In this document: positions 1 to 64,000 of the stretch, one piece after another
Numbering within the stretch: position 1 is the stretch's first letter
How the letters are laid out: every line of letters begins with the position of its first letter
Assembly (NCBI GenBank): GCA_023382335.1
Contig: JAMCPM010000013.1
Location: 1 to 64,000 of the forward strand
From: Actinomycetota bacterium
GTDB lineage: Bacteria; Actinomycetota; Thermoleophilia; BMS3ABIN01
Direction: 5' to 3'
DNA: 64,000 nucleotides
Translations under genes and position numbers: made by a program
The notes under the pieces: generated by a model
What the model was told of the DNA's origin: nothing
Database searches by the model: none
Seen by the model: the letters and a program-made list of their open reading frames with translations, nothing else

Positions 1-1
1 A

Positions 2-328
2 GTGACGGCGCTGCTGGAAGAGCTGCTGCGGCTGGGCGTGAAGGTCGCTGTCATCACCGGCACCAACTTCAACAACATCGACCGGCAGTTCAGCTCACTT
101 ATCAAGGGAACCCACAAGCAGAATCTAGCCGATATCGAAGCGAGCTCCAGCGTAGGCATCGAAATCGTTTACGACCGTCTCAACCGCCGCAAGATCGATC
201 TCATCCCCGAATGGCAGAACCCTCCCAAATCATGCCCTTTTGTTCATGGATCCGCGATTCGTATTATTTCAGCAAGAAAGGCGACCGCAAAAGAGCGAAG
301 ATCCTATTTTTGGAGAGGAACACCATGA
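2..328 (+). pseudogene. HAD-phosphatase fragment joined in frame to a BrnT-like toxin C-terminus
   Basis: The reading frame is open from the window edge, so its 5' end is not visible. The first part (LLEELLRLGVKVAVITGT, then a KQNL segment) resembles the N-terminal part of HAD-type sugar phosphatases. After about residue 45 the similarity stops. The last part (IRIISARKATAKERR) looks like the C-terminus of BrnT-type RNase toxins, which normally sits just upstream of a BrnA antitoxin. The TGA stop overlaps the ATG of the next gene in ATGA fashion, as in toxin-antitoxin pairs. I read this as two gene remnants fused by deletion. A functional chimera is possible but unlikely. Confidence 0.45.
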
Positions 329-543
329 GAAAAGAATACGAACTGTCAAAAATGGCCCGGCGAAAAAATCCCTACGCCAGGAAACTCAAGAAACAGGTGA
401 CCATCCGGCTGGGAGAGGATGTACTCGATTATTTCAAAGGCCTCGCTGCTGAGACGGGAATCCCTTACCAAAGCCTGATCGACCTGCATCTGCGCTATTG
501 CGCCATGTCGAACAGGAAGCCTTCCCTGAAGTGGACTTCCTGA
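325..543 (+). CDS. BrnA/CopG-like antitoxin
   Basis: This 72-aa basic protein has an RRKNPYAKKLKKQVTIRL-type N-terminal half, followed by EDVLDYFKGLAAETGIPYQ. That pattern is typical of ribbon-helix-helix antitoxins in which a beta strand (VTIRL) precedes two helices. Such proteins bind their own promoter and neutralise a BrnT-type RNase. The start overlaps the stop of the upstream frame, which ends in BrnT-like sequence. The antitoxin looks intact while the toxin is reduced to its last 25 or so residues, so it is probably an orphan antitoxin. Assignment rests on motif recognition. Confidence 0.65.
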   Translation: MRKEYELSKMARRKNPYARKLKKQVTIRLGEDVLDYFKGLAAETGIPYQSLIDLHLRYCAMSNRKPSLKWTS

Positions 544-621
544 GATGCCAATCCGCTCAATCGGTCTTTTTTCCGGCACAGACGCGATTGCGTTACCCTC
601 TCTATCTCTCTAAGATACTAG

Positions 622-892
622 TGACCGTGCTAGGCGGGGAGCCAGCGGTGCCCTGTACCCGCAATCCGCTATAGCGGGGCTGAATTCCCACCTTCGGGGC
701 CGATCTGCGGGGCCAGTGGCCTTGCCGGCGGTGCTGAAGGCCAGGTCCTGCGCAATGGAACGTCGTGAACCCCGTCAGGTCCGGAAGGAAGCAGCGGTAA
801 GCGATCTCTTTCATGTGCCGCGGGGCTGCCTGGCTGGAGCCGTCTTCCTGGTACACGCCCGGAGATTTGTCTCAACGGTGGGTGCACGGTCA
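622..892 (+). ncRNA. ffs: Signal recognition particle RNA, long bacterial type
   Basis: The segment contains the conserved SRP RNA core (GTCAGGTCCGGAAGGAAGCA near 774) and the typical 5' region with CTAGGCGGGGAG and CCGCTATAGCGGGG. The ends pair with each other: TGACCGTGC (622-630) with GCACGGTCA (884-892), closing a molecule of about 271 nt. This length implies an Alu-like domain as in Bacillus-type SRP RNAs, not the short 4.5S form. It lies directly upstream of dnaX, a common arrangement in Gram-positive bacteria. The exact 5' and 3' ends are inferred from the closing helix. Confidence 0.9.
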
Positions 893-900
893 TAAAAAAA

Positions 901-983
901 GTTCCTTGTTCCTGGTTCCTTGTTCCTGGTCAAGAACAAAAATTAGGAACAAACCAGGAACCAGAAACCAGGAACTAGGAACC
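901..983 (+). repeat. GTTCCTN heptad array forming a large inverted repeat
   Basis: Four tandem heptads (GTTCCTT, GTTCCTG, GTTCCTT, GTTCCTG) at 901-928 are followed by several CAGGAAC/TAGGAAC units at 945-983. The two halves are complementary and can form a long imperfect hairpin between the SRP RNA and dnaX. A similar array lies between tRNA-Glu and tRNA-Val (29434-29530). Confidence 0.8.
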
Positions 984-990
984 GGTAGTT

Positions 991-2655
991 TTGTCACACG
1001 TCTCTCTCTACAGAAAATACCGCCCCGCGACTTTCGATGAGGTCCGGGGGCAGGAGCACGTCACCCGCACGCTGGTCAACGCCATCGAATCCGGGAAGAT
1101 CAGCCACGCCTACCTGTTCGCGGGTTCGCGCGGCACCGGCAAGACCTCGACCGCCAAACTGCTGGCCAAGGCGCTCAACTGCGCCGAGGGGCCGACGGCG
1201 AACCCCTGCGGCAAGTGCGAAAGCTGCATGTCCATCAGCGCCGGCGCCTCACTCGACGTCATCGAGATGGACGCCGCCAGCAACCGCGGCATCGACGACA
1301 TCCGCGACATCCGCGACAAGGTCGCCTTCGCCACCGTCGAGGGCAAGTACAAGGTCTACATCCTCGACGAGGCCCACATGCTCACCAAGGAAGCCTCGAA
1401 CGCCTTTTTGAAAGTCCTGGAAGAGCCGCCCGGCCATGTCATCTTCGTCCTGTGCACAACCGAGGCGCACAAGGTGCTTCCCACGATTCAGTCAAGGTGT
1501 CAACGGTTCGAGTTCCGCCGTCCCGATGCCGGCATGGTGCTCGAGGTACTCAAGGGAATCGCTGAAGCCGAGCAGATCGACATCGATGACGCCGGCCTGG
1601 CCGCCATCGCCCGAAGCTCGGCGGGCGCCTTCCGTGACGCCATCGGCGCGCTGGACCAGCTCGAGACCTATTGTGACAAGAAGATCACCCTGGCAGACGT
1701 GCTGGCCATGCTGGGCACGGTCGAATCCGAGCTGCTGTTCGAGGCGGTCGACATCGCCGCCGCCGACGACGCCCGCGGCGCCCTGCTGTTCGTGAACCGC
1801 CTGGCGGACCAGGGCAAGGAGTTCGGGCAGTTCGCCGAGGAGCTGACCGGCCATCTGCGAAATATTTTCCTGCTGCAGCAGCTGGATGATTATCCGGCCG
1901 GCATCATCACCGCCGCTGACGAGGACCTCTCGCGTTTGAGAGGCCAGGCGCGGCTGCTGGCCCCGAACCGTGTGGTGCGGTTCATCGAGCTGCTCGCCGA
2001 CGCCCTGGCCGGCATGAAGCGGGGCAGCGATGCGCGGCTGCAGCTGGAGCTGTCTTTCATCAAGATGACCCGTCCGGAAGTCGACCTGTCGACCAAATCG
2101 ATTCAGGAGCGGCTGGAGCGGCTGGAGCGCCGGCAGCCTTCCGGCAATGAGGGTCATGAAGCGGCTGATGCCGCACCGGGCATGGGCCGGGATGAGCCGG
2201 CGGCGGCGGGCTCCGAAGTCGCCGATCCCAAAGAAACCGGAGATGCCGGGGCGCCTTCCGTCGCGGCGGCTGACCCGCAGCTCGAGCTTTCCCTGGACAA
2301 GATCGTGCGGGCCTGGAGCATCATCCTGACGCAGGTCCAGAAGAAAAAGATCCCGCTGCATTCGCTGCTGCAGGAAGCCCGGCCGCTCAAGCTTGAAAAC
2401 AACACGCTGACGCTGGGATTTCCCGCCGGGGCTGAGTTCCACAAGACCCAGGTGGAAAAACCCAATTACATGGAAGTCATCCGCGATGTCCTCAAGGAGA
2501 TGACCGGCGCCAACCTGGCGGTGAAGTGCGTGGTCGCCGCCGGAGACAGCGCCCCCGCCACGGCGGCAATGCCGCGCGAGGAAAGGGAAGGCCCCACCGC
2601 CGACGAGCTCATCGCCCTGTTCAAGGCCGAGCTCGATGCTGAGGAGATTCCCTAG
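991..2655 (+). CDS. dnaX: DNA polymerase III subunit gamma/tau
   Basis: This is the clamp-loader ATPase of the replicative polymerase. The N-terminus has the family opening YRKYRP, a Walker A motif (GSRGTGKTSTAK), a four-Cys zinc module (CNC..CGKCESC) and the DEAHML Walker B region. It is followed by the sensor and lid domains and a C-terminal tau-like region rich in Ala, Pro and Glu from about residue 385. The length of 554 aa is normal. The start is a TTG directly before SHVSLYRKYRP, and no better upstream start is visible. Downstream are ybaB and recR in the conserved dnaX-ybaB-recR order. There is no visible A-rich slippery site with a downstream signal, so a separate gamma form cannot be claimed. 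Confidence 0.95.
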   Translation: MSHVSLYRKYRPATFDEVRGQEHVTRTLVNAIESGKISHAYLFAGSRGTGKTSTAKLLAKALNCAEGPTANPCGKCESCMSISAGASLDVIEMDAASNRGIDDIRDIRDKVAFATVEGKYKVYILDEAHMLTKEASNAFLKVLEEPPGHVIFVLCTTEAHKVLPTIQSRCQRFEFRRPDAGMVLEVLKGIAEAEQIDIDDAGLAAIARSSAGAFRDAIGALDQLETYCDKKITLADVLAMLGTVESELLFEAVDIAAADDARGALLFVNRLADQGKEFGQFAEELTGHLRNIFLLQQLDDYPAGIITAADEDLSRLRGQARLLAPNRVVRFIELLADALAGMKRGSDARLQLELSFIKMTRPEVDLSTKSIQERLERLERRQPSGNEGHEAADAAPGMGRDEPAAAGSEVADPKETGDAGAPSVAAADPQLELSLDKIVRAWSIILTQVQKKKIPLHSLLQEARPLKLENNTLTLGFPAGAEFHKTQVEKPNYMEVIRDVLKEMTGANLAVKCVVAAGDSAPATAAMPREEREGPTADELIALFKAELDAEEIP

Positions 2656-2676
2656 ACATGCCAAAGGAGTGAAAAC

Positions 2677-2994
2677 ATGCAAAACATGAATTACGGCAAG
2701 ATGATGAAGCAGGTCCAGGAGATGCAGAAGCAGATGGTGAAGGCCCAGGAGGAACTCGCCAACGAAGAGGTCGAGGCCAGCGCCGGCGGCGGCATGGTCA
2801 CGGTCAAGGTCACCGGCGATCTCAAGATCAAGAGCATCAAGATCGATCCCGGCGCGGTCGACCCCGACGACGTCGAGATGCTCGAGGACATGGTCCTGGC
2901 CGCGGCCAACGAAGCCATGCGCTCGGCCCAGGAACTGGCTTCCAGCAGGATGAACGGGCTGACCGGCGGGCTCAACATCCCGGGATTGATGTAA
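2677..2994 (+). CDS. ybaB: YbaB/EbfC family nucleoid-associated protein
   Basis: A 105-aa protein with the family features: an N-terminal Gln/Lys-rich coiled segment (MMKQVQEMQKQMVKAQEEL), then the central GGGMVTVKVTGDLKIKSIKIDP sheet region and a helical C-terminus with a SRMNGLTGG tail. YbaB proteins bind DNA as dimers and are usually encoded between dnaX and recR, as here. The ATG at 2677 is preceded by AAAGGAG at a 7-base spacing. A second ATG at 2689 is less well placed. The gap to recR is only six bases. Confidence 0.93.
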   Translation: MQNMNYGKMMKQVQEMQKQMVKAQEELANEEVEASAGGGMVTVKVTGDLKIKSIKIDPGAVDPDDVEMLEDMVLAAANEAMRSAQELASSRMNGLTGGLNIPGLM

Positions 2995-3000
2995 CGAAGT

Positions 3001-3591
3001 TTGTTTCCCGCTCCGGTAGAACAACTCATCACCGAGCTGTCGAAGCTGCCCGGCATCGGCCGGCGCTCGGCTCAGCGTATAACCTTTTACATGCTGCGGC
3101 GTTCGCGCGACGAGGCGGCGGCGCTTGCCGAAGCCATCATCGCCGTCAAGGACAAGATCCACTTTTGCCGCCAGTGTTTTAATTTCACCGACGACGATCT
3201 CTGTGTCTTCTGCCGGGACGCCCGCCGCGACGCTTCCACGATCTGTGTGGTCGAGGAGCCGAGCGATATCATTCCCATCGAGAAAGGCGGCGAGTACCGC
3301 GGCCTCTATCATGTGCTCGGTGGCGCGCTCTCGCCCCTGGACGGGGTCGATCCCGAGCATCTGCGCATCAAGGAACTGATCGCGCGCGTTGACGCCGGCG
3401 GCGTCACCGAGATCATCCTCGCGACCAACCCCAACACTACCGGCGAGTCAACCTCGATGTTCCTGGCCGACGCCCTGCGCGAGAAGGTGCGCGTGACGCG
3501 GCTTGCCAGCGGCCTGCCGGTCGGCGCCGATCTGGAGTATGCCGACGAGGCGACGGTCAGCCGGGCGATGCTTGGCAGGAGGGAGATCTAG
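3001..3591 (+). CDS. recR: Recombination mediator protein RecR
   Basis: 196 aa, the usual length. It contains the helix-hairpin-helix region (LPGIGRRSAQRITF), a four-Cys zinc finger (CRQC...CVFC), and a Toprim domain with EEPSD and a GGALSPLDG segment, followed by ATNPNTTGE. RecR acts with RecO and RecF to load RecA at gaps. The start codon is TTG (MFPAPVEQLI...), six bases after the ybaB stop, implying co-transcription. Confidence 0.95.
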   Translation: MFPAPVEQLITELSKLPGIGRRSAQRITFYMLRRSRDEAAALAEAIIAVKDKIHFCRQCFNFTDDDLCVFCRDARRDASTICVVEEPSDIIPIEKGGEYRGLYHVLGGALSPLDGVDPEHLRIKELIARVDAGGVTEIILATNPNTTGESTSMFLADALREKVRVTRLASGLPVGADLEYADEATVSRAMLGRREI

Positions 3592-3912
3592 TTGAAGCGC
3601 TTCTGGTTCAATCTGCTCTGGTACCTGGGAGCCGTGATTATAACGGACCTGCTGCCGATCGGCGCTTTCTTCGCGCTGCACATGTCTCAGGGAATCGGCA
3701 ACCTGGCGCCGCAGATCATAAGCTCGGCGCTGTTTTTCATCATCCTCTGCGCCCAGGCTTTTCTGCACCTGCACATCCTCCACAAGCGCTATCCCGGCCA
3801 GGAGAACAAGAATATCTGGTCGGCGCTCACCGTGACGTTGCTGGTGTTCCTCACCTACTGGCTGATAATCATCGGCGCCATCATCTGGGTGATCAGCAGC
3901 CCTGTGCAGTAG
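3592..3912 (+). CDS. Small membrane protein of unknown function, three predicted TM segments
   Basis: A TTG start follows the recR TAG immediately, so the gene is very likely translated with the dnaX-ybaB-recR unit. The 106-aa product has three hydrophobic stretches, at about residues 8-30, 40-60 and 75-100, separated by a short charged loop (HKRYPGQENKN). I do not recognise a family. The tight coupling to recR and the membrane pattern support a real gene. Confidence 0.7.
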   Translation: MKRFWFNLLWYLGAVIITDLLPIGAFFALHMSQGIGNLAPQIISSALFFIILCAQAFLHLHILHKRYPGQENKNIWSALTVTLLVFLTYWLIIIGAIIWVISSPVQ

Positions 3913-3953
3913 GAAAAGCGGCAGCGCATCAGCGCCGCCGCTTCCCGTTTCCC

Positions 3954-4529
3954 TTAAGCCGCGGCCTTCAGCAACCTGTAGGGCTCCGAGCGGCTGGCCC
4001 AGACCGTACCGGGATAGTCCCTCGACAGGGTCTCGTATGCGCCCACCAGTCCGTCAACCGTACCCTCGATCTTGTAGTGCGTTACTCCCCGCAGGTAAAC
4101 GGCCTCGGGAGCCGAGCTGCTCTGGGGATAGTCCTCGACGATCTTCTCGAAATGCGCCAGCGCTTCATCGTGCTTTTCCATGTCGAAGTACGACTTGGCG
4201 ATGCCCAGCATCACGAAGGGGATGAACTCCTCCGGCGGCAGAAAGCCGATGATGTTGTGGTGCTCCAGCCCGGTTGGATCGAGGATGTACATCGCCGGCG
4301 TCCACTTGACGTTGTAGTCGGTGGTCTCAGGCTGGGCGGTGTGCGGCAGCTGCACCGCCACGACCTCGTCGTTCAGCAGCCGGATAACATTTCCGCTTGA
4401 GTACGTGACCGCACCCATCTGCTGACAGCCGATTCAGCCGGGATTGAAGAAATCAAGGAAGACGAATTTGCCTTCATCCCCGGCGCGTTTGAGCCCTGCT
4501 TCCAGGTCTGTTTCCCATTTGACGTCCAT
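3954..4529 (-). CDS. Probable selenoprotein: thioredoxin-like domain with UxxC plus TPR-like C-terminus
   Basis: Reading from the ATG at 4529, which has a perfect AAGGAGG five bases upstream, gives MDVKWETDLEAGLKRAGDEG, then KFVFLDFFNPG. A TGA codon (4436-4434, residue 32) follows, then IGCQQMGAVTYSS, and the frame stays open to TAA at 3954 (191 aa). The region is a thioredoxin-fold motif in which homologues have C-x-x-C, so the TGA sits exactly where the first catalytic Cys, or Sec, is expected. Downstream are the cis-Pro region (VKWTPAMYILD) and a helical TPR-like tail (FDMEKHDEALAHFEKIVEDY). A conventional caller would start at an internal ATG and lose the active site. The sequence after the TGA can form a GU-rich stem (GGCTGT with GCGGTC), a weak SECIS candidate. 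A TGC-to-TGA mutation is the alternative. Confidence 0.8.
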
Positions 4530-4606
4530 GACGGCCTCCTTGAGTTCAGTGTGATCTTATTGAAAGCATTCCCCTGTGGCGTGGCGGCAAACCATGCCAA
4601 ATGTCG

Positions 4607-4681
4607 TTAAACCGGCAGATAAAACCAGCCGTTTCCAGCCCGCTGCCTCTTCAGTCTGCCCTCGCCCTCAAGCCGCTCCAG
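4607..4681 (-). other. In-frame continuation of the FrnE/DsbA gene beyond an internal TAG
   Basis: After the TAG at 4684-4682 the same frame continues for 24 codons (LERLEGEGRLKRQRAGNGWF and four more residues) to TAA at 4607. This matches the usual C-terminal tail of the family, in which a helix is followed by GRL and a GNG(Y/W)F motif ending in LP. The TAG replaces what would naturally be CAG, since the preceding codon is also CAG. It is either a recent nonsense mutation that trims the protein by 24 residues, stop readthrough, or recoding. Confidence 0.6.
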
Positions 4682-5470
4682 CTACTGGTTGGCCTCGGCC
4701 ATCGACTCCGAGAAGACCTCGGCAGCCTCGCGCGGCGCCACCTTGCCATACTTGCCCACGAATTCGACCAGCCGCTGGTCGCTGCGGCCGATCGGGCGCG
4801 GCAGCAGCTTGTCGCCGGCCAGCATGCTGAAGGCATGCTCGAATTCGTGGAATCCCTGGAAGCCATGAAGGACGGTCTCTTCCCCAGCCCGGTTGCGGAT
4901 GAGGAACGTGGGAAATCCTGTGACTCCTTTTTCCTGACACTCGAGCAGATCTTCCAGGAAGGCCTCCTCGGCTACACCCCGGTCGATGTCTTCCAGCAGC
5001 CGGGCCCGGTCGAGCCCGACCTCTTCAGCCAGGCGGGCCTGGACGTCGAGGCGGTGGATGGGCTGCCTCTCGGCGGCAGCGGCCTCACGCAGGCGGCGCA
5101 GATATTTTTCCGCAAGAGCCCGGTCCTGCAGCTCGGCAGCCTTGTAGGCGATGTTGGCGGGCCATGTAGACCTGAATTCATCTTTCATGTCCATAAAGAT
5201 CTCGGCGTTCACGGGCATGCCGTGCCGCTGAGAGGCCTCGCGCCAGTGGTCGGCCACCTGCCGGTACATCTCGGGGCCGCCGATCTGGTTGAGCGGGTCC
5301 TGGAAATGGCGGGTGTCCTTGACCAGTCCGCCCATCCTGAAATGGATGCTGACCTGGTCGCCATAAACCTCCTGGATGTGCCGAAGCACGGGTTCTGAGC
5401 CCCAGCACCAGGTGCAGTAGGGATCGGTGTAGGAGGTTATCTCCAGGACCGGTGTCTTGACGCCGTCCAT
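4682..5470 (-). CDS. DsbA family oxidoreductase (FrnE type), interrupted near the C-terminus by TAG
   Basis: The protein begins near VLEITSYTDPYCTWCWGSEP, containing the C-T-W-C active site of FrnE-like thiol oxidoreductases. It has the family cis-Pro region (GVTGFPTFLIRN) at about residue 195. The start at 5470 (MDGVKTPVLEI) gives the expected N-terminus. An upstream in-frame ATG at 5608 has a GGAGG but adds about 46 residues with no domain. The frame reaches a TAG at 4682 and would continue for 24 family-like codons after it. Together with the neighbouring UxxC thioredoxin it suggests a cytoplasmic thiol-redox locus. Confidence 0.85.
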   Translation of the reverse strand: MDGVKTPVLEITSYTDPYCTWCWGSEPVLRHIQEVYGDQVSIHFRMGGLVKDTRHFQDPLNQIGGPEMYRQVADHWREASQRHGMPVNAEIFMDMKDEFRSTWPANIAYKAAELQDRALAEKYLRRLREAAAAERQPIHRLDVQARLAEEVGLDRARLLEDIDRGVAEEAFLEDLLECQEKGVTGFPTFLIRNRAGEETVLHGFQGFHEFEHAFSMLAGDKLLPRPIGRSDQRLVEFVGKYGKVAPREAAEVFSESMAEANQ

Positions 5471-5684
5471 GTAATTGATATTCCCCGCAGGAGGGCTTTC
5501 AAGCGCGATCGCGGCATTTGCCGGACAAACGAGATCGCGAAAAATGCGGATTGCGTGACATGCGCCTGCAAGGTTAATTCCCGGGGCTTTTGGGTAACTG
5601 TTGGCCATGGAGGCCTCCGGTTGACCGGTGGCCGCCGGTTGCAGCGAGGTTTCCCGTGGATGAAAACCGATGGAAGGAGAAGCA

Positions 5685-5972
5685 ATGCCGATCTACGTCG
5701 CGCTAAGCAGGCTCACCGAAGAGGGCAGCAAGACCATCAAGAAGAATCCGGCAAGGATCCTCGAGGTAAACAAGGACATCGAGGCGATGGGAGTCAAGAT
5801 CCTTTCGCAGTATGCCCTGCTCGGTGAATATGACTTCATCAACATCCTCGAGGCGCCGGACAACGACACGATCGTCAAGATGTCGGTCGAGATCGGCTCC
5901 CGCGGCTCGGTGCAGCTGCAGACGCTGCCGGCCATGCCCATCAACGAGCTGATCGAAGACCTTCAGGGCTAG
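5685..5972 (+). CDS. GYD domain-containing protein
   Basis: A 95-aa protein with the GYD pattern: MPIYVALSRLTEEGSKTIKKN at the N-terminus, a central LLGEYDFINILEAPD segment and LQTLPAMPI near the C-terminus. The family folds as a dimeric alpha-beta barrel, and its biochemical role is unknown. The ATG at 5685 is preceded by AAGGAGAAGC. An in-frame ATG at 5670 lies upstream of that RBS and is unlikely. Confidence 0.85.
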   Translation: MPIYVALSRLTEEGSKTIKKNPARILEVNKDIEAMGVKILSQYALLGEYDFINILEAPDNDTIVKMSVEIGSRGSVQLQTLPAMPINELIEDLQG

Positions 5973-6030
5973 CAGTTTACGCCGGAGCCGGCGCATCGGG
6001 AAATCAACGACAATCGGACAGGAGAGAAAT

Positions 6031-6135
6031 ATGAAAGAAAGGACGGAAGATAACCGCGCGGTTTTTTGCCGCAGGCTGCCACTGCGGCTGGCAAGCCTGG
6101 CGCCGGTGGCGGCTATCGTCTCACTGTTTGGCTGA
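6031..6135 (+). CDS. Possible 34-aa peptide ending at TGA within a lipobox-like context
   Basis: An ATG with AGGAGAGAAAT directly upstream opens a short frame (MKERTEDNRAVFCRRLPLRL, then ASLAPVAAIVSLFG) that stops at TGA 6133-6135. It then reads GG before TAA. The basic-then-hydrophobic pattern ending in SLFG looks like a lipoprotein signal peptide whose lipobox Cys codon has become TGA. It may be a remnant or an unrelated micro-ORF. The good RBS is the main support. Confidence 0.3.
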   Translation: MKERTEDNRAVFCRRLPLRLASLAPVAAIVSLFG

Positions 6136-6242
6136 GGCGGATAACCTGCGCCCGTGAGGCGCCAATAAGTCAAATCATCTGTAGAGCAACAAGTTAGCGG
6201 CATACTGTCAACCAGTATCCGCCGTAAAATGGAGAGCGACCG

Positions 6243-6413
6243 ATGAATTACATGGAGGAAGTGGAAGAAATGAATGTAATCGATGATCCTGACGAGATGG
6301 ACGGCAATGATGATTCCCGGATGAAACTGTATCTTATCCTGGCCGTGCTGGCTCTGGCTGTGATAGCCATGGGGTGCAAAAAATGCAAAGGCAGATGCGG
6401 CCGCGGCGAGTGA
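6243..6413 (+). CDS. Small single-pass membrane protein with Cys/Lys-rich tail
   Basis: A 56-aa frame starts with an acidic, Met-rich N-terminus (MNYMEEVEEMNVIDDPDEMD). One clear transmembrane helix follows (LYLILAVLALAVIAMG), then a short basic tail with three cysteines (CKKCKGRCGRGE). No strong RBS precedes the first ATG, and a later ATG at 6252 could also serve. The charge asymmetry predicts a cytoplasmic Cys tail. I know no family. It is flanked by the GYD gene and a lipoprotein gene in the same direction. Confidence 0.5.
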   Translation: MNYMEEVEEMNVIDDPDEMDGNDDSRMKLYLILAVLALAVIAMGCKKCKGRCGRGE

Positions 6414-6541
6414 CAGGGCCGCTGCGGTAACGAGCCCCGAAATTTCCCGAAAAGGCCCGTTTTCCCCCAAAAATAGAGGTTAAAAGAGCAATTAAAAGAA
6501 AAAGTATTCCATCGCATCGATCCAGCAACAGGAGGGGCAGC

Positions 6542-7108
6542 ATGAGCTTGAGATGGAAGCCTTTTTTTTCGGTGGTCGCGATGATTTCATTCGTCGCGGT
6601 TTTTGCGGCGGGGTGCGGCGATGACACAGGCAAGGCCAACGATATCCTCGCCGGGGCTAACGCATCGCTTACCAGCGCCATGGACACTAGTACGCAGGGA
6701 ATCACCATGATCACACAGGCGATGGATCAGGGCACAAGCGGACAGACGGCCCAGGAAACCGCCACGCTCCAACAGACTCAGGCTCTGGAGAATACCGCCA
6801 GGAGTCAATACAGCGATGCCAAGGCCAAGCTCAGCGAAGCCGCGGCGCTGAACATCGATCAGGTCTTCAAGGATTACATCAATGCTAAAGTCAGGGCGGC
6901 TGACGCCTCGATTGCGATAACCGACAATAACCTCGCAATCATCGCGCTGCTGCTGGCCGATCCAACCATGACCGCGAATCCCGATTCGCTGACCAGGCTC
7001 GCCGACCTGCAGACCAAAGAAGCTCAGCTGAGCGAGCAGGGCCAGACGGCCGAGGACGAAGCAGCCAAGATCGCAAGGGACAATCCGGACAAGATAAAGA
7101 CGAGTTGA
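6542..7108 (+). CDS. Lipoprotein of unknown function
   Basis: The 188-aa product has a basic start, a hydrophobic stretch (FFSVVAMISFVAVFAAG) and a lipobox ending at Cys about residue 25, so it is exported and lipid-anchored. The mature part is helical, rich in Ala, Gln and Thr (SLTSAMDTSTQGITMITQAM), and likely forms a coiled bundle. A GGAGGGGCAGC segment precedes the ATG. No family recognised. Confidence 0.75.
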   Translation: MSLRWKPFFSVVAMISFVAVFAAGCGDDTGKANDILAGANASLTSAMDTSTQGITMITQAMDQGTSGQTAQETATLQQTQALENTARSQYSDAKAKLSEAAALNIDQVFKDYINAKVRAADASIAITDNNLAIIALLLADPTMTANPDSLTRLADLQTKEAQLSEQGQTAEDEAAKIARDNPDKIKTS

Positions 7109-7111
7109 TGT

Positions 7112-8518
7112 GTGGCGGCACGCAAGAAAATCACAAAATCAGATTATGACGTAATCATAGTCGGCGCCGGCCCGGCCGGTATCTTTGCTGCGCTCGAGCT
7201 TACGCGCCATGACAGCTGGAGCGTACTTCTCATCGAGAAGGGGCTGGACATCGGCAAGCGCAAGTGTCCCGCGCGCGGCGTTCAGCCCATCGGCTGCGAG
7301 ATCGGCTGCCATCCCTGCTCCATCACCTGCGGCTGGGGTGGCGCCGGCGCCTTCAGCGACGGCAAACTGACCCTTTCCCCCGAAGTCGGCGGCTGGCTGT
7401 CGGAATACGTCGGCCGGGACGGGCTCGAGGAATTGATCGCATATGTGGACCGGCTCTGGGTGGAATATGGAGCCCCCGGGAACGTCCACGGCACCGACCA
7501 TGACAAGGTTGAGGAGATACGCCAACGCGCGATGCAGGTTGGCCTGCGCCTGGTCGATGCGCCCATCCGCCACGTAGGCACCGACCGCTGCCCGAAGGTT
7601 CTGTCAGCGATGCGCGATGATTTGAGCGGCAAGGTCGAGGTCGCCACGCGCACCACCGTAAAGAAGATTCTGGTGGATGACGGAGAGGCGGCCGGCGTCG
7701 AGCTCGAGGATGGGCAGGCGATCAGGGCGCGAGTGGTGATCGTCGCTCCCGGCCGTGAGGGCAATGCCTGGATATTCGACGAGGCGCGCGAACTCGGCCT
7801 GGGGATGATCAACAATCCCGTCGACATCGGCCTTCGCGTCGAGGTGCCCTCGATCGTCATGGAGCCGCTTACCAGCGTACTCTACGAATCGAAGCTGCTC
7901 TACTACTCAAAGAGCTTTGAGGATGAGGTGCGCACCTTCTGCATGAACCCGGAAGGTTTTGTATCGCGGGAAGCTTATGGCGACGTCGTCACCGTCAACG
8001 GCCACAGCTACAGCGACCGCCAGTCCGGCTATACCAATTTTGCGCTGCTGGTCAGCACCAGGTTCACCGAACCTTTCAAGGAGCCCATCGCTTACGGCAA
8101 GTCGATCGCCAGGCTGGCGAACCTGCTGGGCGAGGACATCATCATCCAGCGGCTGGGAGATCTGCAGATCGGCCAGCGGACGACCGAGGAGCGGCTGGCG
8201 CGCAGCACCATCAAACCGACGCTGGCCAAGTGCACGCCTGGCGACCTCTCCTTCGTGCTGCCCTTCCGCCATCTGCGCGACATCCTTGATATGCTCGAGA
8301 CCATGGACGAGCTGGTCCCGGGCGTGAATTCACGCGAGACCCTGCTCTATGGAGTTGAAGTGAAGTTCTACTCGGCGCGCCTGGAACTGACAAATGACCT
8401 GGAAACCAGGGTCAAAAACCTTTTTGCCGTCGGTGACGGCGCCGGCGTCACCAGAGGGCTGGTCCAGGCTTCCGCTTCGGGTGTGATCGCGGCCCGCGCG
8501 GCCATCGGGCGCCTGTAG
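7112..8518 (+). CDS. FAD-dependent dehydrogenase (NAD(FAD)-utilizing, COG2509-like)
   Basis: A 468-aa flavoprotein with an N-terminal dinucleotide-binding motif (DVIIVGAGPAGIFAALEL) and a Cys-rich segment (CEIGCHPCSITCGWGGAGAF) typical of this family. The C-terminal FAD motif (NLFAVGDGAGVTRGLVQASASG) is also present. Members are cytoplasmic oxidoreductases of unknown substrate. The start is GTG at 7112, three bases after the lipoprotein stop, so the two genes are probably co-transcribed. Confidence 0.88.
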   Translation: MAARKKITKSDYDVIIVGAGPAGIFAALELTRHDSWSVLLIEKGLDIGKRKCPARGVQPIGCEIGCHPCSITCGWGGAGAFSDGKLTLSPEVGGWLSEYVGRDGLEELIAYVDRLWVEYGAPGNVHGTDHDKVEEIRQRAMQVGLRLVDAPIRHVGTDRCPKVLSAMRDDLSGKVEVATRTTVKKILVDDGEAAGVELEDGQAIRARVVIVAPGREGNAWIFDEARELGLGMINNPVDIGLRVEVPSIVMEPLTSVLYESKLLYYSKSFEDEVRTFCMNPEGFVSREAYGDVVTVNGHSYSDRQSGYTNFALLVSTRFTEPFKEPIAYGKSIARLANLLGEDIIIQRLGDLQIGQRTTEERLARSTIKPTLAKCTPGDLSFVLPFRHLRDILDMLETMDELVPGVNSRETLLYGVEVKFYSARLELTNDLETRVKNLFAVGDGAGVTRGLVQASASGVIAARAAIGRL

Positions 8519-8624
8519 GCGGCCGCCCCGCGCCGGTTACCCCGGAGCCGCACGCGGCTGTAGATAAGCCGCCCGCGCGGCGATTCCCCGTCTGTAATAT
8601 AATTCCCCAGACGAACAATCCTGA

Positions 8625-9929
<1,305 letters not shown>

Positions 9930-9976
9930 TAACGGGCGGCAAACAGCAGCCAGGGGGGCGTCCCGCGGGAGGCGGC

Positions 9977-11491
9977 ATGCAGGAAGCTCCAGAAAGCAGC
10001 ATGGGCAAGACCGGCGCCTGGGTGGCGCTGGCGGTCATCTGCTTCGGCATCTTCCTGGCCGCGCTCGATCAGACCGCAGTCTCGGCCCTCCTGCCGACCA
10101 TCATCAAGGACTACGAAGGCGCTTTTTCTCCCACAGCCGTAGAGCGCGCCGGCTGGATCGTCACCGCCTACCTGGTCGGCTATACGGTCGTCATGCCGGT
10201 AATGGGGCGCCTCGCTGACGTTCTCGGGCATCGGCTACTCTTCAATGTCTCCATCCTCATATTCATGGCCGGTTCGGTCCTGTGCACAATGGCGCCCAGC
10301 CTCAAATGGCTGGCGGTGTTCCGGGCGGTCCAGGCCGTGGGTGGAGGCGCCATCGTGCCGATCGCCATGGGCATGGTCGGCATCGGTTTCAGCCGCAAGG
10401 CGCAGGCGCTGGCTATCGGCATCCTGGTTTCGGCTGGTGAGGCCGGTGGCGTCATCGGCCCGCTTTACGGCGCTCTGACGGCCGAGCCCATCGGCTGGCG
10501 CGGCATATTCTGGATCAACGTTCCCCTGGGACTTGCCGTAATGGCCGTGGTCTGGCGGCTGGTCCCCCGCTGGCCGCGTCAGCAACTAAAGATCGATTAC
10601 AGGGGCGCCGTGCTGCTGGCGATGTTTCTGACCCTGATCACGGCCGGGCTCTCGGGACAGCGTACCTACGGCTGGTACCAGTTCGTGACTCCCATGCTGG
10701 TGGCCGCGGGAGTCGTGCTGGCGGCTTTCATCTGGGTGGAGAGCCGGCAGGAGCATCCGACCCTAAGGCTCAGCATGTTCAGGAATGTGACCTTCTCCGC
10801 CGCAAACATCGCCAATCTGCTCGAGGGCGTAGCTATGATCACGGCCCTGGTCCAGGTGCCGATGTTCGCTTACGTGACCAAGGACGCAACGCCGATCGAG
10901 GGCGGCCTGCTGGTCATCCGCATGACCGTCATGATCCCCATCGGCGCGGTCATCGGCGGGCTTCTGGTCAACAGGATCAGCCATCGCTGGACGGCCGCGG
11001 CCGGGTTTGCGCTCGCGGCGCTGGGGATGTTTCTGGTCAGCCGCTGGCCGGTGACGGTGTCGAGCACGGTGCAGACTCGCGACCTGATGATCGCCGGCTT
11101 TGGTTTCGGCCTCAACAGCCCGGGGCTGGCGGCTGCGGTAGTCGGCTCGATCTCGAGGACGCGGCTGGCCCTGGGTTCGGCCATTCATATCGTCGCCAAG
11201 ACCACGGGTATGATGGTAGGCCTGGCGGCGCTGAGCGGCTGGGGAATCTACACTTTCGAGAGCTCGCTGGATCTCGAGAGCCTGCCGCTGATCGAGCGCC
11301 AGGAGAGCTTTGCCGAGCAGATGGCGCGCCTGCGGGGAGTCTTCGAGCAGCGCAGCATGGACGCCATCATGATCGTGCTGCACCGTTTCTTTCTGGTGGC
11401 TGCCATCGTCTGCGCCCTGGCGATCATCCCTTCGCTGTTGATCAGGGTAAAGGGGGAGGAAGGGGAAGCCTCGGCCGGGGTGGGTGAATAG
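9977..11491 (+). CDS. MFS drug-export-like transporter (DHA2/EmrB-QacA type)
   Basis: A 504-aa integral membrane protein with about fourteen hydrophobic segments. The first carries the DHA2 hallmark (FLAALDQTAVSALLPTI), followed by a motif-A region (GRLADVLGHRLLF). This architecture is typical of proton-driven multidrug exporters. A GGGAGG sits just before the ATG at 9977. The substrate cannot be predicted, and no regulator is adjacent. Confidence 0.88.
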   Translation: MQEAPESSMGKTGAWVALAVICFGIFLAALDQTAVSALLPTIIKDYEGAFSPTAVERAGWIVTAYLVGYTVVMPVMGRLADVLGHRLLFNVSILIFMAGSVLCTMAPSLKWLAVFRAVQAVGGGAIVPIAMGMVGIGFSRKAQALAIGILVSAGEAGGVIGPLYGALTAEPIGWRGIFWINVPLGLAVMAVVWRLVPRWPRQQLKIDYRGAVLLAMFLTLITAGLSGQRTYGWYQFVTPMLVAAGVVLAAFIWVESRQEHPTLRLSMFRNVTFSAANIANLLEGVAMITALVQVPMFAYVTKDATPIEGGLLVIRMTVMIPIGAVIGGLLVNRISHRWTAAAGFALAALGMFLVSRWPVTVSSTVQTRDLMIAGFGFGLNSPGLAAAVVGSISRTRLALGSAIHIVAKTTGMMVGLAALSGWGIYTFESSLDLESLPLIERQESFAEQMARLRGVFEQRSMDAIMIVLHRFFLVAAIVCALAIIPSLLIRVKGEEGEASAGVGE

Positions 11492-11524
11492 CGTCGGCGG
11501 AGGAAGAAGCCGGGAAGGGCGTGT

Positions 11525-12622
11525 TCAGACGTTGAAGCGGAAGTTGATTATATCCCCGTCCCTGACCTCGTATTCCTTGCCTTCGAGCCGAAGAGTTCCC
11601 AGGTCTTTTGCCTTTGCCATCGAGCCGGCGGCGATGAAGTCGTCGTAGCTGATGGTCTCGGCGCGGATGAAACCGCGCTCGATGTCGGAGTGGATCTTGC
11701 CGGCGGCTTTCACCGCGGTGGTTCCCTTGCGGATGGTCCAGGCGCGCACCTCGTCTTCACCAGCAGTAAGAAACGATATCAACCCCAGCAGGCGGTAGGC
11801 TTCGCGGATGACGCGATTCATGGCGGGCTCGCCGATGCCGAGGTCGGCGAGAAAGTCGCAGGCTTCCTCTGAATCCAGCTGGCATATCTCCTTCTCTATC
11901 TTCCCCGAAAGTGAAAAGACATGGGCGTCCTTGCCGGCGTAGAATTCCTCGAGAGCCTTGACCGCGGCTGTTGTCTGGCTGCTGCCGATTTCGTCCTCAC
12001 CGACGTTCAGCACCACCAGCTCGGGTTTAAGTGACGCGAACATCAATGAGCCGATGGACTCGCGTTCCTTGGCTGAAAGTGACAGGTTTCGCAGGGGTTT
12101 TTCTTCCTCGAGGATCGTCCGGCATTTTTCCAGGACGTCGCGCTCGGCTTCGAGCCCCTCACCGATGCCCTTCTTCATCGAGTTGGCAATGCGCTCGAGG
12201 CGTGTTTCCACCAGCTCCAGGTCGTGGAAGACCAGCTCGAGCTCGAGGGCGGCGGCATCGCGCGCCGGGTCGATATCGCCGTCGGGGTGCACCACGGCGC
12301 CGTCCTCAAAAGCCCGCACCACATGTATGACGGCATCGCAATCGAAGAGCTGGTTGAAGACCGCCGTCTTCTGCTTGCTGGCGGAGATGCCGGTGGCCAG
12401 GCCGGTGATGTCGAGGCACTGGACATCGGCGTAGGTCGTCTTCCTGGGTTTGTAGATCTCCGAGAGGCGGTCTATGCGCTCGTCGGGCACCTTGATGGCG
12501 CCGACGTGATGGTCCGTGCCGATCGGGTTGGGGTACGGGGCCGTCTCCAGCTCCTGGGCGGTCAGGGCGTTAAAGATGGTGGTCTTGCCCGCGTTCGGCA
12601 GTCCGATGATACCGAGCTTCAT
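11525..12622 (-). CDS. ychF: Redox-regulated ATPase YchF (Obg-family)
   Basis: The 365-aa protein starts MKLGIIGLPNAGKTTIFNAL, a P-loop of the Obg/YchF family. It has the modified NKxD-like region (LNVGEDEIG), a coiled-coil insertion and a C-terminal TGS-like domain (GDIINFRFNV). YchF prefers ATP and binds ribosomes. A longer in-frame upstream extension to 13195 exists but has no family similarity and no RBS logic, so the start at 12622 is preferred. Confidence 0.93.
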   Translation of the reverse strand: MKLGIIGLPNAGKTTIFNALTAQELETAPYPNPIGTDHHVGAIKVPDERIDRLSEIYKPRKTTYADVQCLDITGLATGISASKQKTAVFNQLFDCDAVIHVVRAFEDGAVVHPDGDIDPARDAAALELELVFHDLELVETRLERIANSMKKGIGEGLEAERDVLEKCRTILEEEKPLRNLSLSAKERESIGSLMFASLKPELVVLNVGEDEIGSSQTTAAVKALEEFYAGKDAHVFSLSGKIEKEICQLDSEEACDFLADLGIGEPAMNRVIREAYRLLGLISFLTAGEDEVRAWTIRKGTTAVKAAGKIHSDIERGFIRAETISYDDFIAAGSMAKAKDLGTLRLEGKEYEVRDGDIINFRFNV

Positions 12623-12642
12623 GTGACGCCCCTTAACCTGAT

Positions 12643-12693
12643 AATTAAGTAATGTGTCCCCAAAATTGGCAATTAAGTAATGTGTCCCCAAAA
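12643..12693 (+). repeat. Two direct copies of a 23-bp AATTAAGTAATGTGTCCCC repeat
   Basis: The 23-bp unit ending in CCCCAAAA occurs at 12643-12665 and 12671-12693, separated by five bases, between ychF and purD. The TGTGTCCCC core resembles extragenic palindromic sequences linked to REP-associated transposases. No transposase gene is nearby. Confidence 0.7.
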
Positions 12694-12866
12694 CCTTCAA
12701 AACCTTGAGGGTGTATCTTAGCACGAGTCCGGAAATAATCAGCAATAGCCGGGAACAGGAACCTGGTTCTTGAGCGTGATTCCCGGGCAGGATAGAATAG
12801 CGCCGAAACAGCTGTGCAACAGATAGATTCTCATCACAGGAAACCAGCGTCCCCAGAGAGGGTTGT

Positions 12867-14144
12867 TTGCTAGTTCTAGTCATAGGATCCGGCGGCCGCG
12901 AGCACGCCATCGTCAAGAAGGCTGTTGCCAGCCCGCTGGTCGACGAGGTCCACTGCGCCCCCGGCAACGCCGGCATCTCGCGGCAGGCGGTCTGCCACGA
13001 TCTCCCGGATTCCGACATTCCCGGTATACTCGGCCTGGCAAAGCGCCTCGAGCCGGGCCTGGTCGTGATCGGCCCCGAGGCGCCGCTCTGCGCCGGCCTT
13101 GGCGATACTCTTCGTGAAGCCGGCTTTAAAGTCTTTGGGCCGGGGCGTGACGCCGCCATGCTCGAGGGCAGCAAGGGCTTTGCCAAGGAGGTCATGATAG
13201 CGGCCGGGGTCCCGACTGCCGGCTATGCCCGTTTCGCCGAGTACCAGACGGCCAGGGCGCACCTTTCGAGCATCTCTTATCCCACGGTGATCAAGGCCAA
13301 CGGCCTTGCCGCCGGCAAGGGTGTCATCATCGCGGGCGCCATGGCCGAAGCCGAGGATGCGCTTCAGGCCTGCTTTGTGGACCGGGCCTTCGGAGACGCC
13401 GGCCTCGACGTCCTGCTAGAAGAATGCCTGATCGGCCAGGAATGCTCGGTGCTGGCGCTATGCGACGGCCAGACCATTCTTCCGCTGGAACCTGCGCAGG
13501 ATTACAAGCGCATCTTTGACGATGACCATGGACCCAACACCGGCGGCATGGGTTGCTACAGCCCGGTGCCGCGTGTCCCGGCCGAACTGGTTGACGAGAT
13601 CATCGAAACGGTACATAAACCCACGATCGCCGAGCTGGCGCGGCGCGGCATCGAGTTTCGCGGCGTGCTCTACGCCGGACTGATGTTGACCGCCGACGGT
13701 CCCAAAGTGCTCGAGTTCAACTGCCGTTTCGGCGATCCCGAGACCCAGGCGATCCTGCCGCGCCTTGAAACCGACCTGGTGGAACTGATGATCGCCTGCG
13801 CCGACGCCAGCCTCGCCGGTCACCAGCTGCAGTGGAAGCAGGAGCGCTGCGTGACCGTGATCATGGCGTCCGCCGGGTACCCGATCACATCCAGCAAGGG
13901 TGACGAGATCGGCGGGTTGGAGCTGGACGGCGGCCTGGCTGGCGTCGAGGTCTTCCATGCCGGCACGGCCGAGCAGGACGGCAAATTCGTGACCAACGGC
14001 GGCAGGGTGCTGGCCGTCAGCGCCCTCGACCAGACCTTTATCGGCGCCCGGGACAAGGCTTATGCCGCCGTAGACAAAATACATTTTGACGGCATGCAGT
14101 TTCGCAGGGATATCGCCGCCGAGCCGGCAAGAGGCGGAGCCTAG
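12867..14144 (+). CDS. purD: Phosphoribosylamine-glycine ligase
   Basis: This ATP-grasp enzyme makes GAR from phosphoribosylamine and glycine. Diagnostic segments are [13 protein letters not shown] at the N-terminus, [29 protein letters not shown] and the [17 protein letters not shown] block. The length of 425 aa is normal. The best start is TTG at 12867, preceded by AGAGAGGG, since no ATG fits the N-terminal strand. Confidence 0.96.
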
Positions 14145-14190
14145 CGGCAAGCGGTTCCGGGGGAAGGGTAAACCACGAAGGAGGACTCAG

Positions 14191-14643
14191 ATGCCCGACA
14201 CGGTTGAAGAGCTTGAGCCCATGCTCCAGGGGATGGATTTCGACCCGCCGCTAGTCGGCGTGGTCATGGGCAGTGAGTCCGACCGCGAGGTGATGCAGGC
14301 CGCGATCGATCAGTTGAGCAGCGATGGCATTCCTCATGAAGTCAACGTCATCAGCGCCCACCGCGATCCTAAAAAGCTTTCCGATTACGCGGAGGGAGCA
14401 GCCGGACGCGGCCTCAAGGTCATCATCGCCGGCGCCGGCAAGGCCGCGGCGCTGCCCGGGGTCATCGCCTCCCTGACGCCGCTGCCGGTCATCGGCGTTC
14501 CTGTTCATACAAACGACCTGGGCGGACTGGATTCCCTGCTCTCCATCGTGCAGATGCCTCCCGGCGTCCCTGTCGCCTGTATGGCGATCAACGGATCGAA
14601 AAACGCGGCCATAATGGCGGCCAGGATCCTGGCCGTGGTCTAG
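14191..14643 (+). CDS. purE: N5-carboxyaminoimidazole ribonucleotide mutase
   Basis: The 150-aa protein has [14 protein letters not shown], the SAHRDPKKL segment with the catalytic His, and [16 protein letters not shown], the class I PurE signature. The ATG at 14191 is preceded by AAGGAGG. Class I PurE normally needs PurK to make its N5-CAIR substrate, and no purK lies beside it or elsewhere in this window. Reassignment as a class II (CO2-using) enzyme is not supported by the motif. Confidence 0.94.
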
Positions 14644-14688
14644 CGGCGCGAGCGATGGCGCGCGGCCCGGCGCCGCTCCGATGCTTCC

Positions 14689-15240
14689 ATGAATGAAGAA
14701 ATCCTCTTCCACGAAGTCCAACGGTCCCGGCAGTGGTGGCTGTGGCTGCTGGTGGTTGTCGTGACTGCAGGAGCGTGGTATTCATTCATCGGCCAGATAA
14801 TCCTGGGAAACGCGGGGGGCGGTCAGCCGGCGGCGAACCTTCTTATCTGGATAATCTGGCTCCTTGCGGGAATCGTGCTGCCGGCCCTCTTTCTGGTGCT
14901 CAGGCTTGACGTCACAGTCAGGAGCGACCGCATCGACATCCGTTACTTCCCCTTATTCCGCCGGACTTATTCCCGCAAGGAAGTACTGAGCGCCCAGGCG
15001 CGGATCTACCGGCCGCTGGCCGATTACGGCGGCTGGGGCGTGCGCTGGTCGCCGGTGAACGGCTGGGCTTATAATCCCAGCGGCAACGCCGGCGTGCAGC
15101 TGCAGCTTGAGGGAGGCAAGAAGCTGTTGATCGGCTCGCAGCGGCCGAACGAGCTGCAGGCCGCCATCGAGGCGATGCGGGCCGCCGGTAAGGGCAAGGG
15201 CAAGCAAGCCGGAGGCAGGCGCAAGGGAAAGCGCAAGTGA
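14689..15240 (+). CDS. Membrane protein with two N-terminal TM helices and a PH-like domain
   Basis: Two hydrophobic segments (about residues 17-40 and 52-72) precede a soluble beta-rich part (LDVTVRSDRIDIRYFPLF, then GWGVRWSPVNGWAY). That part resembles the bacterial PH-like fold found after paired TM helices. The C-terminus is a very basic tail (GKGKGKQAGGRRKGKRK). Function unknown. It follows purE in the same direction but has no metabolic link. Confidence 0.7.
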   Translation: MNEEILFHEVQRSRQWWLWLLVVVVTAGAWYSFIGQIILGNAGGGQPAANLLIWIIWLLAGIVLPALFLVLRLDVTVRSDRIDIRYFPLFRRTYSRKEVLSAQARIYRPLADYGGWGVRWSPVNGWAYNPSGNAGVQLQLEGGKKLLIGSQRPNELQAAIEAMRAAGKGKGKQAGGRRKGKRK

Positions 15241-15267
15241 GGTAGCCCCGCACGAATTCATCCGGGA

Positions 15268-16275
15268 TCAGTCTGCTTCGATCAGGCCGATGACGATCGG
15301 GTAGACCCACTGGCTGCGGTCGCCGATGCTGGTGATGTCTATATAGTCATGCGGCAGGCCGAGCGACTGCTCGAATTCATATCTGGTCACCCTGGCGCCC
15401 GCGCTTTCCCACTCTGTCACAACCAGTTTGCTCGTATCGTTATTCACCGTGTGGTCGTTGGCGTTGGTGATGAGCACGATATTCCTGACCGCGGGGGCAG
15501 GATCGCTATCGGGCGGCCGTGCCACACGCGAGAAGAGCAGATATTCAGCCACTCCCCGGGAAGACCAGCCCAGGTAGACGCTTGCCCGGGGAGGCTCCGA
15601 GGAGGAGCTGACGTTGATGTTGGGTATGCGGGAAAAGAGGTTCCCCAAAAAGGTGTTTACCGGCGCCGGCACGCCGCTGAGCCCGAAGAGAGGCGCGATG
15701 AGTACCGCCCTGTCGATGTCGCTGCGGTTCTGGACGATCTCGGCGGCGATAGTGCCGCCGCCCGAAAGTCCGACCACGGTGATCTGGTCTCCCAGGCCCG
15801 CAGCCATGTCGGCTACGCTATCGGCAAAGACCTGCAGATCTGACGTCTTGAGATTGCCGAGCTCGGAGACGGTATGCGTGGTCAAGCCATGGTAGGGCAT
15901 GCGCGGGATAAGCACATTGTAGCCGTCGTTGTAGAGTTTTACTCCCATTTCCTCAAACTGGCGCGGCGAGTTCGTCAGTCCATGGATCAGGACGACCGCT
16001 TTCTGTGTCCTGTCGCCATGGGTATAAAACCTGGTTCCGCAGATATCGCAGACCTGGCCGCTTTCGGCGTCCTTGACGGCCTGGATGCGCTGGGCTGAAT
16101 CGCTGTAGCTGACGGCCGTGTCCTGGTGTGAGACCAGCTCGCCCGTGCTTACCGGGATCAGTCCGATTATCAGCAGGACAACCAGCAGGCTGGCGAGGAC
16201 GGTCCCTGAAATCAGGGCGGCCTTTTTGATTATGAAGCTGAAGGGTGGCAGGCGCATCCTGTCAAAGATATTCAA
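15268..16275 (-). CDS. Membrane-anchored alpha/beta hydrolase (carboxylesterase-like)
   Basis: One N-terminal TM segment (about residues 18-42) anchors an extracytoplasmic hydrolase domain of 335 aa total. The oxyanion-hole region VVLIHGLTNSPRQF and the nucleophile elbow GLSGGG (Ser in G-x-S-x-G) are clear. A TNANDHTVN segment and a C-terminal LPHDYID supply the likely Asp and His of the triad. A CDICGTRFY motif before the domain adds a Cys pair. Substrate unknown. Confidence 0.82.
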   Translation of the reverse strand: MNIFDRMRLPPFSFIIKKAALISGTVLASLLVVLLIIGLIPVSTGELVSHQDTAVSYSDSAQRIQAVKDAESGQVCDICGTRFYTHGDRTQKAVVLIHGLTNSPRQFEEMGVKLYNDGYNVLIPRMPYHGLTTHTVSELGNLKTSDLQVFADSVADMAAGLGDQITVVGLSGGGTIAAEIVQNRSDIDRAVLIAPLFGLSGVPAPVNTFLGNLFSRIPNINVSSSSEPPRASVYLGWSSRGVAEYLLFSRVARPPDSDPAPAVRNIVLITNANDHTVNNDTSKLVVTEWESAGARVTRYEFEQSLGLPHDYIDITSIGDRSQWVYPIVIGLIEAD

Positions 16276-16332
16276 GCGCCCGCAGGCGATTCCTTTTTAG
16301 GTCGTTGCCCCGGCACTCTTGTCTACCGGGAA

Positions 16333-16806
16333 TCAGCCGCAGCTCCAGCGGCCATGCTTCTCGTTATAGCGCTGGTGATATTCCTCGGCCCGCCAGAACT
16401 CCCCCGCCGCCGTGATCTCGGTGACGATGGGCCGGCTGAAATGTCCGCTGGCGTCCTGCTCTGCCAGCGACTCGCGCGCCTGGCCCTCCTGTTCCGGAGT
16501 GAAGAAAAAGATCGCCGAGCGGTACTGGGAGCCAAGGTCCGGCCCCTGGCGGTTGAGCGTGGTGGGATCGTGGATGTTCCAGAAGACCTGCAGAAGATCC
16601 TTGTAAGAAACGCGCTCGGGATCGAATTCGACCAGCACCGCTTCGGCGTGGCCGGTCTCGCCGCCGCAGACATCGCCGTAGGTCGGCTTCTCGAGGCTGC
16701 CGCCGGTATATCCGGCAGCGACGTCGACTACGCCATCGACGCCCCGGAACGCCGATTCCACTCCCCAGAAACATCCTGCCGCGAACATCGCCTTCTCGGT
16801 TGCCAT
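16333..16806 (-). CDS. msrA: Peptide methionine sulfoxide reductase MsrA
   Basis: 157 aa with the catalytic GCFWGVE motif near the N-terminus, GYTGG, and the GHAEAV and YRSAIFFF segments of MsrA, ending in a C-terminal Cys-Gly. It reduces methionine-S-sulfoxide using thioredoxin-type electrons. The ATG at 16806 lies nine bases after GGGGAG. The ATG at 16815 directly abuts that RBS and is less likely. Confidence 0.95.
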   Translation of the reverse strand: MATEKAMFAAGCFWGVESAFRGVDGVVDVAAGYTGGSLEKPTYGDVCGGETGHAEAVLVEFDPERVSYKDLLQVFWNIHDPTTLNRQGPDLGSQYRSAIFFFTPEQEGQARESLAEQDASGHFSRPIVTEITAAGEFWRAEEYHQRYNEKHGRWSCG

Positions 16807-16975
16807 GCTGATCATCTCCCCTGGCCGCGCAGCCGGTAGGTTGCCCGCGGATCAAAACGCTTTTGGTTTCTATCTATATACCCAGGCGGCAAGCATTTAC
16901 CCCGTGGGGAAAAAGATAAGGGTTTGGCGATGGAAGCGGAACGAACAGCCCGGCGTGGAAGTCATTTGAAACCGT

Positions 16976-17782
16976 TTAGATGGAAACGGCGTGCAGCTCG
17001 ACGAACAGTAAGGAGATGGCGCCGTCTCTTATTTCTCCGGCGCCGTGCTCGAAGCCGGCCGCATTCCGGCCGGCCGGATCGAAGAGAATCAGATCGCCCC
17101 TGATCGAATAGACTCCGGATTCGAACATATCGCCCCGGTCATCGAAGAGCTGGTAAGTCTTTCCCTGGATGATGATCTTTCGCAGGCGTATACCTGATTT
17201 GTAATAGTTGATGCCGTCCTGCGTCCCGGGAGAATTATCGACGGCAGGATTTTTGGCCAGCCGGTCACCAACGGTCTTGGCCTGGCCGGGTTCGGCGACG
17301 GAGACCAGGTACGAGGGCGGCAGCGGGTTGCCCTCGAGGCTGTTGAGAACATCTTCGTGTCCCGAGAGGCCCCAGCGAATCTTCTGGAGCGCCTCATCCT
17401 TGCTCACAAGGTAAATGTTCCAGACCTCCGGCATGGCCCGGATAGCCGCCCCGACTTCCTGGATCTGGGCTTCGGAAGCGTCGGGCTTTATGAAGACTTC
17501 CATCTGGTCGTAGGCATAGACGTAGGTTCCATCCGGGGCGCCGCCGGTGGCGGCCGCGATCGCAGCGTCGGAGGGTTGCGCCGGGGATGCGCCGGTGGAC
17601 CCTGTGGAGGAAGCGCCGGCCGGCGTCGTGGATGTCACCGAATCAGAGCTTTCAGTGCCGGTCGAACCGGCCGTACCTCCGGACGCCGCATCGCTCCCGC
17701 ATCCGGCCGGAAAGAATGTTAGCGCCAGGGCAGCCGCCAGGCTCACGGTCACGGCCCATGAATGGAATTTCAGGTCAATCAT
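16976..17782 (-). CDS. Lipoprotein carrying an FtsX extracellular-domain-like module
   Basis: The protein has a signal peptide with lipobox (LTFFPAGC), then a Ser/Thr/Gly-rich linker to about residue 75. A domain follows with [38 protein letters not shown] and LPPSYLVSV. That order matches the extracellular domain of the cell-division ABC permease FtsX. There are no permease helices. A C-terminal 75-residue beta-rich part is unrecognised. It may bind or mimic partners of FtsX, such as peptidoglycan hydrolases; that role is inference. Confidence 0.72.
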
Positions 17783-17854
17783 AAAGCAAGCTTATCACGG
17801 GGATAGGAATTGAGGGGTGGAAACTGGGGCCGGTTCGTTAAATAATAACCGCGT

Positions 17855-19156
<1,302 letters not shown>

Positions 19157-19170
19157 GGCCGGAGGAAATA

Positions 19171-19875
<705 letters not shown>

Positions 19876-19876
19876 T

Positions 19877-20116
19877 ATGAGAGCTAAAGTCTATATAACT
19901 CCCAAGGCGGGGATCCTGGACCCGCAGGGACTCACCATCGAGCGCTCCCTGCCGGCGCTGGGCTTCGAGGGAGTCAAGAACGTGCGCGTTGGCAAGTACA
20001 TCGAGCTGGAACTGCCCGACGGCGAAGGCGCCGGCGAGGCCGTCGACAAGATGTGCCACAAGCTGCTGGCCAATCCCATCATCGAGGATTTTGAATTCGA
20101 GCTAGTGTCCGAGTAG
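19877..20116 (+). CDS. purS: FGAM synthase subunit PurS
   Basis: A 79-aa protein starting [18 protein letters not shown], with a central strand-helix pattern ([12 protein letters not shown]) typical of PurS. It bridges PurQ and PurL in the three-subunit FGAM synthase. The ATG lies one base after the purC stop. Its TAG overlaps the purQ GTG by one base. Confidence 0.95.
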
Positions 20117-20856
20117 TGACCGACTCCCCACAGACCGAAGCAACCCCCGTCCGGTTCGGGGTCGTGGTTTTTCCCGGCTCCAACTGCGACGCCGACGCCT
20201 ACGACGCCGTCAGTTCCTTCCCCGGCGCCGAGGCCCGCTACCTCTGGCACAAGGATACCGGGCTCGACGGGCTCGACTGCGTCATTCTTCCCGGTGGATT
20301 CTCTTACGGAGATTATCTGCGCTGCGGCGCTATCGCCCGCTTTTCCCCGATCATGACCGCGGTCAGGAACTTCGCCGACGCCGGCGGCCTGGTCATCGGC
20401 ATCTGCAACGGCTTCCAGATCTTGCTGGAAGCGGGGATGCTCCCGGGCGCCATGCACCAGAACGAGGGGCTCAAGTTCGTCTGCAAGCTGGTGAACCTGC
20501 GCGTGGAGAACGATGCGACGCCGTTCACGTCCGGATATGAAGCCGGACAGGTCATAAAGATCCCCATCGCCCACCACGAGGGCAACTATTTCATCGATAA
20601 TGTCGGCCTCGCCGAGCTCGAGGCCAACGACCAGATCGTCGTGCGTTATTGCGAAGGGAGCGGCCAGACCACCGCGGAGTCGAATCCCAACGGCTCGCTG
20701 GGCAACATCGCCGGCGTCTGCAACCGGGAAGGCAACGTCTTCGGCTTGATGCCTCATCCGGAACGTGTTTGTGACGCCGTCATCGGCGGCACCGACGGGC
20801 GCGGCGTCTTTGAGTCGATCATCTCCGCGATCGCCGCCAGGGCGGGCGCGCGATGA
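20116..20856 (+). CDS. purQ: FGAM synthase glutaminase subunit PurQ
   Basis: 246 aa of the class I glutamine amidotransferase fold: [13 protein letters not shown] at the N-terminus, [14 protein letters not shown], the nucleophile GICNGFQ and a C-terminal LMPHPER with the catalytic His. It supplies ammonia to PurL. The GTG start overlaps the purS TAG, indicating coupled translation. Confidence 0.96.
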
Positions 20857-20890
20857 CGCCTGTAAAGTCAAATGTCATTCGGGAAGACTC

Positions 20891-23101
20891 ATGAGCGCCG
20901 ACCTCGACCAGAAACAGGCTTACGAGCTCCTCGGGCTCAAGAAGAAGGAATACGACGGCATCTGCAAGGCCATGGGCCGCGATCCCAACTACACCGAGCT
21001 GGCGGTGTTCTCGCTGATGTGGAGCGAGCACTGCGGCTATAAGCACTCGCGGCCGCTGCTGAAGAATCTTCCCACCGAGGGCGAGCGCATCCTCCAGGGG
21101 CCCGGCGAGAACGCCGGCATCATCGACATCGGCGGCGGCCTGGCCATCGCCATGAAGATCGAGAGCCACAACCATCCCTCCGCCATCGAGCCCTTCCAGG
21201 GCGCGGCCACCGGCATCGGCGGCATCGTCCGCGACATCTTCGCCATGGGAGCCCGTCCGATCGCCAACCTCGATCCGCTGCATTTCGGCTCGCTGGAAAA
21301 GGCGCGCCAGAAATTCCTGCTGGAAGGCGTGGTCGAGGGCATAGCTTCCTACGGCAACTGCATGGGCATACCCACCATCGCCGGCGAGATCCATTTCGAG
21401 GACGCCTACGAGGGCAACTGCCTCATCAACGTCATGTGCGTGGGGCTGGTGGAGCAGGACAAGATCTTACGCGCCAAGGCGGAAGGGCCCGGCAACCTGG
21501 TGGTGCTGATCGGCTCGACGACCGGCCGCGACGGCATCGGCGGCGCCAGCATCCTGGCGTCGGCCGAGTTCGACGAGACTGCCCAGGAGAAGCGTCCGAC
21601 CGTCCAGGTGGGCGATCCCTTCACCGAGAAGAAGCTGCTGGAGGCCTGCCTGGAGCTGCGCGACCGGGGCCTTCTTGTGGCGCTTCAGGATCTCGGCGCC
21701 GCCGGGCTTTCGAGCTCCTCCAGCGAGATGGCCAGCAAGGGCGGGGTCGGCATCGACATGGACATCTCCAAAGTTCCGCTGCGCGAGCAGGGCATGGAGC
21801 CTTTCGAGATCATGATCTCCGAATCGCAGGAACGGATGCTGGCGGTGATCACGCCCGAGCTCGAGGAAGAGGCGCTGGCGGTCTGCGACAAGTGGGATCT
21901 CGACGCCAACGTCATCGGCAGGGTCACCGACACCAGGAAACTGCGGGTCTTCATGGGCGACGAGCTGGTGGCTGACATGCCGGTGGACGCTCTTGTTGAT
22001 GAGGCGCCGACCTATGTTGTCGAGACTGTCCGGCCGGAACACGAGGTCGACGAGCCGCTTGCCGAGGATCATTACGCGCCGCCCTCAGACCTCAACGAGG
22101 TGCTGACAACCCTTTTGCGTTCCCCTAATATTTGTGACAAAAGCTGGGTCTACCGGCAGTACGACCACATGGTCCAGACCAACAACGCCCTCTGGCCGGG
22201 AGCCGAGGCCGCGGTGCTGCGCATCAAGGGCCGTGATACCGGCGTGGCGCTGACCACCGACGGCAACGGCCGCCGCTGCTACCTCGATCCGCGCCGGGGA
22301 GCCCGGGCTGCGGTCGCCGAGGCGGCGCGCAATCTTTCCTGCGCCGGGGCGAAACCTTTGGCCGTCACCAACTGTCTTAATTTTGGCAATCCTGAAAAGG
22401 GCGAGATCTACCACCAGTTCAAGGAAGCGGTCGAGGGCATGGCTGAGGCCTGCCTGGCGTTCGAAACGCCGGTTACCGGAGGCAACGTCAGTTTTTACAA
22501 CGAGAGCTTCGGACAGGCGATCTATCCCAATCCGGTCGTGGGCATGATGGGCCTGATCGAGGACGTCAAACTCACCGGCACCCCCGGATTCAAGCAGGAA
22601 GGCGACGCCGTGCTGCTGCTGGGCAACGCCCGGCCGGCGATCGACGGCTCCGAGTACCAGCTGCGGGTGCGCGGCGAGGTGGCGGGCCGCATACCCGATG
22701 TCGACCTGGAAATGGAAAAACAGCTGCAATTGCTCGTAAGAGAAGCTATCCTTGAAGGACTGGTGAAAAGCGCCCACGACGTCAGCGACGGCGGTCTGGC
22801 CTGCTGCCTGGCGGAGTCCGCCATCGACGGAGGCATCGGCGCCAGTATCGAGCTGACTTCCGATCAGCGCCCGGACCTGCTGCTGTTCGGCGAGGCTCCC
22901 GGGTTGATAGTGGTCACCGTCGGGGAAAAGGACCTGGAGCATTTCGCCCAGCTGGCGCTGGATCTGTCGGCCACGGTCATCGGCCGCGTCGGCGGGGACC
23001 GCCTGGTCATCAGGGCGGGCGGGGCCGAGCAGGTCAATCTGCCGGTGGCGCAGGCGGACCAGGCCTGGAGGACGGCGCTGGAAAACCTGGTGCACGGTTA
23101 G
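20891..23101 (+). CDS. purL: FGAM synthase large subunit PurL (small-type)
   Basis: The start at 20891 gives 736 aa beginning MSADLDQKQAYELLGLKKKE. SLMWSEHCGYKHS, MKIESHNHPSAIEPFQGAAT and HDVSDGGLACCLAE are diagnostic. It converts FGAR to FGAM with ATP and PurQ-derived ammonia. An upstream in-frame extension into purQ is spurious. The 34-base gap after purQ is the first sizeable one in this run. Confidence 0.96.
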   Translation: MSADLDQKQAYELLGLKKKEYDGICKAMGRDPNYTELAVFSLMWSEHCGYKHSRPLLKNLPTEGERILQGPGENAGIIDIGGGLAIAMKIESHNHPSAIEPFQGAATGIGGIVRDIFAMGARPIANLDPLHFGSLEKARQKFLLEGVVEGIASYGNCMGIPTIAGEIHFEDAYEGNCLINVMCVGLVEQDKILRAKAEGPGNLVVLIGSTTGRDGIGGASILASAEFDETAQEKRPTVQVGDPFTEKKLLEACLELRDRGLLVALQDLGAAGLSSSSSEMASKGGVGIDMDISKVPLREQGMEPFEIMISESQERMLAVITPELEEEALAVCDKWDLDANVIGRVTDTRKLRVFMGDELVADMPVDALVDEAPTYVVETVRPEHEVDEPLAEDHYAPPSDLNEVLTTLLRSPNICDKSWVYRQYDHMVQTNNALWPGAEAAVLRIKGRDTGVALTTDGNGRRCYLDPRRGARAAVAEAARNLSCAGAKPLAVTNCLNFGNPEKGEIYHQFKEAVEGMAEACLAFETPVTGGNVSFYNESFGQAIYPNPVVGMMGLIEDVKLTGTPGFKQEGDAVLLLGNARPAIDGSEYQLRVRGEVAGRIPDVDLEMEKQLQLLVREAILEGLVKSAHDVSDGGLACCLAESAIDGGIGASIELTSDQRPDLLLFGEAPGLIVVTVGEKDLEHFAQLALDLSATVIGRVGGDRLVIRAGGAEQVNLPVAQADQAWRTALENLVHG

Positions 23102-23106
23102 ACGAA

Positions 23107-23161
23107 ATGGTGCGCGTAAACAACATGGTGCGCAATTAACAACATGTTGCGCAAATAACAT
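23107..23161 (+). repeat. Three near-identical 18-19 bp repeats before purF
   Basis: The core ATGGTGCGC occurs at 23107 and 23125, and ATGTTGCGC at 23144, each followed by an AAC-rich spacer. The last copy ends one base before the purF ATG. They fill the whole purL-purF gap and contain no obvious RBS other than these repeats. They could be protein-binding sites or the result of local slippage. Confidence 0.75.
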
Positions 23162-24748
23162 ATGTCAGACGAATTGACAAAAGGGTGTAAGGGTATCAAC
23201 GATTTCGAGCACGACAAGCCGGAGGAAGCCTGCGGTGTTTTCGGCACAGTCGCTCCCGGGCGGGAAGTCAGCCGCCTGACCTTCTTCGCCCTCTTCGCGC
23301 TGCAGCATCGCGGCCAGGAGAGCGCCGGCATCGCCGTCGACGACAACGGTCATCTCACCGCCATCAAGGACATGGGCCTGGTATCGCAGATCTTCAATGA
23401 ACAGACCCTCAAGAGCCTTCCCGGGCAGGCGGCCATCGGCCACGTCCGCTATTCCACCACCGGCTCCACTCATTGGGCCAATGCCCAGCCGGTGTGCCTG
23501 GAAAGAAACGGCCATACGCTGGCTGTGGCGCATAACGGCAACATCGTCAACACCGCCGAGTTGCGCGAGATGATGGGGCCGCAGGGACTCAAGCTTAATT
23601 CAACCAGCGACAGCGAGCTGCTGGCGCGGCTGATCGCCAACGACCCCGCCGAGGACATCCGTGACGCCGTGGCCGAGAGCATACCCAAGATCAAGGGCGC
23701 TTTCTCGGTGGTGCTGCTCAGTCAGGGCGCCGTGGTCGGATTCCGCGACCCCTGGGGAGTGCGCCCGCTTTGCGTCGGCAAGCTGGATGACGGCAACTAC
23801 GCGCTGGCTTCCGAGAGCTGCGCGCTGGATATCATCGGCGCCGAGTTCCTGCAGGAGATCGAGCCGGGGCAGATGGCCGTCATCACCGAGGGCAACCTCG
23901 AGCTGCGCCAGGTGGTCGAGCCCGCCGAGCGGCAGGGCTTCTGCATCTTTGAATACATTTATTTCGCGCGGCCCGACTCCAACCTGGGCGGACTGAACGT
24001 CTCCCTGGCGCGCAACCGCATGGGCGAGGAGCTCGCCCGCGAGTCGCTGGTCGAGGCCGACATGGTCATCCCCATCCCCGACACCGGCACGCCGGCGGCG
24101 ATCGGCTTCGCCCGCGCCAGCGGCGTTCCCTACGGCGAGGGGCTGATAAAGAACAGATATGTGGGCCGGACCTTCATCCAGCCCGACCAGGACTTGAGGC
24201 AGCACGGCATCAGGGTCAAGCTCAATCCTCTGAGCGAGGCCATCCGCGGCAAGAGCCTGGTTGTCGTCGACGATTCGATCGTGCGCGGCAACACCACGCG
24301 CAAACTGGTGAAGATGCTCTACGAATCCGGCGCCACCGAGGTGCACCTGCGCATCAGTTCGCCGCCGATCACCCATCCCTGTTTTTATGGCATCGATACC
24401 TCGACCAGCACCGAGCTCATCGCTTCGGAGCAGACAGTCGAGCAGATCCGGCAACAGGTCGGCGCCGATTCCCTGGAATACATCTCCCTGGAAGGGCTGC
24501 AGCGCGCCGTCGGCAAACCCGCCGAGAATTTTTGCCGCGCCTGTTTCACCGGGCGCTACCCGGTGGAGGTCCCCGACCTGCGCAAGATGAGCAAGCACCG
24601 CTTCGAGCAGGTCGAGAAGGAGAACGGCAACGGCAAGGCCAAGGAAGCGGCGGGAAGCGCCAAAGCCGGCGGCAATGGCGGCAAGCCAAAAAACGGCAAG
24701 GCTTCCAGGGAACCAGGCGGCAAGACCAAAAAGGAGTCGGTGGCATAG
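23162..24748 (+). CDS. purF: Amidophosphoribosyltransferase with Lys/Gly-rich C-terminal tail
   Basis: 528 aa. The Ntn-hydrolase propeptide is MSDELTKGCKGINDFEHDKP, and cleavage would expose Cys at EEACGVFG. The PRPP-binding loop is VVVDDSIVRGNTT, and four cysteines typical of iron-sulfur PurF are present (for example FCRACFTG). It performs the first committed purine step. The last 50 or so residues (NGNGKAKEAAGSAKAGGNGG onward) are a disordered Lys/Gly/Asn-rich tail not usual in the family. The stop overlaps the likely purM start. Confidence 0.95.
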   Translation: MSDELTKGCKGINDFEHDKPEEACGVFGTVAPGREVSRLTFFALFALQHRGQESAGIAVDDNGHLTAIKDMGLVSQIFNEQTLKSLPGQAAIGHVRYSTTGSTHWANAQPVCLERNGHTLAVAHNGNIVNTAELREMMGPQGLKLNSTSDSELLARLIANDPAEDIRDAVAESIPKIKGAFSVVLLSQGAVVGFRDPWGVRPLCVGKLDDGNYALASESCALDIIGAEFLQEIEPGQMAVITEGNLELRQVVEPAERQGFCIFEYIYFARPDSNLGGLNVSLARNRMGEELARESLVEADMVIPIPDTGTPAAIGFARASGVPYGEGLIKNRYVGRTFIQPDQDLRQHGIRVKLNPLSEAIRGKSLVVVDDSIVRGNTTRKLVKMLYESGATEVHLRISSPPITHPCFYGIDTSTSTELIASEQTVEQIRQQVGADSLEYISLEGLQRAVGKPAENFCRACFTGRYPVEVPDLRKMSKHRFEQVEKENGNGKAKEAAGSAKAGGNGGKPKNGKASREPGGKTKKESVA

Positions 24749-25773
24749 AAGATTCCCCGAAAGGCAAGCCGCTCACCTACGCCGGAGCCGGCGTCAACAT
24801 CGATGCCGGCGCCGAGGTCGTGGACAGGATTCGCTCCGCGGTAGCCTCCACAATCGGGGATCTCAACGTCATCGGCGGCCTGGGCGGTTTCGCCGGGCTG
24901 CTGGAGCTGCCTACCATGAAGAACCCGGTGCTGGTCTCCGCGGCTGACGGCGTCGGCACCAAGGTCCTCATCGCCGAAGCGCTCGGCATCTACGACACCG
25001 TCGGCATCGACCTCGTGGCCATGTCGGTAAACGATCTGCTGGTCACGGGCGCCCGCCCGCTCTTCTTCCTCGATTATCTCGCCGTCGGCAAACTCGAACC
25101 CGAAAAGGCGGCCTCGCTGGTCGAAGGCGTGGCCGAGGGCTGCCGCCAGTCCGGCTGTGCGCTGCTGGGCGGCGAGACCGCCGAGATGCCCGACCTCTAC
25201 CAGGGCGGCCATTTCGACCTGGCGGGCTTTGCCGTGGGCGCGGTTGAAAGAGACGCGATCATCAACGGCAGCCGCGTCGAGGCCGGGGACGTGGTCATCG
25301 GTCTGCCCTCCAGCGGCGTCCACAGCAACGGCTTCTCGCTGGTAAGAAGAATACTCGAGGTCAACAAGATCGGCTACGCCGACAAGCTGGAAGGCTTCGA
25401 AGCCGCCGGCGGCGTCGGCGCCGCCCTGCTCACCCCAACAAAAATTTATGCCCGCGACGTGGCCGCCCTGATGGCGGCCGCCGACGTGCGGGCCATGGCG
25501 CATATCACCGGCGGCGGCCTGGCCGAGAACCTGGTGCGGGTCATCCCCGGCGGGCTGCTGGCGCGCGTCGAGCGCTCCCGGTGGCAGGTGCCCGCCCTCT
25601 TTGATACTCTTCAGCGGCTGGGCAATGTCCAGTCCAACGAGATGTTCAGGACCTTTAACATGGGCATCGGCTATGTCGTGGTCGTGCCGGCGGCGGATGA
25701 GGCCAAGGCCCTCGCCGCGGTTTCCGGCGCGACGCGTATCGGAGAGGTGATCGTGGGTGACAGGCAGTCGTAA
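24745..25773 (+). CDS. purM: Phosphoribosylformylglycinamidine cyclo-ligase, apparent ATA start
   Basis: The protein (GKPLTYAGAGVNIDAGAEVV, then VSAADGVGTK and GGETAEMPDLY) is an intact AIR synthetase of 342 aa. No ATG, GTG or TTG exists in frame between deep inside purF and the first conserved residues. The only RBS (AAGGAG, 24730s) lies eight bases before an ATA at 24745, which overlaps the purF TAG as ATAG, where ATGA would be ordinary. I therefore place the start at ATA. A sequencing error or a distant internal start in purF are the alternatives. Confidence 0.88.
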   Translation: MEDSPKGKPLTYAGAGVNIDAGAEVVDRIRSAVASTIGDLNVIGGLGGFAGLLELPTMKNPVLVSAADGVGTKVLIAEALGIYDTVGIDLVAMSVNDLLVTGARPLFFLDYLAVGKLEPEKAASLVEGVAEGCRQSGCALLGGETAEMPDLYQGGHFDLAGFAVGAVERDAIINGSRVEAGDVVIGLPSSGVHSNGFSLVRRILEVNKIGYADKLEGFEAAGGVGAALLTPTKIYARDVAALMAAADVRAMAHITGGGLAENLVRVIPGGLLARVERSRWQVPALFDTLQRLGNVQSNEMFRTFNMGIGYVVVVPAADEAKALAAVSGATRIGEVIVGDRQS

Positions 25774-26410
25774 TTTCCGGCTGGGCGTGCTGGTCTCAGG
25801 ATCCGGCTCCAACCTGCAATCCATAATCGACACACTCCACCAGGGGCGCGGCGACATCGAGGTCGCCCTGGTCGTCAGCGACAACAACAAGGCCCGCGGG
25901 CTCGCCCGGGCCGCCGAGGCCGGCATTCCCACCGCGGTTTTTCCCATCATCGATTTCCAGGACAGAGTCGAGCACGACGAGGCCATGGCCGCCGAGCTGG
26001 AGCGCCACGACGTCGACCTGGTGGTGCTGGCGGGATACATGATGCTGGTGACGCGGGGCCTGCTGGACCGCTTCCCCAACCGGGTCATCAACCTGCATCC
26101 CTCGCTGCTGCCCTCGTTCCCGGGGGCTACTCCCATCGAGGACACCATGGATTACGGTGCCAGGGTGACCGGCGTGACGGTGCACTTTGTGGACGAAGGG
26201 GCCGACACCGGGCCGATAATTCTTCAAGAACCGGTGGAAATTAAATATAATGACACGGTCGATAGCCTGCGCAACCGGATCCACGAGGTGGAGCACCGCC
26301 TTCTGCCGCAGGCCATAGAACTGATTGCCTCCGGACGGGTCGGCTTTGACAGCGAAAACCCGCGCCGGGTTATAGTGACATCCATGCCGCAACCGGGGAG
26401 GAAGTCTTGA
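25757..26410 (+). CDS. purN: Phosphoribosylglycinamide formyltransferase
   Basis: 217 aa with LGVLVSGSGSNLQSIID at the start, VVLAGYMMLVT, and the catalytic block HPSLLPSFPGATPIEDTMDYG, which contains the key His and Asp residues. It uses 10-formyl-THF. The GTG start lies inside the last codons of purM, overlapping by 17 bases. Confidence 0.96.
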   Translation: MTGSRNFRLGVLVSGSGSNLQSIIDTLHQGRGDIEVALVVSDNNKARGLARAAEAGIPTAVFPIIDFQDRVEHDEAMAAELERHDVDLVVLAGYMMLVTRGLLDRFPNRVINLHPSLLPSFPGATPIEDTMDYGARVTGVTVHFVDEGADTGPIILQEPVEIKYNDTVDSLRNRIHEVEHRLLPQAIELIASGRVGFDSENPRRVIVTSMPQPGRKS

Positions 26411-27948
26411 AAGTTAAACGAGCACTTGTATCCGTTTCCAACAAGATCGGTCTGGACAAGTTCGCCAAATCGCTGACCGATCTTGGCGTTGAGATAATCT
26501 CCACCGGCGGCACCGCCAAGTTCCTCACGGACAAGGGCGTTCCCGTCACCGGCATCAGCGAGGTTACCGGCTTTCCGGAAATACTTGGCGGGCGTGTGAA
26601 GACGCTGCATCCCAACATCCACGCCGGCCTGCTGGCCGATCGCGACAATCACGAGCACATGCTGACACTGAAAGAGCAGGGTATCAAAACGATCGACATG
26701 GTCGTCGTCAGCCTCTATCCTTTTGAAGAAGTAGCCGGGCGCCGCGGCGTCGATGAGTCCGAGGTCATCGAGAACATCGATATCGGCGGGCCGACGATGA
26801 TCCGGGCGGCGTCGAAGAACTTCAAGGGCGTGGCCGTGGTCACCGACCCGCGCCGCTACGGCGAGATCGTCGAGGAGATGAAGGCCAACGACAACCAGCT
26901 GAGCCTCGACACCCTGCGCGACCTGGCCACCCAGGCCTTTCACACCACCGCGCATTACGATTTTGTCATCGCCAACTGGTTCAGCGAGGGAGTCTCCGAC
27001 TTCCCGCCCTTCATGCTGCTCGATTTCGAGAAGGTACAGGACCTCAAGTACGGCGAGAACCCGCACCAGCGCGCCGCCTATTACGCCGAGGTCAACGCCC
27101 GGCGGCATCTGCTCTCACGAGTCACCCAGCTTCATGGCATCGAGCTCAGCTACAACAATCTGCTCGACCTGAATGCCTCCCGCGAGCTGCTGCGAGAGTT
27201 CACGCTGCCGGCCGCGGTCATCATCAAGCACAACAATCCCTGCGGCGTCGCCGTGGCCGAGGACATCGGCACCGCCTACCGCAAGGCGCTTGCCGCCGAT
27301 CCCATCAGCGCCTTCGGCTCGGTGGTGGCGCTGAACCGCATCGTCGACGAGGAACTGGCCGAGACCCTGGCCAAGAAATTCATAGAAGTACTGTTCGCGC
27401 CCGGCTATGTCGCCGAGGCCGTCGAGATCCTGACCCAGAAGGAAAGGATCAGGCTGCTTGTCAACGAGGAGCGTCGCAAGGCGATCACCGGCGAGCCCGC
27501 CTACCGTCAGGTCATGGGCGGCATGCTGGTGCAGGACAAGGATTCCGGCATCGACGAGCGCGACGGCATGGGAGTGGTCACCAAGCGGCACCCGACCGAG
27601 AAGGAATGGGGCGACGCCATGTTCGCCTGGAGGGTAGCCAAGCACGTGCGCTCCAACGCCATCGTGCTGGCCAATAACCTGCAGACCATCGGCATCGGCG
27701 CCGGCCAGATGAGCCGCGTCGACTCGATGAACATCGCCCTGGATAAAGCCCAGGGAGAGCTGCAGGGAGCGGCGGTCGGCTCAGACGCCTTCTTCCCCTT
27801 CACCGACGCGCTGGACCTGGCTATCCCCAAGGGGATCACCGTGGTCATCCAGCCGGGCGGCGCCAAGCGCGACGAGGAAGTCATCAAGCTCTGCGACGAG
27901 CACGACCTGGCGATGATCTTCACCAGGACGCGGCATTTTCTGCACTAG
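26407..27948 (+). CDS. purH: Bifunctional AICAR formyltransferase/IMP cyclohydrolase
   Basis: 513 aa with the N-terminal cyclohydrolase part (RALVSVSNKIGLDKFAKSL, GRVKTLHPNIHAGLLADR) and the C-terminal formyltransferase part (IIKHNNPCG, then GAGQMSRVDS). It completes IMP synthesis. A TTG start overlaps the purN TGA as TTGA. The stop overlaps the stop of the convergent lipoprotein gene. Confidence 0.96.
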   Translation: MKVKRALVSVSNKIGLDKFAKSLTDLGVEIISTGGTAKFLTDKGVPVTGISEVTGFPEILGGRVKTLHPNIHAGLLADRDNHEHMLTLKEQGIKTIDMVVVSLYPFEEVAGRRGVDESEVIENIDIGGPTMIRAASKNFKGVAVVTDPRRYGEIVEEMKANDNQLSLDTLRDLATQAFHTTAHYDFVIANWFSEGVSDFPPFMLLDFEKVQDLKYGENPHQRAAYYAEVNARRHLLSRVTQLHGIELSYNNLLDLNASRELLREFTLPAAVIIKHNNPCGVAVAEDIGTAYRKALAADPISAFGSVVALNRIVDEELAETLAKKFIEVLFAPGYVAEAVEILTQKERIRLLVNEERRKAITGEPAYRQVMGGMLVQDKDSGIDERDGMGVVTKRHPTEKEWGDAMFAWRVAKHVRSNAIVLANNLQTIGIGAGQMSRVDSMNIALDKAQGELQGAAVGSDAFFPFTDALDLAIPKGITVVIQPGGAKRDEEVIKLCDEHDLAMIFTRTRHFLH

Positions 27949-29015
27949 CCCGCTTGCCGCGCCGTCGGCTTGGCTGTGTCGAAGCCGTCGTTGGCGATGT
28001 CCTTGAACGGTATCGACTTTTCCGGGGCGGCGATATTGAAGTCCTCGCCGAGGCGTGACACGTCGGCGGTGCCGCTGAAGTTGAAGGTGACCGGCTCGAT
28101 GCTCTGATCGGGTGCGGCCTCTCCCATCGCCGCCATCATCTCACCCATGTTGAAGCTCATGCTTCCCGCCATCCGGCGCACCTGCATGTCGCCGTCCACC
28201 CAGTACTCGATCTGCATCTTGTCGTACATGGTCGTGTACAGTTTCTTCACCTGGTCGATATCGGAATACCCGTCGGCGCCGACGCTGGGCCCCGGTTGGC
28301 TGAAGCCGCATTTCTGCATTTTCGCGTACGACTCGTCGAGCTTGTCCGCCATCCTGCTTCCATCCAGAGTCGCCCTGAAATGACGGGTGGAGACACCGTC
28401 GATGTCTTCTGCGGGCAGTTCTTCGATATCCTTGAAGGAATCTCCCGTGAGGGAATTCACCTGGGCGCCCTCTCCGGGGCCGGCTTCGTACAGGCAACTG
28501 AAATCCATGCCGCTTGAATTTGGAATATCGCCGGGCGACATGCTGAACCAGCTGCCGGCCATCTTCATGTAGAAGGTGTCCTTGATCACGACCAGCTCCA
28601 TCCCCTTGAGCATCTGTGTCATCATGCCCGCCGAGAGCGCACGCTGGGCCTCGTTGCCGCCGGCTCCTTTCGACCTGGTGATAACATCCTCGAGTCCGTT
28701 GATGTTGAGGTCATACATCTTCATCCTGACGTTGGCGGGATCGCGCAGATCCATGTCGGCCTGGCCGCTTACCGTCAGTTTCATCGGGATGAGCCCGGCA
28801 AGATCCTTGTCGGAGACCGGCCCGGTGCTGGTCAGTTCCAGGGCGCCGTTCATCTGCATGTGATATGACTTGGCGCTGGAGAACTGCACCGTGGCCTTGT
28901 CAAGAGCCTCGGCGGCGCTTGCCTGGGGTTCGCTGCAGGCGGAGATGATGGTGAGGCAGGAAAACAGAACCGCTGCCACCAGGGATGCTGCGATCACGGC
29001 CGGGACTCTTCTCAC
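27945..29015 (-). CDS. Lipoprotein of LppX/DUF6612-like type
   Basis: 356 aa with a signal peptide and lipobox (CLTIISAC). A long beta-rich domain follows, in which KSYHMQMNGALEL and later QIEYWVDGDMQVRRMAG recall LppX/LprG-type lipid-binding folds. The middle contains IKDTFYMKMAGSWFSM. It probably sits on the outer face of the membrane. Convergent with purH, overlapping by stop codons. Family assignment is by overall pattern only. Confidence 0.7.
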   Translation of the reverse strand: MRRVPAVIAASLVAAVLFSCLTIISACSEPQASAAEALDKATVQFSSAKSYHMQMNGALELTSTGPVSDKDLAGLIPMKLTVSGQADMDLRDPANVRMKMYDLNINGLEDVITRSKGAGGNEAQRALSAGMMTQMLKGMELVVIKDTFYMKMAGSWFSMSPGDIPNSSGMDFSCLYEAGPGEGAQVNSLTGDSFKDIEELPAEDIDGVSTRHFRATLDGSRMADKLDESYAKMQKCGFSQPGPSVGADGYSDIDQVKKLYTTMYDKMQIEYWVDGDMQVRRMAGSMSFNMGEMMAAMGEAAPDQSIEPVTFNFSGTADVSRLGEDFNIAAPEKSIPFKDIANDGFDTAKPTARQAG

Positions 29016-29268
29016 GGGGGCTCCTTTTTTGTATTCTTGCCAGCAGGTTTGTTAATCGTATTACTGTTCGACTCATATATCAAAAGGTTTCAGCCGGGCG
29101 GCCCACCGGGAAGATGGAGGAAGGAAGGCCGGTGTCCAATCCTGGGAGAACGTGGGGGATTTGACCGGAAGTCTGCCCGGATTCGGCGGCTGGACGCTGG
29201 TTTGCCCGTTTGGGGGGCTGCTGGTACACTATGTTGTCCGCGAAGCAGTGGATGATATCCGGTTTTGT

Positions 29269-29344
29269 GGGCCGTTAGCTCAGTTGGTAGAGCACCGGAC
29301 TTTTAATCCGGGTGTCACTGGTTCGAGCCCAGTACGGCTCACCA
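29269..29344 (+). tRNA. tRNA-Lys (TTT)
   Basis: A 76-nt cloverleaf including encoded CCA. The acceptor GGGCCGT pairs with ACGGCTC with one G-U. The anticodon loop CTTTTAA lies within a CCGGA/TCCGG stem, and the T arm has GGTTCGAGCCC. The anticodon TTT reads Lys codons. Confidence 0.97.
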
Positions 29345-29352
29345 TATTACCC

Positions 29353-29428
29353 GCCCCCATCGTCTAGTGGCCCAGGACACCGCCCTTTCAAGGCGGCGGC
29401 GCGGATTCGAATTCCGCTGGGGGCACCA
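29353..29428 (+). tRNA. tRNA-Glu (TTC)
   Basis: A 76-nt cloverleaf with CCA. The acceptor GCCCCCA pairs with TGGGGGC, the anticodon stem CCGCC/GGCGG encloses CTTTCAA, and the T loop is GATTCGAATTC. Eight bases follow tRNA-Lys, so the two are co-transcribed. Confidence 0.97.
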
Positions 29429-29433
29429 AATAC

Positions 29434-29530
29434 GTTGTTCCTGATTCCTTGTTCCAGGTTCCTGGTTTAACCCTCCGGAACCGGGAACAAGGAGCTAACC
29501 AGGAACTAGAAACCAGGAACCAGGAACATC
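29434..29530 (+). repeat. Second GTTCC/GGAAC heptad inverted array
   Basis: GTTCC-type units (29434-29470) face GGAAC-type units (29478-29527) around a CCCTCCGGAACCGGG centre. This is the same kind of array as at 901-983 and fills the gap between tRNA-Glu and tRNA-Val. Confidence 0.75.
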
Positions 29531-29537
29531 GGTTTTT

Positions 29538-29613
29538 GGGCGATTAGCTCAGCTGGGAGAGCACCTGCCTTACAAGCAGGGGGTCGGTGGTTCGAGCCCG
29601 CCATCGCCCACCA
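29538..29613 (+). tRNA. tRNA-Val (TAC), integration target
   Basis: A 76-nt cloverleaf with CCA. The acceptor GGGCGAT pairs with ATCGCCC, the anticodon stem CCTGC/GCAGG encloses CTTACAA, and the anticodon is TAC. Its last 51 bases are repeated at 36263-36313, so the gene is the attachment site of the element that follows. The tRNA remains intact. Confidence 0.97.
29563..29613 (+). repeat. attL of element 1 (3' part of tRNA-Val)
   Basis: A 51-base direct repeat identical to 36263-36313. It runs from the anticodon stem to the CCA end of tRNA-Val, the standard crossover region for tRNA-targeting tyrosine integrases. Confidence 0.93.
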
Positions 29614-29685
29614 TCACTTTTTACCTGCTATAGCCACTATTTTAGCTTTTGGCAATAACGTTAATTGGTATACCCCTAACCTTGT

Positions 29686-29706
29686 TTCCCCACACTATTC
29701 CCCACA
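29686..29706 (+). promoter_or_regulatory. Arm-type repeat near attL (paired CCCCACA sites)
   Basis: Two CCCCACA units form a 21-base block that recurs with one mismatch at 36126-36146, just inside the other end of the element. Matching repeats near both ends are typical integrase arm-binding sites. Confidence 0.6.
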
Positions 29707-29744
29707 CGCACGCGAGATTTCAGAGCAAAAGGGAGGAAGTAACC

Positions 29745-30116
29745 ATGTCACAAAACATGCAAAAATACCGGGTCCGCCGTGACGGCAAGAAGGACTTATC
29801 CTTCACCGGCATTAATATCGCCGAAGCATCAGACCACGAGCATCAGGGACCGCAAAACACCCGGTGGTCAGAGATCGAAATCTATAAGACGGACTCCGGC
29901 AAGTACGTTGTAGCTCAGGTCTACCGTACCCGGTGGCAAGGGGAAGAGGATAGCCACCGTGCCGAGGTCTGCGAGTCGCCGGCGGATGTCCTGGAGCTGC
30001 TTTCATGGGAAGACGAAGACGGCAACAACGGCATTTCCAATATGGCGAAAGAGGCGCTTGAGACGGCAGCAGAGAATGACAGCGCCTTTGAGGGACTAAC
30101 TACCGAAGAAGTGTAG
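29745..30116 (+). CDS. Unknown protein of integrated elements
   Basis: 123 aa, start chosen at the ATG preceded by GGGAGGAAGTAACC. The first part (YRVRRDGKKDLSFTGINIAE) and WSEIEIYKTDSGKYVVAQVY suggest a compact beta-rich fold. The C-terminus is acidic (DEDGNNG...). No catalytic motif seen. It is the first gene inside attL and is followed by a terminator. Confidence 0.65.
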   Translation: MSQNMQKYRVRRDGKKDLSFTGINIAEASDHEHQGPQNTRWSEIEIYKTDSGKYVVAQVYRTRWQGEEDSHRAEVCESPADVLELLSWEDEDGNNGISNMAKEALETAAENDSAFEGLTTEEV

Positions 30117-30162
30117 CAGCCAGGCCGGACGGAAGCCGTCTAAGGCTTCTGAGGGCTTCGAG

Positions 30163-30203
30163 GGGAAGGGTTCCGGGAATCAGCCGGAGCCTTTCCCTTT
30201 TGC
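30163..30203 (+). terminator. Rho-independent terminator
   Basis: GGGTTCCGG and CCGGAGCC arms around GAATCAG, extended by GGGAA/TTCCC, followed by TTTT. It closes the upstream 123-aa gene. Confidence 0.6.
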
Positions 30204-30221
30204 GTCGTGGCACGTGATCCA

Positions 30222-30485
30222 TTAGGCATATTGCTCGTGAATGACAAACCAGTCTAGGATCTTCTGAAACTCTTTCGCATGATCCCGGAATAATGCCGCT
30301 GCCGGGTGCTTTGAGGGTAGATCCCGGCTGTCATAGGTGAGCGGTCCTTCATCGGCCAGGACCGCCGCCGCCTCTTTTGCTGCCTCCAGGTGACTAGCCA
30401 TTAGTGCAAACTTAGCCCTGGCGCTGGCTCGTTTCAGACTACGCGGAAATTCTTTCTCAAGCTCTTTAGCGTCTGGTAAATCCAT
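30222..30485 (-). CDS. Small unknown protein
   Basis: 87 aa, start at the ATG preceded by AAGGGG at seven bases; a TTG two codons upstream is less likely. The sequence (LPDAKELEKEFPRSLKRASA, later DWFVIHEQYA) is mostly helical and charged. No family recognised. It is the last gene of the minus-strand block of element 1. Confidence 0.55.
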   Translation of the reverse strand: MDLPDAKELEKEFPRSLKRASARAKFALMASHLEAAKEAAAVLADEGPLTYDSRDLPSKHPAAALFRDHAKEFQKILDWFVIHEQYA

Positions 30486-30851
30486 TATCAAACCCCTTCC
30501 GGTCTAGTTTCTGAAATCGCTGACAAAAAAAGTCTAATTTCGCGGGCGTGTGCGTCGAGTTACCCCTTCGGTCATGTCGCTCAGGCTGTAGAGATTTTAT
30601 GCCCCCTACCCCTAACCTTTTTTCAATCGGTGGTTGACCAGTTTCCCACCCCGGTGGCATTTTTTCTCGCGGAAAGGTGCGGACTCTTCCGCTGCCATAT
30701 GAACGGATAGAGATTTTTTCGGGAGCCCCGGTCCGAAGTCCTGAGAAGCCGCCTAACGGCCTCGGATACATCGACGGCGATGAAACTATGAATCATTCTT
30801 ACGGCCCGGTCAGCCTGCCACAACGGTTGCAGCATTTAAGTTGTCTTCCGG
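30486..30851. other. Intergenic stretch of element 1
   Basis: A 366-base gap. No convincing coding frame with an RBS, no tRNA-like fold and no strong terminator were seen. A CCACCCCGGTGG palindrome (30646-30657 region) is the only symmetric sequence noticed. Confidence 0.5.
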
Positions 30852-31241
30852 TCATGCCGCCGCCCCCTTCCGGTGAGCCTCGAATACTCGCATGGCGTAT
30901 TCCTCACGCGCCTGAATCGCGATGGTCAGCTCCCGCCGGTCAAGTGTCCAGTATGCGCTGTGAAGCTCAGCTTCCAGGCGCTCCCACTGTGGGGAGTCCA
31001 GCGGGCAGCCCTTCGGCCAGGCCCGGGATAATCTCCGGGTTGATTCCAGTAACAGGCAGTCGGCCTCTTCCTGGTAGCGGAGAAGGGAAAGGATCTCGGC
31101 TTTGTGGGATTTGAGATCGGTAATCAATCCAGGCGGCAGTTCGCGGCTGAAATCGTTTGCTTTGATGATAAGGGCATCATTTTCAAGCCTGAGTTCGTAA
31201 TAGTGGCCGGTAATCTGCTGCCAGATTTCGAGGGCCTTCAT
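30852..31241 (-). CDS. Unknown protein with TubC-docking-like N-terminus
   Basis: 129 aa. The N-terminus (LRLENDALIIKANDFSRELP, then ITDLKSHKAEILSLLR) resembles the short TubC-type docking module often found in phage and element proteins. The remainder is helical. It overlaps the upstream ATPase gene by four bases, so the two are translated together. Confidence 0.6.
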   Translation of the reverse strand: MKALEIWQQITGHYYELRLENDALIIKANDFSRELPPGLITDLKSHKAEILSLLRYQEEADCLLLESTRRLSRAWPKGCPLDSPQWERLEAELHSAYWTLDRRELTIAIQAREEYAMRVFEAHRKGAAA

Positions 31242-33109
31242 ATCGCTAACCTCCCCTGTTCTCGGAGGTCGGTTAGCTCCGGTGCCGGTTCTCCTTGCTT
31301 CTCTCTCATGCTCCCGGTTTCGACGTTGTCAAGCAGTCTGTCCTGCAAATCACAACATTCCGAAGTTGTCAGCGAATTGTCAGCAGTTGCTAGCGTTGTC
31401 AGCTCTTCCGGTGTAGGCAACCCGGCACCTTCTGGAAGGGGATCGCCGATTGTAAGTTTGAAGGGACGCCTTGGCCGATCTTCGTGGTTAACGAGCCAGC
31501 CTCCATTTATCGCCGTATGAATCCTTCGCCTGGCAGACTCTTTATTTATCTTCAATGCGTCGGCTACTTGGGAAACAGTTATGGTCTCCGGGGAACCGCC
31601 GCCGATAAGTCCAGTTACTTCTTTTACGGTTTCACAAACGGCTTTGCTGGCACCGGTGACGCTAGACTCAAACATATCTGAAACCAGCTCGTGAACTGTC
31701 TTATAATCCTCAAGCTCGGCAACGATTTGACCGCTTCCGTTGCGCTGCCGGTGATACTTTCTGAGAACCGCTACCGCCTTAATCAGGGAAAGTAGGCGTG
31801 CATAATCGCGGTTGATTCTGGCCGCCTGTGGCCGCCTGCCTATGGCTTCGGCTAACTTGTCCGCAAAAGGAACTAAAACATTGAAAGGTGCTTCGTATTG
31901 TGCTTGATATTGCAGTAGTTCCTGAAAGGCAATCAGCTCTTCACCCGGCTCCATACTACCGTGAAGCTCAAGGCTTGCCTGGGCATTTAATGCCGCCCGG
32001 ATCTGGTTTTGATCGTCGGGAATATCCAGAACAAACAAACGAGTCATTAGCTGGTGGCCTAGACTTCGGGTGGCCGTAGTGACAAGGACAGTCGGCCCCT
32101 CCTTGCTTATTTTTCTCACCTGCTGCCGGTTGCCCTTGGCCTCTACTACTTCATATTTTAGCCGGTGATCTTGTAGCAGATTGCGGATGGCACTTGCCGC
32201 CGGGTTGTCCTCACCGGCAGGGAGAGAATCGGCCTCGGAGAAGATTGTTACTTTGTGCTTGAATTCGGCTTCCGTATAGATAAGCACACGGGGGGAACTG
32301 GCGTCGATCTCAAAGACAGCAGAACGCGGCAATAAGCTAGTGACTATTTTAACCGCATAACTTTTCCCGCCGCTTGCTTGGCCTTTCACTAGCAAATGAA
32401 CCGGCATCGAGCCACGACGCATTGCAAGAAGCCGGGACGTAAATGCCAGATAGATTATGACCGCTGTTTCAATCTTGCCACCGTATCCCATGGTCTTGAT
32501 TCCCTCTTTAACTAGCTCAATCGGGTCTGCGCATTCGATAACTTCTTTGGCTTTGGCTGCCAGACTAACAACGTCCTGACAATTCAGGGGTGTGTCAGCG
32601 GTTTCCCGCTCTGCTGGCGCGTTTGAAGGTGCCTGACTGCCTGACAACCCTTTTACCGATGATTGAAGTGCGGCTTGCTTTCGGTCCTCTTCGGTTTGCT
32701 CAATTATCAGCCGGTTAGCTTCCGCGTCATCGGCTTCGACAACCTTGTCTTTCGCCTCCAGGACTGTTTGCAGCCCGGCGGGATTCTTTTCAATGTCGGC
32801 AACTGTCATGGGGATGGATGTTAGCCGCGCCCCTAGACTGCCCAGGCCCGCCAGTGAATCCCCGCGATATATCGGGTACAGGTCAAGGGGCGCGTAAACC
32901 ATAAGACCTTCACCGCAACGCTTGATGATCTCATCCCGGTATAGAGGGTGTCCTAATTGCTCTACGTCTGCATGAACGACTGCTGTATCAGGAAACAGCT
33001 CACGACGGAGCCGGACGGCTAGGAGTTCATCATTTACAAGAAGGACGCGTTTGACGATGGCGGGCAGGCTCTCAAGCTTGGTCAGGGTTGGCTGTTGGTA
33101 AGCGCTCAT
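31238..33109 (-). CDS. P-loop ATPase, primase/helicase-like replication protein
   Basis: 623 aa. The Walker A motif VKGQASGGKSYAVKIV lies at about residues 241-256. The following VFEIDASSPRVLIYTEAEF and TIFSEADSLPAGEDN suggest an AAA-type core. VLVTTATRSLGHQLMTRLFVL resembles a sensor/arginine region, and the C-terminal part contains a winged-helix-like segment (ETITVSQVADALKINKESAR). Such proteins in satellites drive element replication. The N-terminal 240 residues show no clear primase motif, so helicase is the safer reading. Confidence 0.7.
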   Translation of the reverse strand: MSAYQQPTLTKLESLPAIVKRVLLVNDELLAVRLRRELFPDTAVVHADVEQLGHPLYRDEIIKRCGEGLMVYAPLDLYPIYRGDSLAGLGSLGARLTSIPMTVADIEKNPAGLQTVLEAKDKVVEADDAEANRLIIEQTEEDRKQAALQSSVKGLSGSQAPSNAPAERETADTPLNCQDVVSLAAKAKEVIECADPIELVKEGIKTMGYGGKIETAVIIYLAFTSRLLAMRRGSMPVHLLVKGQASGGKSYAVKIVTSLLPRSAVFEIDASSPRVLIYTEAEFKHKVTIFSEADSLPAGEDNPAASAIRNLLQDHRLKYEVVEAKGNRQQVRKISKEGPTVLVTTATRSLGHQLMTRLFVLDIPDDQNQIRAALNAQASLELHGSMEPGEELIAFQELLQYQAQYEAPFNVLVPFADKLAEAIGRRPQAARINRDYARLLSLIKAVAVLRKYHRQRNGSGQIVAELEDYKTVHELVSDMFESSVTGASKAVCETVKEVTGLIGGGSPETITVSQVADALKINKESARRRIHTAINGGWLVNHEDRPRRPFKLTIGDPLPEGAGLPTPEELTTLATADNSLTTSECCDLQDRLLDNVETGSMREKQGEPAPELTDLREQGRLAI

Positions 33110-33480
33110 CGCCCCACCATTCGGTGAAGCTGTGTGCTCGTAAGCCGTTTATCCTGACCTCCGCTACAGAGGTTGGCCTGTGGCTGCAAGGTGTCATCCA
33201 ATCCGCGTACGAGGTTAGCTAGGATAGTATCCGTGGCCCAGGTCTTCTTTTTTACCTGGCAAATCCAGTCCAGAACTCGCGCCGAAGAATGGCACCACTC
33301 AAGATCGACTTCGTACAGCCAGCGGCCTTCAATCGTAAGCGTTAGACAGGCATTATTTTTACTGAGTCTCCACGGTCCCCACTGGGAGCGCTTTACTGGA
33401 AATGGTATATCGGATAAGCTTACAGTCGTGAAGTTTGTTTGTTGGCCGCTCTCAACGGGGCGGCCTTCTTCTTTCTCCAT
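33106..33480 (-). CDS. Unknown protein
   Basis: 124 aa, overlapping both neighbours by one to four bases, so it is part of one translationally coupled minus-strand operon. The middle (ACLTLTIEGRWLYEVDLEW) suggests beta strands. The region CHSSARVLDWICQVKKKTW is conserved-looking but unrecognised. Confidence 0.6.
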   Translation of the reverse strand: MEKEEGRPVESGQQTNFTTVSLSDIPFPVKRSQWGPWRLSKNNACLTLTIEGRWLYEVDLEWCHSSARVLDWICQVKKKTWATDTILANLVRGLDDTLQPQANLCSGGQDKRLTSTQLHRMVGR

Positions 33481-33680
33481 CAGGACTCACCGCCCGGCGT
33501 AACCTTGTGCGATTCCATCCAAGCCCGTAAATCACTCATCGCATAACGAACGCTTTTCCCGATCTTGCAGTAACTCGGCCCTTTACCCAGCACCCGCCAG
33601 TTCCTCAATGTTGAAACAGCATGGCCGGTGAAATCTGCCGCCTCAAATTCGTTGACATGTCGGTTTTCTGTGTTGCCCAC
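33480..33680 (-). CDS. Excisionase-like helix-turn-helix protein
   Basis: 66 aa with a MerR/Xis-type winged helix: FEAADFTGHAVSTLRNWRVL, GPSYCKIGKSVRYAMSDLRA and WMESH. This layout is typical of recombination directionality factors and small regulators of tRNA-integrated elements. It is the first gene of the minus-strand operon and diverges from the 402-aa gene at 33755. Confidence 0.8.
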   Translation of the reverse strand: MGNTENRHVNEFEAADFTGHAVSTLRNWRVLGKGPSYCKIGKSVRYAMSDLRAWMESHKVTPGGES

Positions 33681-33754
33681 GATTTATTACCTCCTATGGT
33701 GGTTTGCCTTGTGCATATAAATCATGATAAATTCACTCAGGAGGTATCAGTCCA

Positions 33755-34963
33755 ATGAACGACACAAGCAACAGAATCGTAACCGCCAACCACTTACGCA
33801 AAGAAGCGAGAGTCGATAAAGATGTCTGGGATCACCTAGATGAACTTGGAAAGGTCGATGCTGCCCTAAAAGCGGCCTGGTGGGATACGGACAATGATGG
33901 AGTTCCTACCATTTTGGGAATTGACGAATTCCTCAAAGAAGCAAACAAGCAACAAGAATTCAAAGTTAGACTCACTTCTCGGAATAACGAGAAAAAGGCG
34001 GGAGGGGATAAGGGTTCAATCGAGCTTGGCTTAAGGCGGGAATTGCTGTCCGAGATTTACGCCCGTGAAGCAGCGGCGGATTCAGAAATAGTCGCTTTTC
34101 GGGAAGAGGTGCTAGGCGGCAAACTGCTTGAGTGGGGAGAGGTCGAAACCTGGATTGAAAAACAGATCAAACAAGAGGAAGCAGACGATCTGCCTACGCA
34201 CTGGTTATCCATATCCCTGCCAGTTAGCCAGAAGGATTTTCAGAAGGCTGGCTTAACGGATCGAGAAGGAAATGCAATTGCGATGACGGGACGGGAGTAT
34301 GTAGCCTGTGAAGTCAAGCTTTTTCGGGAGAAGCTCAAATACGCCAAGCCGGGAATAAATATCAATACAAAATCTAGTACAAAAATTGAAACACTGGCTT
34401 ACTCAAAACAGGGCGATAAGTGGCCATACCACAAGGCCATAAAGATAGGTGGTGTGTTAGATAAACTCAGGGAAATAAGCAAAGCTCTTGCGGAAGCGTA
34501 CGGTTGGCACGAGGCCGAGGCTACTTCTTTCATTCTAGCCGATATAAGGCCGTGGGTCGGCCTTTGTAGTACAAGCTCGAATATGAGATTGACTACAACG
34601 ATTGCTCCAAGGCAAAAGCCAAGGTCCACTTGGCGGATCAAAATGACCATTGATCCCATGCTCACTGACAAACAGGTGGCCAGGGTCTACCGGCAGGCGC
34701 GTCGAGAGATGCTTGGCCGGAATAAAGCCGGGTGTACAAATTACAAGGCAATACGTGAAAAATCTCTGAGGTTGGCATTATTTTTCTTAAAGCAGCCAAG
34801 CGATATAAAAGCGGCCAACAGAACAAATCGTTGGAATAAGGATTTGACACCGGAGCAAAAAAAAGAAGGATGGGAATATAACACCACCAGCAGGCTAAGC
34901 AAGGAAGGCAAGGAAACTATCAGTCGAATACTTAATCCTAAGCTTGGCCCTTTTGCAAAGTGA
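33755..34963 (+). CDS. Unknown 402-aa protein in cargo position
   Basis: An ATG with AGGAGGTATCAGTCCA upstream starts this gene, which lies alone on the plus strand between the replication operon and the integrase. The protein is charged and largely helical (ELGLRRELLSEIYAREAAAD, GGKLLEWGEVETWIEKQIKQ). A middle part has THWLSISLPVSQKDFQKAGL. No known catalytic motif seen. Its location matches where small integrated elements carry anti-phage or accessory cargo. Its 3' end overlaps the convergent integrase gene. Confidence 0.65.
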   Translation: MNDTSNRIVTANHLRKEARVDKDVWDHLDELGKVDAALKAAWWDTDNDGVPTILGIDEFLKEANKQQEFKVRLTSRNNEKKAGGDKGSIELGLRRELLSEIYAREAAADSEIVAFREEVLGGKLLEWGEVETWIEKQIKQEEADDLPTHWLSISLPVSQKDFQKAGLTDREGNAIAMTGREYVACEVKLFREKLKYAKPGININTKSSTKIETLAYSKQGDKWPYHKAIKIGGVLDKLREISKALAEAYGWHEAEATSFILADIRPWVGLCSTSSNMRLTTTIAPRQKPRSTWRIKMTIDPMLTDKQVARVYRQARREMLGRNKAGCTNYKAIREKSLRLALFFLKQPSDIKAANRTNRWNKDLTPEQKKEGWEYNTTSRLSKEGKETISRILNPKLGPFAK

Positions 34964-36086
34964 GGGCCCGCGTACCCGCCACCTCTTCCACGATCCGCCC
35001 CGCCAGCTCCGCCGCCTGCCTGAGTATGCCGTCCTCGAAATGCGCGTACCGATGCGTCACCGTCTGCCCCTTATGTGTCAGTAGGCGGCTCACCACGTCG
35101 AGGGACACGCCGTTTGAAACCAGCATGGATGCGAACACGTGCCTAAGTCCATGCAGGGGCCTGAAATCAGACGGGAGCCCGGCTTCTGCCTTAATCTGGT
35201 TCACCTGTTTCTTGATGTCCACCAGCTGGCCGCCGCCCCTGCCTGGGAAGACGTAAGGGGAATCAGACTTTGCCGCCTGGATTTCGCCAAGCAGCCGCTC
35301 CGCGTAGCTACTCATGGGGATGATCTCATCGCGGCCTGATTTCGCATCCCTTAGCGTGATGTTTTTCCGGTGCCAGTCGATAGCATCCCACGTGAGTTTG
35401 AACATCTCAGATCGTCTCATGCCGGTAAGAAGCGCCAGCTTCATCATGTAAGCGCCCTGGCGACAAGGCGACTGGTAGATAACATGACCGCTCAACACCT
35501 CAAGCAGTCTGACCATCTGCTCCGGGGTTAGGTCTTCAGTCTTCTGATTGCTCACCCGGGGGAGCTGGATGATAAACCCCGGTCCTGGACAGAGGCCGCG
35601 CTTCATGCCGAAGTTAATGATTCGTCTTAGCAGACCAAGGACGTGAGCGACGGTCTGAGGGGACTTGTCTTTCAGCTCACGTCGTTTCAGCCTGTCGATG
35701 TCCAGCACTAGGATATGTTTGGGCTCCTTGTCGCCGAAATGGGGATCAAGGTACTTGCTGTAGAGGGACTCCATGCCCTTCTCGCGGCGGTCAGGGTTGG
35801 CCTTCTGATATTCTTCCCACAGCCTTGAGATCGTCCAGGTCTTCTTCACCCGGGCGGCCTGGGCGCGGCGCTCCTTGTTTGGTAGTTGGTCCCCGTGCAT
35901 CCGCTTTGCTCTGATATGGCTGGCCTTAGCCGGTGTCATCGCGTCACGGTGCCCGTGGCCTGCTACCTCTTCCACCTGCTTAAAACCGCCGTCAGTTTTG
36001 GGAAGGCGGTAACGGATGTAAAAGATTCTCTCCCCATCTTGTTCCCGAAAGTAGACACCCGGGTATTTCGTCTTCTGGCGTTTCAA
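34938..36086 (-). CDS. Tyrosine site-specific integrase
   Basis: 382 aa with a SAM-like N-terminal core-binding region and the catalytic set: Arg in LLTGMRRSEMFKLTW (about R224), HGLRHVFA (His312, Arg315), HKGQTVTHRYAHF (His338, Tyr347). It recombines the 51-bp tRNA-Val sites. It lies 180 bases from attR, the usual position. Confidence 0.95.
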   Translation of the reverse strand: MKRQKTKYPGVYFREQDGERIFYIRYRLPKTDGGFKQVEEVAGHGHRDAMTPAKASHIRAKRMHGDQLPNKERRAQAARVKKTWTISRLWEEYQKANPDRREKGMESLYSKYLDPHFGDKEPKHILVLDIDRLKRRELKDKSPQTVAHVLGLLRRIINFGMKRGLCPGPGFIIQLPRVSNQKTEDLTPEQMVRLLEVLSGHVIYQSPCRQGAYMMKLALLTGMRRSEMFKLTWDAIDWHRKNITLRDAKSGRDEIIPMSSYAERLLGEIQAAKSDSPYVFPGRGGGQLVDIKKQVNQIKAEAGLPSDFRPLHGLRHVFASMLVSNGVSLDVVSRLLTHKGQTVTHRYAHFEDGILRQAAELAGRIVEEVAGTRALTLQKGQA

Positions 36087-36110
36087 GGTCTGCCTCCTTT
36101 GGACTTGGCC

Positions 36111-36146
36111 TGTGGGGAAATGCTCTTCCCCACACTCTTCCCCACA
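36111..36146 (+). promoter_or_regulatory. Arm-type repeats near attR
   Basis: An inverted TGTGGGGAA unit (36111-36119) and a paired CCCCACA block (36126-36146) lie upstream of the integrase. The block matches 20 of 21 bases at 29686-29706. Likely integrase arm sites that may also overlap the int promoter. Confidence 0.6.
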
Positions 36147-36262
36147 TGAAAGCAGTATATTGTGGTATAGTGGCGTACGTCAAGGGAAGAGTTATGGGGT
36201 TAAAGAGCCTGCTAATCAGGGAAAGGAGGTGAAGTCATGTCAAACGGGGGAAAAAGTGCAAT

Positions 36263-36313
36263 ACCTGCCTTACAAGCAGGGGGTCGGTGGTTCGAGCCCG
36301 CCATCGCCCACCA
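36263..36313 (+). repeat. attR of element 1
   Basis: A 51-base copy of the tRNA-Val 3' end, including the CCA. It also encodes, on the opposite strand, the last residues of the adjacent serine recombinase. Confidence 0.93.
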
Positions 36314-37802
36314 AGCTTCGCTTATCCGAACCTTCTTCCAGAAGGTCGTAAAATAAATCCGTAAATTCCGCGTCTACAATTTTTCCGTCTTTAACGACGA
36401 TCTTTTCAAAAAATGCCTTGTTATAAAATTGCTTAACGCTGCTGGTGCCTGTCTTGTAACCGAGTCCGCAACTCATGGCAATCTCTAGAGCAATATCCAG
36501 AACGCCCCTAAGCTGATCCAGCTGCGAATTAAGTACTTCAAGCCGGTCCTCAGCCTTCGCCGATTCTTTGGCAATTCTGTCCTGTTCTTTCTTAAGGACG
36601 TTTAGGGGAACAGCCTCGGCATAGTAAGCCTGCATCAGCTTGATTTGCTCATCGGCTAGCTTTGTTATCCGCTTTCCCAAGAACTGTTTTTCCATTGCAT
36701 TCGTAGACTGCTTCGAGACAAGTTCTTCATCAAATCGTTTTGTTAGCTTATCTGCTGTTTCCCGCGATATTTGTATATCTTCATAAAGTTGTTCAACCTG
36801 TGCTTCCATCTCAGCAGCCGCGATGTGTTTTGTATGCGTACACCCCCGCCTTCTTTTAGTTCCCAGGCAGAAGAAATAGATGTACTTACCCTTAGCGGTA
36901 TCAAGTGAGAGCCGAGAACCACAATGAGCGCAAAACAGAGTTCCCTTTAAGTAATGAGGATTCTTCCTTTTTCTGACCGCGCTACCCTGGTTTCTAATCT
37001 GGAAGGTTGCCTGGACCTTTTCAAAGAGCTGCTTGCTAACAAGGGGCTCGTGCTGGCCAGGATAAATGACTCCCTTATATCTGATCGCTCCCGTGTAAAA
37101 GGGATTTGTTAGGAGCTTTGAAATTGTGATCATAGTCATCGGCTTATGTGGCTCCCTTTGATTGACCATGCCCCGATCAAAAAAGAAATCCCTTATATCG
37201 TCCTGAGTGTAATTGCCAGTGGCATAGAGTTTGTAAGCTTCTTGTATATGCGGGGCAATCTCGGGATCAATGACGAGAGTGGCAATGTTTCTTGTCCCTT
37301 CCCTGACGTTCTTGTAGCCTAGCGGAGCCCGATGGGGCCACCCACCTTGTTTCACTTTTTCCAGCATTCCCTTCTGAACTTCCGCCGAAAGATTGGAGGA
37401 ATAAAACTCTGCAACGATGGCATGAATACCCTCTACCAGTTTTCCCGAGGCAGTGTCTTCGATATTTTCTACAACGGACTCAAGAGAACAGCCGGCTTTA
37501 GTCAGAATGGCCCTGATTGCTACGTGATCTTCCAGATTACGCGCTAGCCGGTCGATTTTATGAACGACCACGGCATCAATGTCCTTTTCCTTCGTGATCC
37601 GTGAGAGCATTTCCTGAAGTTGCGGCCGATCCGCACTCCTGGCTGACTCGCCCCGGTCGGTATATTCATCAATCAGAGTCCAGCCGTTATCCTGAACATA
37701 TTTGGTGCAGGCCTTTCTTTGGGCAGAGATTGAATAGCCCTCATCTTCATTTGTTTGAGCCTGCTCTTTAGTTGACACTCGAAGATAAATAATACAGTTC
37801 AT
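36270..37802 (-). CDS. Large serine recombinase
   Basis: 510 aa. The resolvase domain has the catalytic Ser at residue 10 (IIYLRVSTKEQ) and the VHKIDRLARN segment. A recombinase domain follows (LLTNPFYTGAIRYKGVIYPG), then a zinc-ribbon domain (LFCAHCGSRLS ... FFCLGTKRRRGC), a long coiled coil and a C-terminal tail. The last residues, VGDGGLEPPTPCL, are encoded antisense to the tRNA-Val fragment of attR, a frequent signature of genes that abut a tRNA end. It probably mobilises the region to the right. Confidence 0.92.
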   Translation of the reverse strand: MNCIIYLRVSTKEQAQTNEDEGYSISAQRKACTKYVQDNGWTLIDEYTDRGESARSADRPQLQEMLSRITKEKDIDAVVVHKIDRLARNLEDHVAIRAILTKAGCSLESVVENIEDTASGKLVEGIHAIVAEFYSSNLSAEVQKGMLEKVKQGGWPHRAPLGYKNVREGTRNIATLVIDPEIAPHIQEAYKLYATGNYTQDDIRDFFFDRGMVNQREPHKPMTMITISKLLTNPFYTGAIRYKGVIYPGQHEPLVSKQLFEKVQATFQIRNQGSAVRKRKNPHYLKGTLFCAHCGSRLSLDTAKGKYIYFFCLGTKRRRGCTHTKHIAAAEMEAQVEQLYEDIQISRETADKLTKRFDEELVSKQSTNAMEKQFLGKRITKLADEQIKLMQAYYAEAVPLNVLKKEQDRIAKESAKAEDRLEVLNSQLDQLRGVLDIALEIAMSCGLGYKTGTSSVKQFYNKAFFEKIVVKDGKIVDAEFTDLFYDLLEEGSDKRSLVGDGGLEPPTPCL

Positions 37803-37804
37803 AT

Positions 37805-38272
37805 TTAACCCACCCTGGCGCTGCTGCCGCTTAAGTCTTTTTCGAAATTAGCCCAAATCATCAGCCGAAGCCGTACGACTTCCTCCCGAACCTGAAAGTG
37901 ATCTGCCATCTCATCAATACGAGCCCGATCAGCCATGAGGCGAGAAAGCTTGGATAGTGGAATGAGCAGACAGGCGGCAAAAGCGTTAGCCTGCTTCTCA
38001 TGGTAATTGCCGAAGGAGTAAATCCGCTTCTGCATGGCAAGATGGTTTCCGGCATGAAAGAGATGATGCCCGAGAGCGTGGGCGATCAGCTCCCGCTTTT
38101 CCCGAGTAGATAAATCAGCTCGGACGACGATAGCCCCGCGAAAGTAGAACTCCTTCATCCTGCCGTTCATTTCTTCATACATGACAGAAAGACCCAGACT
38201 GTCTGTGATTCTATCTAGGTCGTTTCCGAATGTCTCATTTAGCTGATTTGCCTTATCAATTACGCGCTTCAC
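37805..38272 (-). CDS. ImmA/IrrE-like protein lacking the catalytic Glu
   Basis: 155 aa with the family core ELIAHALGHHLFHAGN and NYHEKQANAFAACLLIP. Active ImmA proteases have H-E-x-x-H. Here the codon gives H-A-L-G-H (Ala66), while the other metal ligands (His69, Glu92) remain. It overlaps the repressor gene by four bases, as immR-immA pairs do. It may be an inactive sensor, or use a different catalytic base. Confidence 0.82.
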   Translation of the reverse strand: MKRVIDKANQLNETFGNDLDRITDSLGLSVMYEEMNGRMKEFYFRGAIVVRADLSTREKRELIAHALGHHLFHAGNHLAMQKRIYSFGNYHEKQANAFAACLLIPLSKLSRLMADRARIDEMADHFQVREEVVRLRLMIWANFEKDLSGSSARVG

Positions 38273-38631
38273 TTTTTCTTCCCTTTGGGCCTGGCCCTCA
38301 TTACAGCCTCGTAAGCCCTAATTAATGATTGTTTTTCCTCCCGTGTCATATTCGGGACTTCCTTGAACATGAGCGTGAAAGCCGGGTCGTCAAGACCGAG
38401 ATCCCCAAGCTTGTATTCCAAGAGGACATCTTCTATTTGCTCATAGGTCATGTCGAGGGCGTCAGCCCACTTTGCCAGTTTGTCGGGCTGGGGGATGAAC
38501 TTACCCCTCTCGGCGTCAGAAACATAGCTGTTAGTGGCATAGCCCATTTTCTCGCTCAGCTTTTCCTGGGAAATGCCCCGCTCACGCCTCAATTGTCTTA
38601 ATTTATCGCCAAAATTCATCATATTATCCAT
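38269..38631 (-). CDS. XRE-family repressor (ImmR-like)
   Basis: 120 aa from the ATG at 38631. The N-terminal HTH is clear (DKLRQLRRERGISQEKLSEK, then NSYVSDAERGKFIPQPDKL). The C-terminal half is acidic and helical with a basic tail. Paired with the ImmA-like gene, it is the expected lysogeny-type switch of the element: the repressor blocks the divergent genes until inactivated. Confidence 0.88.
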   Translation of the reverse strand: MDNMMNFGDKLRQLRRERGISQEKLSEKMGYATNSYVSDAERGKFIPQPDKLAKWADALDMTYEQIEDVLLEYKLGDLGLDDPAFTLMFKEVPNMTREEKQSLIRAYEAVMRARPKGKKK

Positions 38632-38701
38632 CGTAAGTTTGCCCTTTATATTTTCCACTATAGAACAGTAAAAACAATGAATCAATAGTTTTTTGTACAC
38701 T

Positions 38702-38842
38702 TTCTGTGGAAAACTCCGGTATTGACACTCATGTATTCTTACGGTATTTTGGATATACAGATAGCAGGCAAGGGCAAAAGCGGGTAACCAATCCCGTTTC
38801 TTTTTCCCCTCCTATATCGTAAAGATACGGTATTTAGCGTTC
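38702..38842. promoter_or_regulatory. Divergent control region with CGGTATT repeats
   Basis: CGGTATT occurs three times (near 38716, 38740 and 38830) between the repressor and the small plus-strand gene. An imperfect palindrome ATCGTA-AAGA-TACGGT lies at 38818-38833. They are good candidates for XRE operators. Confidence 0.5.
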
Positions 38843-38854
38843 AGAGAGGCAAAA

Positions 38855-39043
38855 GTGGCAAGCAGACCAACTAACAGAAAGATTGACCCCGAGAAGGTCA
38901 GGTACCAACTCGACATGTTGGTCACTGGCATTTGGATGAATGCTGAAAACGAAATTCGCAGGAGAATGAAAGCGGCAGAGGCAGCGCCTACCCACCCAAA
39001 GGGTCTTACAGAGCCCCTTACTCTTAACAGTAAGACCCGATAG
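38855..39043 (+). CDS. Small basic protein, first gene right of the switch
   Basis: 62 aa from a GTG (MASRPTNRKIDPEKVRYQLD). The sequence is basic and helical, with VTGIWMNAENEIRRRMKAAE in the middle. It occupies the place where excisionase or control proteins are found in ImmR/ImmA elements, but no HTH is recognised. A terminator-like GGGTCTTACAG/CTGTAAG pairing near its 3' end is weak. Confidence 0.5.
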   Translation: MASRPTNRKIDPEKVRYQLDMLVTGIWMNAENEIRRRMKAAEAAPTHPKGLTEPLTLNSKTR

Positions 39044-39074
39044 AAAGACCCAAAACCTTGAAAAACATTAAAAC

Positions 39075-39282
39075 CACCAGGGGGAAATTAACTGAATTTG
39101 CGGGGCATTTAGCCCACTTAAATCCAGCGCCGTCTGTCTTCGTTTGGAAGGCACAAACGAAGCCCGACTTCCCGCCCCTCGACTTGCAGTTACCCTCGTT
39201 CCTTCGTCTCGTCGGCGAGGTGCGGGAAGTCTGGCTTATCAGCCAGACGGCGCTTCCTTCGGTCGCTTAATTTCCCCTGGTG
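39075..39282. repeat. 208-bp nested inverted-repeat element (MITE-like or transfer/replication origin)
   Basis: The ends are a 17/16-base terminal inverted repeat (CACCAGGGGGAAATTAA at 39075-39091, complement at 39267-39282), flanked by AAAAC on both sides. Inside are a 9-bp hairpin (39138-39146 with 39154-39162), a 15/16 stem (39166-39181 with 39216-39231), a 7-bp hairpin (39229-39235 with 39242-39248) and a 10-bp pairing (39127-39136 with 39244-39253). No protein-coding reading of this block is convincing. Confidence 0.75.
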
Positions 39283-39300
39283 AAAACGGAAGACAAAAAA

Positions 39301-40140
39301 ATGAAAACAGCGAGAAGAAACAATCGAATAGCTCCAATGCAACTGACACCTCGTGACGTGGAGATAATCCTGAGCGTTTATGAGAACCGCTTCTTGAAGC
39401 GAGACCAGATCCAACGGCTCCATTTTGCCGGTGCCTCGCGGATTGCCTGCAACATGAGGATCAAGAAACTCTACGAGCACAAGTTTCTGGACAGGCTCGT
39501 GAAGCCTGTTGCGGTCGGCACCCATCAACTCGTCTATGCCCTCGACAAGCGAGGGGCTGACGTGACGGCAGACGCATTGAAAATTGACCGGCATAAGGTC
39601 AGATGGAACCGTGCCAACAACCGCGTTGAGTTTCTTTTCCTGGAACACACCCTCGGAGTTTCTGAAATCAGAGTTTGCCTGGACGTGGCGCTTGCTGGTC
39701 GTCGGGAAGAGCTTCTTTTCTACCAGCGTGGCGACAAGTCGCACCTGAGGCGCATTTCCATGACGGGGGCCAAAAAGAAATATTTCGTTGTCGCGCCGGA
39801 CGCATTCTTTGGAATCCAGACAGGGCGCGGAAAATGCATCTTCTTCCTGGAAGTGGATTTAGGGACGGAAACGCTTTCGAGATTCGCCGAGAAAGTGACG
39901 GCTTACAAGAGATATTGGAAATCCGGTCAATACACTGAGGAATACGGTTTTAATAACTTTCGCGTCCTGACAGTCTGCGAAAGTGACAGACGCCTGGCTA
40001 ACTTGATCCAGGCAACAGGGAAAGTGGGGGGAAGGCAGATGTTTCTATTTACGACCTTCTCAGCAATTCAGAGTACCAGCCCCCTTGGAAGCGTTTGGCT
40101 TTCTCCCTTCATTGATTTACCAACTTCATTGTTGGAATAG
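39301..40140 (+). CDS. Replication-relaxation (Replic_Relax) family protein
   Basis: 279 aa starting at the ATG preceded by GGAAGACAAAAAA; a GTG at 39280 inside the inverted repeat is less likely. The N-terminal winged-helix part (LTPRDVEIILSVYENRFLKR, RIKKLYEHKFLDRL) and the later FFLEVDLGTETLSRFAEKV match Replic_Relax proteins. These are found on plasmids and conjugative elements and are thought to act at origins. The adjacent nested hairpins may be its site. Confidence 0.75.
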   Translation: MKTARRNNRIAPMQLTPRDVEIILSVYENRFLKRDQIQRLHFAGASRIACNMRIKKLYEHKFLDRLVKPVAVGTHQLVYALDKRGADVTADALKIDRHKVRWNRANNRVEFLFLEHTLGVSEIRVCLDVALAGRREELLFYQRGDKSHLRRISMTGAKKKYFVVAPDAFFGIQTGRGKCIFFLEVDLGTETLSRFAEKVTAYKRYWKSGQYTEEYGFNNFRVLTVCESDRRLANLIQATGKVGGRQMFLFTTFSAIQSTSPLGSVWLSPFIDLPTSLLE

Positions 40141-40258
40141 CCCGAAAGGGCAAGAGCTTTCAGGGCAAGATTCCCAAAAGGACGAAGCTCTTTTCCGTAA
40201 AACTTACCACGCACCATGAACATTAGTAGGTATCGCCCCTTACATGGCTGCGGAAGGT

Positions 40259-40293
40259 CCGGCTCAGGCTGCGGGTAAGCGCCCCTGAGCCGG
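40259..40293 (+). other. 10-bp perfect hairpin in a 266-base gap
   Basis: CCGGCTCAGG (40259-40268) pairs with CCTGAGCCGG (40284-40293) around a 15-base loop, with no T-tract afterwards. It lies in the otherwise feature-poor gap 40141-40406. It could be a transcript structure or an origin-related hairpin. Confidence 0.5.
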
Positions 40294-40406
40294 GCTGAAA
40301 GCTCAAAGTACCTTCTACCACCATCAGCTTCATCCCACCTGATTTTCGTGTCCCAAAACCCTGTGCTGGCCTCTGCGTGCCCGCACACCAATCCGAGGAG
40401 GAAAAA

Positions 40407-40814
40407 ATGGCACCTACAATCAACGAAAGGATCTTCAAGAAGCTAGAGAGAGTCATCGGAGACCTGTCAGACATTCCGGCTTACATGAAGTTCGAGTCTC
40501 ATGGCTTCATGGACTTGAGCCTGGACAGGCTCTACGGAGACGAGGAATCGGTAACCATCGCCCTGAGCCACTACTTCAAGCAGAACGGCGACATGATACC
40601 GGACCCGGATATGGAAGTACGGATATATCCGGAAATGAAGATGGCTGAGGCGCTGACTTATCAGGACAGCTTCGGCTACCAGCAGGTCTATCCAACTCCC
40701 AGCCAGGTCAACTTGAAAGCCAAGAAGGACTTAAACGTTTTTCTGAATCAGTGGCTTTCAAACATTCTGAAGCAGGGCTTTGAGAGAAGTGGAGGTAAAG
40801 ACGATGAGCTTTGA
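40407..40814 (+). CDS. Unknown element protein, DUF6908/DUF1249-like
   Basis: 135 aa from an ATG with GAGGAGGAAAAA upstream. The core MIPDPDMEVRIYPEMKMAEA and the C-terminal LKAKKDLNVFLNQWLSNILK resemble small plasmid proteins of the DUF6908/DUF1249 kind. No catalytic residues are evident. The stop overlaps the radC-like start by 11 bases. Confidence 0.6.
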   Translation: MAPTINERIFKKLERVIGDLSDIPAYMKFESHGFMDLSLDRLYGDEESVTIALSHYFKQNGDMIPDPDMEVRIYPEMKMAEALTYQDSFGYQQVYPTPSQVNLKAKKDLNVFLNQWLSNILKQGFERSGGKDDEL

Positions 40815-41220
40815 ACTGTTGAAGGTCAAGGAGATCGCCACTGGCGAGCCGATCCGGTCTCCGCGAGACGTGGCTGAATTTGTCAGCAAGAATATGGAAG
40901 AGGAAGCGCTAGTTGATCGAGAGTGCTTCTGGATTCTGCACCTAAACGCCAGGAATCAGGTGATTGAAAAGGAGCTTACGGCTATCGGCTGTGTAAATGC
41001 CTGTCTCGTTCGTCCTGCGGACGTCATGAGAAAGGCGGTCATTAACGGAACGGTGGCCATAATAGCGGTTCACAACCATCCGTCTGGCAATGCCGAACCC
41101 AGCCAGGAAGACCACCAGTTAACTGAACGGCTCAAGAAATCATGTGAGATTTTGGGCATACAGCTTCTGGATTCGGTGGTCATAGCGGCTGGTGGCAAGA
41201 TAAAAAGCATAATGCGCTGA
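40804..41220 (+). CDS. RadC-like JAB-domain protein
   Basis: 138 aa with the JAB metallo-motif H-N-H-P-S-G-N...P-S-x-x-D at residues 90-103, preceded by the FWILHLNARNQVIEKE strand. Only the catalytic domain is present, as in element-borne RadC proteins. The ATG is preceded by GGAGGTAAAGACG. It could be a DNA-processing or deubiquitinase-like hydrolase; the former is more usual in conjugative elements. Confidence 0.85.
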   Translation: MSFELLKVKEIATGEPIRSPRDVAEFVSKNMEEEALVDRECFWILHLNARNQVIEKELTAIGCVNACLVRPADVMRKAVINGTVAIIAVHNHPSGNAEPSQEDHQLTERLKKSCEILGIQLLDSVVIAAGGKIKSIMR

Positions 41221-41235
41221 AATGGCGCAAAATAT

Positions 41236-41275
41236 GGCACAGTTTCCCTCCGGGGGACTGTGCCCTTTCTTTATT
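41236..41275 (+). terminator. Rho-independent terminator
   Basis: GGCACAGT (41236-41243) pairs with ACTGTGCC (41257-41264), followed by CTTTCTTTATT. It ends the radC transcript and separates it from the protease unit. Confidence 0.8.
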
Positions 41276-41338
41276 ATTACTAGTAATTATGCTAAAATTT
41301 CATCCCATTTTATGGGGTGGTGAGCGGACAGTAATATT

Positions 41339-41367
41339 TTGACTTAATTACCTAAATTAGGTACAAT
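41339..41367 (+). promoter_or_regulatory. Sigma-70-type promoter with a palindrome in the spacer
   Basis: TTGACT and TACAAT are separated by exactly 17 bases. The spacer and the first -10 bases carry the perfect palindrome TACCTAA-A-TTAGGTA (41349-41363), well placed for a repressor that blocks this promoter upstream of the protease gene. Confidence 0.7.
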
Positions 41368-41413
41368 AAAGTTAATGATGAATCAATCTGGGTAACTAAT
41401 TGAGGCTATAAAT

Positions 41414-42610
41414 ATGTCGCGGGCAACTAGAAAAAAACTAATCAAAGAAATCGAGAAGAAAAGGCAATCGAAAGTGATTACCTATGTTACTTGTGACCGG
41501 GATAACCTCCAGGCAATGATTATGCCTGACGCAGTTGCTAAAATTCATGATCACATTTTGGCTTTAAAAGAGGAAGAAAGAGCCAAATTGGATCTGTTCA
41601 TTTACAGCCGAGGGGGTGCGAGCGATGTTCCTTGGACTCTAGTCTCTATGTTTCGGGAATATTGCCATAAAGGTTCCTTTAGTGTCCTAATACCTTATAA
41701 GGCTCATAGTGCAGCGACAGTCATTTGTCTAGGGGCCGATGAAATTGTTATGACCAAGAAGGCTGAGCTTGGTCCAATTGATGCAACTATGAGTACTGGA
41801 CCTTACAATCCAACCGAGGGAGAAACCAGAAACAGACTTCCGGTATCCGTGGAAGACGTAACGGGGTATTTTGCTCTTCTTGACAGATTTGGCTGTGAAC
41901 GTCCTGAAGAAAAAATGAAGGGGTTTGAAGAGTTAACACAAAAAGTCCATCCTTTAGCCTTAGGGGCAGTAAGTCGCCTACTAGAGGAAACTAAGCTTGT
42001 CGGCTTGAGACTTTTAAGCACCCGAGCGAAGCCTTTTACAGAAGAAGAAAACCATGAGATTATTCGAAAGTTATCATCCGAGGTATATTCTCACAGTCAT
42101 GCCATTAACCGCACAGAAGCGGATAAATACCTTGGATTAAAACAAGTCAAAAATGCAGAAACAGCTGATCTTGAGGATGATCTCTGGAATTTGTATTTGG
42201 AATATAAGGAAATGTTTAATTTAGAAGAACCGTTCAATCCAGAAGAGCAGCTTATCAGGAACGATGAGCAAGAAAACACATGGAACGATCTTAACTTGGC
42301 TTGTATTGAGAGCGCCAAGCATCTTGATCTCTGTCAAAATTCTATTCGCGTTCGCCGAATTGGGCAAATACCCCCGACTATCAACTTAAATATAAGCAAT
42401 ATCCAGCTACCTACAATAAACATTCCGAACTTACCAGCACAGATTAATCAGCAACAAATTGAGGCGCTGATTCAACAAGTAGCAAATGCTTCCATGCAAC
42501 AAATGTTGAATAACGCTGCCCAGACAGCAATGTTGGAACTGATGAAATCATTACCAATCGCTGGATTTGAGAAGACAACCATCAAATCCGGTTGGACCAG
42601 AAAGGCTTAA
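41414..42610 (+). CDS. SDH_sah-type serine protease (ClpP/crotonase fold)
   Basis: 398 aa. The N-terminal two thirds match the serine dehydrogenase proteinase family: LDLFIYSRGGASDVPW (oxyanion region), YKAHSAATVICLGADEIVM (nucleophile Ser99) and KKAELGPIDATM. The last 90 residues are Asn/Gln-rich and hydrophobic (INLNISNIQLPTINIPNLPA) and not part of the family. The gene has its own regulated promoter and is AT-rich. It lacks a signal peptide, so it acts inside the cell. Its role here is unknown. Confidence 0.82.
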   Translation: MSRATRKKLIKEIEKKRQSKVITYVTCDRDNLQAMIMPDAVAKIHDHILALKEEERAKLDLFIYSRGGASDVPWTLVSMFREYCHKGSFSVLIPYKAHSAATVICLGADEIVMTKKAELGPIDATMSTGPYNPTEGETRNRLPVSVEDVTGYFALLDRFGCERPEEKMKGFEELTQKVHPLALGAVSRLLEETKLVGLRLLSTRAKPFTEEENHEIIRKLSSEVYSHSHAINRTEADKYLGLKQVKNAETADLEDDLWNLYLEYKEMFNLEEPFNPEEQLIRNDEQENTWNDLNLACIESAKHLDLCQNSIRVRRIGQIPPTINLNISNIQLPTINIPNLPAQINQQQIEALIQQVANASMQQMLNNAAQTAMLELMKSLPIAGFEKTTIKSGWTRKA

Positions 42611-42614
42611 TAAC

Positions 42615-42812
42615 ATGGCTACTATTAACACTTGGAGTGCATCCATTCCCTCGCCTCCACAAAAAGAAGATGGAAAAGATTTGAGCGCGCTTGCTGGAAG
42701 ATGGGACCAAAATCTCAAGGTTTCCATTTCTATGCCATCAGTTCTGACGCAGGGCCCTGTTATTAACAGCTATATTAATGGGCCAAAAAATCAGAAACAG
42801 AAAGAAAAATAA
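42615..42812 (+). CDS. Small partner protein downstream of the protease
   Basis: 65 aa, starting four bases after the protease stop, so surely co-translated. Sequence (MATINTWSASIPSPPQKEDG, later PSVLTQGPVINSYINGPKNQ) is rich in Ser, Pro and Asn with a basic tail, probably partly disordered. It could be a substrate, inhibitor or adaptor of the protease. No family recognised. Confidence 0.6.
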   Translation: MATINTWSASIPSPPQKEDGKDLSALAGRWDQNLKVSISMPSVLTQGPVINSYINGPKNQKQKEK

Positions 42813-42839
42813 AGTAGAGATTGCGGTATAACAGAATAG

Positions 42840-44213
42840 ATGCACTCTAATCTAAAACTCGGCATGACTTTTGACAATTCCGGCAATCCCGCCGGTTTTT
42901 ATTTGCCTGAAGAGGACAGATCGACACACGTCTATGTTCTCGGTAGCTCGGGAGTTGGCAAGTCCAAGGGGCTCGCTACTTGGATTTTGGAAGATATAAG
43001 AAATGGTCGGGGTTGTGGGGTAATCGACCCCCACGGTGACCTTGTGAATGACATCGTGGGAAATATCGATAACTTTCGCCGTGTTGTCCTGGTCGAGATG
43101 ACCGACCCGGAAAACATCGTTGGCTTTAATCCTCTAGAACAGCAAGAAGGAGTTGACCCTTACACCCAAGCTTTGGAGCTTGTTGAAGTCTTCAGAAAGA
43201 TTTGGAATTTATCTGAAGACAAAACGCCGAGACTCATTGAGATTCTGAGAAATGCCGTCCTAACTTTGATTGAAGCAGGCGGCACGATGCTGGACATCGA
43301 ACCGCTCCTGACGGACGAGCAATTCAGAGAAGAAAAACTGAAATACGTGACCTATGAAGCGGTGGCTTCCTTTTGGCGCAAAAGGTTCGATCAATGGGAG
43401 CCCAAAGACCGCGTTTCAAATGTTGAATCCACTTTGAACAAGGTTTCCTCTTTCACTTCTGATCCAAGAATCCGGCTTATGCTTTCCGCTAAGAAATCAA
43501 CAATTGATTTCAGGCAGATCATGGACGAAGAAAAAACAGTTCTCATAAACTTGGCTAAGGGTGTCTTGAGGACAAACAGCTTTCTTTTGGGAGCTTTGTT
43601 TGTGGCTAAAATACAAATGGCGGCAATGTCCAGAGTAGATTTGCCGCCGTCAGAAAGGAAGCCTTTTTATCTGTACGTGGATGAATTTCAGAACTATGCG
43701 ACTTTGAGTTTTGCCGAGATTATGAGTGAAGCCAGGAAATACGGGCTTTCGCTAATCCTTGCTCACCAAAGTCTGGTTCAGTTAAGCGACGAATTGAGGG
43801 ATATTATTCTTGGCAATGCCAAGAACTTCATTATTTTCAGGTGCGACCGCCAGGACGCCGAGCTGATCATAAAATACATCAAGGATTATGACCCCTGGGA
43901 TTGGAAGCTCAAGACCGAAAGCTCAATAACTTACTTCTCCCGAGATGAACAATGGGAAGAAGGCATAGGGGAGCTAACGGGTATGCCGACACAGGTTGCC
44001 GTTCTAAAAACGAAGGGTAAAGAACCGACGATGTTCAGAACTTTTGATTTAGAAACCAGCTGGCGACTTGAGCAAAATCAGGCAACTTTGAGAGAAACAA
44101 ATACTGAGGCTGGCTATACCCTCAGCTTGAAAAGGTTGGATGAGGAGATCACTTTTCAAGCATTGCCAGCCGTCGAGACGGATGAGCCCGAGCCAGGGAG
44201 CTACCTCCTCTAA
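42840..44213 (+). CDS. VirD4/TraG-like coupling ATPase
   Basis: 457 aa soluble ATPase with Walker A GSSGVGKS at 35-42, GVIDPHGDLV, Walker B LYVDEFQNYATL near residue 280 and a C-terminal ILAHQSLVQL segment. These are the marks of the TraD/VirD4/HerA clan that pump DNA in conjugation. There are no N-terminal TM helices, as in many mobilisable elements. Together with the Replic_Relax protein it supports DNA transfer. Confidence 0.85.
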   Translation: MHSNLKLGMTFDNSGNPAGFYLPEEDRSTHVYVLGSSGVGKSKGLATWILEDIRNGRGCGVIDPHGDLVNDIVGNIDNFRRVVLVEMTDPENIVGFNPLEQQEGVDPYTQALELVEVFRKIWNLSEDKTPRLIEILRNAVLTLIEAGGTMLDIEPLLTDEQFREEKLKYVTYEAVASFWRKRFDQWEPKDRVSNVESTLNKVSSFTSDPRIRLMLSAKKSTIDFRQIMDEEKTVLINLAKGVLRTNSFLLGALFVAKIQMAAMSRVDLPPSERKPFYLYVDEFQNYATLSFAEIMSEARKYGLSLILAHQSLVQLSDELRDIILGNAKNFIIFRCDRQDAELIIKYIKDYDPWDWKLKTESSITYFSRDEQWEEGIGELTGMPTQVAVLKTKGKEPTMFRTFDLETSWRLEQNQATLRETNTEAGYTLSLKRLDEEITFQALPAVETDEPEPGSYLL

Positions 44214-44755
44214 AGCGGACCAAGCACTCCGCTTGCCGCTTTGATTTTCACGTCGTCCCGACTCAGTCCCAGCTCATCGCTCAGGTTTTCAGTAACTTTC
44301 CTGACACAATCAAGCGTGACGGCAGAAAAGGCAATCAGTTTATTTCTCTCATGCAGATAAACGACGTTAAGCATGTGAGCGAGAACCCAGCCGAAAAAGG
44401 GTATTGCATAGAAGACACTTTTTTTCAGGTGCAAAGCATAATTCAAGTGAAGATCTTTACCCACTACTTCGTAACCGATGAAGCAGGAGTGAACCATATC
44501 GTGTGAAACCTTGATTGCTTCCCCGCCCTTTGCTCCCAATTTGCCCATGAAGTCCATTTGGCTTTGCTTGAATTCCGGGTTTCTCTCAGTTAGCTCCTGC
44601 TCCACCTGCAAGAGAAACTCTCCCCCCGAGATCGCCTGTCCAGGCAATAAGGCGCTCCATCTCTCAAGTACATCCTCTTCTTTCGGACGACCGCTTAATC
44701 TGATCAAAGTTGCAATTCCAAAGCCAATGAGAACAATTACAAATAATCCAGCCAT
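44210..44755 (-). CDS. Unknown membrane-anchored protein
   Basis: 181 aa with an N-terminal TM helix (LFVIVLIGFGIATLI), a charged helical middle and a second hydrophobic stretch (VFYAIPFFGWVLAHMLNVVY). Convergent with the ATPase gene and overlapping its stop by four bases. No family recognised. Confidence 0.6.
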   Translation of the reverse strand: MAGLFVIVLIGFGIATLIRLSGRPKEEDVLERWSALLPGQAISGGEFLLQVEQELTERNPEFKQSQMDFMGKLGAKGGEAIKVSHDMVHSCFIGYEVVGKDLHLNYALHLKKSVFYAIPFFGWVLAHMLNVVYLHERNKLIAFSAVTLDCVRKVTENLSDELGLSRDDVKIKAASGVLGPL

Positions 44756-44893
44756 TGCCTGCCTTTCAGTAAGAGTTACAGAAATGAAGCTTGTGCTTAG
44801 TCAATTCAGCCAAACTAGTCACATTGACTCAATCAGCGAAAAAATCTATCACAAATAAACAATTGCTGTCAAAATAATTCTTACAAGCCAAAA

Positions 44894-44918
44894 GTAATAT
44901 TCCATATTGGAATATTAC
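44894..44918. promoter_or_regulatory. 25-bp perfect palindrome, probable C-protein operator
   Basis: Two 11-base arms (GTAATATTCCA and its complement) flank TAT, 29 bases upstream of the controller gene ATG. A half-site-like TGGAATTT follows at 44922-44930. This arrangement of a strong full site and a weaker second site is typical of restriction-modification controller proteins that autoregulate. Confidence 0.7.
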
Positions 44919-44946
44919 AAAATGGAATTTATCCTAGAGAAGAACT

Positions 44947-45171
44947 ATGAATAAAACAATCTACTCAGACGAACAAAAATATTTAAGCCAGCGGTTAAGA
45001 CAAGCACGTGAAGAAGCTCATCTTGATCAAAAAACGGCTGGGCAAATGCTTGGAAAAAGTCAGTCTTACATTTCCAAGATTGAAGCAGGTCAATTACGAG
45101 TGGATGTGGTGCAACTAAAAGAATTTGCACGTGTATACGGAAAAAGATTTATCTATTTTATTCGTAAGTAA
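44947..45171 (+). CDS. Controller-type XRE protein of the R-M system
   Basis: 74 aa, essentially one HTH_3 domain: LSQRLRQAREEAHLDQKTAG, QSYISKIEAGQLRV, VVQLKEFARVYG. Size, location 88 bases before the endonuclease gene and the palindrome upstream fit a C protein, which delays endonuclease expression until methylation is established. A general repressor is the alternative. Confidence 0.8.
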   Translation: MNKTIYSDEQKYLSQRLRQAREEAHLDQKTAGQMLGKSQSYISKIEAGQLRVDVVQLKEFARVYGKRFIYFIRK

Positions 45172-45259
45172 AAGGTCCTGGGCGAATGCGGAAAGCTTGT
45201 CTCCGACTGAGCAGTCGTTTTGACAGCCAGCCCCCTCCCCAGGGCTAGGAGTAACAATT

Positions 45260-46303
45260 ATGGCTTCAAATGAAGCGAGACATTACATTGATGCAATACA
45301 GCAAAGCGGGCTTTCCATATATGACAAGATCGAAGTTGGAGACCCAAATCTTTGGATTCCCTCTCCTGAACTCGAGATTATTCTTGATGAGGAACTAGAT
45401 GGGATCTCGTTGGCTGGCCTTCCGTTAAGGACACGTTCGAAAGTTGTCAAAGAATATGTTTGTCGGAGCTTGGGCTATCCTGTTCCTTCATCCTTCAAAA
45501 AGACCCAGCCTCGGTTTCCTGGTCAGTTATTTGATACATATGTTCAGAAGTCAAACAATCTTCAGGTATGGAACGAAGAACTGGCATCGACTCGTCGCTA
45601 TGTGATCATCCGGATTAATTCGGATGATGTTATCGTCAGAGTAAAGGTTGTGACAGGCGACACGCTTTCAACACTCGATACCACAGGAACTCTCACTCAA
45701 AAATATCAAGCGAGACTTATCCCTGGAGCAGTACAGGTAGAGCTTGTAAGTGAGGAAGATACAACTTTAATTAAGCTTTTTACAGTACCTGGCGTGCACT
45801 TAGGAGACATCGCTAGCCCCATTAGCTACCCTTTGGCGGGAGAACTACTTCCAATCAAGGAAATATTTACACGGCTGGCTGGGCTGGTAGGAACCAGTTT
45901 TGCTGACGCGGGATCTGACCAGGAACGGAATCGGGGTGGCGAACTTCATAAATTAGTTTGCCAACGCCTAGGCTACAAAGATTACAGGGATGACGGGCAG
46001 TTCCCAGACGTTCGTCACCAACTTGTGGAAGTGAAACTTCAAACTTCACCAACAATCGACCTCGGCCTAGTTTGCCCAAATAGTACTGAGCCCCTGGATG
46101 TTCCAAAAATAGAGGACCATCAAATCCGTCATTGCGATGTACGCTATGCTTTATTCTATGGTAACACTGACGGCCGGATAGTTAGCTTAACTCACTTTTT
46201 CTTAACTACCGGTGAAAAATTCTTCAGTCGTTTTCCACAATTTCAAGGCAAGGTGTTAAACAAGAAACTCCAAATACCCTTACCCGGCGATTTTTTCGAC
46301 TGA
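45260..46303 (+). CDS. Probable type II restriction endonuclease
   Basis: 347 aa. A PD-(D/E)xK-like site is visible: PDVRHQLVEVKLQ with Asp250, Glu257 and Lys259 in the C-terminal half, preceded by RGGELHKLVCQRLGY. The N-terminal half is unrecognised and may recognise DNA. It lies downstream of the controller gene and faces a DNA adenine methylase whose stop overlaps its own by 24 bases. Recognition sequence cannot be read from the protein; a SalI/XamI-like relation is only a guess. Confidence 0.75.
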   Translation: MASNEARHYIDAIQQSGLSIYDKIEVGDPNLWIPSPELEIILDEELDGISLAGLPLRTRSKVVKEYVCRSLGYPVPSSFKKTQPRFPGQLFDTYVQKSNNLQVWNEELASTRRYVIIRINSDDVIVRVKVVTGDTLSTLDTTGTLTQKYQARLIPGAVQVELVSEEDTTLIKLFTVPGVHLGDIASPISYPLAGELLPIKEIFTRLAGLVGTSFADAGSDQERNRGGELHKLVCQRLGYKDYRDDGQFPDVRHQLVEVKLQTSPTIDLGLVCPNSTEPLDVPKIEDHQIRHCDVRYALFYGNTDGRIVSLTHFFLTTGEKFFSRFPQFQGKVLNKKLQIPLPGDFFD

Positions 46304-48031
46304 TAAACCAAACGCTCTCCACACCAGTCGATCCAAATCATGCTCCAGCGTTTCCGATTTCTTTCCGGGAATGCAGGCAGCAGCTTCTTTTGCTTTGGCT
46401 ATGATCTGCTTGCCCACCGAATTATTGGGGTCGGGAAGAGGAAACTTTTCAACATATTGCGTAATAAACCGACGACGACCGGCATAGAGCTTGTTGTTGA
46501 ATTGAATGTCATAGAAACGTGTTATAAAGCTTGAATTACCTACAGCTGCAGCAAGCCATAATAGGTCTTCGCATTCTGGCTTATCGCAAATGAGCCAGTA
46601 GCAGTCGCCGTTGACAACAGATCCTTCATGGTCAATCCAGAAAGCCGGATCCTCGGCTATATCCCTGAAGACTAATTTCGTTTTCTGCCAGGAACTGGGG
46701 TCTTGCGGAACCCAGACTTCATACCATTGCCTCCCAGCCTCTAAAACGTATTTACGACTCTCCAACTCCTGCCGGTGCTTCTCCAAATACGCTCTGCTTC
46801 GCGGGAACAGCGTTAGATTAGCCGGACGTCTACAGTTATTTTCTACAATATGAGGATAGAGAATTTGTCTCTGTTTCTCGGGATTGAATGCCTTATAGCG
46901 ACGCGCATTATGGTGAGTCAATAGTGGCCGAATAAGCTCTGGACATTCATCATCCGGCATTTCATCCCAGTCAGACCTAATGAAAATGCGGTCCGCACAA
47001 GTTTTTACGCCGACACGGATTTTTCCAATGTCTCGAAAAGTCCCCCAGGTATGGGCCTGAACGGTAGCAAGCCAGGCATCGCTTCCTTCCGTTGCTATCC
47101 TCCAGACACTTTCTGGATTTTCATCAACAGCGAGATGACCATGTCTAACCAAGAAGCGTCGGCCATCTGGAATCTGAACAAGGCCATCGAGTGACAGGGC
47201 TTCAATCGGATTCAGGGCCTCTATCTCCGCCTCCTGATGACTTTCATAAATCGAAGAAAATAATGATGTGCTAGATTTGTGACCGTTTCTTCCTTCCGCA
47301 ATCAATACGGCCGGTAATACCGCTGCATCAAACAGCTTCGTGTCTCCTAGATCCCAAATATGCCGCAAGCGCAGTTGCTGTAAAATAGCGCGTCGGATTG
47401 AGCTTCCCGATCGAGTTGTCATAAAGCGGTTTGAAACTATTATTCCTGCTACTCCACGCGGCTTCAGAACTCGCGCCATGGCGAGAATAAACGCATAGTA
47501 AAGGTCGATGCGTCCTGATAGATCAAATTGTTCCGAAAGAACACGCGCCTGCCAGGCACCGATTATCTGGGTCCTTACGTACGGCGGATTGGCGATAATT
47601 AAATCAAAATTGTCGGGAAGATCAGGATTATCAAAAAGTGAGGGATGCTCCCTAAAGTTTTCTAAGACATACTCTAAAAAATTGTCTGCCTTTAGATGAA
47701 GCTGCACTCCTGGAAAATGATCTTGTAATCGTCGACGGGCGATCTCTAATTCTTCGCGATTAGGCTCAAAGGCAAAAACGTGTATGTCTCGGTCAGCATA
47801 TTCGCCAAGTGCCCGGAGAAGAGACAACAGCAGTTCTCCATCACCAAGGGCTGGGTCTAAAATTCGTAAAGGCACGTTGGCTGGACTACCCTCAAACTCC
47901 TTGATCATATTCTCAGCAACAAACCGTGCTAATGTCTCTGGAGTGTAAGTTGCCCCGTGTGCCTTTTTTTCGGATACAGCAGCGTAACGTCTTCTTGGCC
48001 TAACTGGCGCGCTACCCATTTGATTCTTCAT
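46280..48031 (-). CDS. N6-adenine DNA methyltransferase (TaqI/Eco57I-like class)
   Basis: 583 aa. The SAM-binding motif is RILDPALGDGELLLSLLRAL (about 57-76), motif IV is ANPPYVRTQ (NPPY at 148-151), and a long C-terminal target-recognition domain follows with FYDIQFNNKLYAGRRRFIT. It protects host DNA against the convergent endonuclease. Its start overlaps the upstream small HTH gene by 20 bases. Confidence 0.92.
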   Translation of the reverse strand: MKNQMGSAPVRPRRRYAAVSEKKAHGATYTPETLARFVAENMIKEFEGSPANVPLRILDPALGDGELLLSLLRALGEYADRDIHVFAFEPNREELEIARRRLQDHFPGVQLHLKADNFLEYVLENFREHPSLFDNPDLPDNFDLIIANPPYVRTQIIGAWQARVLSEQFDLSGRIDLYYAFILAMARVLKPRGVAGIIVSNRFMTTRSGSSIRRAILQQLRLRHIWDLGDTKLFDAAVLPAVLIAEGRNGHKSSTSLFSSIYESHQEAEIEALNPIEALSLDGLVQIPDGRRFLVRHGHLAVDENPESVWRIATEGSDAWLATVQAHTWGTFRDIGKIRVGVKTCADRIFIRSDWDEMPDDECPELIRPLLTHHNARRYKAFNPEKQRQILYPHIVENNCRRPANLTLFPRSRAYLEKHRQELESRKYVLEAGRQWYEVWVPQDPSSWQKTKLVFRDIAEDPAFWIDHEGSVVNGDCYWLICDKPECEDLLWLAAAVGNSSFITRFYDIQFNNKLYAGRRRFITQYVEKFPLPDPNNSVGKQIIAKAKEAAACIPGKKSETLEHDLDRLVWRAFGLSVEKIAG

Positions 48032-48212
48032 CCTTCACCTTATAATCCACCGTCTTTTCCGCAAGCCAAGACGATAAATCCCTCTCTTTTATTCTGTAGA
48101 GCCTGCCAATCTTTGCCGCAGGAATCTTTCCTTCACGGCACCATCTCCAAGCAGTTGCTTTTTCAACCTGGAGAATCTCTGCCACTTGTTCTACTGTTAG
48201 TAATTTTTCCAT
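48012..48212 (-). CDS. Excisionase-type helix-turn-helix protein
   Basis: 66 aa: LLTVEQVAEILQVEKATAWR, then WCREGKIPAAKIGRLYRIKE and a short basic tail. This is the MerR/Xis-like small HTH family. It overlaps the methylase start, so it may co-regulate the methylase, or be a directionality factor of the element. Confidence 0.8.
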   Translation of the reverse strand: MEKLLTVEQVAEILQVEKATAWRWCREGKIPAAKIGRLYRIKERDLSSWLAEKTVDYKVKDEESNG

Positions 48213-48343
48213 TCAACCTAATTGTAGTTGTTTATACTTAATTCTACTTATCAATTTATCATGGCCATTTTAACACGTCAAGAAGATAAATTCCGCTGAT
48301 TCAGTGGGTTTTCCACAGAATGAGTTCATTTTATCCTTTACAT

Positions 48344-48361
48344 TTACATATAGTATGTTAA
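48344..48361. promoter_or_regulatory. Candidate operator of the LexA-like repressor
   Basis: TTACATATAGTATGTTAA is an imperfect palindrome (arms TTACAT and ATGTTAA) ten bases before the repressor ATG, overlapping where its promoter or RBS should be. It would let the repressor control its own operon. Confidence 0.45.
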
Positions 48362-48371
48362 TATCTTATGT

Positions 48372-48989
48372 ATGAGTTCATTAACAGCTAAACAGCAGCG
48401 CGTTTTGAATGCAATCAAGGAATTCTCAAGAGTAGAAAGCCGTGTTCCTACGAGAAACGAGTTGGCGCATAGGCTCGGATTCAAATCTGTTAATTCAGTC
48501 CAACAGTACCTTTCAAAGCTTGAGGAAAAAGGTTACATCGAACTTGAGAAAGGCAAAGCTCGGGGCATGAGGGTCGTCGACGAAGGTCCTCATATAGTGA
48601 GTCTTCCGCTTGTCGGAAGTGTTGCCTGTGGTGGACCTATCCTTGCAGAGGAGAATATCGAGGCTTACATACCAATCGAACAGAGCTTTCTCAAAGATTC
48701 TTCAAATTATTTTTTCCTATCGGCACATGGGGATTCAATGAACTCGGTGGGGATTGATGACGGAGATCTCCTTCTCATTGAAAGCAAGTCCTCAGCAGAA
48801 CCTGGCGAAAAGATAGTTGCTCTGATTGGTGATGAGGCTACGGTAAAGGTTTACAAACCTAATGCTGGATTCGTGGCACTTCTGCCACAATCATCTAACC
48901 CGGTCCACAGACCCATCATTTTGACAAGCAATTTCAAAATCCAGGGTGTAGTAAAACAAGTAATCAAGCAGCGGCAGCTGAAGGCCTAA
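48372..48989 (+). CDS. lexA: LexA-like self-cleaving repressor
   Basis: 205 aa with the LexA winged-helix domain (TAKQQRVLNAIKEFSRVESR, LGFKSVNSVQQYLSKLEEKG), the cleavage site Cys86-Gly87 (VACGGP), the nucleophile Ser122 (HGDSMNSVG) and the general base Lys159 (ATVKVY). All parts needed for RecA-stimulated self-cleavage are present. It sits 35 bases before a ubiquitin-like gene in an accessory island, so it is probably a dedicated SOS-type switch for that operon and not the chromosomal LexA. The start has no clear RBS. Confidence 0.88.
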   Translation: MSSLTAKQQRVLNAIKEFSRVESRVPTRNELAHRLGFKSVNSVQQYLSKLEEKGYIELEKGKARGMRVVDEGPHIVSLPLVGSVACGGPILAEENIEAYIPIEQSFLKDSSNYFFLSAHGDSMNSVGIDDGDLLLIESKSSAEPGEKIVALIGDEATVKVYKPNAGFVALLPQSSNPVHRPIILTSNFKIQGVVKQVIKQRQLKA

Positions 48990-49024
48990 ACTATGAACAA
49001 TCAATAAAGAAAGGAGTGTTATTT

Positions 49025-49285
49025 ATGAACACTGAAAAAAAGCCGGAGAAATTAGTAACAATCTATGTCAACGGCGACGAGTTTGAAGAGCCCGACGGCG
49101 AGATTTCGTACGATCGAGTCGTTGACTTGGCCTTTCCGGGCGAGCGCGGCGAACCGAATAAAATGTTCACCGTCACTTACAAGCGTGGCCCCAGCAAGAA
49201 CGAGCAGGGATCACTCGTGGAAGGTGCCTCGGTGAAGATAAAGAACAAAATGATTTTCGATGTTACGCCGACTACTCGATCATAA
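49025..49285 (+). CDS. Ubiquitin-like protein (multiubiquitin family, single domain)
   Basis: 86 aa from the ATG preceded by AAAGGAGTGTTATTT. The beta-grasp pattern is KLVTIYVNGDEFEEPDGEIS, YDRVVDLAFPG, KMFTVTYKRGP, GSLVEGASVKIKNKMIFDVT. This matches the bacterial multiubiquitin domain, here as one copy. The C-terminus is TPTTRS, without the Gly-Gly of conjugated ubiquitins. The following E1 gene overlaps it by 26 bases. Confidence 0.85.
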   Translation: MNTEKKPEKLVTIYVNGDEFEEPDGEISYDRVVDLAFPGERGEPNKMFTVTYKRGPSKNEQGSLVEGASVKIKNKMIFDVTPTTRS

Positions 49286-50435
49286 TCCGTCAATCCAGCG
49301 ACTGGTCGATGAGGGTTATCACGTTGGGACCGAAGGCGGATATCTATTTATCCACGATGTACCGTACGTTACATCAAGTTGCAAAATAGAGCGGGCTACA
49401 ATAGCAGACCAATTATCTGGTGATATTGATTCGATACCAGCAGACCACACAATTTGGTTTACAGGCTCAGACCCTTGTGACGCAAACGGTAACGTCCTTA
49501 CCTACTTGGCGCGCCCATGCGCAAAGACATTAATAGACGGTATAAACGCCCAGCATCAATTCTCTCAAAAGCCGGCAATCGGCCCGCAGAATTATGGTGA
49601 CCATTATAAAAAGATGGTTACCTATATTGGAATGCTTGAGGGTCAAGCTATGGCTCTCGATCCCAACGTTACTGCTCGGACCTTTCATCCAATCGAAGAT
49701 GACGATGAAGCATCTCCCTTCAAATACCTTGACACTGCATCAACACGGGCCGGTATTGTCCTTGCGACTTCCAGACTTAAAATGGACCGGGTCGCAATTG
49801 TTGGTCTTGGTGGCACAGGATCCTATATTCTCGATCAACTCGCGAAGCTGCCTATTCAGGAGATTCACCTTTTTGATCCCGATACGTTTAACCAGCACAA
49901 TGCTTTTCGAACTCCCGGAGCAGCGTCGCTTGATCAACTGAATGGGCACCCAAAAAAAGTTGATTATCTAAAGGCGCTCTACGAGCCCATGCGCAGTGGG
50001 ATTTTTTCTCACCCAGTGCCAATAGATGAATCTAACGTTGCTCTACTCACGGACATGAATTTTGTCTTTATGGCCTTCGATGGAGGGCCAGCCAAGGCTG
50101 CTCTTATTTCTCACCTGACAGCGATTAACGTTCCGTTTATTGATGTCGGTATGGGCCTTAAAGAGAAAGACGGGCAGCTGGTTGGACAGGTTCGAATGAG
50201 CTCGATTACCGGTGCTAATCAAGAAAGAGCCACCGACCAAAACTTTATTCCATGCTCAGATCCCGAAGAAAATGAGTATGATTTTAATGTGCAGGTCGCA
50301 GATATGAACGCAATGAGCGCACTTCTCGCAGTAATTAGGTTCAAAAAGATCTTGGGTTTCTATAAGGACTTCGAGGATAGCCCGTACTATGTATATGGAA
50401 TATTCGATAACAGCATCATCGCTGAGGCTCCATAA
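49260..50435 (+). CDS. ThiF-family E1 with N-terminal DUF6791-like domain
   Basis: 391 aa. The N-terminal 160 residues (LLDHNPSIQRLVDEGYHVGT, TIWFTGSDPCDANGNVLTYL, ALDPNVTARTFHPI, KYLDTASTRAGI) match the domain called DUF6791. It might act like an E2, and Cys73 is the candidate residue. The C-terminal E1 domain has VAIVGLGGTGSYILDQL (ATP loop at about 178-194), LFDPDTFNQHNAFR (Asp206, Arg217) and a Cys332 region. It would adenylate the Ubl C-terminus. The gene starts inside the Ubl gene. Confidence 0.88.
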   Translation: MLRRLLDHNPSIQRLVDEGYHVGTEGGYLFIHDVPYVTSSCKIERATIADQLSGDIDSIPADHTIWFTGSDPCDANGNVLTYLARPCAKTLIDGINAQHQFSQKPAIGPQNYGDHYKKMVTYIGMLEGQAMALDPNVTARTFHPIEDDDEASPFKYLDTASTRAGIVLATSRLKMDRVAIVGLGGTGSYILDQLAKLPIQEIHLFDPDTFNQHNAFRTPGAASLDQLNGHPKKVDYLKALYEPMRSGIFSHPVPIDESNVALLTDMNFVFMAFDGGPAKAALISHLTAINVPFIDVGMGLKEKDGQLVGQVRMSSITGANQERATDQNFIPCSDPEENEYDFNVQVADMNAMSALLAVIRFKKILGFYKDFEDSPYYVYGIFDNSIIAEAP

Positions 50436-50854
50436 TGGGTTTCCCTATCGATACCATCCAGACTGAGGAAGTCGAAACGATGCCAAATACGTTTCGACCG
50501 GGTGTACTTTACGTTTCCTATAAATTTGAAACTGCGTCCCACTTATGTAGTTGTGGTTGTGGCACACGCGTCGTAACGCCGCTTGGTCCGGGGCGCTGGC
50601 GTCTTACGCAAGGGCGCAATGGCCCAACTCTCAGCCCATCAATTGGCAATACAAGTCAGCCCTGTCGTTCACACTATTTCATTCGTAATGGTCAAGTGCG
50701 ATGGGCACGAGAGATGTCCGATGAGGAACACCTGTTCGCAATCACCGCTGATAGAGAAGCAGCTGTTGAGGCACTAGTACCAACTTTGGGCTGGCGTATG
50801 CGCGTCAAGTTGTGGGGCATGAAATGGATTAAGCGCTTGCTATCTCGCAGCTGA
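50435..50854 (+). CDS. DUF6527 family zinc-binding-like protein
   Basis: 139 aa. ATG overlaps the E1 stop as TAATG. Conserved Cys38, Cys40, Cys42 (LCSCGCGTRVVTPLGPGRW) and Cys77 with His80 (QPCRSHYFIRNGQVRWA) look like a metal site. This family is repeatedly found next to Ubl/ThiF pairs. The C-terminus is basic with a short hydrophobic run. Its function is unknown: a metal-dependent peptidase or ligase partner is possible. Confidence 0.8.
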   Translation: MGFPIDTIQTEEVETMPNTFRPGVLYVSYKFETASHLCSCGCGTRVVTPLGPGRWRLTQGRNGPTLSPSIGNTSQPCRSHYFIRNGQVRWAREMSDEEHLFAITADREAAVEALVPTLGWRMRVKLWGMKWIKRLLSRS

Positions 50855-50862
50855 TTTACCAA

Positions 50863-50895
50863 GTAGAAATCTTCTTTATCGCTTCACCAAGCTTA
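50863..50895 (-). repeat. Cargo-boundary repeat, copy D (short)
   Basis: On the minus strand it reads as codons HKLGEAIKKIST before a stop, matching NQLGEAVKKISA of copy A. Only about 33 bases are preserved. It lies directly after the DUF6527 gene. Confidence 0.6.
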
Positions 50896-50951
50896 TGGCT
50901 CGTACTTTCATGATCAATCTCCTACTGGGGACTTTTTATTTAATAAAGTAG

Positions 50952-50980
50952 TTGACAATATATTCTATTTATGTTATTAT
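50952..50980 (+). promoter_or_regulatory. Consensus sigma-70-type promoter
   Basis: TTGACA (50952-50957), exactly 17 bases, then TATTAT (50975-50980). It drives the gene at 51108 through a structured leader of about 120 nt. Confidence 0.8.
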
Positions 50981-50987
50981 TGTCCGG

Positions 50988-51107
50988 TACCTTAAGAAAG
51001 TAGAACGTACTGGGGCAGTGATAAGTTCATAAGAAATTATGAATTTTTTGCTGCTCCATTATGGGAGCTGCTCCGCATGAGCGGGAAAATTCATGAAAGG
51101 AGTAGCA
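50988..51107 (+). promoter_or_regulatory. Structured 5' leader with alternative pairings
   Basis: Within this leader TTCATAA-GAAA-TTATGAA (51026-51043) followed by six T forms a weak terminator-like hairpin. Its 3' arm ATGAATTTT (51039-51047) can instead pair with AAAATTCAT (51086-51094), next to the AAAGGAG ribosome-binding site. Between them GCTCC/GGAGC and CCGC/GCGG can form small hairpins. The two long pairings exclude each other. Confidence 0.55.
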
Positions 51108-51557
51108 ATGCTCAATCCTTCGCCAGCAAGAATCAGCGTGAAAGATGGACATGGCTCGGACAACAAAGTCTTCTCCATCACGGGGCTGAACTTCATCCAG
51201 ATCAGCAAGGCGCTGAGCTTTAGCGACGACGACGTATTTACGTCAATGCCGCTCGCCAGGAATCAGGAATTCTTCGCCAAGAAGATGGACTGCCTGAGTT
51301 ACGACGGCAAGTTGTTGATCGAACGGCTCGACTCAATCATGGGAATCACCTACCTGCACATCTACCCTTACAAGGTCGAGGTGTCCAAGGCAGATGCCTA
51401 CGAGTGGGAGGAGCTCATGCCTCACATCATGGAGGCAATCGCCGAACTGTACCGCCGCAATACCATCTTCGAGGTGAAGGCGCAGAACACGAGCGGCGAG
51501 AAAGTCAGGTGGAACACCGGTCGTGTGGGCATGTCCCTCAAGCCGATGCTCGCCTAA
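51108..51557 (+). CDS. Unknown 149-aa protein with a regulated leader
   Basis: Start at the ATG preceded by AAAGGAGTAGCA. The sequence (MLNPSPARISVKDGHGSDNK, ITGLNFIQISKALSFSDDDV, LIERLDSIMGITYLHIYPYK) suggests an alpha-beta fold of about 100 residues. The NIFEVKA-like strand near the C-terminus is part of the same fold. I recognise no family. It is GC-richer than its neighbours, has its own promoter and terminator, and is framed by repeat copies D and A, so it is a separate module. Confidence 0.65.
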   Translation: MLNPSPARISVKDGHGSDNKVFSITGLNFIQISKALSFSDDDVFTSMPLARNQEFFAKKMDCLSYDGKLLIERLDSIMGITYLHIYPYKVEVSKADAYEWEELMPHIMEAIAELYRRNTIFEVKAQNTSGEKVRWNTGRVGMSLKPMLA

Positions 51558-51590
51558 ACGCGCCTCCCGCATCGAGTGATACTTTCGAAA

Positions 51591-51619
51591 AAGCCGGGGC
51601 CTTCGGGTCCCGGCTTTAA
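51591..51619 (+). terminator. Rho-independent terminator
   Basis: AAGCCGGG (51591-51598) pairs with CCCGGCTT (51609-51616) around a GCCTTCGGGT loop, followed by TT. It ends the 51108 gene. Confidence 0.75.
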
Positions 51620-51626
51620 CATTTAC

Positions 51627-51782
51627 GCAGAAATCTTCTTTACCGCTTCCCCAAGCTGATTTAGAATATAAAAGTTCGGATAACGCACTACAGAGTCCAC
51701 CAAAAACCGATCCTCAAGAATGCCTGCTAAAAGGCATTTTTTGTTTTCCAAAACCCCCGACACCAAACCAGGCTCGAACTTT
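51627..51782 (-). repeat. Cargo-boundary repeat, copy A (most complete)
   Basis: About 156 bases shared with copy B (both sides of the IS) and partly with C and D. On the minus strand it encodes a C-terminal fragment (KFEPGLVSGVLENKKCLLAG ... LVDSVVRYPNFYILNQLGEA ... ISA) with no start. It also contains a hairpin AATGCC/GGCATT with a T-run (51719-51742) that can end transcription. Confidence 0.8.
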
Positions 51783-51824
51783 CATCGTCTTTTCCACAGA
51801 AAAAACTCTTGCAGGAGTTATGTT

Positions 51825-51836
51825 TTATGTACATAA
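51825..51836. promoter_or_regulatory. Perfect palindrome upstream of abiEi
   Basis: TTATGTACATAA lies 28 bases before the antitoxin ATG, followed by the imperfect pair GTTACC/GGGAAC at 51838-51853. AbiEi antitoxins bind inverted repeats in their own promoter, so this is a plausible operator. Confidence 0.5.
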
Positions 51837-51863
51837 TGTTACCTGTTAGGGAACAATATATAC

Positions 51864-52703
51864 ATGAAAGATTATTATTTGAAGCAAAATCTAAAATCTC
51901 TTGGTGATACTGAGGCAAGGCTGCTTTCGTCTTTGTCCTCAAAGGGCAAGGGAGTCTTTACGCTGGCTGATGCCCTTGAAGCCACAAAGGGATCGTATAC
52001 GGCTACACGCAAACTTGTTCATGATCTGACCGAAAAGAAGTGGCTGATCCGTTTGACTAAGGGCAAATATTTAATCATTCCCTTTGAGGCGGCCGAAACA
52101 GGCGAACACTCCGAGAACTGGTTCGTTATCGCCGAAAAACTTATTCACCCAAAACCGTATTACATCTCTCATTACAGCGCCCTGGATATTCATGAGATGG
52201 TGACACAGCCAGTCATGACCGTATATATCAGTACGCCCATTCGCAGAATTCCAAAAAACATCCTGGGGGCCACATTCCGCTTCATTTACACCAAGCCCGA
52301 AGATCTTTGGGGCCTTGAGGATGTATGGGTAACTCAGTCGCAGAAAGTCAAAACCAGCGATCTTGAGAGAACCATCCTTGATTGCCTGGACAGACCCGAA
52401 CTTTGCGGCGGCGTTAGCGAAGTTTCCAAAGGGATCTGGACAAAAAGGAATGAGATCGATTATTTCAAGCTGGCGAACTATGCAAAGCAGCTGGGACGGA
52501 AAAGCGTTATCAAAAGGCTCGGTTTCATTCTTGAAACCTATTCTCTTGGCAATCAGGAAATGCTATCTACTTTGAAAAGGGAACTCACGAACAGCTACAC
52601 TCTTCTGGATCCGTCTTTGCCAGTCTCCGGCCGTTTCAAGAGTTCCTGGAAGGTGAGAGCTAACGTCGAGCCGCAAGAATTAATAGAAATAACAAGGACT
52701 TAA
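51864..52703 (+). CDS. abiEi: AbiEi-type antitoxin
   Basis: 279 aa with an N-terminal winged helix (GKGVFTLADALEATKGSYTA, LVHDLTEKKWLIRLTKGKYL) and the AbiEi core (KPYYISHYSALDIHEMVTQP, VKTSDLERTILDCLDRPELC). AbiEi represses its own operon and counters the AbiEii nucleotidyltransferase. Its stop is directly followed by the toxin ATG. Confidence 0.88.
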   Translation: MKDYYLKQNLKSLGDTEARLLSSLSSKGKGVFTLADALEATKGSYTATRKLVHDLTEKKWLIRLTKGKYLIIPFEAAETGEHSENWFVIAEKLIHPKPYYISHYSALDIHEMVTQPVMTVYISTPIRRIPKNILGATFRFIYTKPEDLWGLEDVWVTQSQKVKTSDLERTILDCLDRPELCGGVSEVSKGIWTKRNEIDYFKLANYAKQLGRKSVIKRLGFILETYSLGNQEMLSTLKRELTNSYTLLDPSLPVSGRFKSSWKVRANVEPQELIEITRT

Positions 52704-53504
52704 ATGATTCCACAAGCAGAGATGTCAAAGTCAGCGTTCCGTGAGGGCATGAGTGACAAAGTCATTGAAAAAGACTACGTCATTACCTGGATTCTGTTGG
52801 CTTTGTCTGATTCCAGTCTCAAGGAATTTCTCGTTTTCAAAGGCGGTACTGCTCTAAAGAAAATCTACTTCCCAGATTACCGCTACTCTGAAGATCTTGA
52901 TTTCACTCTGAGGAAAGAAATTGCCAATAAGGAATTACTGGCGCGACTCGACGCGACATTAGACGCGCTGGCTAAGGAGCAAGGATTTCAATTCGATATT
53001 CCACCCGAGAAAATCGAAGAACGCGCTGATAGTCTGACCGCATACGTCAATTTTGTCGGTCCGCTTCAAGCCAGGCTGGATAGCAGGAGCATTAAACTTG
53101 ATTTCACCCTGACTGAAAAATTGATCTTTCCAATTGAAGCCCAAAAAATACACTCACCGTTTAGCGATGCAGTGCGGAAGAAGTTCGCCACTTATTCTCT
53201 GGAAGAAATCCTTGTCGAAAAGCTATGTGCCATTATTGGTCGTACTGAACCTCGGGATATTTACGATGTAAATTATCTTTTCGGCGTGGGCGATATCGAT
53301 TTCCACAAAATCCCGGATGCTTTCAGGGAGAAGGCCGAATTCAAGGGAATTGATCCGGAGAGACTAAGCGGAAGCCTAAATGACAAGAAAGATAAATATG
53401 AGCGAATGTGGGAAACGCGCCTGAAGCATCAGATCAAGCATCTGCCCCATCTGGCAGAAGTTCTACGAGAGTTGAATCGAAATCTGAGAAAGTATGATCT
53501 TTAA
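52704..53504 (+). CDS. abiEii: AbiEii-type nucleotidyltransferase toxin
   Basis: 266 aa with the nucleotidyltransferase motifs FKGGTALKKIY (46-50) and YSEDLDFTL (62-69), and the family middle block SLEEILVEKLCAIIGRTEPRDIYD in two parts. This type IV toxin modifies tRNA or other targets and causes abortive infection. All key motifs are present. Confidence 0.9.
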   Translation: MIPQAEMSKSAFREGMSDKVIEKDYVITWILLALSDSSLKEFLVFKGGTALKKIYFPDYRYSEDLDFTLRKEIANKELLARLDATLDALAKEQGFQFDIPPEKIEERADSLTAYVNFVGPLQARLDSRSIKLDFTLTEKLIFPIEAQKIHSPFSDAVRKKFATYSLEEILVEKLCAIIGRTEPRDIYDVNYLFGVGDIDFHKIPDAFREKAEFKGIDPERLSGSLNDKKDKYERMWETRLKHQIKHLPHLAEVLRELNRNLRKYDL

Positions 53505-53556
53505 CCAGTTTTGATCAATAATTTCTGCCAAGAGAAATCCGACAAACGTGGCTCAG

Positions 53557-53590
53557 GCAGAAATCTTCTTCACAGCTTCCCCTAGCTGAT
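53557..53590 (-). repeat. Cargo-boundary repeat, copy B, left part
   Basis: Matches the first 34 bases of copy A and stops exactly at the left end of the IS110-family element. The right part resumes at 54974. Confidence 0.8.
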
Positions 53591-53676
53591 GGAATGGACT
53601 CCTCCCTCTACGAATACGGCATCTAAAGTGCCAGACTGGTTTTCACCAGTACACATCTAGAGGGAAGGAGCCCAAA

Positions 53677-54693
53677 ATGGAGGTTACAACAGTTGGCCTG
53701 GATCTGGCAAAGAACATTTTTCAGTTGCACGCAGTAGACAGGCGGGGGAAGACTATTTTGAAGAAACGACTTACCAGGAACAAGGTGCTGCCATTTTTTA
53801 CCAATATGGCTCCTTGCCTGATCGGCATGGAGGCCACCGGGTCCGCCCATCACTGGGCCCGGGAGTTGGGGAAGCTGGGCCACGAGATAAAGTTGATTGG
53901 TCCGCAGTTCGTCAAGCCATACCGCAAGGGCTCCAAGAACGACCAGAACGACGCCGCGGCGATCTGTGAGGCTGTCGGCAGGCCGGATATGCATTTTGTG
54001 CCGGCCAAGACGAAGGAGCAGCAGGACATCCAGGCGGTCCACCGCATCAGGCAGCGGCTGGTGGCAGATAGAACCTCTAAGGCCAATCAGACCCGGGGCC
54101 TGCTCTCCGAATACGGCATTATCATTCCCCAGGGGATACGCAGACTGAGGAAGCAACTGCCGTTTATCCTGGAGGACGCCGACAACGGCCTTTCACCCCT
54201 GGCCCGCGAACTTTTCGGCGACCTTTACCGCCAGCTGCTTGAGCTGGATGAAAAAATATCTTCCTACGACCGGAAGATCGGGCAGATATTCAAAAGCAGC
54301 CCTGTTTGTCAAAGGCTGGCTCAGGTTGAGGGGGTCGGTCCCATGATAGCCACGGCTATGGTCGCAGCTGTCGGTGACGGCAGGAACTTCAAAAATGGCA
54401 GGCAGATGGCCGCTTGGCTGGGGCTGGTTCCCGGACAGAATTCCAGCGGCGATAAGCGCAGGCTGCTCTCCATTACCAAGCGGGGTGACTGTTACTTAAG
54501 AACCCTGCTCGTGCATGGAGCTAGATCGGTGGCCAGAAGATCGGATGGTAAAAATGACAGTCGCAGCCTCTGGCTAAACAGGATCAAAGACCGGCGCAAC
54601 ATAAACATCGCCGCGGTCGCCCTGGCCAACAAAAATGCCCGCATCCTCTGGGCGCTTTTGGTCAGCGGCGAAGAATACAGGGCCTGCGCCTAG
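53677..54693 (+). CDS. IS110-family transposase
   Basis: 338 aa. The RuvC-like DEDD domain has VGLDLAKNIFQLHAVD, GMEATGSAHHWA and KNDQNDAAAICEA; the C-terminal Transposase_20 domain has LAQVEGVGPMIATAMVAAVG and the catalytic Ser region GQNSSGDKRRL. It appears full length. Such recombinases use a bridge RNA encoded in the noncoding end of the element. Confidence 0.95.
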   Translation: MEVTTVGLDLAKNIFQLHAVDRRGKTILKKRLTRNKVLPFFTNMAPCLIGMEATGSAHHWARELGKLGHEIKLIGPQFVKPYRKGSKNDQNDAAAICEAVGRPDMHFVPAKTKEQQDIQAVHRIRQRLVADRTSKANQTRGLLSEYGIIIPQGIRRLRKQLPFILEDADNGLSPLARELFGDLYRQLLELDEKISSYDRKIGQIFKSSPVCQRLAQVEGVGPMIATAMVAAVGDGRNFKNGRQMAAWLGLVPGQNSSGDKRRLLSITKRGDCYLRTLLVHGARSVARRSDGKNDSRSLWLNRIKDRRNINIAAVALANKNARILWALLVSGEEYRACA

Positions 54694-54956
54694 AGATTTA
54701 GCCAATTCGTCCATCAATATTAAGGAGATTCCCCCCAGCGATTGCTTCGAGGATCAAGTTGATGGCAAGACAGGTCGGACCGGCGTCTTCAAAACCTGAT
54801 TAAATCAGAGGCCGTAAAATGGCCGCTAAGCTGTTGAGGAGAAGGCGCGCAGATTCCATCAGGGCCAGAAGAGCGAGAAACATCCTCTTCGATTAACAGG
54901 CCGGATATATGTGTGCAATCGACCCTCGCTTGCCTTCTACGAAATCCTCTTGCAAT
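54694..54956 (+). ncRNA. Candidate bridge-RNA region of the IS
   Basis: The 3' noncoding part of the IS, about 260 bases, is unusually long compared with the 86-base 5' part. In IS1111-type elements the bridge RNA is thought to lie on this side. No loop assignment was attempted; the call rests on family and length only. Confidence 0.4.
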
Positions 54957-54973
54957 AGGGAGGAGTCCATATA

Positions 54974-55099
54974 TGATTTAGAATATGAAAGTTCGGATAA
55001 CGCACTACAGAGTCCACCAGATTCCGACCTCAAAAAATGCCTGCTGTGAAGGCATTTTTTGTTTTCTAAAACCACTGACACCAAACCAGGCTCGAACTT
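54974..55099 (-). repeat. Cargo-boundary repeat, copy B, right part
   Basis: Continues copy B with TTAGAATATGAAAGTTCGG, the hairpin AATGCC/GGCATT with T-run (about 55036-55064) and CCAGGCTCGAACTT. Very similar to 51657-51780. It also provides the last codons of the adjacent minus-strand gene. Confidence 0.8.
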
Positions 55100-55454
55100 C
55101 AGTTAGGGGGCCGATAACTTCGTCATTTGCTTTGTAAATGATGAAGTAGAAAGTCTTGGAACTATCGATGTCCTGAAATGTGTCACCCTCGAATAGGTTA
55201 CGGGGTTTTCGCCCAAGATTCTTGGTAAAGATGTGCTGCGGTGTCGTAATGTATTGATCGATCGGCCCAACGTTGTCGTAATTACTAGGACATAAAATTA
55301 AGCTGCCACTGGATTTGCCAATACAGACATCCAGACTGTTGGCACGGAAGACATCATAGCCATCACCGATATCTAACGTGTAATCATTCCATCCAGTGGC
55401 AAGGCAAAAAGGTGCCAATAGCAAAAGGGTCAGAACGATCGCGATTCGTTTCAT
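55005..55454 (-). CDS. Secreted protein of unknown function
   Basis: 149 aa with a clear Sec signal peptide (MKRIAIVLTLLLLAPFCLAT). The mature part has two cysteines (LDVCIGKSSGSLILCP), possibly a disulphide, and EGDTFQDIDSSKTFYFIIYK. The last 30 or so residues (WFGVSGFRKQKMPSQQ onward) are encoded by the repeat, so the original C-terminus may have been replaced. No family recognised. Confidence 0.6.
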   Translation of the reverse strand: MKRIAIVLTLLLLAPFCLATGWNDYTLDIGDGYDVFRANSLDVCIGKSSGSLILCPSNYDNVGPIDQYITTPQHIFTKNLGRKPRNLFEGDTFQDIDSSKTFYFIIYKANDEVIGPLTEVRAWFGVSGFRKQKMPSQQAFFEVGIWWTL

Positions 55455-55498
55455 TATTGGCCTGTTGCCATCGTATTAGTACTAGCATTAATTATGTT

Positions 55499-55873
55499 TC
55501 ATAAAGTGGGGTTCTCGTCCTGACCGCGAACACGCACTCGAGTCTCCTCCACAATCCAGAGACGGTTGCTGAGCTGTTCAGTGGGCAATTGAATCAAAAG
55601 ATGTTTCGCAACGTTGACGACAGAAATTTTATCCAAATGTCTTAGACGGAGAACGATGATGCCTGGATAATCGGAGGGAGGATATGTCCGGATATCAGCA
55701 AAACCGGCATCCAAAGTTACGAGAATTCGATTTTCATCCTTGCAGATGTTAGCGATCTTCTGATCTTCGGCGCCGCCAAGTTTCTGCGCAAGGACGGTTA
55801 TAGCATCATGACCGGCATTTCTGAGAACCAAAGCTACGTCCTCAGGAAGATTCTCGTCGATCTTGAAACGCAT
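55499..55873 (-). CDS. DUF5615 family PIN-like toxin
   Basis: 124 aa. It opens MRFKIDENLPEDVALVLRNA with Asp6 and Glu7, has GGAEDQKIANICKDENRILV and TLDAGFADI, the acidic set of the PIN-like DUF5615 fold. Such proteins are predicted RNases paired with DUF433 antitoxins, which is the gene directly upstream, ten bases away. Confidence 0.85.
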   Translation of the reverse strand: MRFKIDENLPEDVALVLRNAGHDAITVLAQKLGGAEDQKIANICKDENRILVTLDAGFADIRTYPPSDYPGIIVLRLRHLDKISVVNVAKHLLIQLPTEQLSNRLWIVEETRVRVRGQDENPTL

Positions 55874-55883
55874 CTATCCGCCC

Positions 55884-56138
<255 letters not shown>

Positions 56139-56182
56139 TCAATGGCGAGAGCCGGACGAGCTCCACTTTCTAGATGACCTCA

Positions 56183-56265
56183 AGCAGAATTCTTTTTCAC
56201 AGGATATCTCAACTGACGTAAGATATTAAAGTTCGGATAAGCAACTACAGAGTCCACCAAATTCC
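56183..56265 (-). repeat. Cargo-boundary repeat, copy C
   Basis: On the minus strand the codons LVDSVVAYPNFNILRQL match LVDSVVRYPNFYILNQL of copy A. Shared DNA includes AGTTCGGATAA and CTACAGAGTCCACCAAA. It separates the DUF433 pair from the fic gene. Confidence 0.7.
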
Positions 56266-56326
56266 ACCTTCTGAAAGTACCTTGCCTGAGGAATTTATTT
56301 CCAAAATCGCATAGTGGATCATTGAC

Positions 56327-57457
56327 TTATAAGCCGAGTCGTGCATCCTGGAAGAGCTTCACATATGGCTCAAAACGAAAGCGCCGGTTGCGGGCAAAGC
56401 CGGTCATCTCTTCAAGGATCCCCAACTGAGTCATCCGGTAAGCCAGCTGATTGGCGGCCGCGTAGCTTTTCCCGGTGATATCCTTAATGTCATTCACAGT
56501 TACAATTGGCCTTAGATAAAGCGTATCCAGCGCCTTGAGCCCGCTGGCTGCAGCAAGGCCAAAATTTTCAGTTATCGCCAGCCGGTGAGATTCGCGCGGC
56601 TCAAGAATTCTCCGTGCAGTCCCCGCAGCCTCGTTGCTCACTTCGGCAATGCCTCGCAAAAAGAAGGATAACCACTCTTCCCAATTTCCGCGATCCCTGA
56701 TGTTCTGCAAGCGGTCGTAATAGGTTTGCCTGTGACGCCTGAAGTAATGGGAAAGATAGAGGACGGGCTGGTGGAGGATCTCGCGTTCGGTTAACAGGAA
56801 AGTGATAAGCAGGCGACCGAGGCGGCCATTCCCGTCAAGAAATGGATGTATGGTCTCGAACTGAGCATGTGCCAGACCCACCTTAATGAGGAATGGCAGC
56901 TCGTTTGTCTTGTGAATGAACAGCTCCCACTGGCCCAAGAGTTCCGGCAAATCATTCGGTGGCGGTGGGACGAAGGTGGCCTCGGCCAGAGTGCTGCCTG
57001 CCGGCCCGATCCAGTTCTGGCTGCGTCGCACTTCTCCCGGCGTTGCATGGCTGCCACGAACGTCCTTGAGGAGCGTCGCGTGTATTTCCTTGATGAGACG
57101 GATTGAGACTGGCAGCTCGGTAAGACGCGCCAGCCCCTGATTCATGGCCTGGACGTAATTTATCACCTCGTCTACATCGCGCGGCGTCTGATTGGTGAAG
57201 ACCTTTGCTTCGGCGGCCAGGAGGTCCTGAAGGGAGCTTTGTGTACCTTCTATCTGGCTGGATAGTACCGCCTCTTTCCTCACATACATCATCACGAAGA
57301 GATCGGGGTTCGGAAGAACGGACGCGGAAATGCCCTTTCTTGCGTTGGAAAATGCAATGACAAGAGGCAAAACTACTGAAATCAGGACCTCAAGGCTGAC
57401 GGGGGAAAGGCCGATGCTGCGCTTCTTCCTGAAGATCTTGAAGTCTTTCAATGCCAC
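56327..57457 (-). CDS. Fic-domain protein with N-terminal inhibitory motif
   Basis: 376 aa. The Fic motif is HPFLDGNGRLGR at 204-215, preceded by a QNWIGPAGSTLAEATFVPPP flap. An inhibitory helix S-S-Q-I-E-G lies near residues 66-71, and a C-terminal winged helix starts near residue 310. This is the class of self-inhibited AMP-transferases. The first 45 residues look atypical compared with relatives, which usually have a longer proline-rich start, so the N-terminus may be trimmed. Confidence 0.88.
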   Translation of the reverse strand: MALKDFKIFRKKRSIGLSPVSLEVLISVVLPLVIAFSNARKGISASVLPNPDLFVMMYVRKEAVLSSQIEGTQSSLQDLLAAEAKVFTNQTPRDVDEVINYVQAMNQGLARLTELPVSIRLIKEIHATLLKDVRGSHATPGEVRRSQNWIGPAGSTLAEATFVPPPPNDLPELLGQWELFIHKTNELPFLIKVGLAHAQFETIHPFLDGNGRLGRLLITFLLTEREILHQPVLYLSHYFRRHRQTYYDRLQNIRDRGNWEEWLSFFLRGIAEVSNEAAGTARRILEPRESHRLAITENFGLAAASGLKALDTLYLRPIVTVNDIKDITGKSYAAANQLAYRMTQLGILEEMTGFARNRRFRFEPYVKLFQDARLGL

Positions 57458-57854
57458 TATCCACGCTTTTGAGTCTCATTTTGAATCGCTCACTAACCGG
57501 CATGGTTTGGCCGCAAAGTCCCTGGATTTCCTGCAATAGCCCCAATTGCCCCTTTTCCGTCCTCAATCGCCCTGCCATAAAAAGCCATAATTTTGTATAA
57601 TCATCAAAGAGGTCAACACTACATAACGCTTCGCAGGATTTCCCCCCACAGGAAAAAGCTGCAAATCAATCCGGAGTTTCTAAACAACATTACATATAAG
57701 GGTTTTCCACTATTTAACTTCTAACACTGTTCTCCTACAATTTTTCTAAGGACTTTTGGTTCCGGCATCGAACGCCTTTCCGGTTCACCGGCCCTTCAGA
57801 GAAATTCGGGAAAATCATCATCACGGGCCAAAAGCAAACGACAGGGGGAGTATC
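57458..57854. other. Transition from the cargo island to the core chromosome
   Basis: A 397-base gap. The left half is AT-rich and contains no supported gene; the right half rises in GC. No att-like repeat of the tRNA-Val end could be found here, so the right border of the serine-recombinase element stays undefined. Confidence 0.5.
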
Positions 57855-57995
57855 ATGATCATTAGGGGCAAGCAGGCGTATGAGAAGCCGAGTCTTTCCA
57901 GGCGCGGGAATATCCGGGACATCACCTTCAACCATTCTTCCTGGACCTGCAGCATCGGCTTCGACGACGACGACGACCACGGCCACGACGACTAG
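57855..57995 (+). CDS. Orphan RiPP-like precursor with a lasso-type leader motif
   Basis: 46 aa, ATG preceded by GGGGGAG. The leader has Tyr9, Pro12, Leu14, Gly18 and Thr24 (YEKPSLSRRGNIRDIT), an exact fit to the Y-x2-P-x-L-x3-G-x5-T pattern of lasso precursors. The rest, beginning about residue 26, reads NHSSWTCSIGF followed by five Asp, HGH and two Asp. No Asp or Glu occurs at core positions 7-9, so a normal lasso ring cannot form. No maturation gene is nearby. A terminator follows, supporting expression as a single small gene. Confidence 0.7.
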   Translation: MIIRGKQAYEKPSLSRRGNIRDITFNHSSWTCSIGFDDDDDHGHDD

Positions 57996-58030
57996 CCAGC
58001 AGGGCGTCGGCGACCGCGCCGCAGAATTTA

Positions 58031-58060
58031 AAAAACCGTCTCAATCGGGGCGGTTTTTTT
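58031..58060 (+). terminator. Rho-independent terminator
   Basis: AAAACCG and CGGTTTT arms around TCTCAATCGGGG, ending in seven T. It follows the small precursor gene by 35 bases. Confidence 0.85.
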
Positions 58061-58108
58061 CTGGTTTGTTTTCGGGTGCTGTTACAGCGTAGAATATACC
58101 CTTGGCGC

Positions 58109-58186
58109 GGGGGCGTAGCTCAGTCGGTTTAGAGCGCCGGCCTGTCACGCCGGAGGTCGCGGGTTCGAGTCCCGTCGCTCCCGCCA
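58109..58186 (+). tRNA. tRNA-Asp (GTC)
   Basis: A 78-nt cloverleaf with CCA. The acceptor GGGGGCG pairs with CGCTCCC (one G-U), the anticodon stem CCGGC/GCCGG encloses CTGTCAC, and the T arm is GGGTTCGAGTCCC. The D loop is one to two bases longer than in the Lys and Val tRNAs here. Confidence 0.97.
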
Positions 58187-58387
58187 CTTATTTCAATCCC
58201 GTACATTTTTCCTTTGCCATATGTTTTGGTTGCTTCTTGCCGCTTCCCCTGGAGGCGGTTTTTTCATGGGATGGATGCGGGAAGGCGTTTGCCCCCGCCC
58301 GGTTGTCTCGCGGCACCACCTCTGTTTGCTACCTGTGCATCGAGGGTAAACAGATGAAAACAATGGCACCGGAGAGGAGGCAGCACC

Positions 58388-58597
58388 ATGGAAGTACCGA
58401 ATACGCCTGAAAACGCCGCCAAATGTATTTGCAGCACCTGCCCGACCTACATCCAGGGTGATTCCGGGTTTTTCTGCGCGCTCGGCAAGAGCGAGAGGAA
58501 CCCGACCCAAAAAGGTTGCCTATGCGGAGACTGCGCGCTCTGGGGCGAGTACGATCTGAGCGATGGCTATTTCTGCACCGAAGGGAAAGCGAGCTGA
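58388..58597 (+). CDS. DUF2769-like Cys-rich protein
   Basis: 69 aa with seven Cys (CICSTCPTY, FFCALG, CLCGDCALW, YFCTEG), the pattern of the DUF2769 family, probably a metal-binding protein. The ATG is preceded by GAGGAGGCAGCACC. It is directly followed by the Rieske gene, so a redox role is likely. Confidence 0.75.
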   Translation: MEVPNTPENAAKCICSTCPTYIQGDSGFFCALGKSERNPTQKGCLCGDCALWGEYDLSDGYFCTEGKAS

Positions 58598-58600
58598 TAT

Positions 58601-58879
58601 ATGAGAGCTTCGGAGATCCCTGAGGGACAGGGTCTGACGGGTGAGATCGACGGGCGTCCTGTCGCGGTCTATAACGACGGCGGCAAGTTGACCGTGCTGG
58701 AGAATATCTGCACCCACATGGGCTGCCAGACCGGATGGAACGCCTTCGACGTCACCTGGGATTGCCCATGTCACGGATCCAGGTATCTCGCCGACGGCGC
58801 CGTGCTGAGGGGCCCGGCTACCGGGCCCCTGCCGCCACTGCGATTTCATCTCGAAGATGGAGAAATCAGACTCGACTGA
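58601..58879 (+). CDS. Rieske [2Fe-2S] ferredoxin
   Basis: 92 aa with the two cluster motifs CTHMGC and CPCHGS, which supply two Cys and two His. The stand-alone small form resembles ferredoxins that feed oxygenases or work with FAD reductases. It lies three bases after the DUF2769 stop and just before an FAD reductase, so the three are one operon. Confidence 0.93.
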   Translation: MRASEIPEGQGLTGEIDGRPVAVYNDGGKLTVLENICTHMGCQTGWNAFDVTWDCPCHGSRYLADGAVLRGPATGPLPPLRFHLEDGEIRLD

Positions 58880-58937
58880 GGCGGGGTCGCGCTGCGCCGC
58901 CGGCCTTCGCGCCCGCCGCGTAAAACCGGGAGTGCCC

Positions 58938-60209
58938 ATGGCGGACAAACATTATGACTTCCTCATCATCGGCGGCGGCCTTGCCTGCGCCAACGCGGCC
59001 AAGGAACTGGCACGGCTGGGGCACGGCGGCGGCATCGGCATCCTCGCCGAGGAAAAGGAAGCGCCTTACGACCGCCCCCCTCTTTCCAATGAATACATGC
59101 TCGGGGATTTCGAGCGCGAATGGCTGTTCCTGCTCAATGAAGATTTCCGCAGCGAGCACGGGATCGAGCTTCATCTGGGAAATGCCGCCGCCGCCGTTGA
59201 CGCCGCCGCCCACGAGGTGACCGCCGCTGACGGGTCGCGATATGCCTACGGCAAGCTGCTCATCGCCTCAGGCTGCCATCTGCGGTTGCTGACGATCCCC
59301 GGCTCGGATCTCCCCGGGCTTTATTACCTGCGCACCCTGGCGGAGTCGGAAGCCATCCGCGAGGCGGCTCTGCACGCAAACCAGGCCGTCGTCATCGGCG
59401 GCGGTTTCATCGGGCTCGAGGCGGCGTCCGTTCTATCGCAGATCGGACTGGATGTAAAAGTAGTGCATCGCGGCGACCGGCTGTTTGAAAAATTTGCGTC
59501 CGATGAGATAAGCACTTTCTTCGAGGAGCTCTATGCAAGCAGGGGCGTGCATACGGTCTACGAGGATGAGGCCGTAAGACTGAATGGCGGCTCGCGGGTC
59601 GAGATGGTGGAGACCAAAGCCAGCAGGACACTTCCCTGCGACATGGCGGTCGCCGGCATCGGCGTCTGGCCGGACACCGGTTACCTCGAGGGCAGCGGCC
59701 TGATGCTGGACAACGGCGTCGTGGTCAATGAGTTTCTGGAGGCGAAGCTGGCGGGGGCGGGTCCGGGCTCCGGGGTGGGAGCGGCAGGCGCGGGCTCCGG
59801 GGCGGACTCAGGCGCCGCCGATGTCTACGCCGCCGGAGACATCGCCAATTTCATGGACGTCATCTACGGCAAACAGCGCCGCATCGAGCACTGGGACAAC
59901 GCCATCAGGCAGGGACGGTGCGCGGCCGCCAATATGGCCGGCAAGCGCGAGGAGTTCCGTAACGTCTCATACTTCTACTCAACTGTCTTCGGACTGACCT
60001 TTGATTTCCTGGGGGACATGAGCGGGTTTGATGAGGTTGTGACACTGGGCTCATTCGAGGAAAAATCCGTAATGGTGCTTTATCTCAGGGAAGGCGCCCT
60101 GCGGGCGGCTTTTCTGCTGGGGCGCTCCCCCAAGGAGAAGTCCGAAGTGTCTGAGATGATCGCCAACCGTCAGCCGCTTAAAGAAGTGCAATCGCGCCTG
60201 GCTTCCTAG
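58938..60209 (+). CDS. FAD/NAD(P)-dependent ferredoxin-reductase-like protein
   Basis: 423 aa from the ATG preceded by GGGAG. The first dinucleotide motif is FLIIGGGLACANAAKEL, the second AVVIGGGFIGLEAASVL, and the FAD motif is DVYAAGDIANF. Just before the last one is a Gly/Ala/Ser-rich insertion (AGAGPGSGVGAAGAGSGADS) not expected in the family. It likely reduces the neighbouring Rieske protein. Confidence 0.88.
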   Translation: MADKHYDFLIIGGGLACANAAKELARLGHGGGIGILAEEKEAPYDRPPLSNEYMLGDFEREWLFLLNEDFRSEHGIELHLGNAAAAVDAAAHEVTAADGSRYAYGKLLIASGCHLRLLTIPGSDLPGLYYLRTLAESEAIREAALHANQAVVIGGGFIGLEAASVLSQIGLDVKVVHRGDRLFEKFASDEISTFFEELYASRGVHTVYEDEAVRLNGGSRVEMVETKASRTLPCDMAVAGIGVWPDTGYLEGSGLMLDNGVVVNEFLEAKLAGAGPGSGVGAAGAGSGADSGAADVYAAGDIANFMDVIYGKQRRIEHWDNAIRQGRCAAANMAGKREEFRNVSYFYSTVFGLTFDFLGDMSGFDEVVTLGSFEEKSVMVLYLREGALRAAFLLGRSPKEKSEVSEMIANRQPLKEVQSRLAS

Positions 60210-60231
60210 CCGGCGGCTCTGTTTCTTCCCT

Positions 60232-60684
60232 CTACTCTTCTTCGCGGACGGGCACCACGGTCACCGGCACCTTTGCGCCGTGGATCACGTTGACGGTTAC
60301 GTTGCCAAGCACGGCGGCGGCCAGCGCCCGGCGCCCATGGGAGCCGATGACTATGTGGTCTGCTCCCTCACTGTCGGCGCGGTTCAGTATCTCCTGCCAG
60401 GGATGTCCTTCCGCGACCATCGCCTGCGATTCGACCCCGGCGGCGTCGGCACTCTTTTTCAGCCGCTCGACGGCGTCTTTGCCGAACTGCCGCCGCTGGT
60501 CGTCGAGGGCGGCGACGTCGATCGAAGCGTTGCTTTCAAGTTCATAGACATAGGCCGGGGAGACTTCGTCGACCACATTCAGGAACAGCAGGGAAGCGCC
60601 CGCGGCCTTGGCGAGATCGATGGCGCATTCGGCGGCCTTCTCGGCCCGCGCGGAACCGTCGGTGGGAACCAGTATCTTCTTCAT
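60232..60684 (-). CDS. Universal stress protein (UspA family)
   Basis: 150 aa starting KKILVPTDGSARAEKAAECA, ending with the nucleotide-binding block IVIGSHGRRALAAAVLGNVT. The G-2x-G-9x-G(S/T) pattern is close to complete, so ATP binding is probable. Convergent with the reductase gene. Confidence 0.93.
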   Translation of the reverse strand: MKKILVPTDGSARAEKAAECAIDLAKAAGASLLFLNVVDEVSPAYVYELESNASIDVAALDDQRRQFGKDAVERLKKSADAAGVESQAMVAEGHPWQEILNRADSEGADHIVIGSHGRRALAAAVLGNVTVNVIHGAKVPVTVVPVREEE

Positions 60685-60722
60685 CGCAATCCTCCCTGTA
60701 AGGTTACATGCCCCTAAACCGC

Positions 60723-61802
60723 TCAGCCGCCGAAACCCTGGCGGAGCACATCCTCGACCTTGTGTCCTTTGGCGCCACGGCCGGAGAGCGTCCATCCGTG
60801 CCAGAAGAATCCTTTTATTTGAGGCATTGACAGTTTCATGATAGCACCGGTGACGAGCGCCTGGTTGTCTTCCCCGAGGACAGGGCCGTCGATCGAGTCG
60901 ATGCCCGACTCCTCGCGCCAGGCGCCGAACTCCAGTAGCACGCCCTTGAGGCCGTCGCGCTGGGCGATCGCGTTGGCCCGCGCGAGGATCTCGCTGACCT
61001 GGGCCTCGAACGCGGCCTCATCGAGCGCCTCCCCATGTGGATATATATCCAGCATCAGGTAGTCGTAACCCTTGTAGTCGAGTTTCTCGAAATCGTGCTG
61101 CGCGCCGGGAGGCGCCGGAGCCGTGGAAATGTCGGGAACGACCTTGGCGACGACGGGCCCCGTGTACTTCTGCTTCACCAGTGGCAGCACCGCCGCGGAC
61201 CATTTATTGGCGGCGTCGGTGCCGAGCGCCAGATTGTATTCATCCAGGGGCGAGAACAGCTCGGCCTGTTTCTCTTCCGCGGTCTGGGCCCAGCTGGTTG
61301 CGTCATCGGTGAGGTGTGACAGGGTAGTATCTGAAGGATCGACCACCTGGTTGTAGCCCTGCGCGGCCGTAGTCGGGGCGATGAAGACCGAGAGGCCGGC
61401 GTTATGTATCTCTTCGGCGACTCCGGGGGCTGAATCGGCGGCCCCCTGAAGGATGATACGCGGTTGTCCGCCTGATCGCGGAGTGATCAGTACCGGCGGC
61501 CCCAGCACGACGATGTTGAAGCCGTCCGTGCGCAGCTGGGCGCGGTCGCCGATCACATCCTGCCAGGCGTCGGGCCGCGGCTCGTCGATGCCGCGGAAGA
61601 AGGTCAGAGTCTGGCGCTGATAGGGCGGCGCCGTCGCGGTCGGAACCGTTTCGGTGGCGGTGGAAGTCACAACCGTGGGCGTGCCGCCGCATCCGGCGCC
61701 CAGCAGCACGGCGGAAAGGCCCAGCGCCAAAGCCAACGCGACCGTCAGGATCGAGGCCGCGACGGCCGTGGATCTGTTACCTTTTTTTCCCGGAAATCTC
61801 AT
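60723..61802 (-). CDS. Lipoprotein with a glycoside-hydrolase-like barrel
   Basis: 359 aa with a signal peptide and lipobox (VLLGAGC), a Thr-rich linker (TVVTSTATETVPTATAPP) and a TIM-barrel-like body. DYLMLDIYPHGEALDEAAFE and GVLLEFGAWREESGID supply acidic residues at strand ends, as in clan GH-A enzymes. The substrate is unknown, and enzyme activity is not certain. Confidence 0.75.
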   Translation of the reverse strand: MRFPGKKGNRSTAVAASILTVALALALGLSAVLLGAGCGGTPTVVTSTATETVPTATAPPYQRQTLTFFRGIDEPRPDAWQDVIGDRAQLRTDGFNIVVLGPPVLITPRSGGQPRIILQGAADSAPGVAEEIHNAGLSVFIAPTTAAQGYNQVVDPSDTTLSHLTDDATSWAQTAEEKQAELFSPLDEYNLALGTDAANKWSAAVLPLVKQKYTGPVVAKVVPDISTAPAPPGAQHDFEKLDYKGYDYLMLDIYPHGEALDEAAFEAQVSEILARANAIAQRDGLKGVLLEFGAWREESGIDSIDGPVLGEDNQALVTGAIMKLSMPQIKGFFWHGWTLSGRGAKGHKVEDVLRQGFGG

Positions 61803-61877
61803 GCTGGAGTAGTTTTATCATTTATCGGGGGCGCCTGTCGCGCCGCCTGCCGCGATGCTGCTGGGGCCGGCACCGGC

Positions 61878-62288
61878 TCAGTCCATCACGTCGTAAAGCC
61901 CGAACACCGGCTCGCTGCCAAGAAGTGGCGTGACATCCTCCGTCAGCGCCGGGCTATCGCCGGCCGCGGCTGCACGTTGCGCGGCGTCGTAGGCGGCGCG
62001 GTCGAGCCAGCGGGAATAAGTGAAAAAGATATTCGGGTCTTCGGGGGACTGGGATATAAATGCGTCGGTGACTCCGTCCAGCCCGCGCGTCTGGCGCAGA
62101 TTCTCCCGCAGGATCTCGAGCAGCTCGTCCGCCTTGCCCAGTTTCGATTCCATGATTGTGAAGCTGATGACCCGGCCCCGCACCGTCGCTTCCGACCCGC
62201 AATTGACACAAAGGTCGCTTGCGGGGTCGCCGCCGGCGAAATCCTCATCCGCCAGCATGGGCATGCCACAACTCTCGCAGGTTTTCAT
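61878..62288 (-). CDS. Zinc-ribbon plus ABM-type monooxygenase-like protein
   Basis: 136 aa. The N-terminal ribbon is KTCESCGMPML ... LCVNCGSE (four Cys). The C-terminal part from residue 40 (VISFTIMESKLGKADELLEI, ITDAFISQS-like, FFTYSRWLDRAAYDAAQ) is the dimeric alpha-beta barrel of the ABM family. Function unknown. A GGAGGATCC segment precedes the ATG at 62288. Confidence 0.78.
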   Translation of the reverse strand: MKTCESCGMPMLADEDFAGGDPASDLCVNCGSEATVRGRVISFTIMESKLGKADELLEILRENLRQTRGLDGVTDAFISQSPEDPNIFFTYSRWLDRAAYDAAQRAAAAGDSPALTEDVTPLLGSEPVFGLYDVMD

Positions 62289-62397
62289 GGATCCTCCTTG
62301 CTGATTGCTTTGCCATCCTGATTGTTTCATATCCCCGCCCGGCGGAAAATATGCTTCCAAGCAGGGAAACGGTACCAAGCCGGGGAAGAAGGAGCCC

Positions 62398-62826
62398 ATG
62401 CCGGAACTGACGCTATACCAGATGAGCGTTTTTACCACGCTGCTGCTGGCGGTCGCCTTCGGGCAGTTGACCGTCATCTCCCTGGGCCGGGGCTGGATCG
62501 GGGACCTGCCGGTGGAGTCGCGGCGCTGGTTGATACGGGCTCACCGCTTCGGCGGTTACATCGGCCTGTTCATCATGGTGCTGGTTTCCTATACTTGCGT
62601 GGTCTATCTGCTCCCGCTGGTCGGTTTCAGCCCCGCGCGCGTCGCCATCCACGACATCGTTGGCACCATCACGATCGCTGCCGTCCTCGCCAAGATCGTC
62701 ATCGCGCGCGGGCTGCCGCGGTTTTATACTGCTCTGCCGTATTTTGGCATAGTCGTATTCGGCTCGGTCGTCATCATCTGGATCTCCAGCGCCGCCTGGT
62801 ATTTTTATTACGTGGGATTCCAGTAG
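62398..62826 (+). CDS. Small four-helix membrane protein (cytochrome-b-like, DUF6529-like)
   Basis: 142 aa with four TM helices. Two contain histidines placed like haem ligands (IRAHRFGGYIGLFIMV and ARVAIHDIVGTITI). GGAGCCC precedes the ATG. It could be a haem-binding redox partner for the neighbouring Rieske or FixX-type systems. This role is inferred from context. Confidence 0.7.
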   Translation: MPELTLYQMSVFTTLLLAVAFGQLTVISLGRGWIGDLPVESRRWLIRAHRFGGYIGLFIMVLVSYTCVVYLLPLVGFSPARVAIHDIVGTITIAAVLAKIVIARGLPRFYTALPYFGIVVFGSVVIIWISSAAWYFYYVGFQ

Positions 62827-62863
62827 GGTTACGCGGGTTGCCGGTAGCGGGCCCGGCGGCAAC

Positions 62864-63202
62864 CTATCCGAAGCGGTACTGCACCCCGAAGCCGCCTCGG
62901 GGATAACGCATGGTGATGTTGTCGTAAGGGCAGCCGCCGTTGCGGCAGGTGCCGCATTCCAGGCAGCCCTCGAAGGCGATCGAGATCGATTTTTCCTCTT
63001 CTTCCCAGCGGTAGACCTGCGCCGGGCAGGAATGGGTGCAGAACTTGCGCCGGCAGCGCTCCCGGCAGACCTGTTCGTCCTTGATCTCCAGGTGCGCTGT
63101 GTCGTCCGGCTTGAACTTGACCACGCCCAGCTGGGCGGTGACGTCGTGTTTCGGCGGCGTCCAATCACGGTCGTCGTATGGAAGTCTGTCATTCATCGTC
63201 AT
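62864..63202 (-). CDS. fixX: FixX-like ferredoxin
   Basis: 112 aa with cluster-binding Cys sets in CRERCRRKFCTHSCPAQVY and CLECGTCRNGGCPYD. It accompanies electron-transfer flavoprotein:quinone oxidoreductases. Its ATG overlaps the fixC stop as ATGA, so the two are translationally coupled. Confidence 0.9.
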   Translation of the reverse strand: MTMNDRLPYDDRDWTPPKHDVTAQLGVVKFKPDDTAHLEIKDEQVCRERCRRKFCTHSCPAQVYRWEEEEKSISIAFEGCLECGTCRNGGCPYDNITMRYPRGGFGVQYRFG

Positions 63203-64000
63203 GAGAACGCCCTCCAGCCATCCCAGAGATCTTTTATCAGCCGGCGCGTCGGCATTTGCGATCTTGCCAGTTTTGTGATTAGGTGCATCTTGTCGGCTTT
63301 GGTGAGCGAGTCGACCGTGAGCATCTCCTTGACCGCCGCCGAGGCCAGCTGGGGATAAAGGCTGAAGAAATGTTTATGGGAAGAAAACAGCGATGTCATT
63401 CCCTCGAAAGTCTTGAGGTCTTTCATAATGATGCTTCTGCCGACCAAATCGCCGTAACGGCCGAGCGTCCGACGGCTGTAATCTCCCGACCCGCGCGCCT
63501 GCAATACGGTTTCGGCGGCCATCTTGCCCGAGAGCAGGGCCAGGTTGGCGCCTTCGCTGAAGACGGCGTTGACCATGCCGGCGGCGTCTCCGGCGACCAG
63601 AACGCCATCGCCATACAGACTGGGCATGCTGCGATAACCGCCCTCAGGGATGAGATGGGCGGCGTACTCGCGGCGCCCGGCGCCATCGATCAGCCTCCGC
63701 ACTTGAGGCTGCGCCTTGAACCGCTCCAGGAGACTATATGCTGCCCCGGCGCGGTCAACCATGTCCTTGAGGATGACGCCGACGCCGATCGATATCGTGT
63801 CCCTGTTGGTGTAGATGAAGCCGGTGCCCGGTATGCCGCCGGTGATCTCGCCGACCACTTCGAAGGCGGCGCCGGTATCCGTGCCGAGGCTGAAGCGGTC
63901 TTCGAGTTTCTCCTTGGGGAGCGCCAGCACTTCCTTGACCGCGACCGCTATCGCTTCGGCTTTGACGCCCTGGCTCATTCCCGCCTTCTCGGCCAGGAAG
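63199..64000 (-). CDS. fixC: FixC-like flavoprotein dehydrogenase, partial (5' end outside the window)
   Basis: The visible C-terminal 266 or so residues include AIAVAVKEVLALPKEKLEDR, GFIYTNRDTISIGVGVILKD, VLVAGDAAGMVNAVFSEGAN and LLSGKMAAETVL, typical of ETF-quinone oxidoreductases. The frame is open to the window edge, so the start and N-terminal FAD motif are not seen. It passes electrons from ETF, via FixX, to quinone. Confidence 0.9.
   Translation of the reverse strand, partial: FLAEKAGMSQGVKAEAIAVAVKEVLALPKEKLEDRFSLGTDTGAAFEVVGEITGGIPGTGFIYTNRDTISIGVGVILKDMVDRAGAAYSLLERFKAQPQVRRLIDGAGRREYAAHLIPEGGYRSMPSLYGDGVLVAGDAAGMVNAVFSEGANLALLSGKMAAETVLQARGSGDYSRRTLGRYGDLVGRSIIMKDLKTFEGMTSLFSSHKHFFSLYPQLASAAVKEMLTVDSLTKADKMHLITKLARSQMPTRRLIKDLWDGWRAFS

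Follow-up and report, generated by a model that had tools for sequence, protein, structure and literature searches.

A probable selenoprotein with a UxxC thioredoxin domain and a TPR-like tail in an uncultured actinobacterial lineage

The window, i.e., the whole stretch of 64,000 nucleotides that we analysed (Actinomycetota bacterium, assembly GCA_023382335.1, contig JAMCPM010000013.1), contains on its minus strand a 191-residue reading frame (4529-3954) with a single in-frame TGA at 4436-4434. A ribosome binding site, AAGGAGG (4541-4535), lies five bases before the ATG (4529-4527); 31 codons lead from this ATG to the TGA, which is codon 32 of 192, and a further 159 codons follow before the TAA stop (3956-3954). 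The TGA is the first position of UIGC within the motif NPG-U-IG-C, and the partner residue of this UxxC motif, Cys35 (TGT, 4427-4425), is invariant in our alignment (A2). These features bear out the original prediction, made from the DNA letters, of a perfect RBS and ATG leading into a frame where TGA stands at the U of U-x-x-C and the protein goes on for 159 residues. It had also foreseen that standard annotation would truncate the gene, and under translation table 11 the only ORF listed is one of 154 residues, which starts at an internal ATG (Met38, 4418-4416) and does not include the active site. Scanning the window for TGA codons preceded by 25 or more open codons and followed by 60 or more gave 121, with a Cys at +3 or -3 in 5 of them; among these five, the gene at 4529-3954 is the one shown to be conserved, with relatives that carry TGA at the identical codon, the remaining four having been judged by eye only. 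The TGA in UIGC is more than a chance occurrence.

The encoded protein matches two Pfam models above their gathering scores, Thioredoxin_2 (PF13098; 35.6 bits, cut-off 27) and TPR_6 (33.6 bits). These correspond to a thioredoxin-fold domain at residues ~3-104 (4523-4218, minus strand) and a helical, TPR-like tail at residues ~99-191 (4235-3957), with the TPR_6 match at residues 106-137. An AlphaFold2 model built with 24 relatives (pLDDT 97, pTM 0.92) shows a thioredoxin fold, in which UIGC opens a helix, followed by the short helical tail. By sequence, the solved structures closest to it are those of a putative disulphide isomerase and of DsbD-gamma domains; by fold, the two best PDB matches found by Foldseek are thioredoxin-TPR proteins of the YbbN/CnoX type (3qdn and 3qou), whose full-length superposition is poor (TM 0.43 by query, rmsd 11-12 Å). 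We saw no signal-like N-terminus in the 191-residue protein, so it is probably cytoplasmic. None of the NCBIfam models reaches its cut-off for this protein.

Immediately upstream, on the same strand, lies a gene encoding a DsbA/FrnE-like protein (5608-4682; PF13743, PF01323). A DsbA/FrnE-like gene is also located upstream of the selenoprotein gene in one relative, L025, with a stop codon that overlaps the RBS of the selenoprotein gene. When we looked for a conserved gene neighbourhood among the relatives, none of the adjacent genes proved to be widely shared, and DsbA/FrnE is a neighbour in the window and L025 only. This arrangement gives no more than a hint, confined to that lineage, that the two genes may share a function and possibly be co-expressed. 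As a separate observation, the DsbA/FrnE-like gene of the window stops at a TAG (4684-4682, minus strand) beyond which the frame runs on for 24 codons (LERLEGEGRLKRQRAGNGWFYLPV); this extension matches the tail of the L025 relative, where the position of the TAG is Trp (TGG). Pyrrolysine at this TAG was considered and rejected, since no pylS scored over the cut-off and the codon aligns with the Trp TGG of L025, and the TAG is instead likely to be a recent nonsense mutation that trims a C-terminal, winged-helix-like tail.

The assembly containing the window (2.45 Mb, 99% complete) encodes all four components that the original prediction had proposed searching for. On C16, selA (18008-19414; 576.8 bits), selB (19470-21362; 352.9 bits) and the tRNA-Sec gene, selC (22268-22359; 67.8 bits, with the anticodon TCA according to ARAGORN), are grouped in one cluster, and selD (L057) is located at G000:C14:29557-30489 on the minus strand (379.7 bits). 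Absence of the Sec machinery, the finding named in advance as speaking against a selenoprotein, is thereby excluded. An in-frame TGA is present in selD too, within the motif GAGUACK, and SelD of this genome is probably a selenoprotein as well. In total, the genome has a full set of Sec genes together with no fewer than two candidate selenoprotein genes that contain a TGA.

Relatives of the gene occur both within the phylum and beyond it. Protein matches with E <= 1e-15 are present in 7 of 296 genomes of the phylum, with one TGA in 6 of the 7, and the gene is present in 3 of the 5 listed genomes that belong to the same family as the window. One scan of the GTDB contig collection identified 31 loci, from Actinomycetota, Desulfobacterota and other former Deltaproteobacteria, Nitrospirota, Nitrospinota, and Geomonas. 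The scan used two search patterns, one of which demanded a Cys codon at the position of Sec32, and it was therefore without bias toward TGA. It had been suggested that homologues should carry Cys or Sec at this position, and exactly these were found: the codon is TGA in 28 of the 31 loci and TGC in the other 3, all of them Geomonas. The sequence on both sides of the TGA aligns with that of the Cys homologues, the presence of TGA or TGC at codon 32 holds down to ~30% identity, and TGA at codon 32 recurs in dozens of independent assemblies from several phyla.

Both forms also occur within the Geobacteraceae, where 39 of 48 genomes contain a match that is full-length or nearly so, 19 with a TGA inside and 20 without, the codon itself having been read only in a parsed subset of these loci. 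In a midpoint-rooted tree for which bootstrapping did not settle, the 16 Cys rows fall into a single group (100/99) located beside and within the Sec rows of the same family, a pattern that would fit a single change from Sec to Cys. The clade of the window branches among Desulfobacterota and Nitrospirota rows and apart from the Acidimicrobium-type rows of Actinomycetota, as judged with midpoint rooting and a group test that ignored ungrouped rows; gene transfer across phyla was considered in view of this placement, which may or may not reflect it. We observed selB above its cut-off in all TGA-bearing genomes tested; the Geomonas genomes with the Cys form retain selB, and G290, which carries a distant relative without TGA and is only 75% complete, has no selB above the cut-off. 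A search for plasmid-borne relatives returned DsbD domains only. Two further loci were noted in the course of this survey. G299, a genome that has the present UIGC family, also encodes a second, shorter thioredoxin-like protein (L062, G299:C39:32910-33221) with TGA in ADWUTYC and an adjoining signal-like N-terminus, and a relative of the window's family contains a PF13098-like match with one in-frame TGA that scores 23 bits, below the cut-off (G282:C25:100021-100290, minus strand).

Downstream of the TGA we identified a SECIS-like hairpin (4417-4398, minus strand), in which 4417-4410 pairs with 4405-4398 around the loop GUCA (4409-4406). Counted from the T of the TGA, its stem joins nucleotides 20-27 with 32-39 (8 bp in the window, of which the inner 6 bp are conserved); it begins 17 nt past the TGA, and the spacing from TGA to loop is 24 nt. 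The bSECIS model, as described in PMC13188914, specifies a loop of 3-9 nt with a G in the first two loop positions, a spacing of 16-37 nt and a stem of 4-16 bp, and the stem, loop and spacing observed here agree with it throughout. Taken singly, the window's hairpin has unremarkable stability (z -1.09), and Rfam gave no match in 3600-5700. Among 28 distinct Sec sequences, pairing at 21-26/33-38 holds in 98.2% of cells and three of the six stem pairs show two-sided changes; the covariation score is higher than in any of the 500 shuffles or any slid version, and RNAalifold recovers the same helix unprompted. The suggestion that a SECIS element would be found after the TGA thus holds, with a stem-loop that both fits the model and covaries.

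The stem is decayed where Cys replaces Sec, with a mean of 5.8 of the 6 pairs kept in Sec members vs 3.0 in Cys members, a contrast that counts as a single evolutionary event since these Cys members are one clade. Both stem sets contain a few duplicates, and dropping one Cys row read in the wrong frame (L070) leaves the picture unchanged. One Thr codon falls within the hairpin; it reads ACG in 37 of the 43 Sec rows, and ACC predominates among the Cys rows. The conserved protein motif accounts for part of the stem conservation.

Taken together, we consider this to be a genuine bacterial selenoprotein gene in which Sec would be inserted at UGA codon 32, with a probability of roughly 0.94, selenium incorporation being deduced here from genomic data. 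The TGA could otherwise be a true stop, arising by nonsense mutation or sequencing error, in which case any product would be the 154-residue protein begun at Met38. This is what the standard code gives, with an ORF starting at 4418, but it is very improbable, as the TGA is conserved at this codon across dozens of genomes from several phyla, both of its flanks align with Cys homologues, and the product of the internal ATG would be without an active site. We give equally little credence to a UGA read by a near-cognate tRNA, e.g., that for Trp or Cys, or to a changed TGA code in this genome. Codes in which TGA specifies Trp occur in other lineages, but our analysis found no evidence supporting such a reading here, and the complete Sec system with its tRNA-Sec (anticodon TCA), the many frames in the region that end with TGA, the specificity of the hairpin to TGA-bearing members and the presence of Cys, not Trp, at this site in homologues all argue against it.

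With insertion of Sec as the preferred reading, the ribosome would meet UGA at codon 32 of the mRNA, SelB carrying Sec-tRNA would bind the hairpin 17-36 nt downstream, and selenocysteine would be inserted to give a 191-residue protein with a Sec-Ile-Gly-Cys active site. This protein is most likely a Sec-dependent thiol:disulfide (or related) reductase, and the proposal of a Sec-containing redox enzyme is supported by the sel genes, the Sec/Cys homologues and the covarying stem-loop. In other UxxC thioredoxins, Sec attacks, Cys resolves and a Pro faces the active site. By analogy, the Sec32 selenolate may attack the substrate and Cys35 release it via a Se-S bond, and Thr77-Pro78, which is invariant in the alignment, may face the active site; the TPR-like tail may contact a partner or substrate. 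A different function, as a Sec-containing chaperedoxin similar to CnoX/YbbN and not a plain reductase, seems unlikely. In such a protein, cytoplasmic and mostly in the Sec form across several phyla, the TPR tail would bind oxidised or unfolding clients and bring UxxC to them, and the thioredoxin domain would protect them. The order of the domains, the lack of a signal-like start and the two YbbN-type fold matches are consistent with this, but the superposition is poor, the tail is short and the domain is nearer DsbD-gamma by sequence.

Automatic annotation would cut the active site off this protein, which also falls outside every NCBIfam model; members of the family are therefore likely to be wrongly annotated in the genomes concerned, many of which come from uncultured organisms. 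The family also offers a clean natural comparison of Sec with Cys, with one Geobacteraceae clade having Cys and a lost SECIS stem, and our survey adds Actinomycetota lineages to the bacteria using this kind of selenoprotein. We regard it as a convincing but fairly ordinary bacterial selenoprotein, of a family probably already predicted from Geobacter and found here in an uncultured actinobacterial lineage, so that its value is in being useful for annotation and its novelty is modest.

Several known systems share parts of this architecture. The NCBIfam families TsoB (NF045694), VPGUxxT (NF041382 and NF041383) and Trx7/PDZ (NF041199) likewise combine a thioredoxin-like domain with a Sec located at the redox site or close to it, but the present protein scores far below their cut-offs (34.5 vs 805 for TsoB, 20.2 vs 350 and 24.6 vs 275 for the two VPGUxxT models, and 12.4 vs 300 for Trx7/PDZ). 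The CnoX/YbbN chaperedoxins (PMC6282202, PMC8129009), which provide the top Foldseek matches and are characterised by a long TPR domain, holdase activity and the handing over of clients to GroEL, also have a thioredoxin domain followed by TPR, whereas here the tail is much shorter, the overall superposition is poor and Sec is present. The closest solved sequences and folds include the C-terminal (gamma) domain of DsbD and related thioredoxin domains (2kuc, 4ip6, 1uc7, 2fwe); unlike DsbD, this 191-residue protein has no membrane or alpha domain and consists of thioredoxin and TPR-like parts only, with Sec replacing the first Cys, a helical tail added and a probably cytoplasmic location. The nearest likeness is to the "thiol:disulfide interchange protein" selenoproteins, which are listed among predicted prokaryotic selenoproteins as Sec-containing PF13098 proteins with UxxC (representative WP_011366075.1; PMC13188914, Table 1) and are reported from Geobacter metallireducens, G. 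uraniireducens and Syntrophus aciditrophicus (PMC1794560). The present family also matches PF13098 above the gathering score, has Sec first in UxxC and occurs in Geobacteraceae, and in two Geobacteraceae genomes no other PF13098 match above the cut-off carries a TGA. Its TPR-like tail and its Actinomycetota members do not feature in the relevant portions of those two accounts. Matched by domain, motif and taxa, the present family is probably that of these long-predicted "thiol:disulfide interchange protein" selenoproteins.

Follow-up and report, generated by a model that had tools for sequence, protein, structure and literature searches.

Within a 64,000-nucleotide stretch of DNA from an Actinomycetota bacterium (the whole of which we call the window), a gene for a LexA-like repressor stands directly ahead of genes for a ubiquitin-like protein (Ubl), an E1-like enzyme and a DUF6527 protein. 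The locus raises the question of what this operon encodes, and of whether the repressor is its dedicated switch, responding to DNA damage, or a regulator that merely landed beside it. According to the ORF list of the window, the four genes are co-directional on the + strand, with a 35-base gap between lexA and ubl and overlaps of 26 bases (ubl/E1) and 1 base (E1/DUF6527), in exact agreement with the earlier note:

48372-48989, + strand: LexA-family repressor, 205 aa, winged HTH and S24 self-cleaving domain
49025-49285, + strand: Ubl (BubA-like, Multi_ubiq), 86 aa, one beta-grasp domain, C-terminus TTRS
49260-49285, + strand: overlap of the ubl end and the E1 start, 26 bases, this exact length in 93/94 loci
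49260-50435, + strand: E1-like adenylating enzyme, 391 aa, N-terminal DUF6791 and BubD-like ThiF domain
50435-50854, + strand: DUF6527 protein, 139 aa, probable metal site

The 35-base gap follows from taking the ATG at 49025, downstream of an AAAGGAG ribosome site, as the probable start of ubl; an alternative in-frame GTG lies upstream at 49016. By family search, the repressor matches TIGR00498 at 167.5 bits (curated cut-off 110.95 bits) as well as PF01726 and Peptidase_S24 (PF00717), the Ubl matches Multi_ubiq (PF14452) at 2.7e-13, the E1 matches DUF6791 at 6.5e-43 and ThiF at 2.7e-10, and the last protein matches DUF6527 at 4.9e-24. On the strength of these matches, and of the similarity of the E1 to BubCD described below, the last three genes are a recognised bacterial ubiquitination-like (Bub) module of the DUF6791/DUF6527 subtype, and the previous reading of the locus as a Ubl/E1 operon holds. 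Bub is defined in PMC13373217, which cites Gong et al. 2025 and Ye et al. 2026 for Bub operons.

To place the module among its relatives we compared 94 DUF6791 modules from plasmids, genome contigs and genomes of the host phylum. An alignment query of the genome contigs returned more than 580 relatives, 80 of which were kept; single-sequence scans of the genome contigs and viral contigs returned no relatives, and the E1 had no match among phage records. Since the three-gene core recurs across many phyla, its gene order and 26-base overlap being unchanged in 93/94 loci, the operon is not a chance arrangement. The overlap has the consensus AATGTCACAGCAACTGATAAGTCGTAG, and this conserved overlapping-frame junction may couple the translation of Ubl and E1. 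No gene 3' of DUF6527, whether for an E2 or a JAB protein or anything else, recurs across the 94 loci, and in none of them does a BubB or E2-like (RWD) gene lie between the overlapping ubl and E1 genes. The Ubl ends in Ser in 93/94 loci, usually as T-x-[KRQ]-S, and in 42/94 it is no longer than 110 aa, about one domain. The single Ubl domain, the TTRS end without Gly-Gly and the lack of an E2 or JAB gene, all of which had been listed as oddities of this operon, are thus present as described but are the norm of the subtype. The comparison further shows that the DUF6791 Bub subtype gets by on three genes alone, so that its E2-like and deconjugating steps would have to be supplied by DUF6791, DUF6527 or proteins of the host. 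Operons of this kind were described by Iyer et al. (2006) as type 6e, with one to three Ubl repeats, an occasional E2-like (RWD) protein, and a subset in which the E1 is fused to a non-JAB N-terminal domain. The E1 of the window, at whose locus we found no JAB-type peptidase gene or fused domain and whose N-terminal domain is DUF6791, therefore belongs to a recognised subtype.

Ahead of lexA we predict a single promoter with a LexA operator inside it, and a possible end of the transcript beyond DUF6527:

48337-48364, + strand: predicted operon promoter, -35 TTTACA, 16-nt spacer, -10 TAATAT preceded by TG
48344-48360, unstranded: predicted LexA operator O1, TTACATA-TAG-TATGTTA, between -35 and -10
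48357-48373, unstranded: possible second operator O2, GTTAATATCTTATGTAT, overlapping the -10 and the start codon
50918-50931, + strand: terminator-like hairpin and T tail, a consensus match only, not above shuffle background

The promoter agrees with consensus at 9 of 12 positions, which is weak on its own, and its predicted start point is at or adjoining the lexA ATG, making the transcript leaderless. Between lexA and ubl neither a + strand promoter nor a terminator was predicted. The operator can be compared with four LexA-led operons of Elusimicrobiota, in which the palindrome ATACATA-N3-TATGTAT (one copy has a half-site change) lies between a TTGACA-type -35 and the -10, about 27 to 11 bases ahead of the start codon (ATG) of lexA. 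The window operator differs from this consensus at three positions and has the same distance to the start codon as in the Bub and methylase operons of genome G424, the CBASS operon of G751 and the TcmP operon of G433. When the window was scanned with a matrix built only from four Elusimicrobiota operators, the two top sites were O1 at 16.2 and O2 at 14.9 bits (about 48343 and 48356), the next best elsewhere reaching 10.0 bits, and mononucleotide shuffles of the AT-rich upstream sequence attained the score of the window operator in 25 of 5000 cases. Counting three-mismatch matches to the consensus alone is much weaker than the matrix and not significant (2 found, 0.55 expected). Within the clade described below, helix and site vary together, the recognition helix SVNSxQQY going with TACATA-N3-TATGTA and SPRS-type helices with other sites, e.g. 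TATACA-N3-TGTATA. The exact O1 sequence occurs nowhere else in the 2.45 Mb genome, so an SOS-like regulon with many operators was not found. In viral contigs, LexA follows none of the exact operator-like matches, which look like chance or unrelated repeats and were set aside. The earlier note's claims that LexA leads the operon and that the operon is under its own LexA-like switch both gain from this analysis: lexA opens the predicted transcription unit to which the Ubl genes also belong, and a dedicated predicted operator, the best of the window scan, lies in its promoter, within the interval from 48344 that the note marked.

Our preferred reading, to which we assign a probability of about 0.72, is that a horizontally acquired DUF6791/DUF6527 Bub operon is silenced by a dedicated, autoregulated LexA-family repressor and induced on DNA damage. 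LexA would bind TTACATA-N3-TATGTTA in the spacer between -35 and -10 of the operon's one promoter and from there repress its own gene and the Ubl genes. DNA damage, as from phage attack or replication failure, would lead RecA filaments to trigger self-cleavage of LexA at Cys86-Gly87 by way of Ser122/Lys159, and this would turn the operon on, so that Ubl tagging would follow the damage. The strongest support for this predicted switch is the independent operator match combined with the immune neighbourhood of the clade to which the repressor belongs.

The predicted scissile bond is Cys86-Gly87, with Ser122/Lys159 as the dyad. Cys-Gly is the bond cleaved in UmuD, whereas the bond of SOS LexA is Ala-Gly. 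We searched 336 genomes of Elusimicrobiota and 396 of the host phylum with the LexA alignment. In a tree of 68 LexA rows, the window LexA groups with 12 others in a clade with support 93, the two halves of which have support 99 and 96; the host LexA beside dinB and the LexAs adjoining dnaE2 and dinB lie outside it. The Cys-Gly bond and the catalytic Ser and Lys are kept in all 13 distinct proteins of the clade, and 12 of these stand ahead of immune genes (Bub, CBASS, restriction-modification, TcmP/DUF5131):

window; G424:C222: LexA, then Bub
G424:C95: LexA, then DNA methylase
G424:C7, G751, G651: LexA, then CBASS phospholipase and cyclase
G433: LexA, then TcmP and DUF5131
G749 (two members): LexA, then BsuBI/PstI restriction-modification; second methylase set
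G663: LexA, then Dam-type methylase set
G428: LexA, then DpnI
G362: LexA, then AlwI restriction-modification
G669: LexA, then ComM-like gene, not immune

For LexAs outside the clade, among those listed, roughly 6 of 44 first genes match defence models, and seven are SOS polymerases. We lean slightly towards regarding the Cys-Gly LexA clade as a fourth modular family of DNA-damage controllers for immune operons, which in different phyla has been joined separately to Bub, to CBASS and to restriction systems, DpnI-type among them, with its own operator each time and with helix and operator changing together. It would then be an interchangeable immune switch in the role of CapW, CapH+CapP or CapK+CapS. 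No report of LexA-led CBASS or defence operons was found in a literature search of partial coverage, which makes this a weak negative; the same partial search suggests, weakly, that while the Bub core is known, a LexA-family Bub controller and an immune-dedicated LexA clade have not been described.

Three Elusimicrobiota loci (L185, L114, L192) hold CBASS operons, consisting of a patatin phospholipase and a CD-NTase, headed by LexA repressors of the same clade. At a further locus, L186, a LexA-led pair of TcmP (PADLOC candidate PDC-M41A) and DUF5131 has the same operator as the Bub operons and is a possible uncharacterised defence cassette.

One could also speculate that such a switch answers a signal other than DNA damage, for instance a phage protein or an anti-repressor acting without RecA, since some S24-type repressors are released by anti-repressors. 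We consider this unlikely: the self-cleavage machinery is complete, with the Cys-Gly bond invariant in 13/13 clade members, and the regulators that replace LexA in other Bub operons resemble DNA-damage sensors, one of which, CapK, is activated by single-stranded DNA (PMC13373217). We take induction of the operon by DNA damage to be probable; a RecA gene is present in the host.

These replacing regulators deserve a closer look. CapW/BrxR, CapH+CapP and CapK+CapS are the DNA-damage controllers of immune operons described in PMC13373217, where 219 of 544 Bub operons carry CapW or CapH+CapP and 59 carry CapK+CapS, and where LexA is not mentioned. Beside the window operon we found no CapW (WYL), CapH+CapP (HTH and M78) or CapK+CapS (STAS/GHKL), but a LexA-family gene instead. 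Upstream of the 94 DUF6791 modules, ImmA/IrrE (Peptidase_M78) genes are found in about 46 loci, WYL genes in five and STAS-type pairs in three, the rest having other or unassigned genes; several of these ImmA/IrrE, WYL and STAS-pair regulators are relatives of the published controllers. LexA leads only two of the 94, the window and L064, which comes from an Elusimicrobiota genome, and this rarity among Bub operons is the strongest caution against the proposed switch. Rarity of the repressor in homologous operons had been named beforehand as a point that would tell against the idea of induction, and as far as LexA itself is concerned it is indeed rare. With relatives of DNA-damage switches in the same place, however, and with the LexA clade leading other immune operons, the idea comes out strengthened, not refuted. 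In a tree of the E1s, made by a quick method and with the window as a long branch, the window and L064 fall in separately supported groups, which suggests that LexA came to Bub on two or more occasions, or replaced another regulator. L025, the sister of the window in the E1 tree, has too short an upstream sequence to show a regulator.

The rarity of LexA also favours a different explanation, namely that lexA, whether an ordinary SOS gene or one for a prophage-type repressor, came to lie ahead of Bub incidentally and controls itself or other genes, as do a protein score above the general lexA cut-off and a region full of mobile elements. Yet the two LexA-led modules, from unrelated genomes and on two E1 branches, have similarly short lexA-ubl gaps of 35 and 30 bases, with no promoter or terminator between the two genes in the window. 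The host also has a separate lexA-dinB locus, whose LexA is only about 30% identical to that of the window, and the uniqueness of the operator in the genome argues against an SOS regulon. Given, in addition, that sister LexAs lie directly ahead of CBASS and restriction-modification genes and that no clade relatives were found in viral contigs, we regard this explanation as quite unlikely.

The dedicated switch that we favour includes horizontal acquisition of the operon. The operon lies in an island with a GC content of mostly 0.42-0.50, lower than the roughly 0.60 on its left and the 0.60-0.65 on its right. Among the mobile genes of the island are those for a coupling protein of the TraG type, an integrase and a serine recombinase. 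Among the 60 nearest genomes, host included, DUF6791 is found in the host only, so that the operon looks like a recent arrival.

Several further features of the island were observed. The 3' half of a tRNA-Val gene (29563-29613) is repeated from 36263, beside a tyrosine integrase (34938-36086) and a serine recombinase (36270-37802); the repeats, on the left margin of the island, are likely att sites left when an element integrated there. Also on the left, a TraG/TraD-like coupling ATPase (42840-44213) adjoins a ClpP-like SDH-type serine protease (41414-42610). A type II restriction enzyme, a methylase and a small HTH_17 gene (45260-48212) lie directly upstream of lexA and divergent from it, and AbiEi/AbiEii (51864-53504) and Fic (56327-57457) lie downstream of the operon; the type II restriction-modification, AbiEi/AbiEii and Fic genes together are a defence island. 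Right after the operon, a 154-aa ORF (51093-51557) has a weak Nfu_N match and its own strong promoter-like site, TTGACA-17-TATTAT, at 50952. Within the island, an ORF at 53677-54693 resembles, by eye, an IS110-type transposase. A 46-aa ORF at 57855-57995, MIIRGKQAYEKPSLSRRGNIRDITFNHSSWTCSIGFDDDDDHGHDD, resembles a lasso-type RiPP precursor, and the genome's sole Transglut_core3 match lies elsewhere, on contig C8.

As to what the switch would release, the AlphaFold2 model of the E1 (mean pLDDT 82.7) has Citrobacter BubCD chains as all of its top eight matches in a structure search of the PDB (E about 1e-14 to 1e-13), and BubCD is also the best PDB match by sequence, with a profile match of 9e-10. 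UBA5 is a further match, and MccB and PaaA are structural neighbours. The Ubl matches the solved multi-ubiquitin protein 9cd2 at 3e-7, which ends in VTQTDKS, also without Gly-Gly. The G-x-GG-x-G loop of the E1, D206/D208, N214, R217 and K233 are kept in 94/94 E1s. No E1 cysteine is invariant; Cys73 of DUF6791, present in 88/94, was for this reason dropped as a candidate catalytic cysteine. The E1 would adenylate the C-terminal serine of the Ubl and drive its attachment to targets, with DUF6791 presumably in place of the JAB domain of other Bub E1s. The DUF6527 protein has invariant H36, C38, C40, C42, C77 and H80, a probable metal site that contains the C-x-C-x-C pointed out in the earlier note (residues 38/40/42), and would probably remove or process the Ubl. 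It has no fold or profile match in the PDB that would back a possible peptidase role, and a text search of the literature on DUF6527 found nothing. A sulfur-carrier or small-molecule biosynthesis pair (ThiS/ThiF- or MccB-like) in place of protein tagging, as could be suggested by a ThiF-type domain without an invariant catalytic cysteine, a module without E2, and MccB and PaaA as neighbours, is most improbable given that there is no Gly-Gly end for a thiocarboxylate, that the best matches are Bub proteins and UBA5, and that restriction-modification and AbiE genes, with no biosynthetic genes, lie nearby.

Protection against phage has not been demonstrated for any Bub operon (PMC13373217). Immune operons able to harm the cell need a lock, and three such locks that respond to DNA damage, CapW, CapH+CapP and CapK+CapS, all unrelated to one another, have been described. 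If the LexA branch were a fourth, the textbook SOS switch would be tied directly to bacterial immunity, the convergence on DNA damage as an alarm would be strong, and Bub induction could be followed with a one-protein, one-site reporter system.

Set beside known systems, the window operon shares with Bub operons a Multi_ubiq Ubl, a BubCD-matching ThiF-type E1, a metal-type accessory protein, a mobile, patchy distribution and a regulator gene beside the promoter, and differs from them in having DUF6791 and not JAB on its E1, in being without a BubB-like gene, and in having a LexA-family regulator as first co-directional gene. With BilABCD (bacterial ISG15-like) it has in common the idea of bacterial Ubl conjugation, although it is without an E2 or JAB gene and its E1 architecture differs. 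Its LexA is like SOS LexA (TIGR00498) in winged HTH and S24 domains, Ser/Lys dyad and, by prediction, autoregulation, but its clade has a Cys-Gly and not an Ala-Gly bond, an operator class of its own (ATACATA-N3-TATGTAT) and immune genes rather than repair polymerases behind it, and the window LexA has a single-operon regulon and co-exists with the host lexA-dinB. Finally, CapW/BrxR, CapH+CapP and CapK+CapS are likewise swappable repressors beside Bub, CBASS and restriction-modification genes and follow the same DNA-damage logic; they are, however, unrelated proteins, whereas the window would use one self-cleaving LexA, with no separate protease or kinase.
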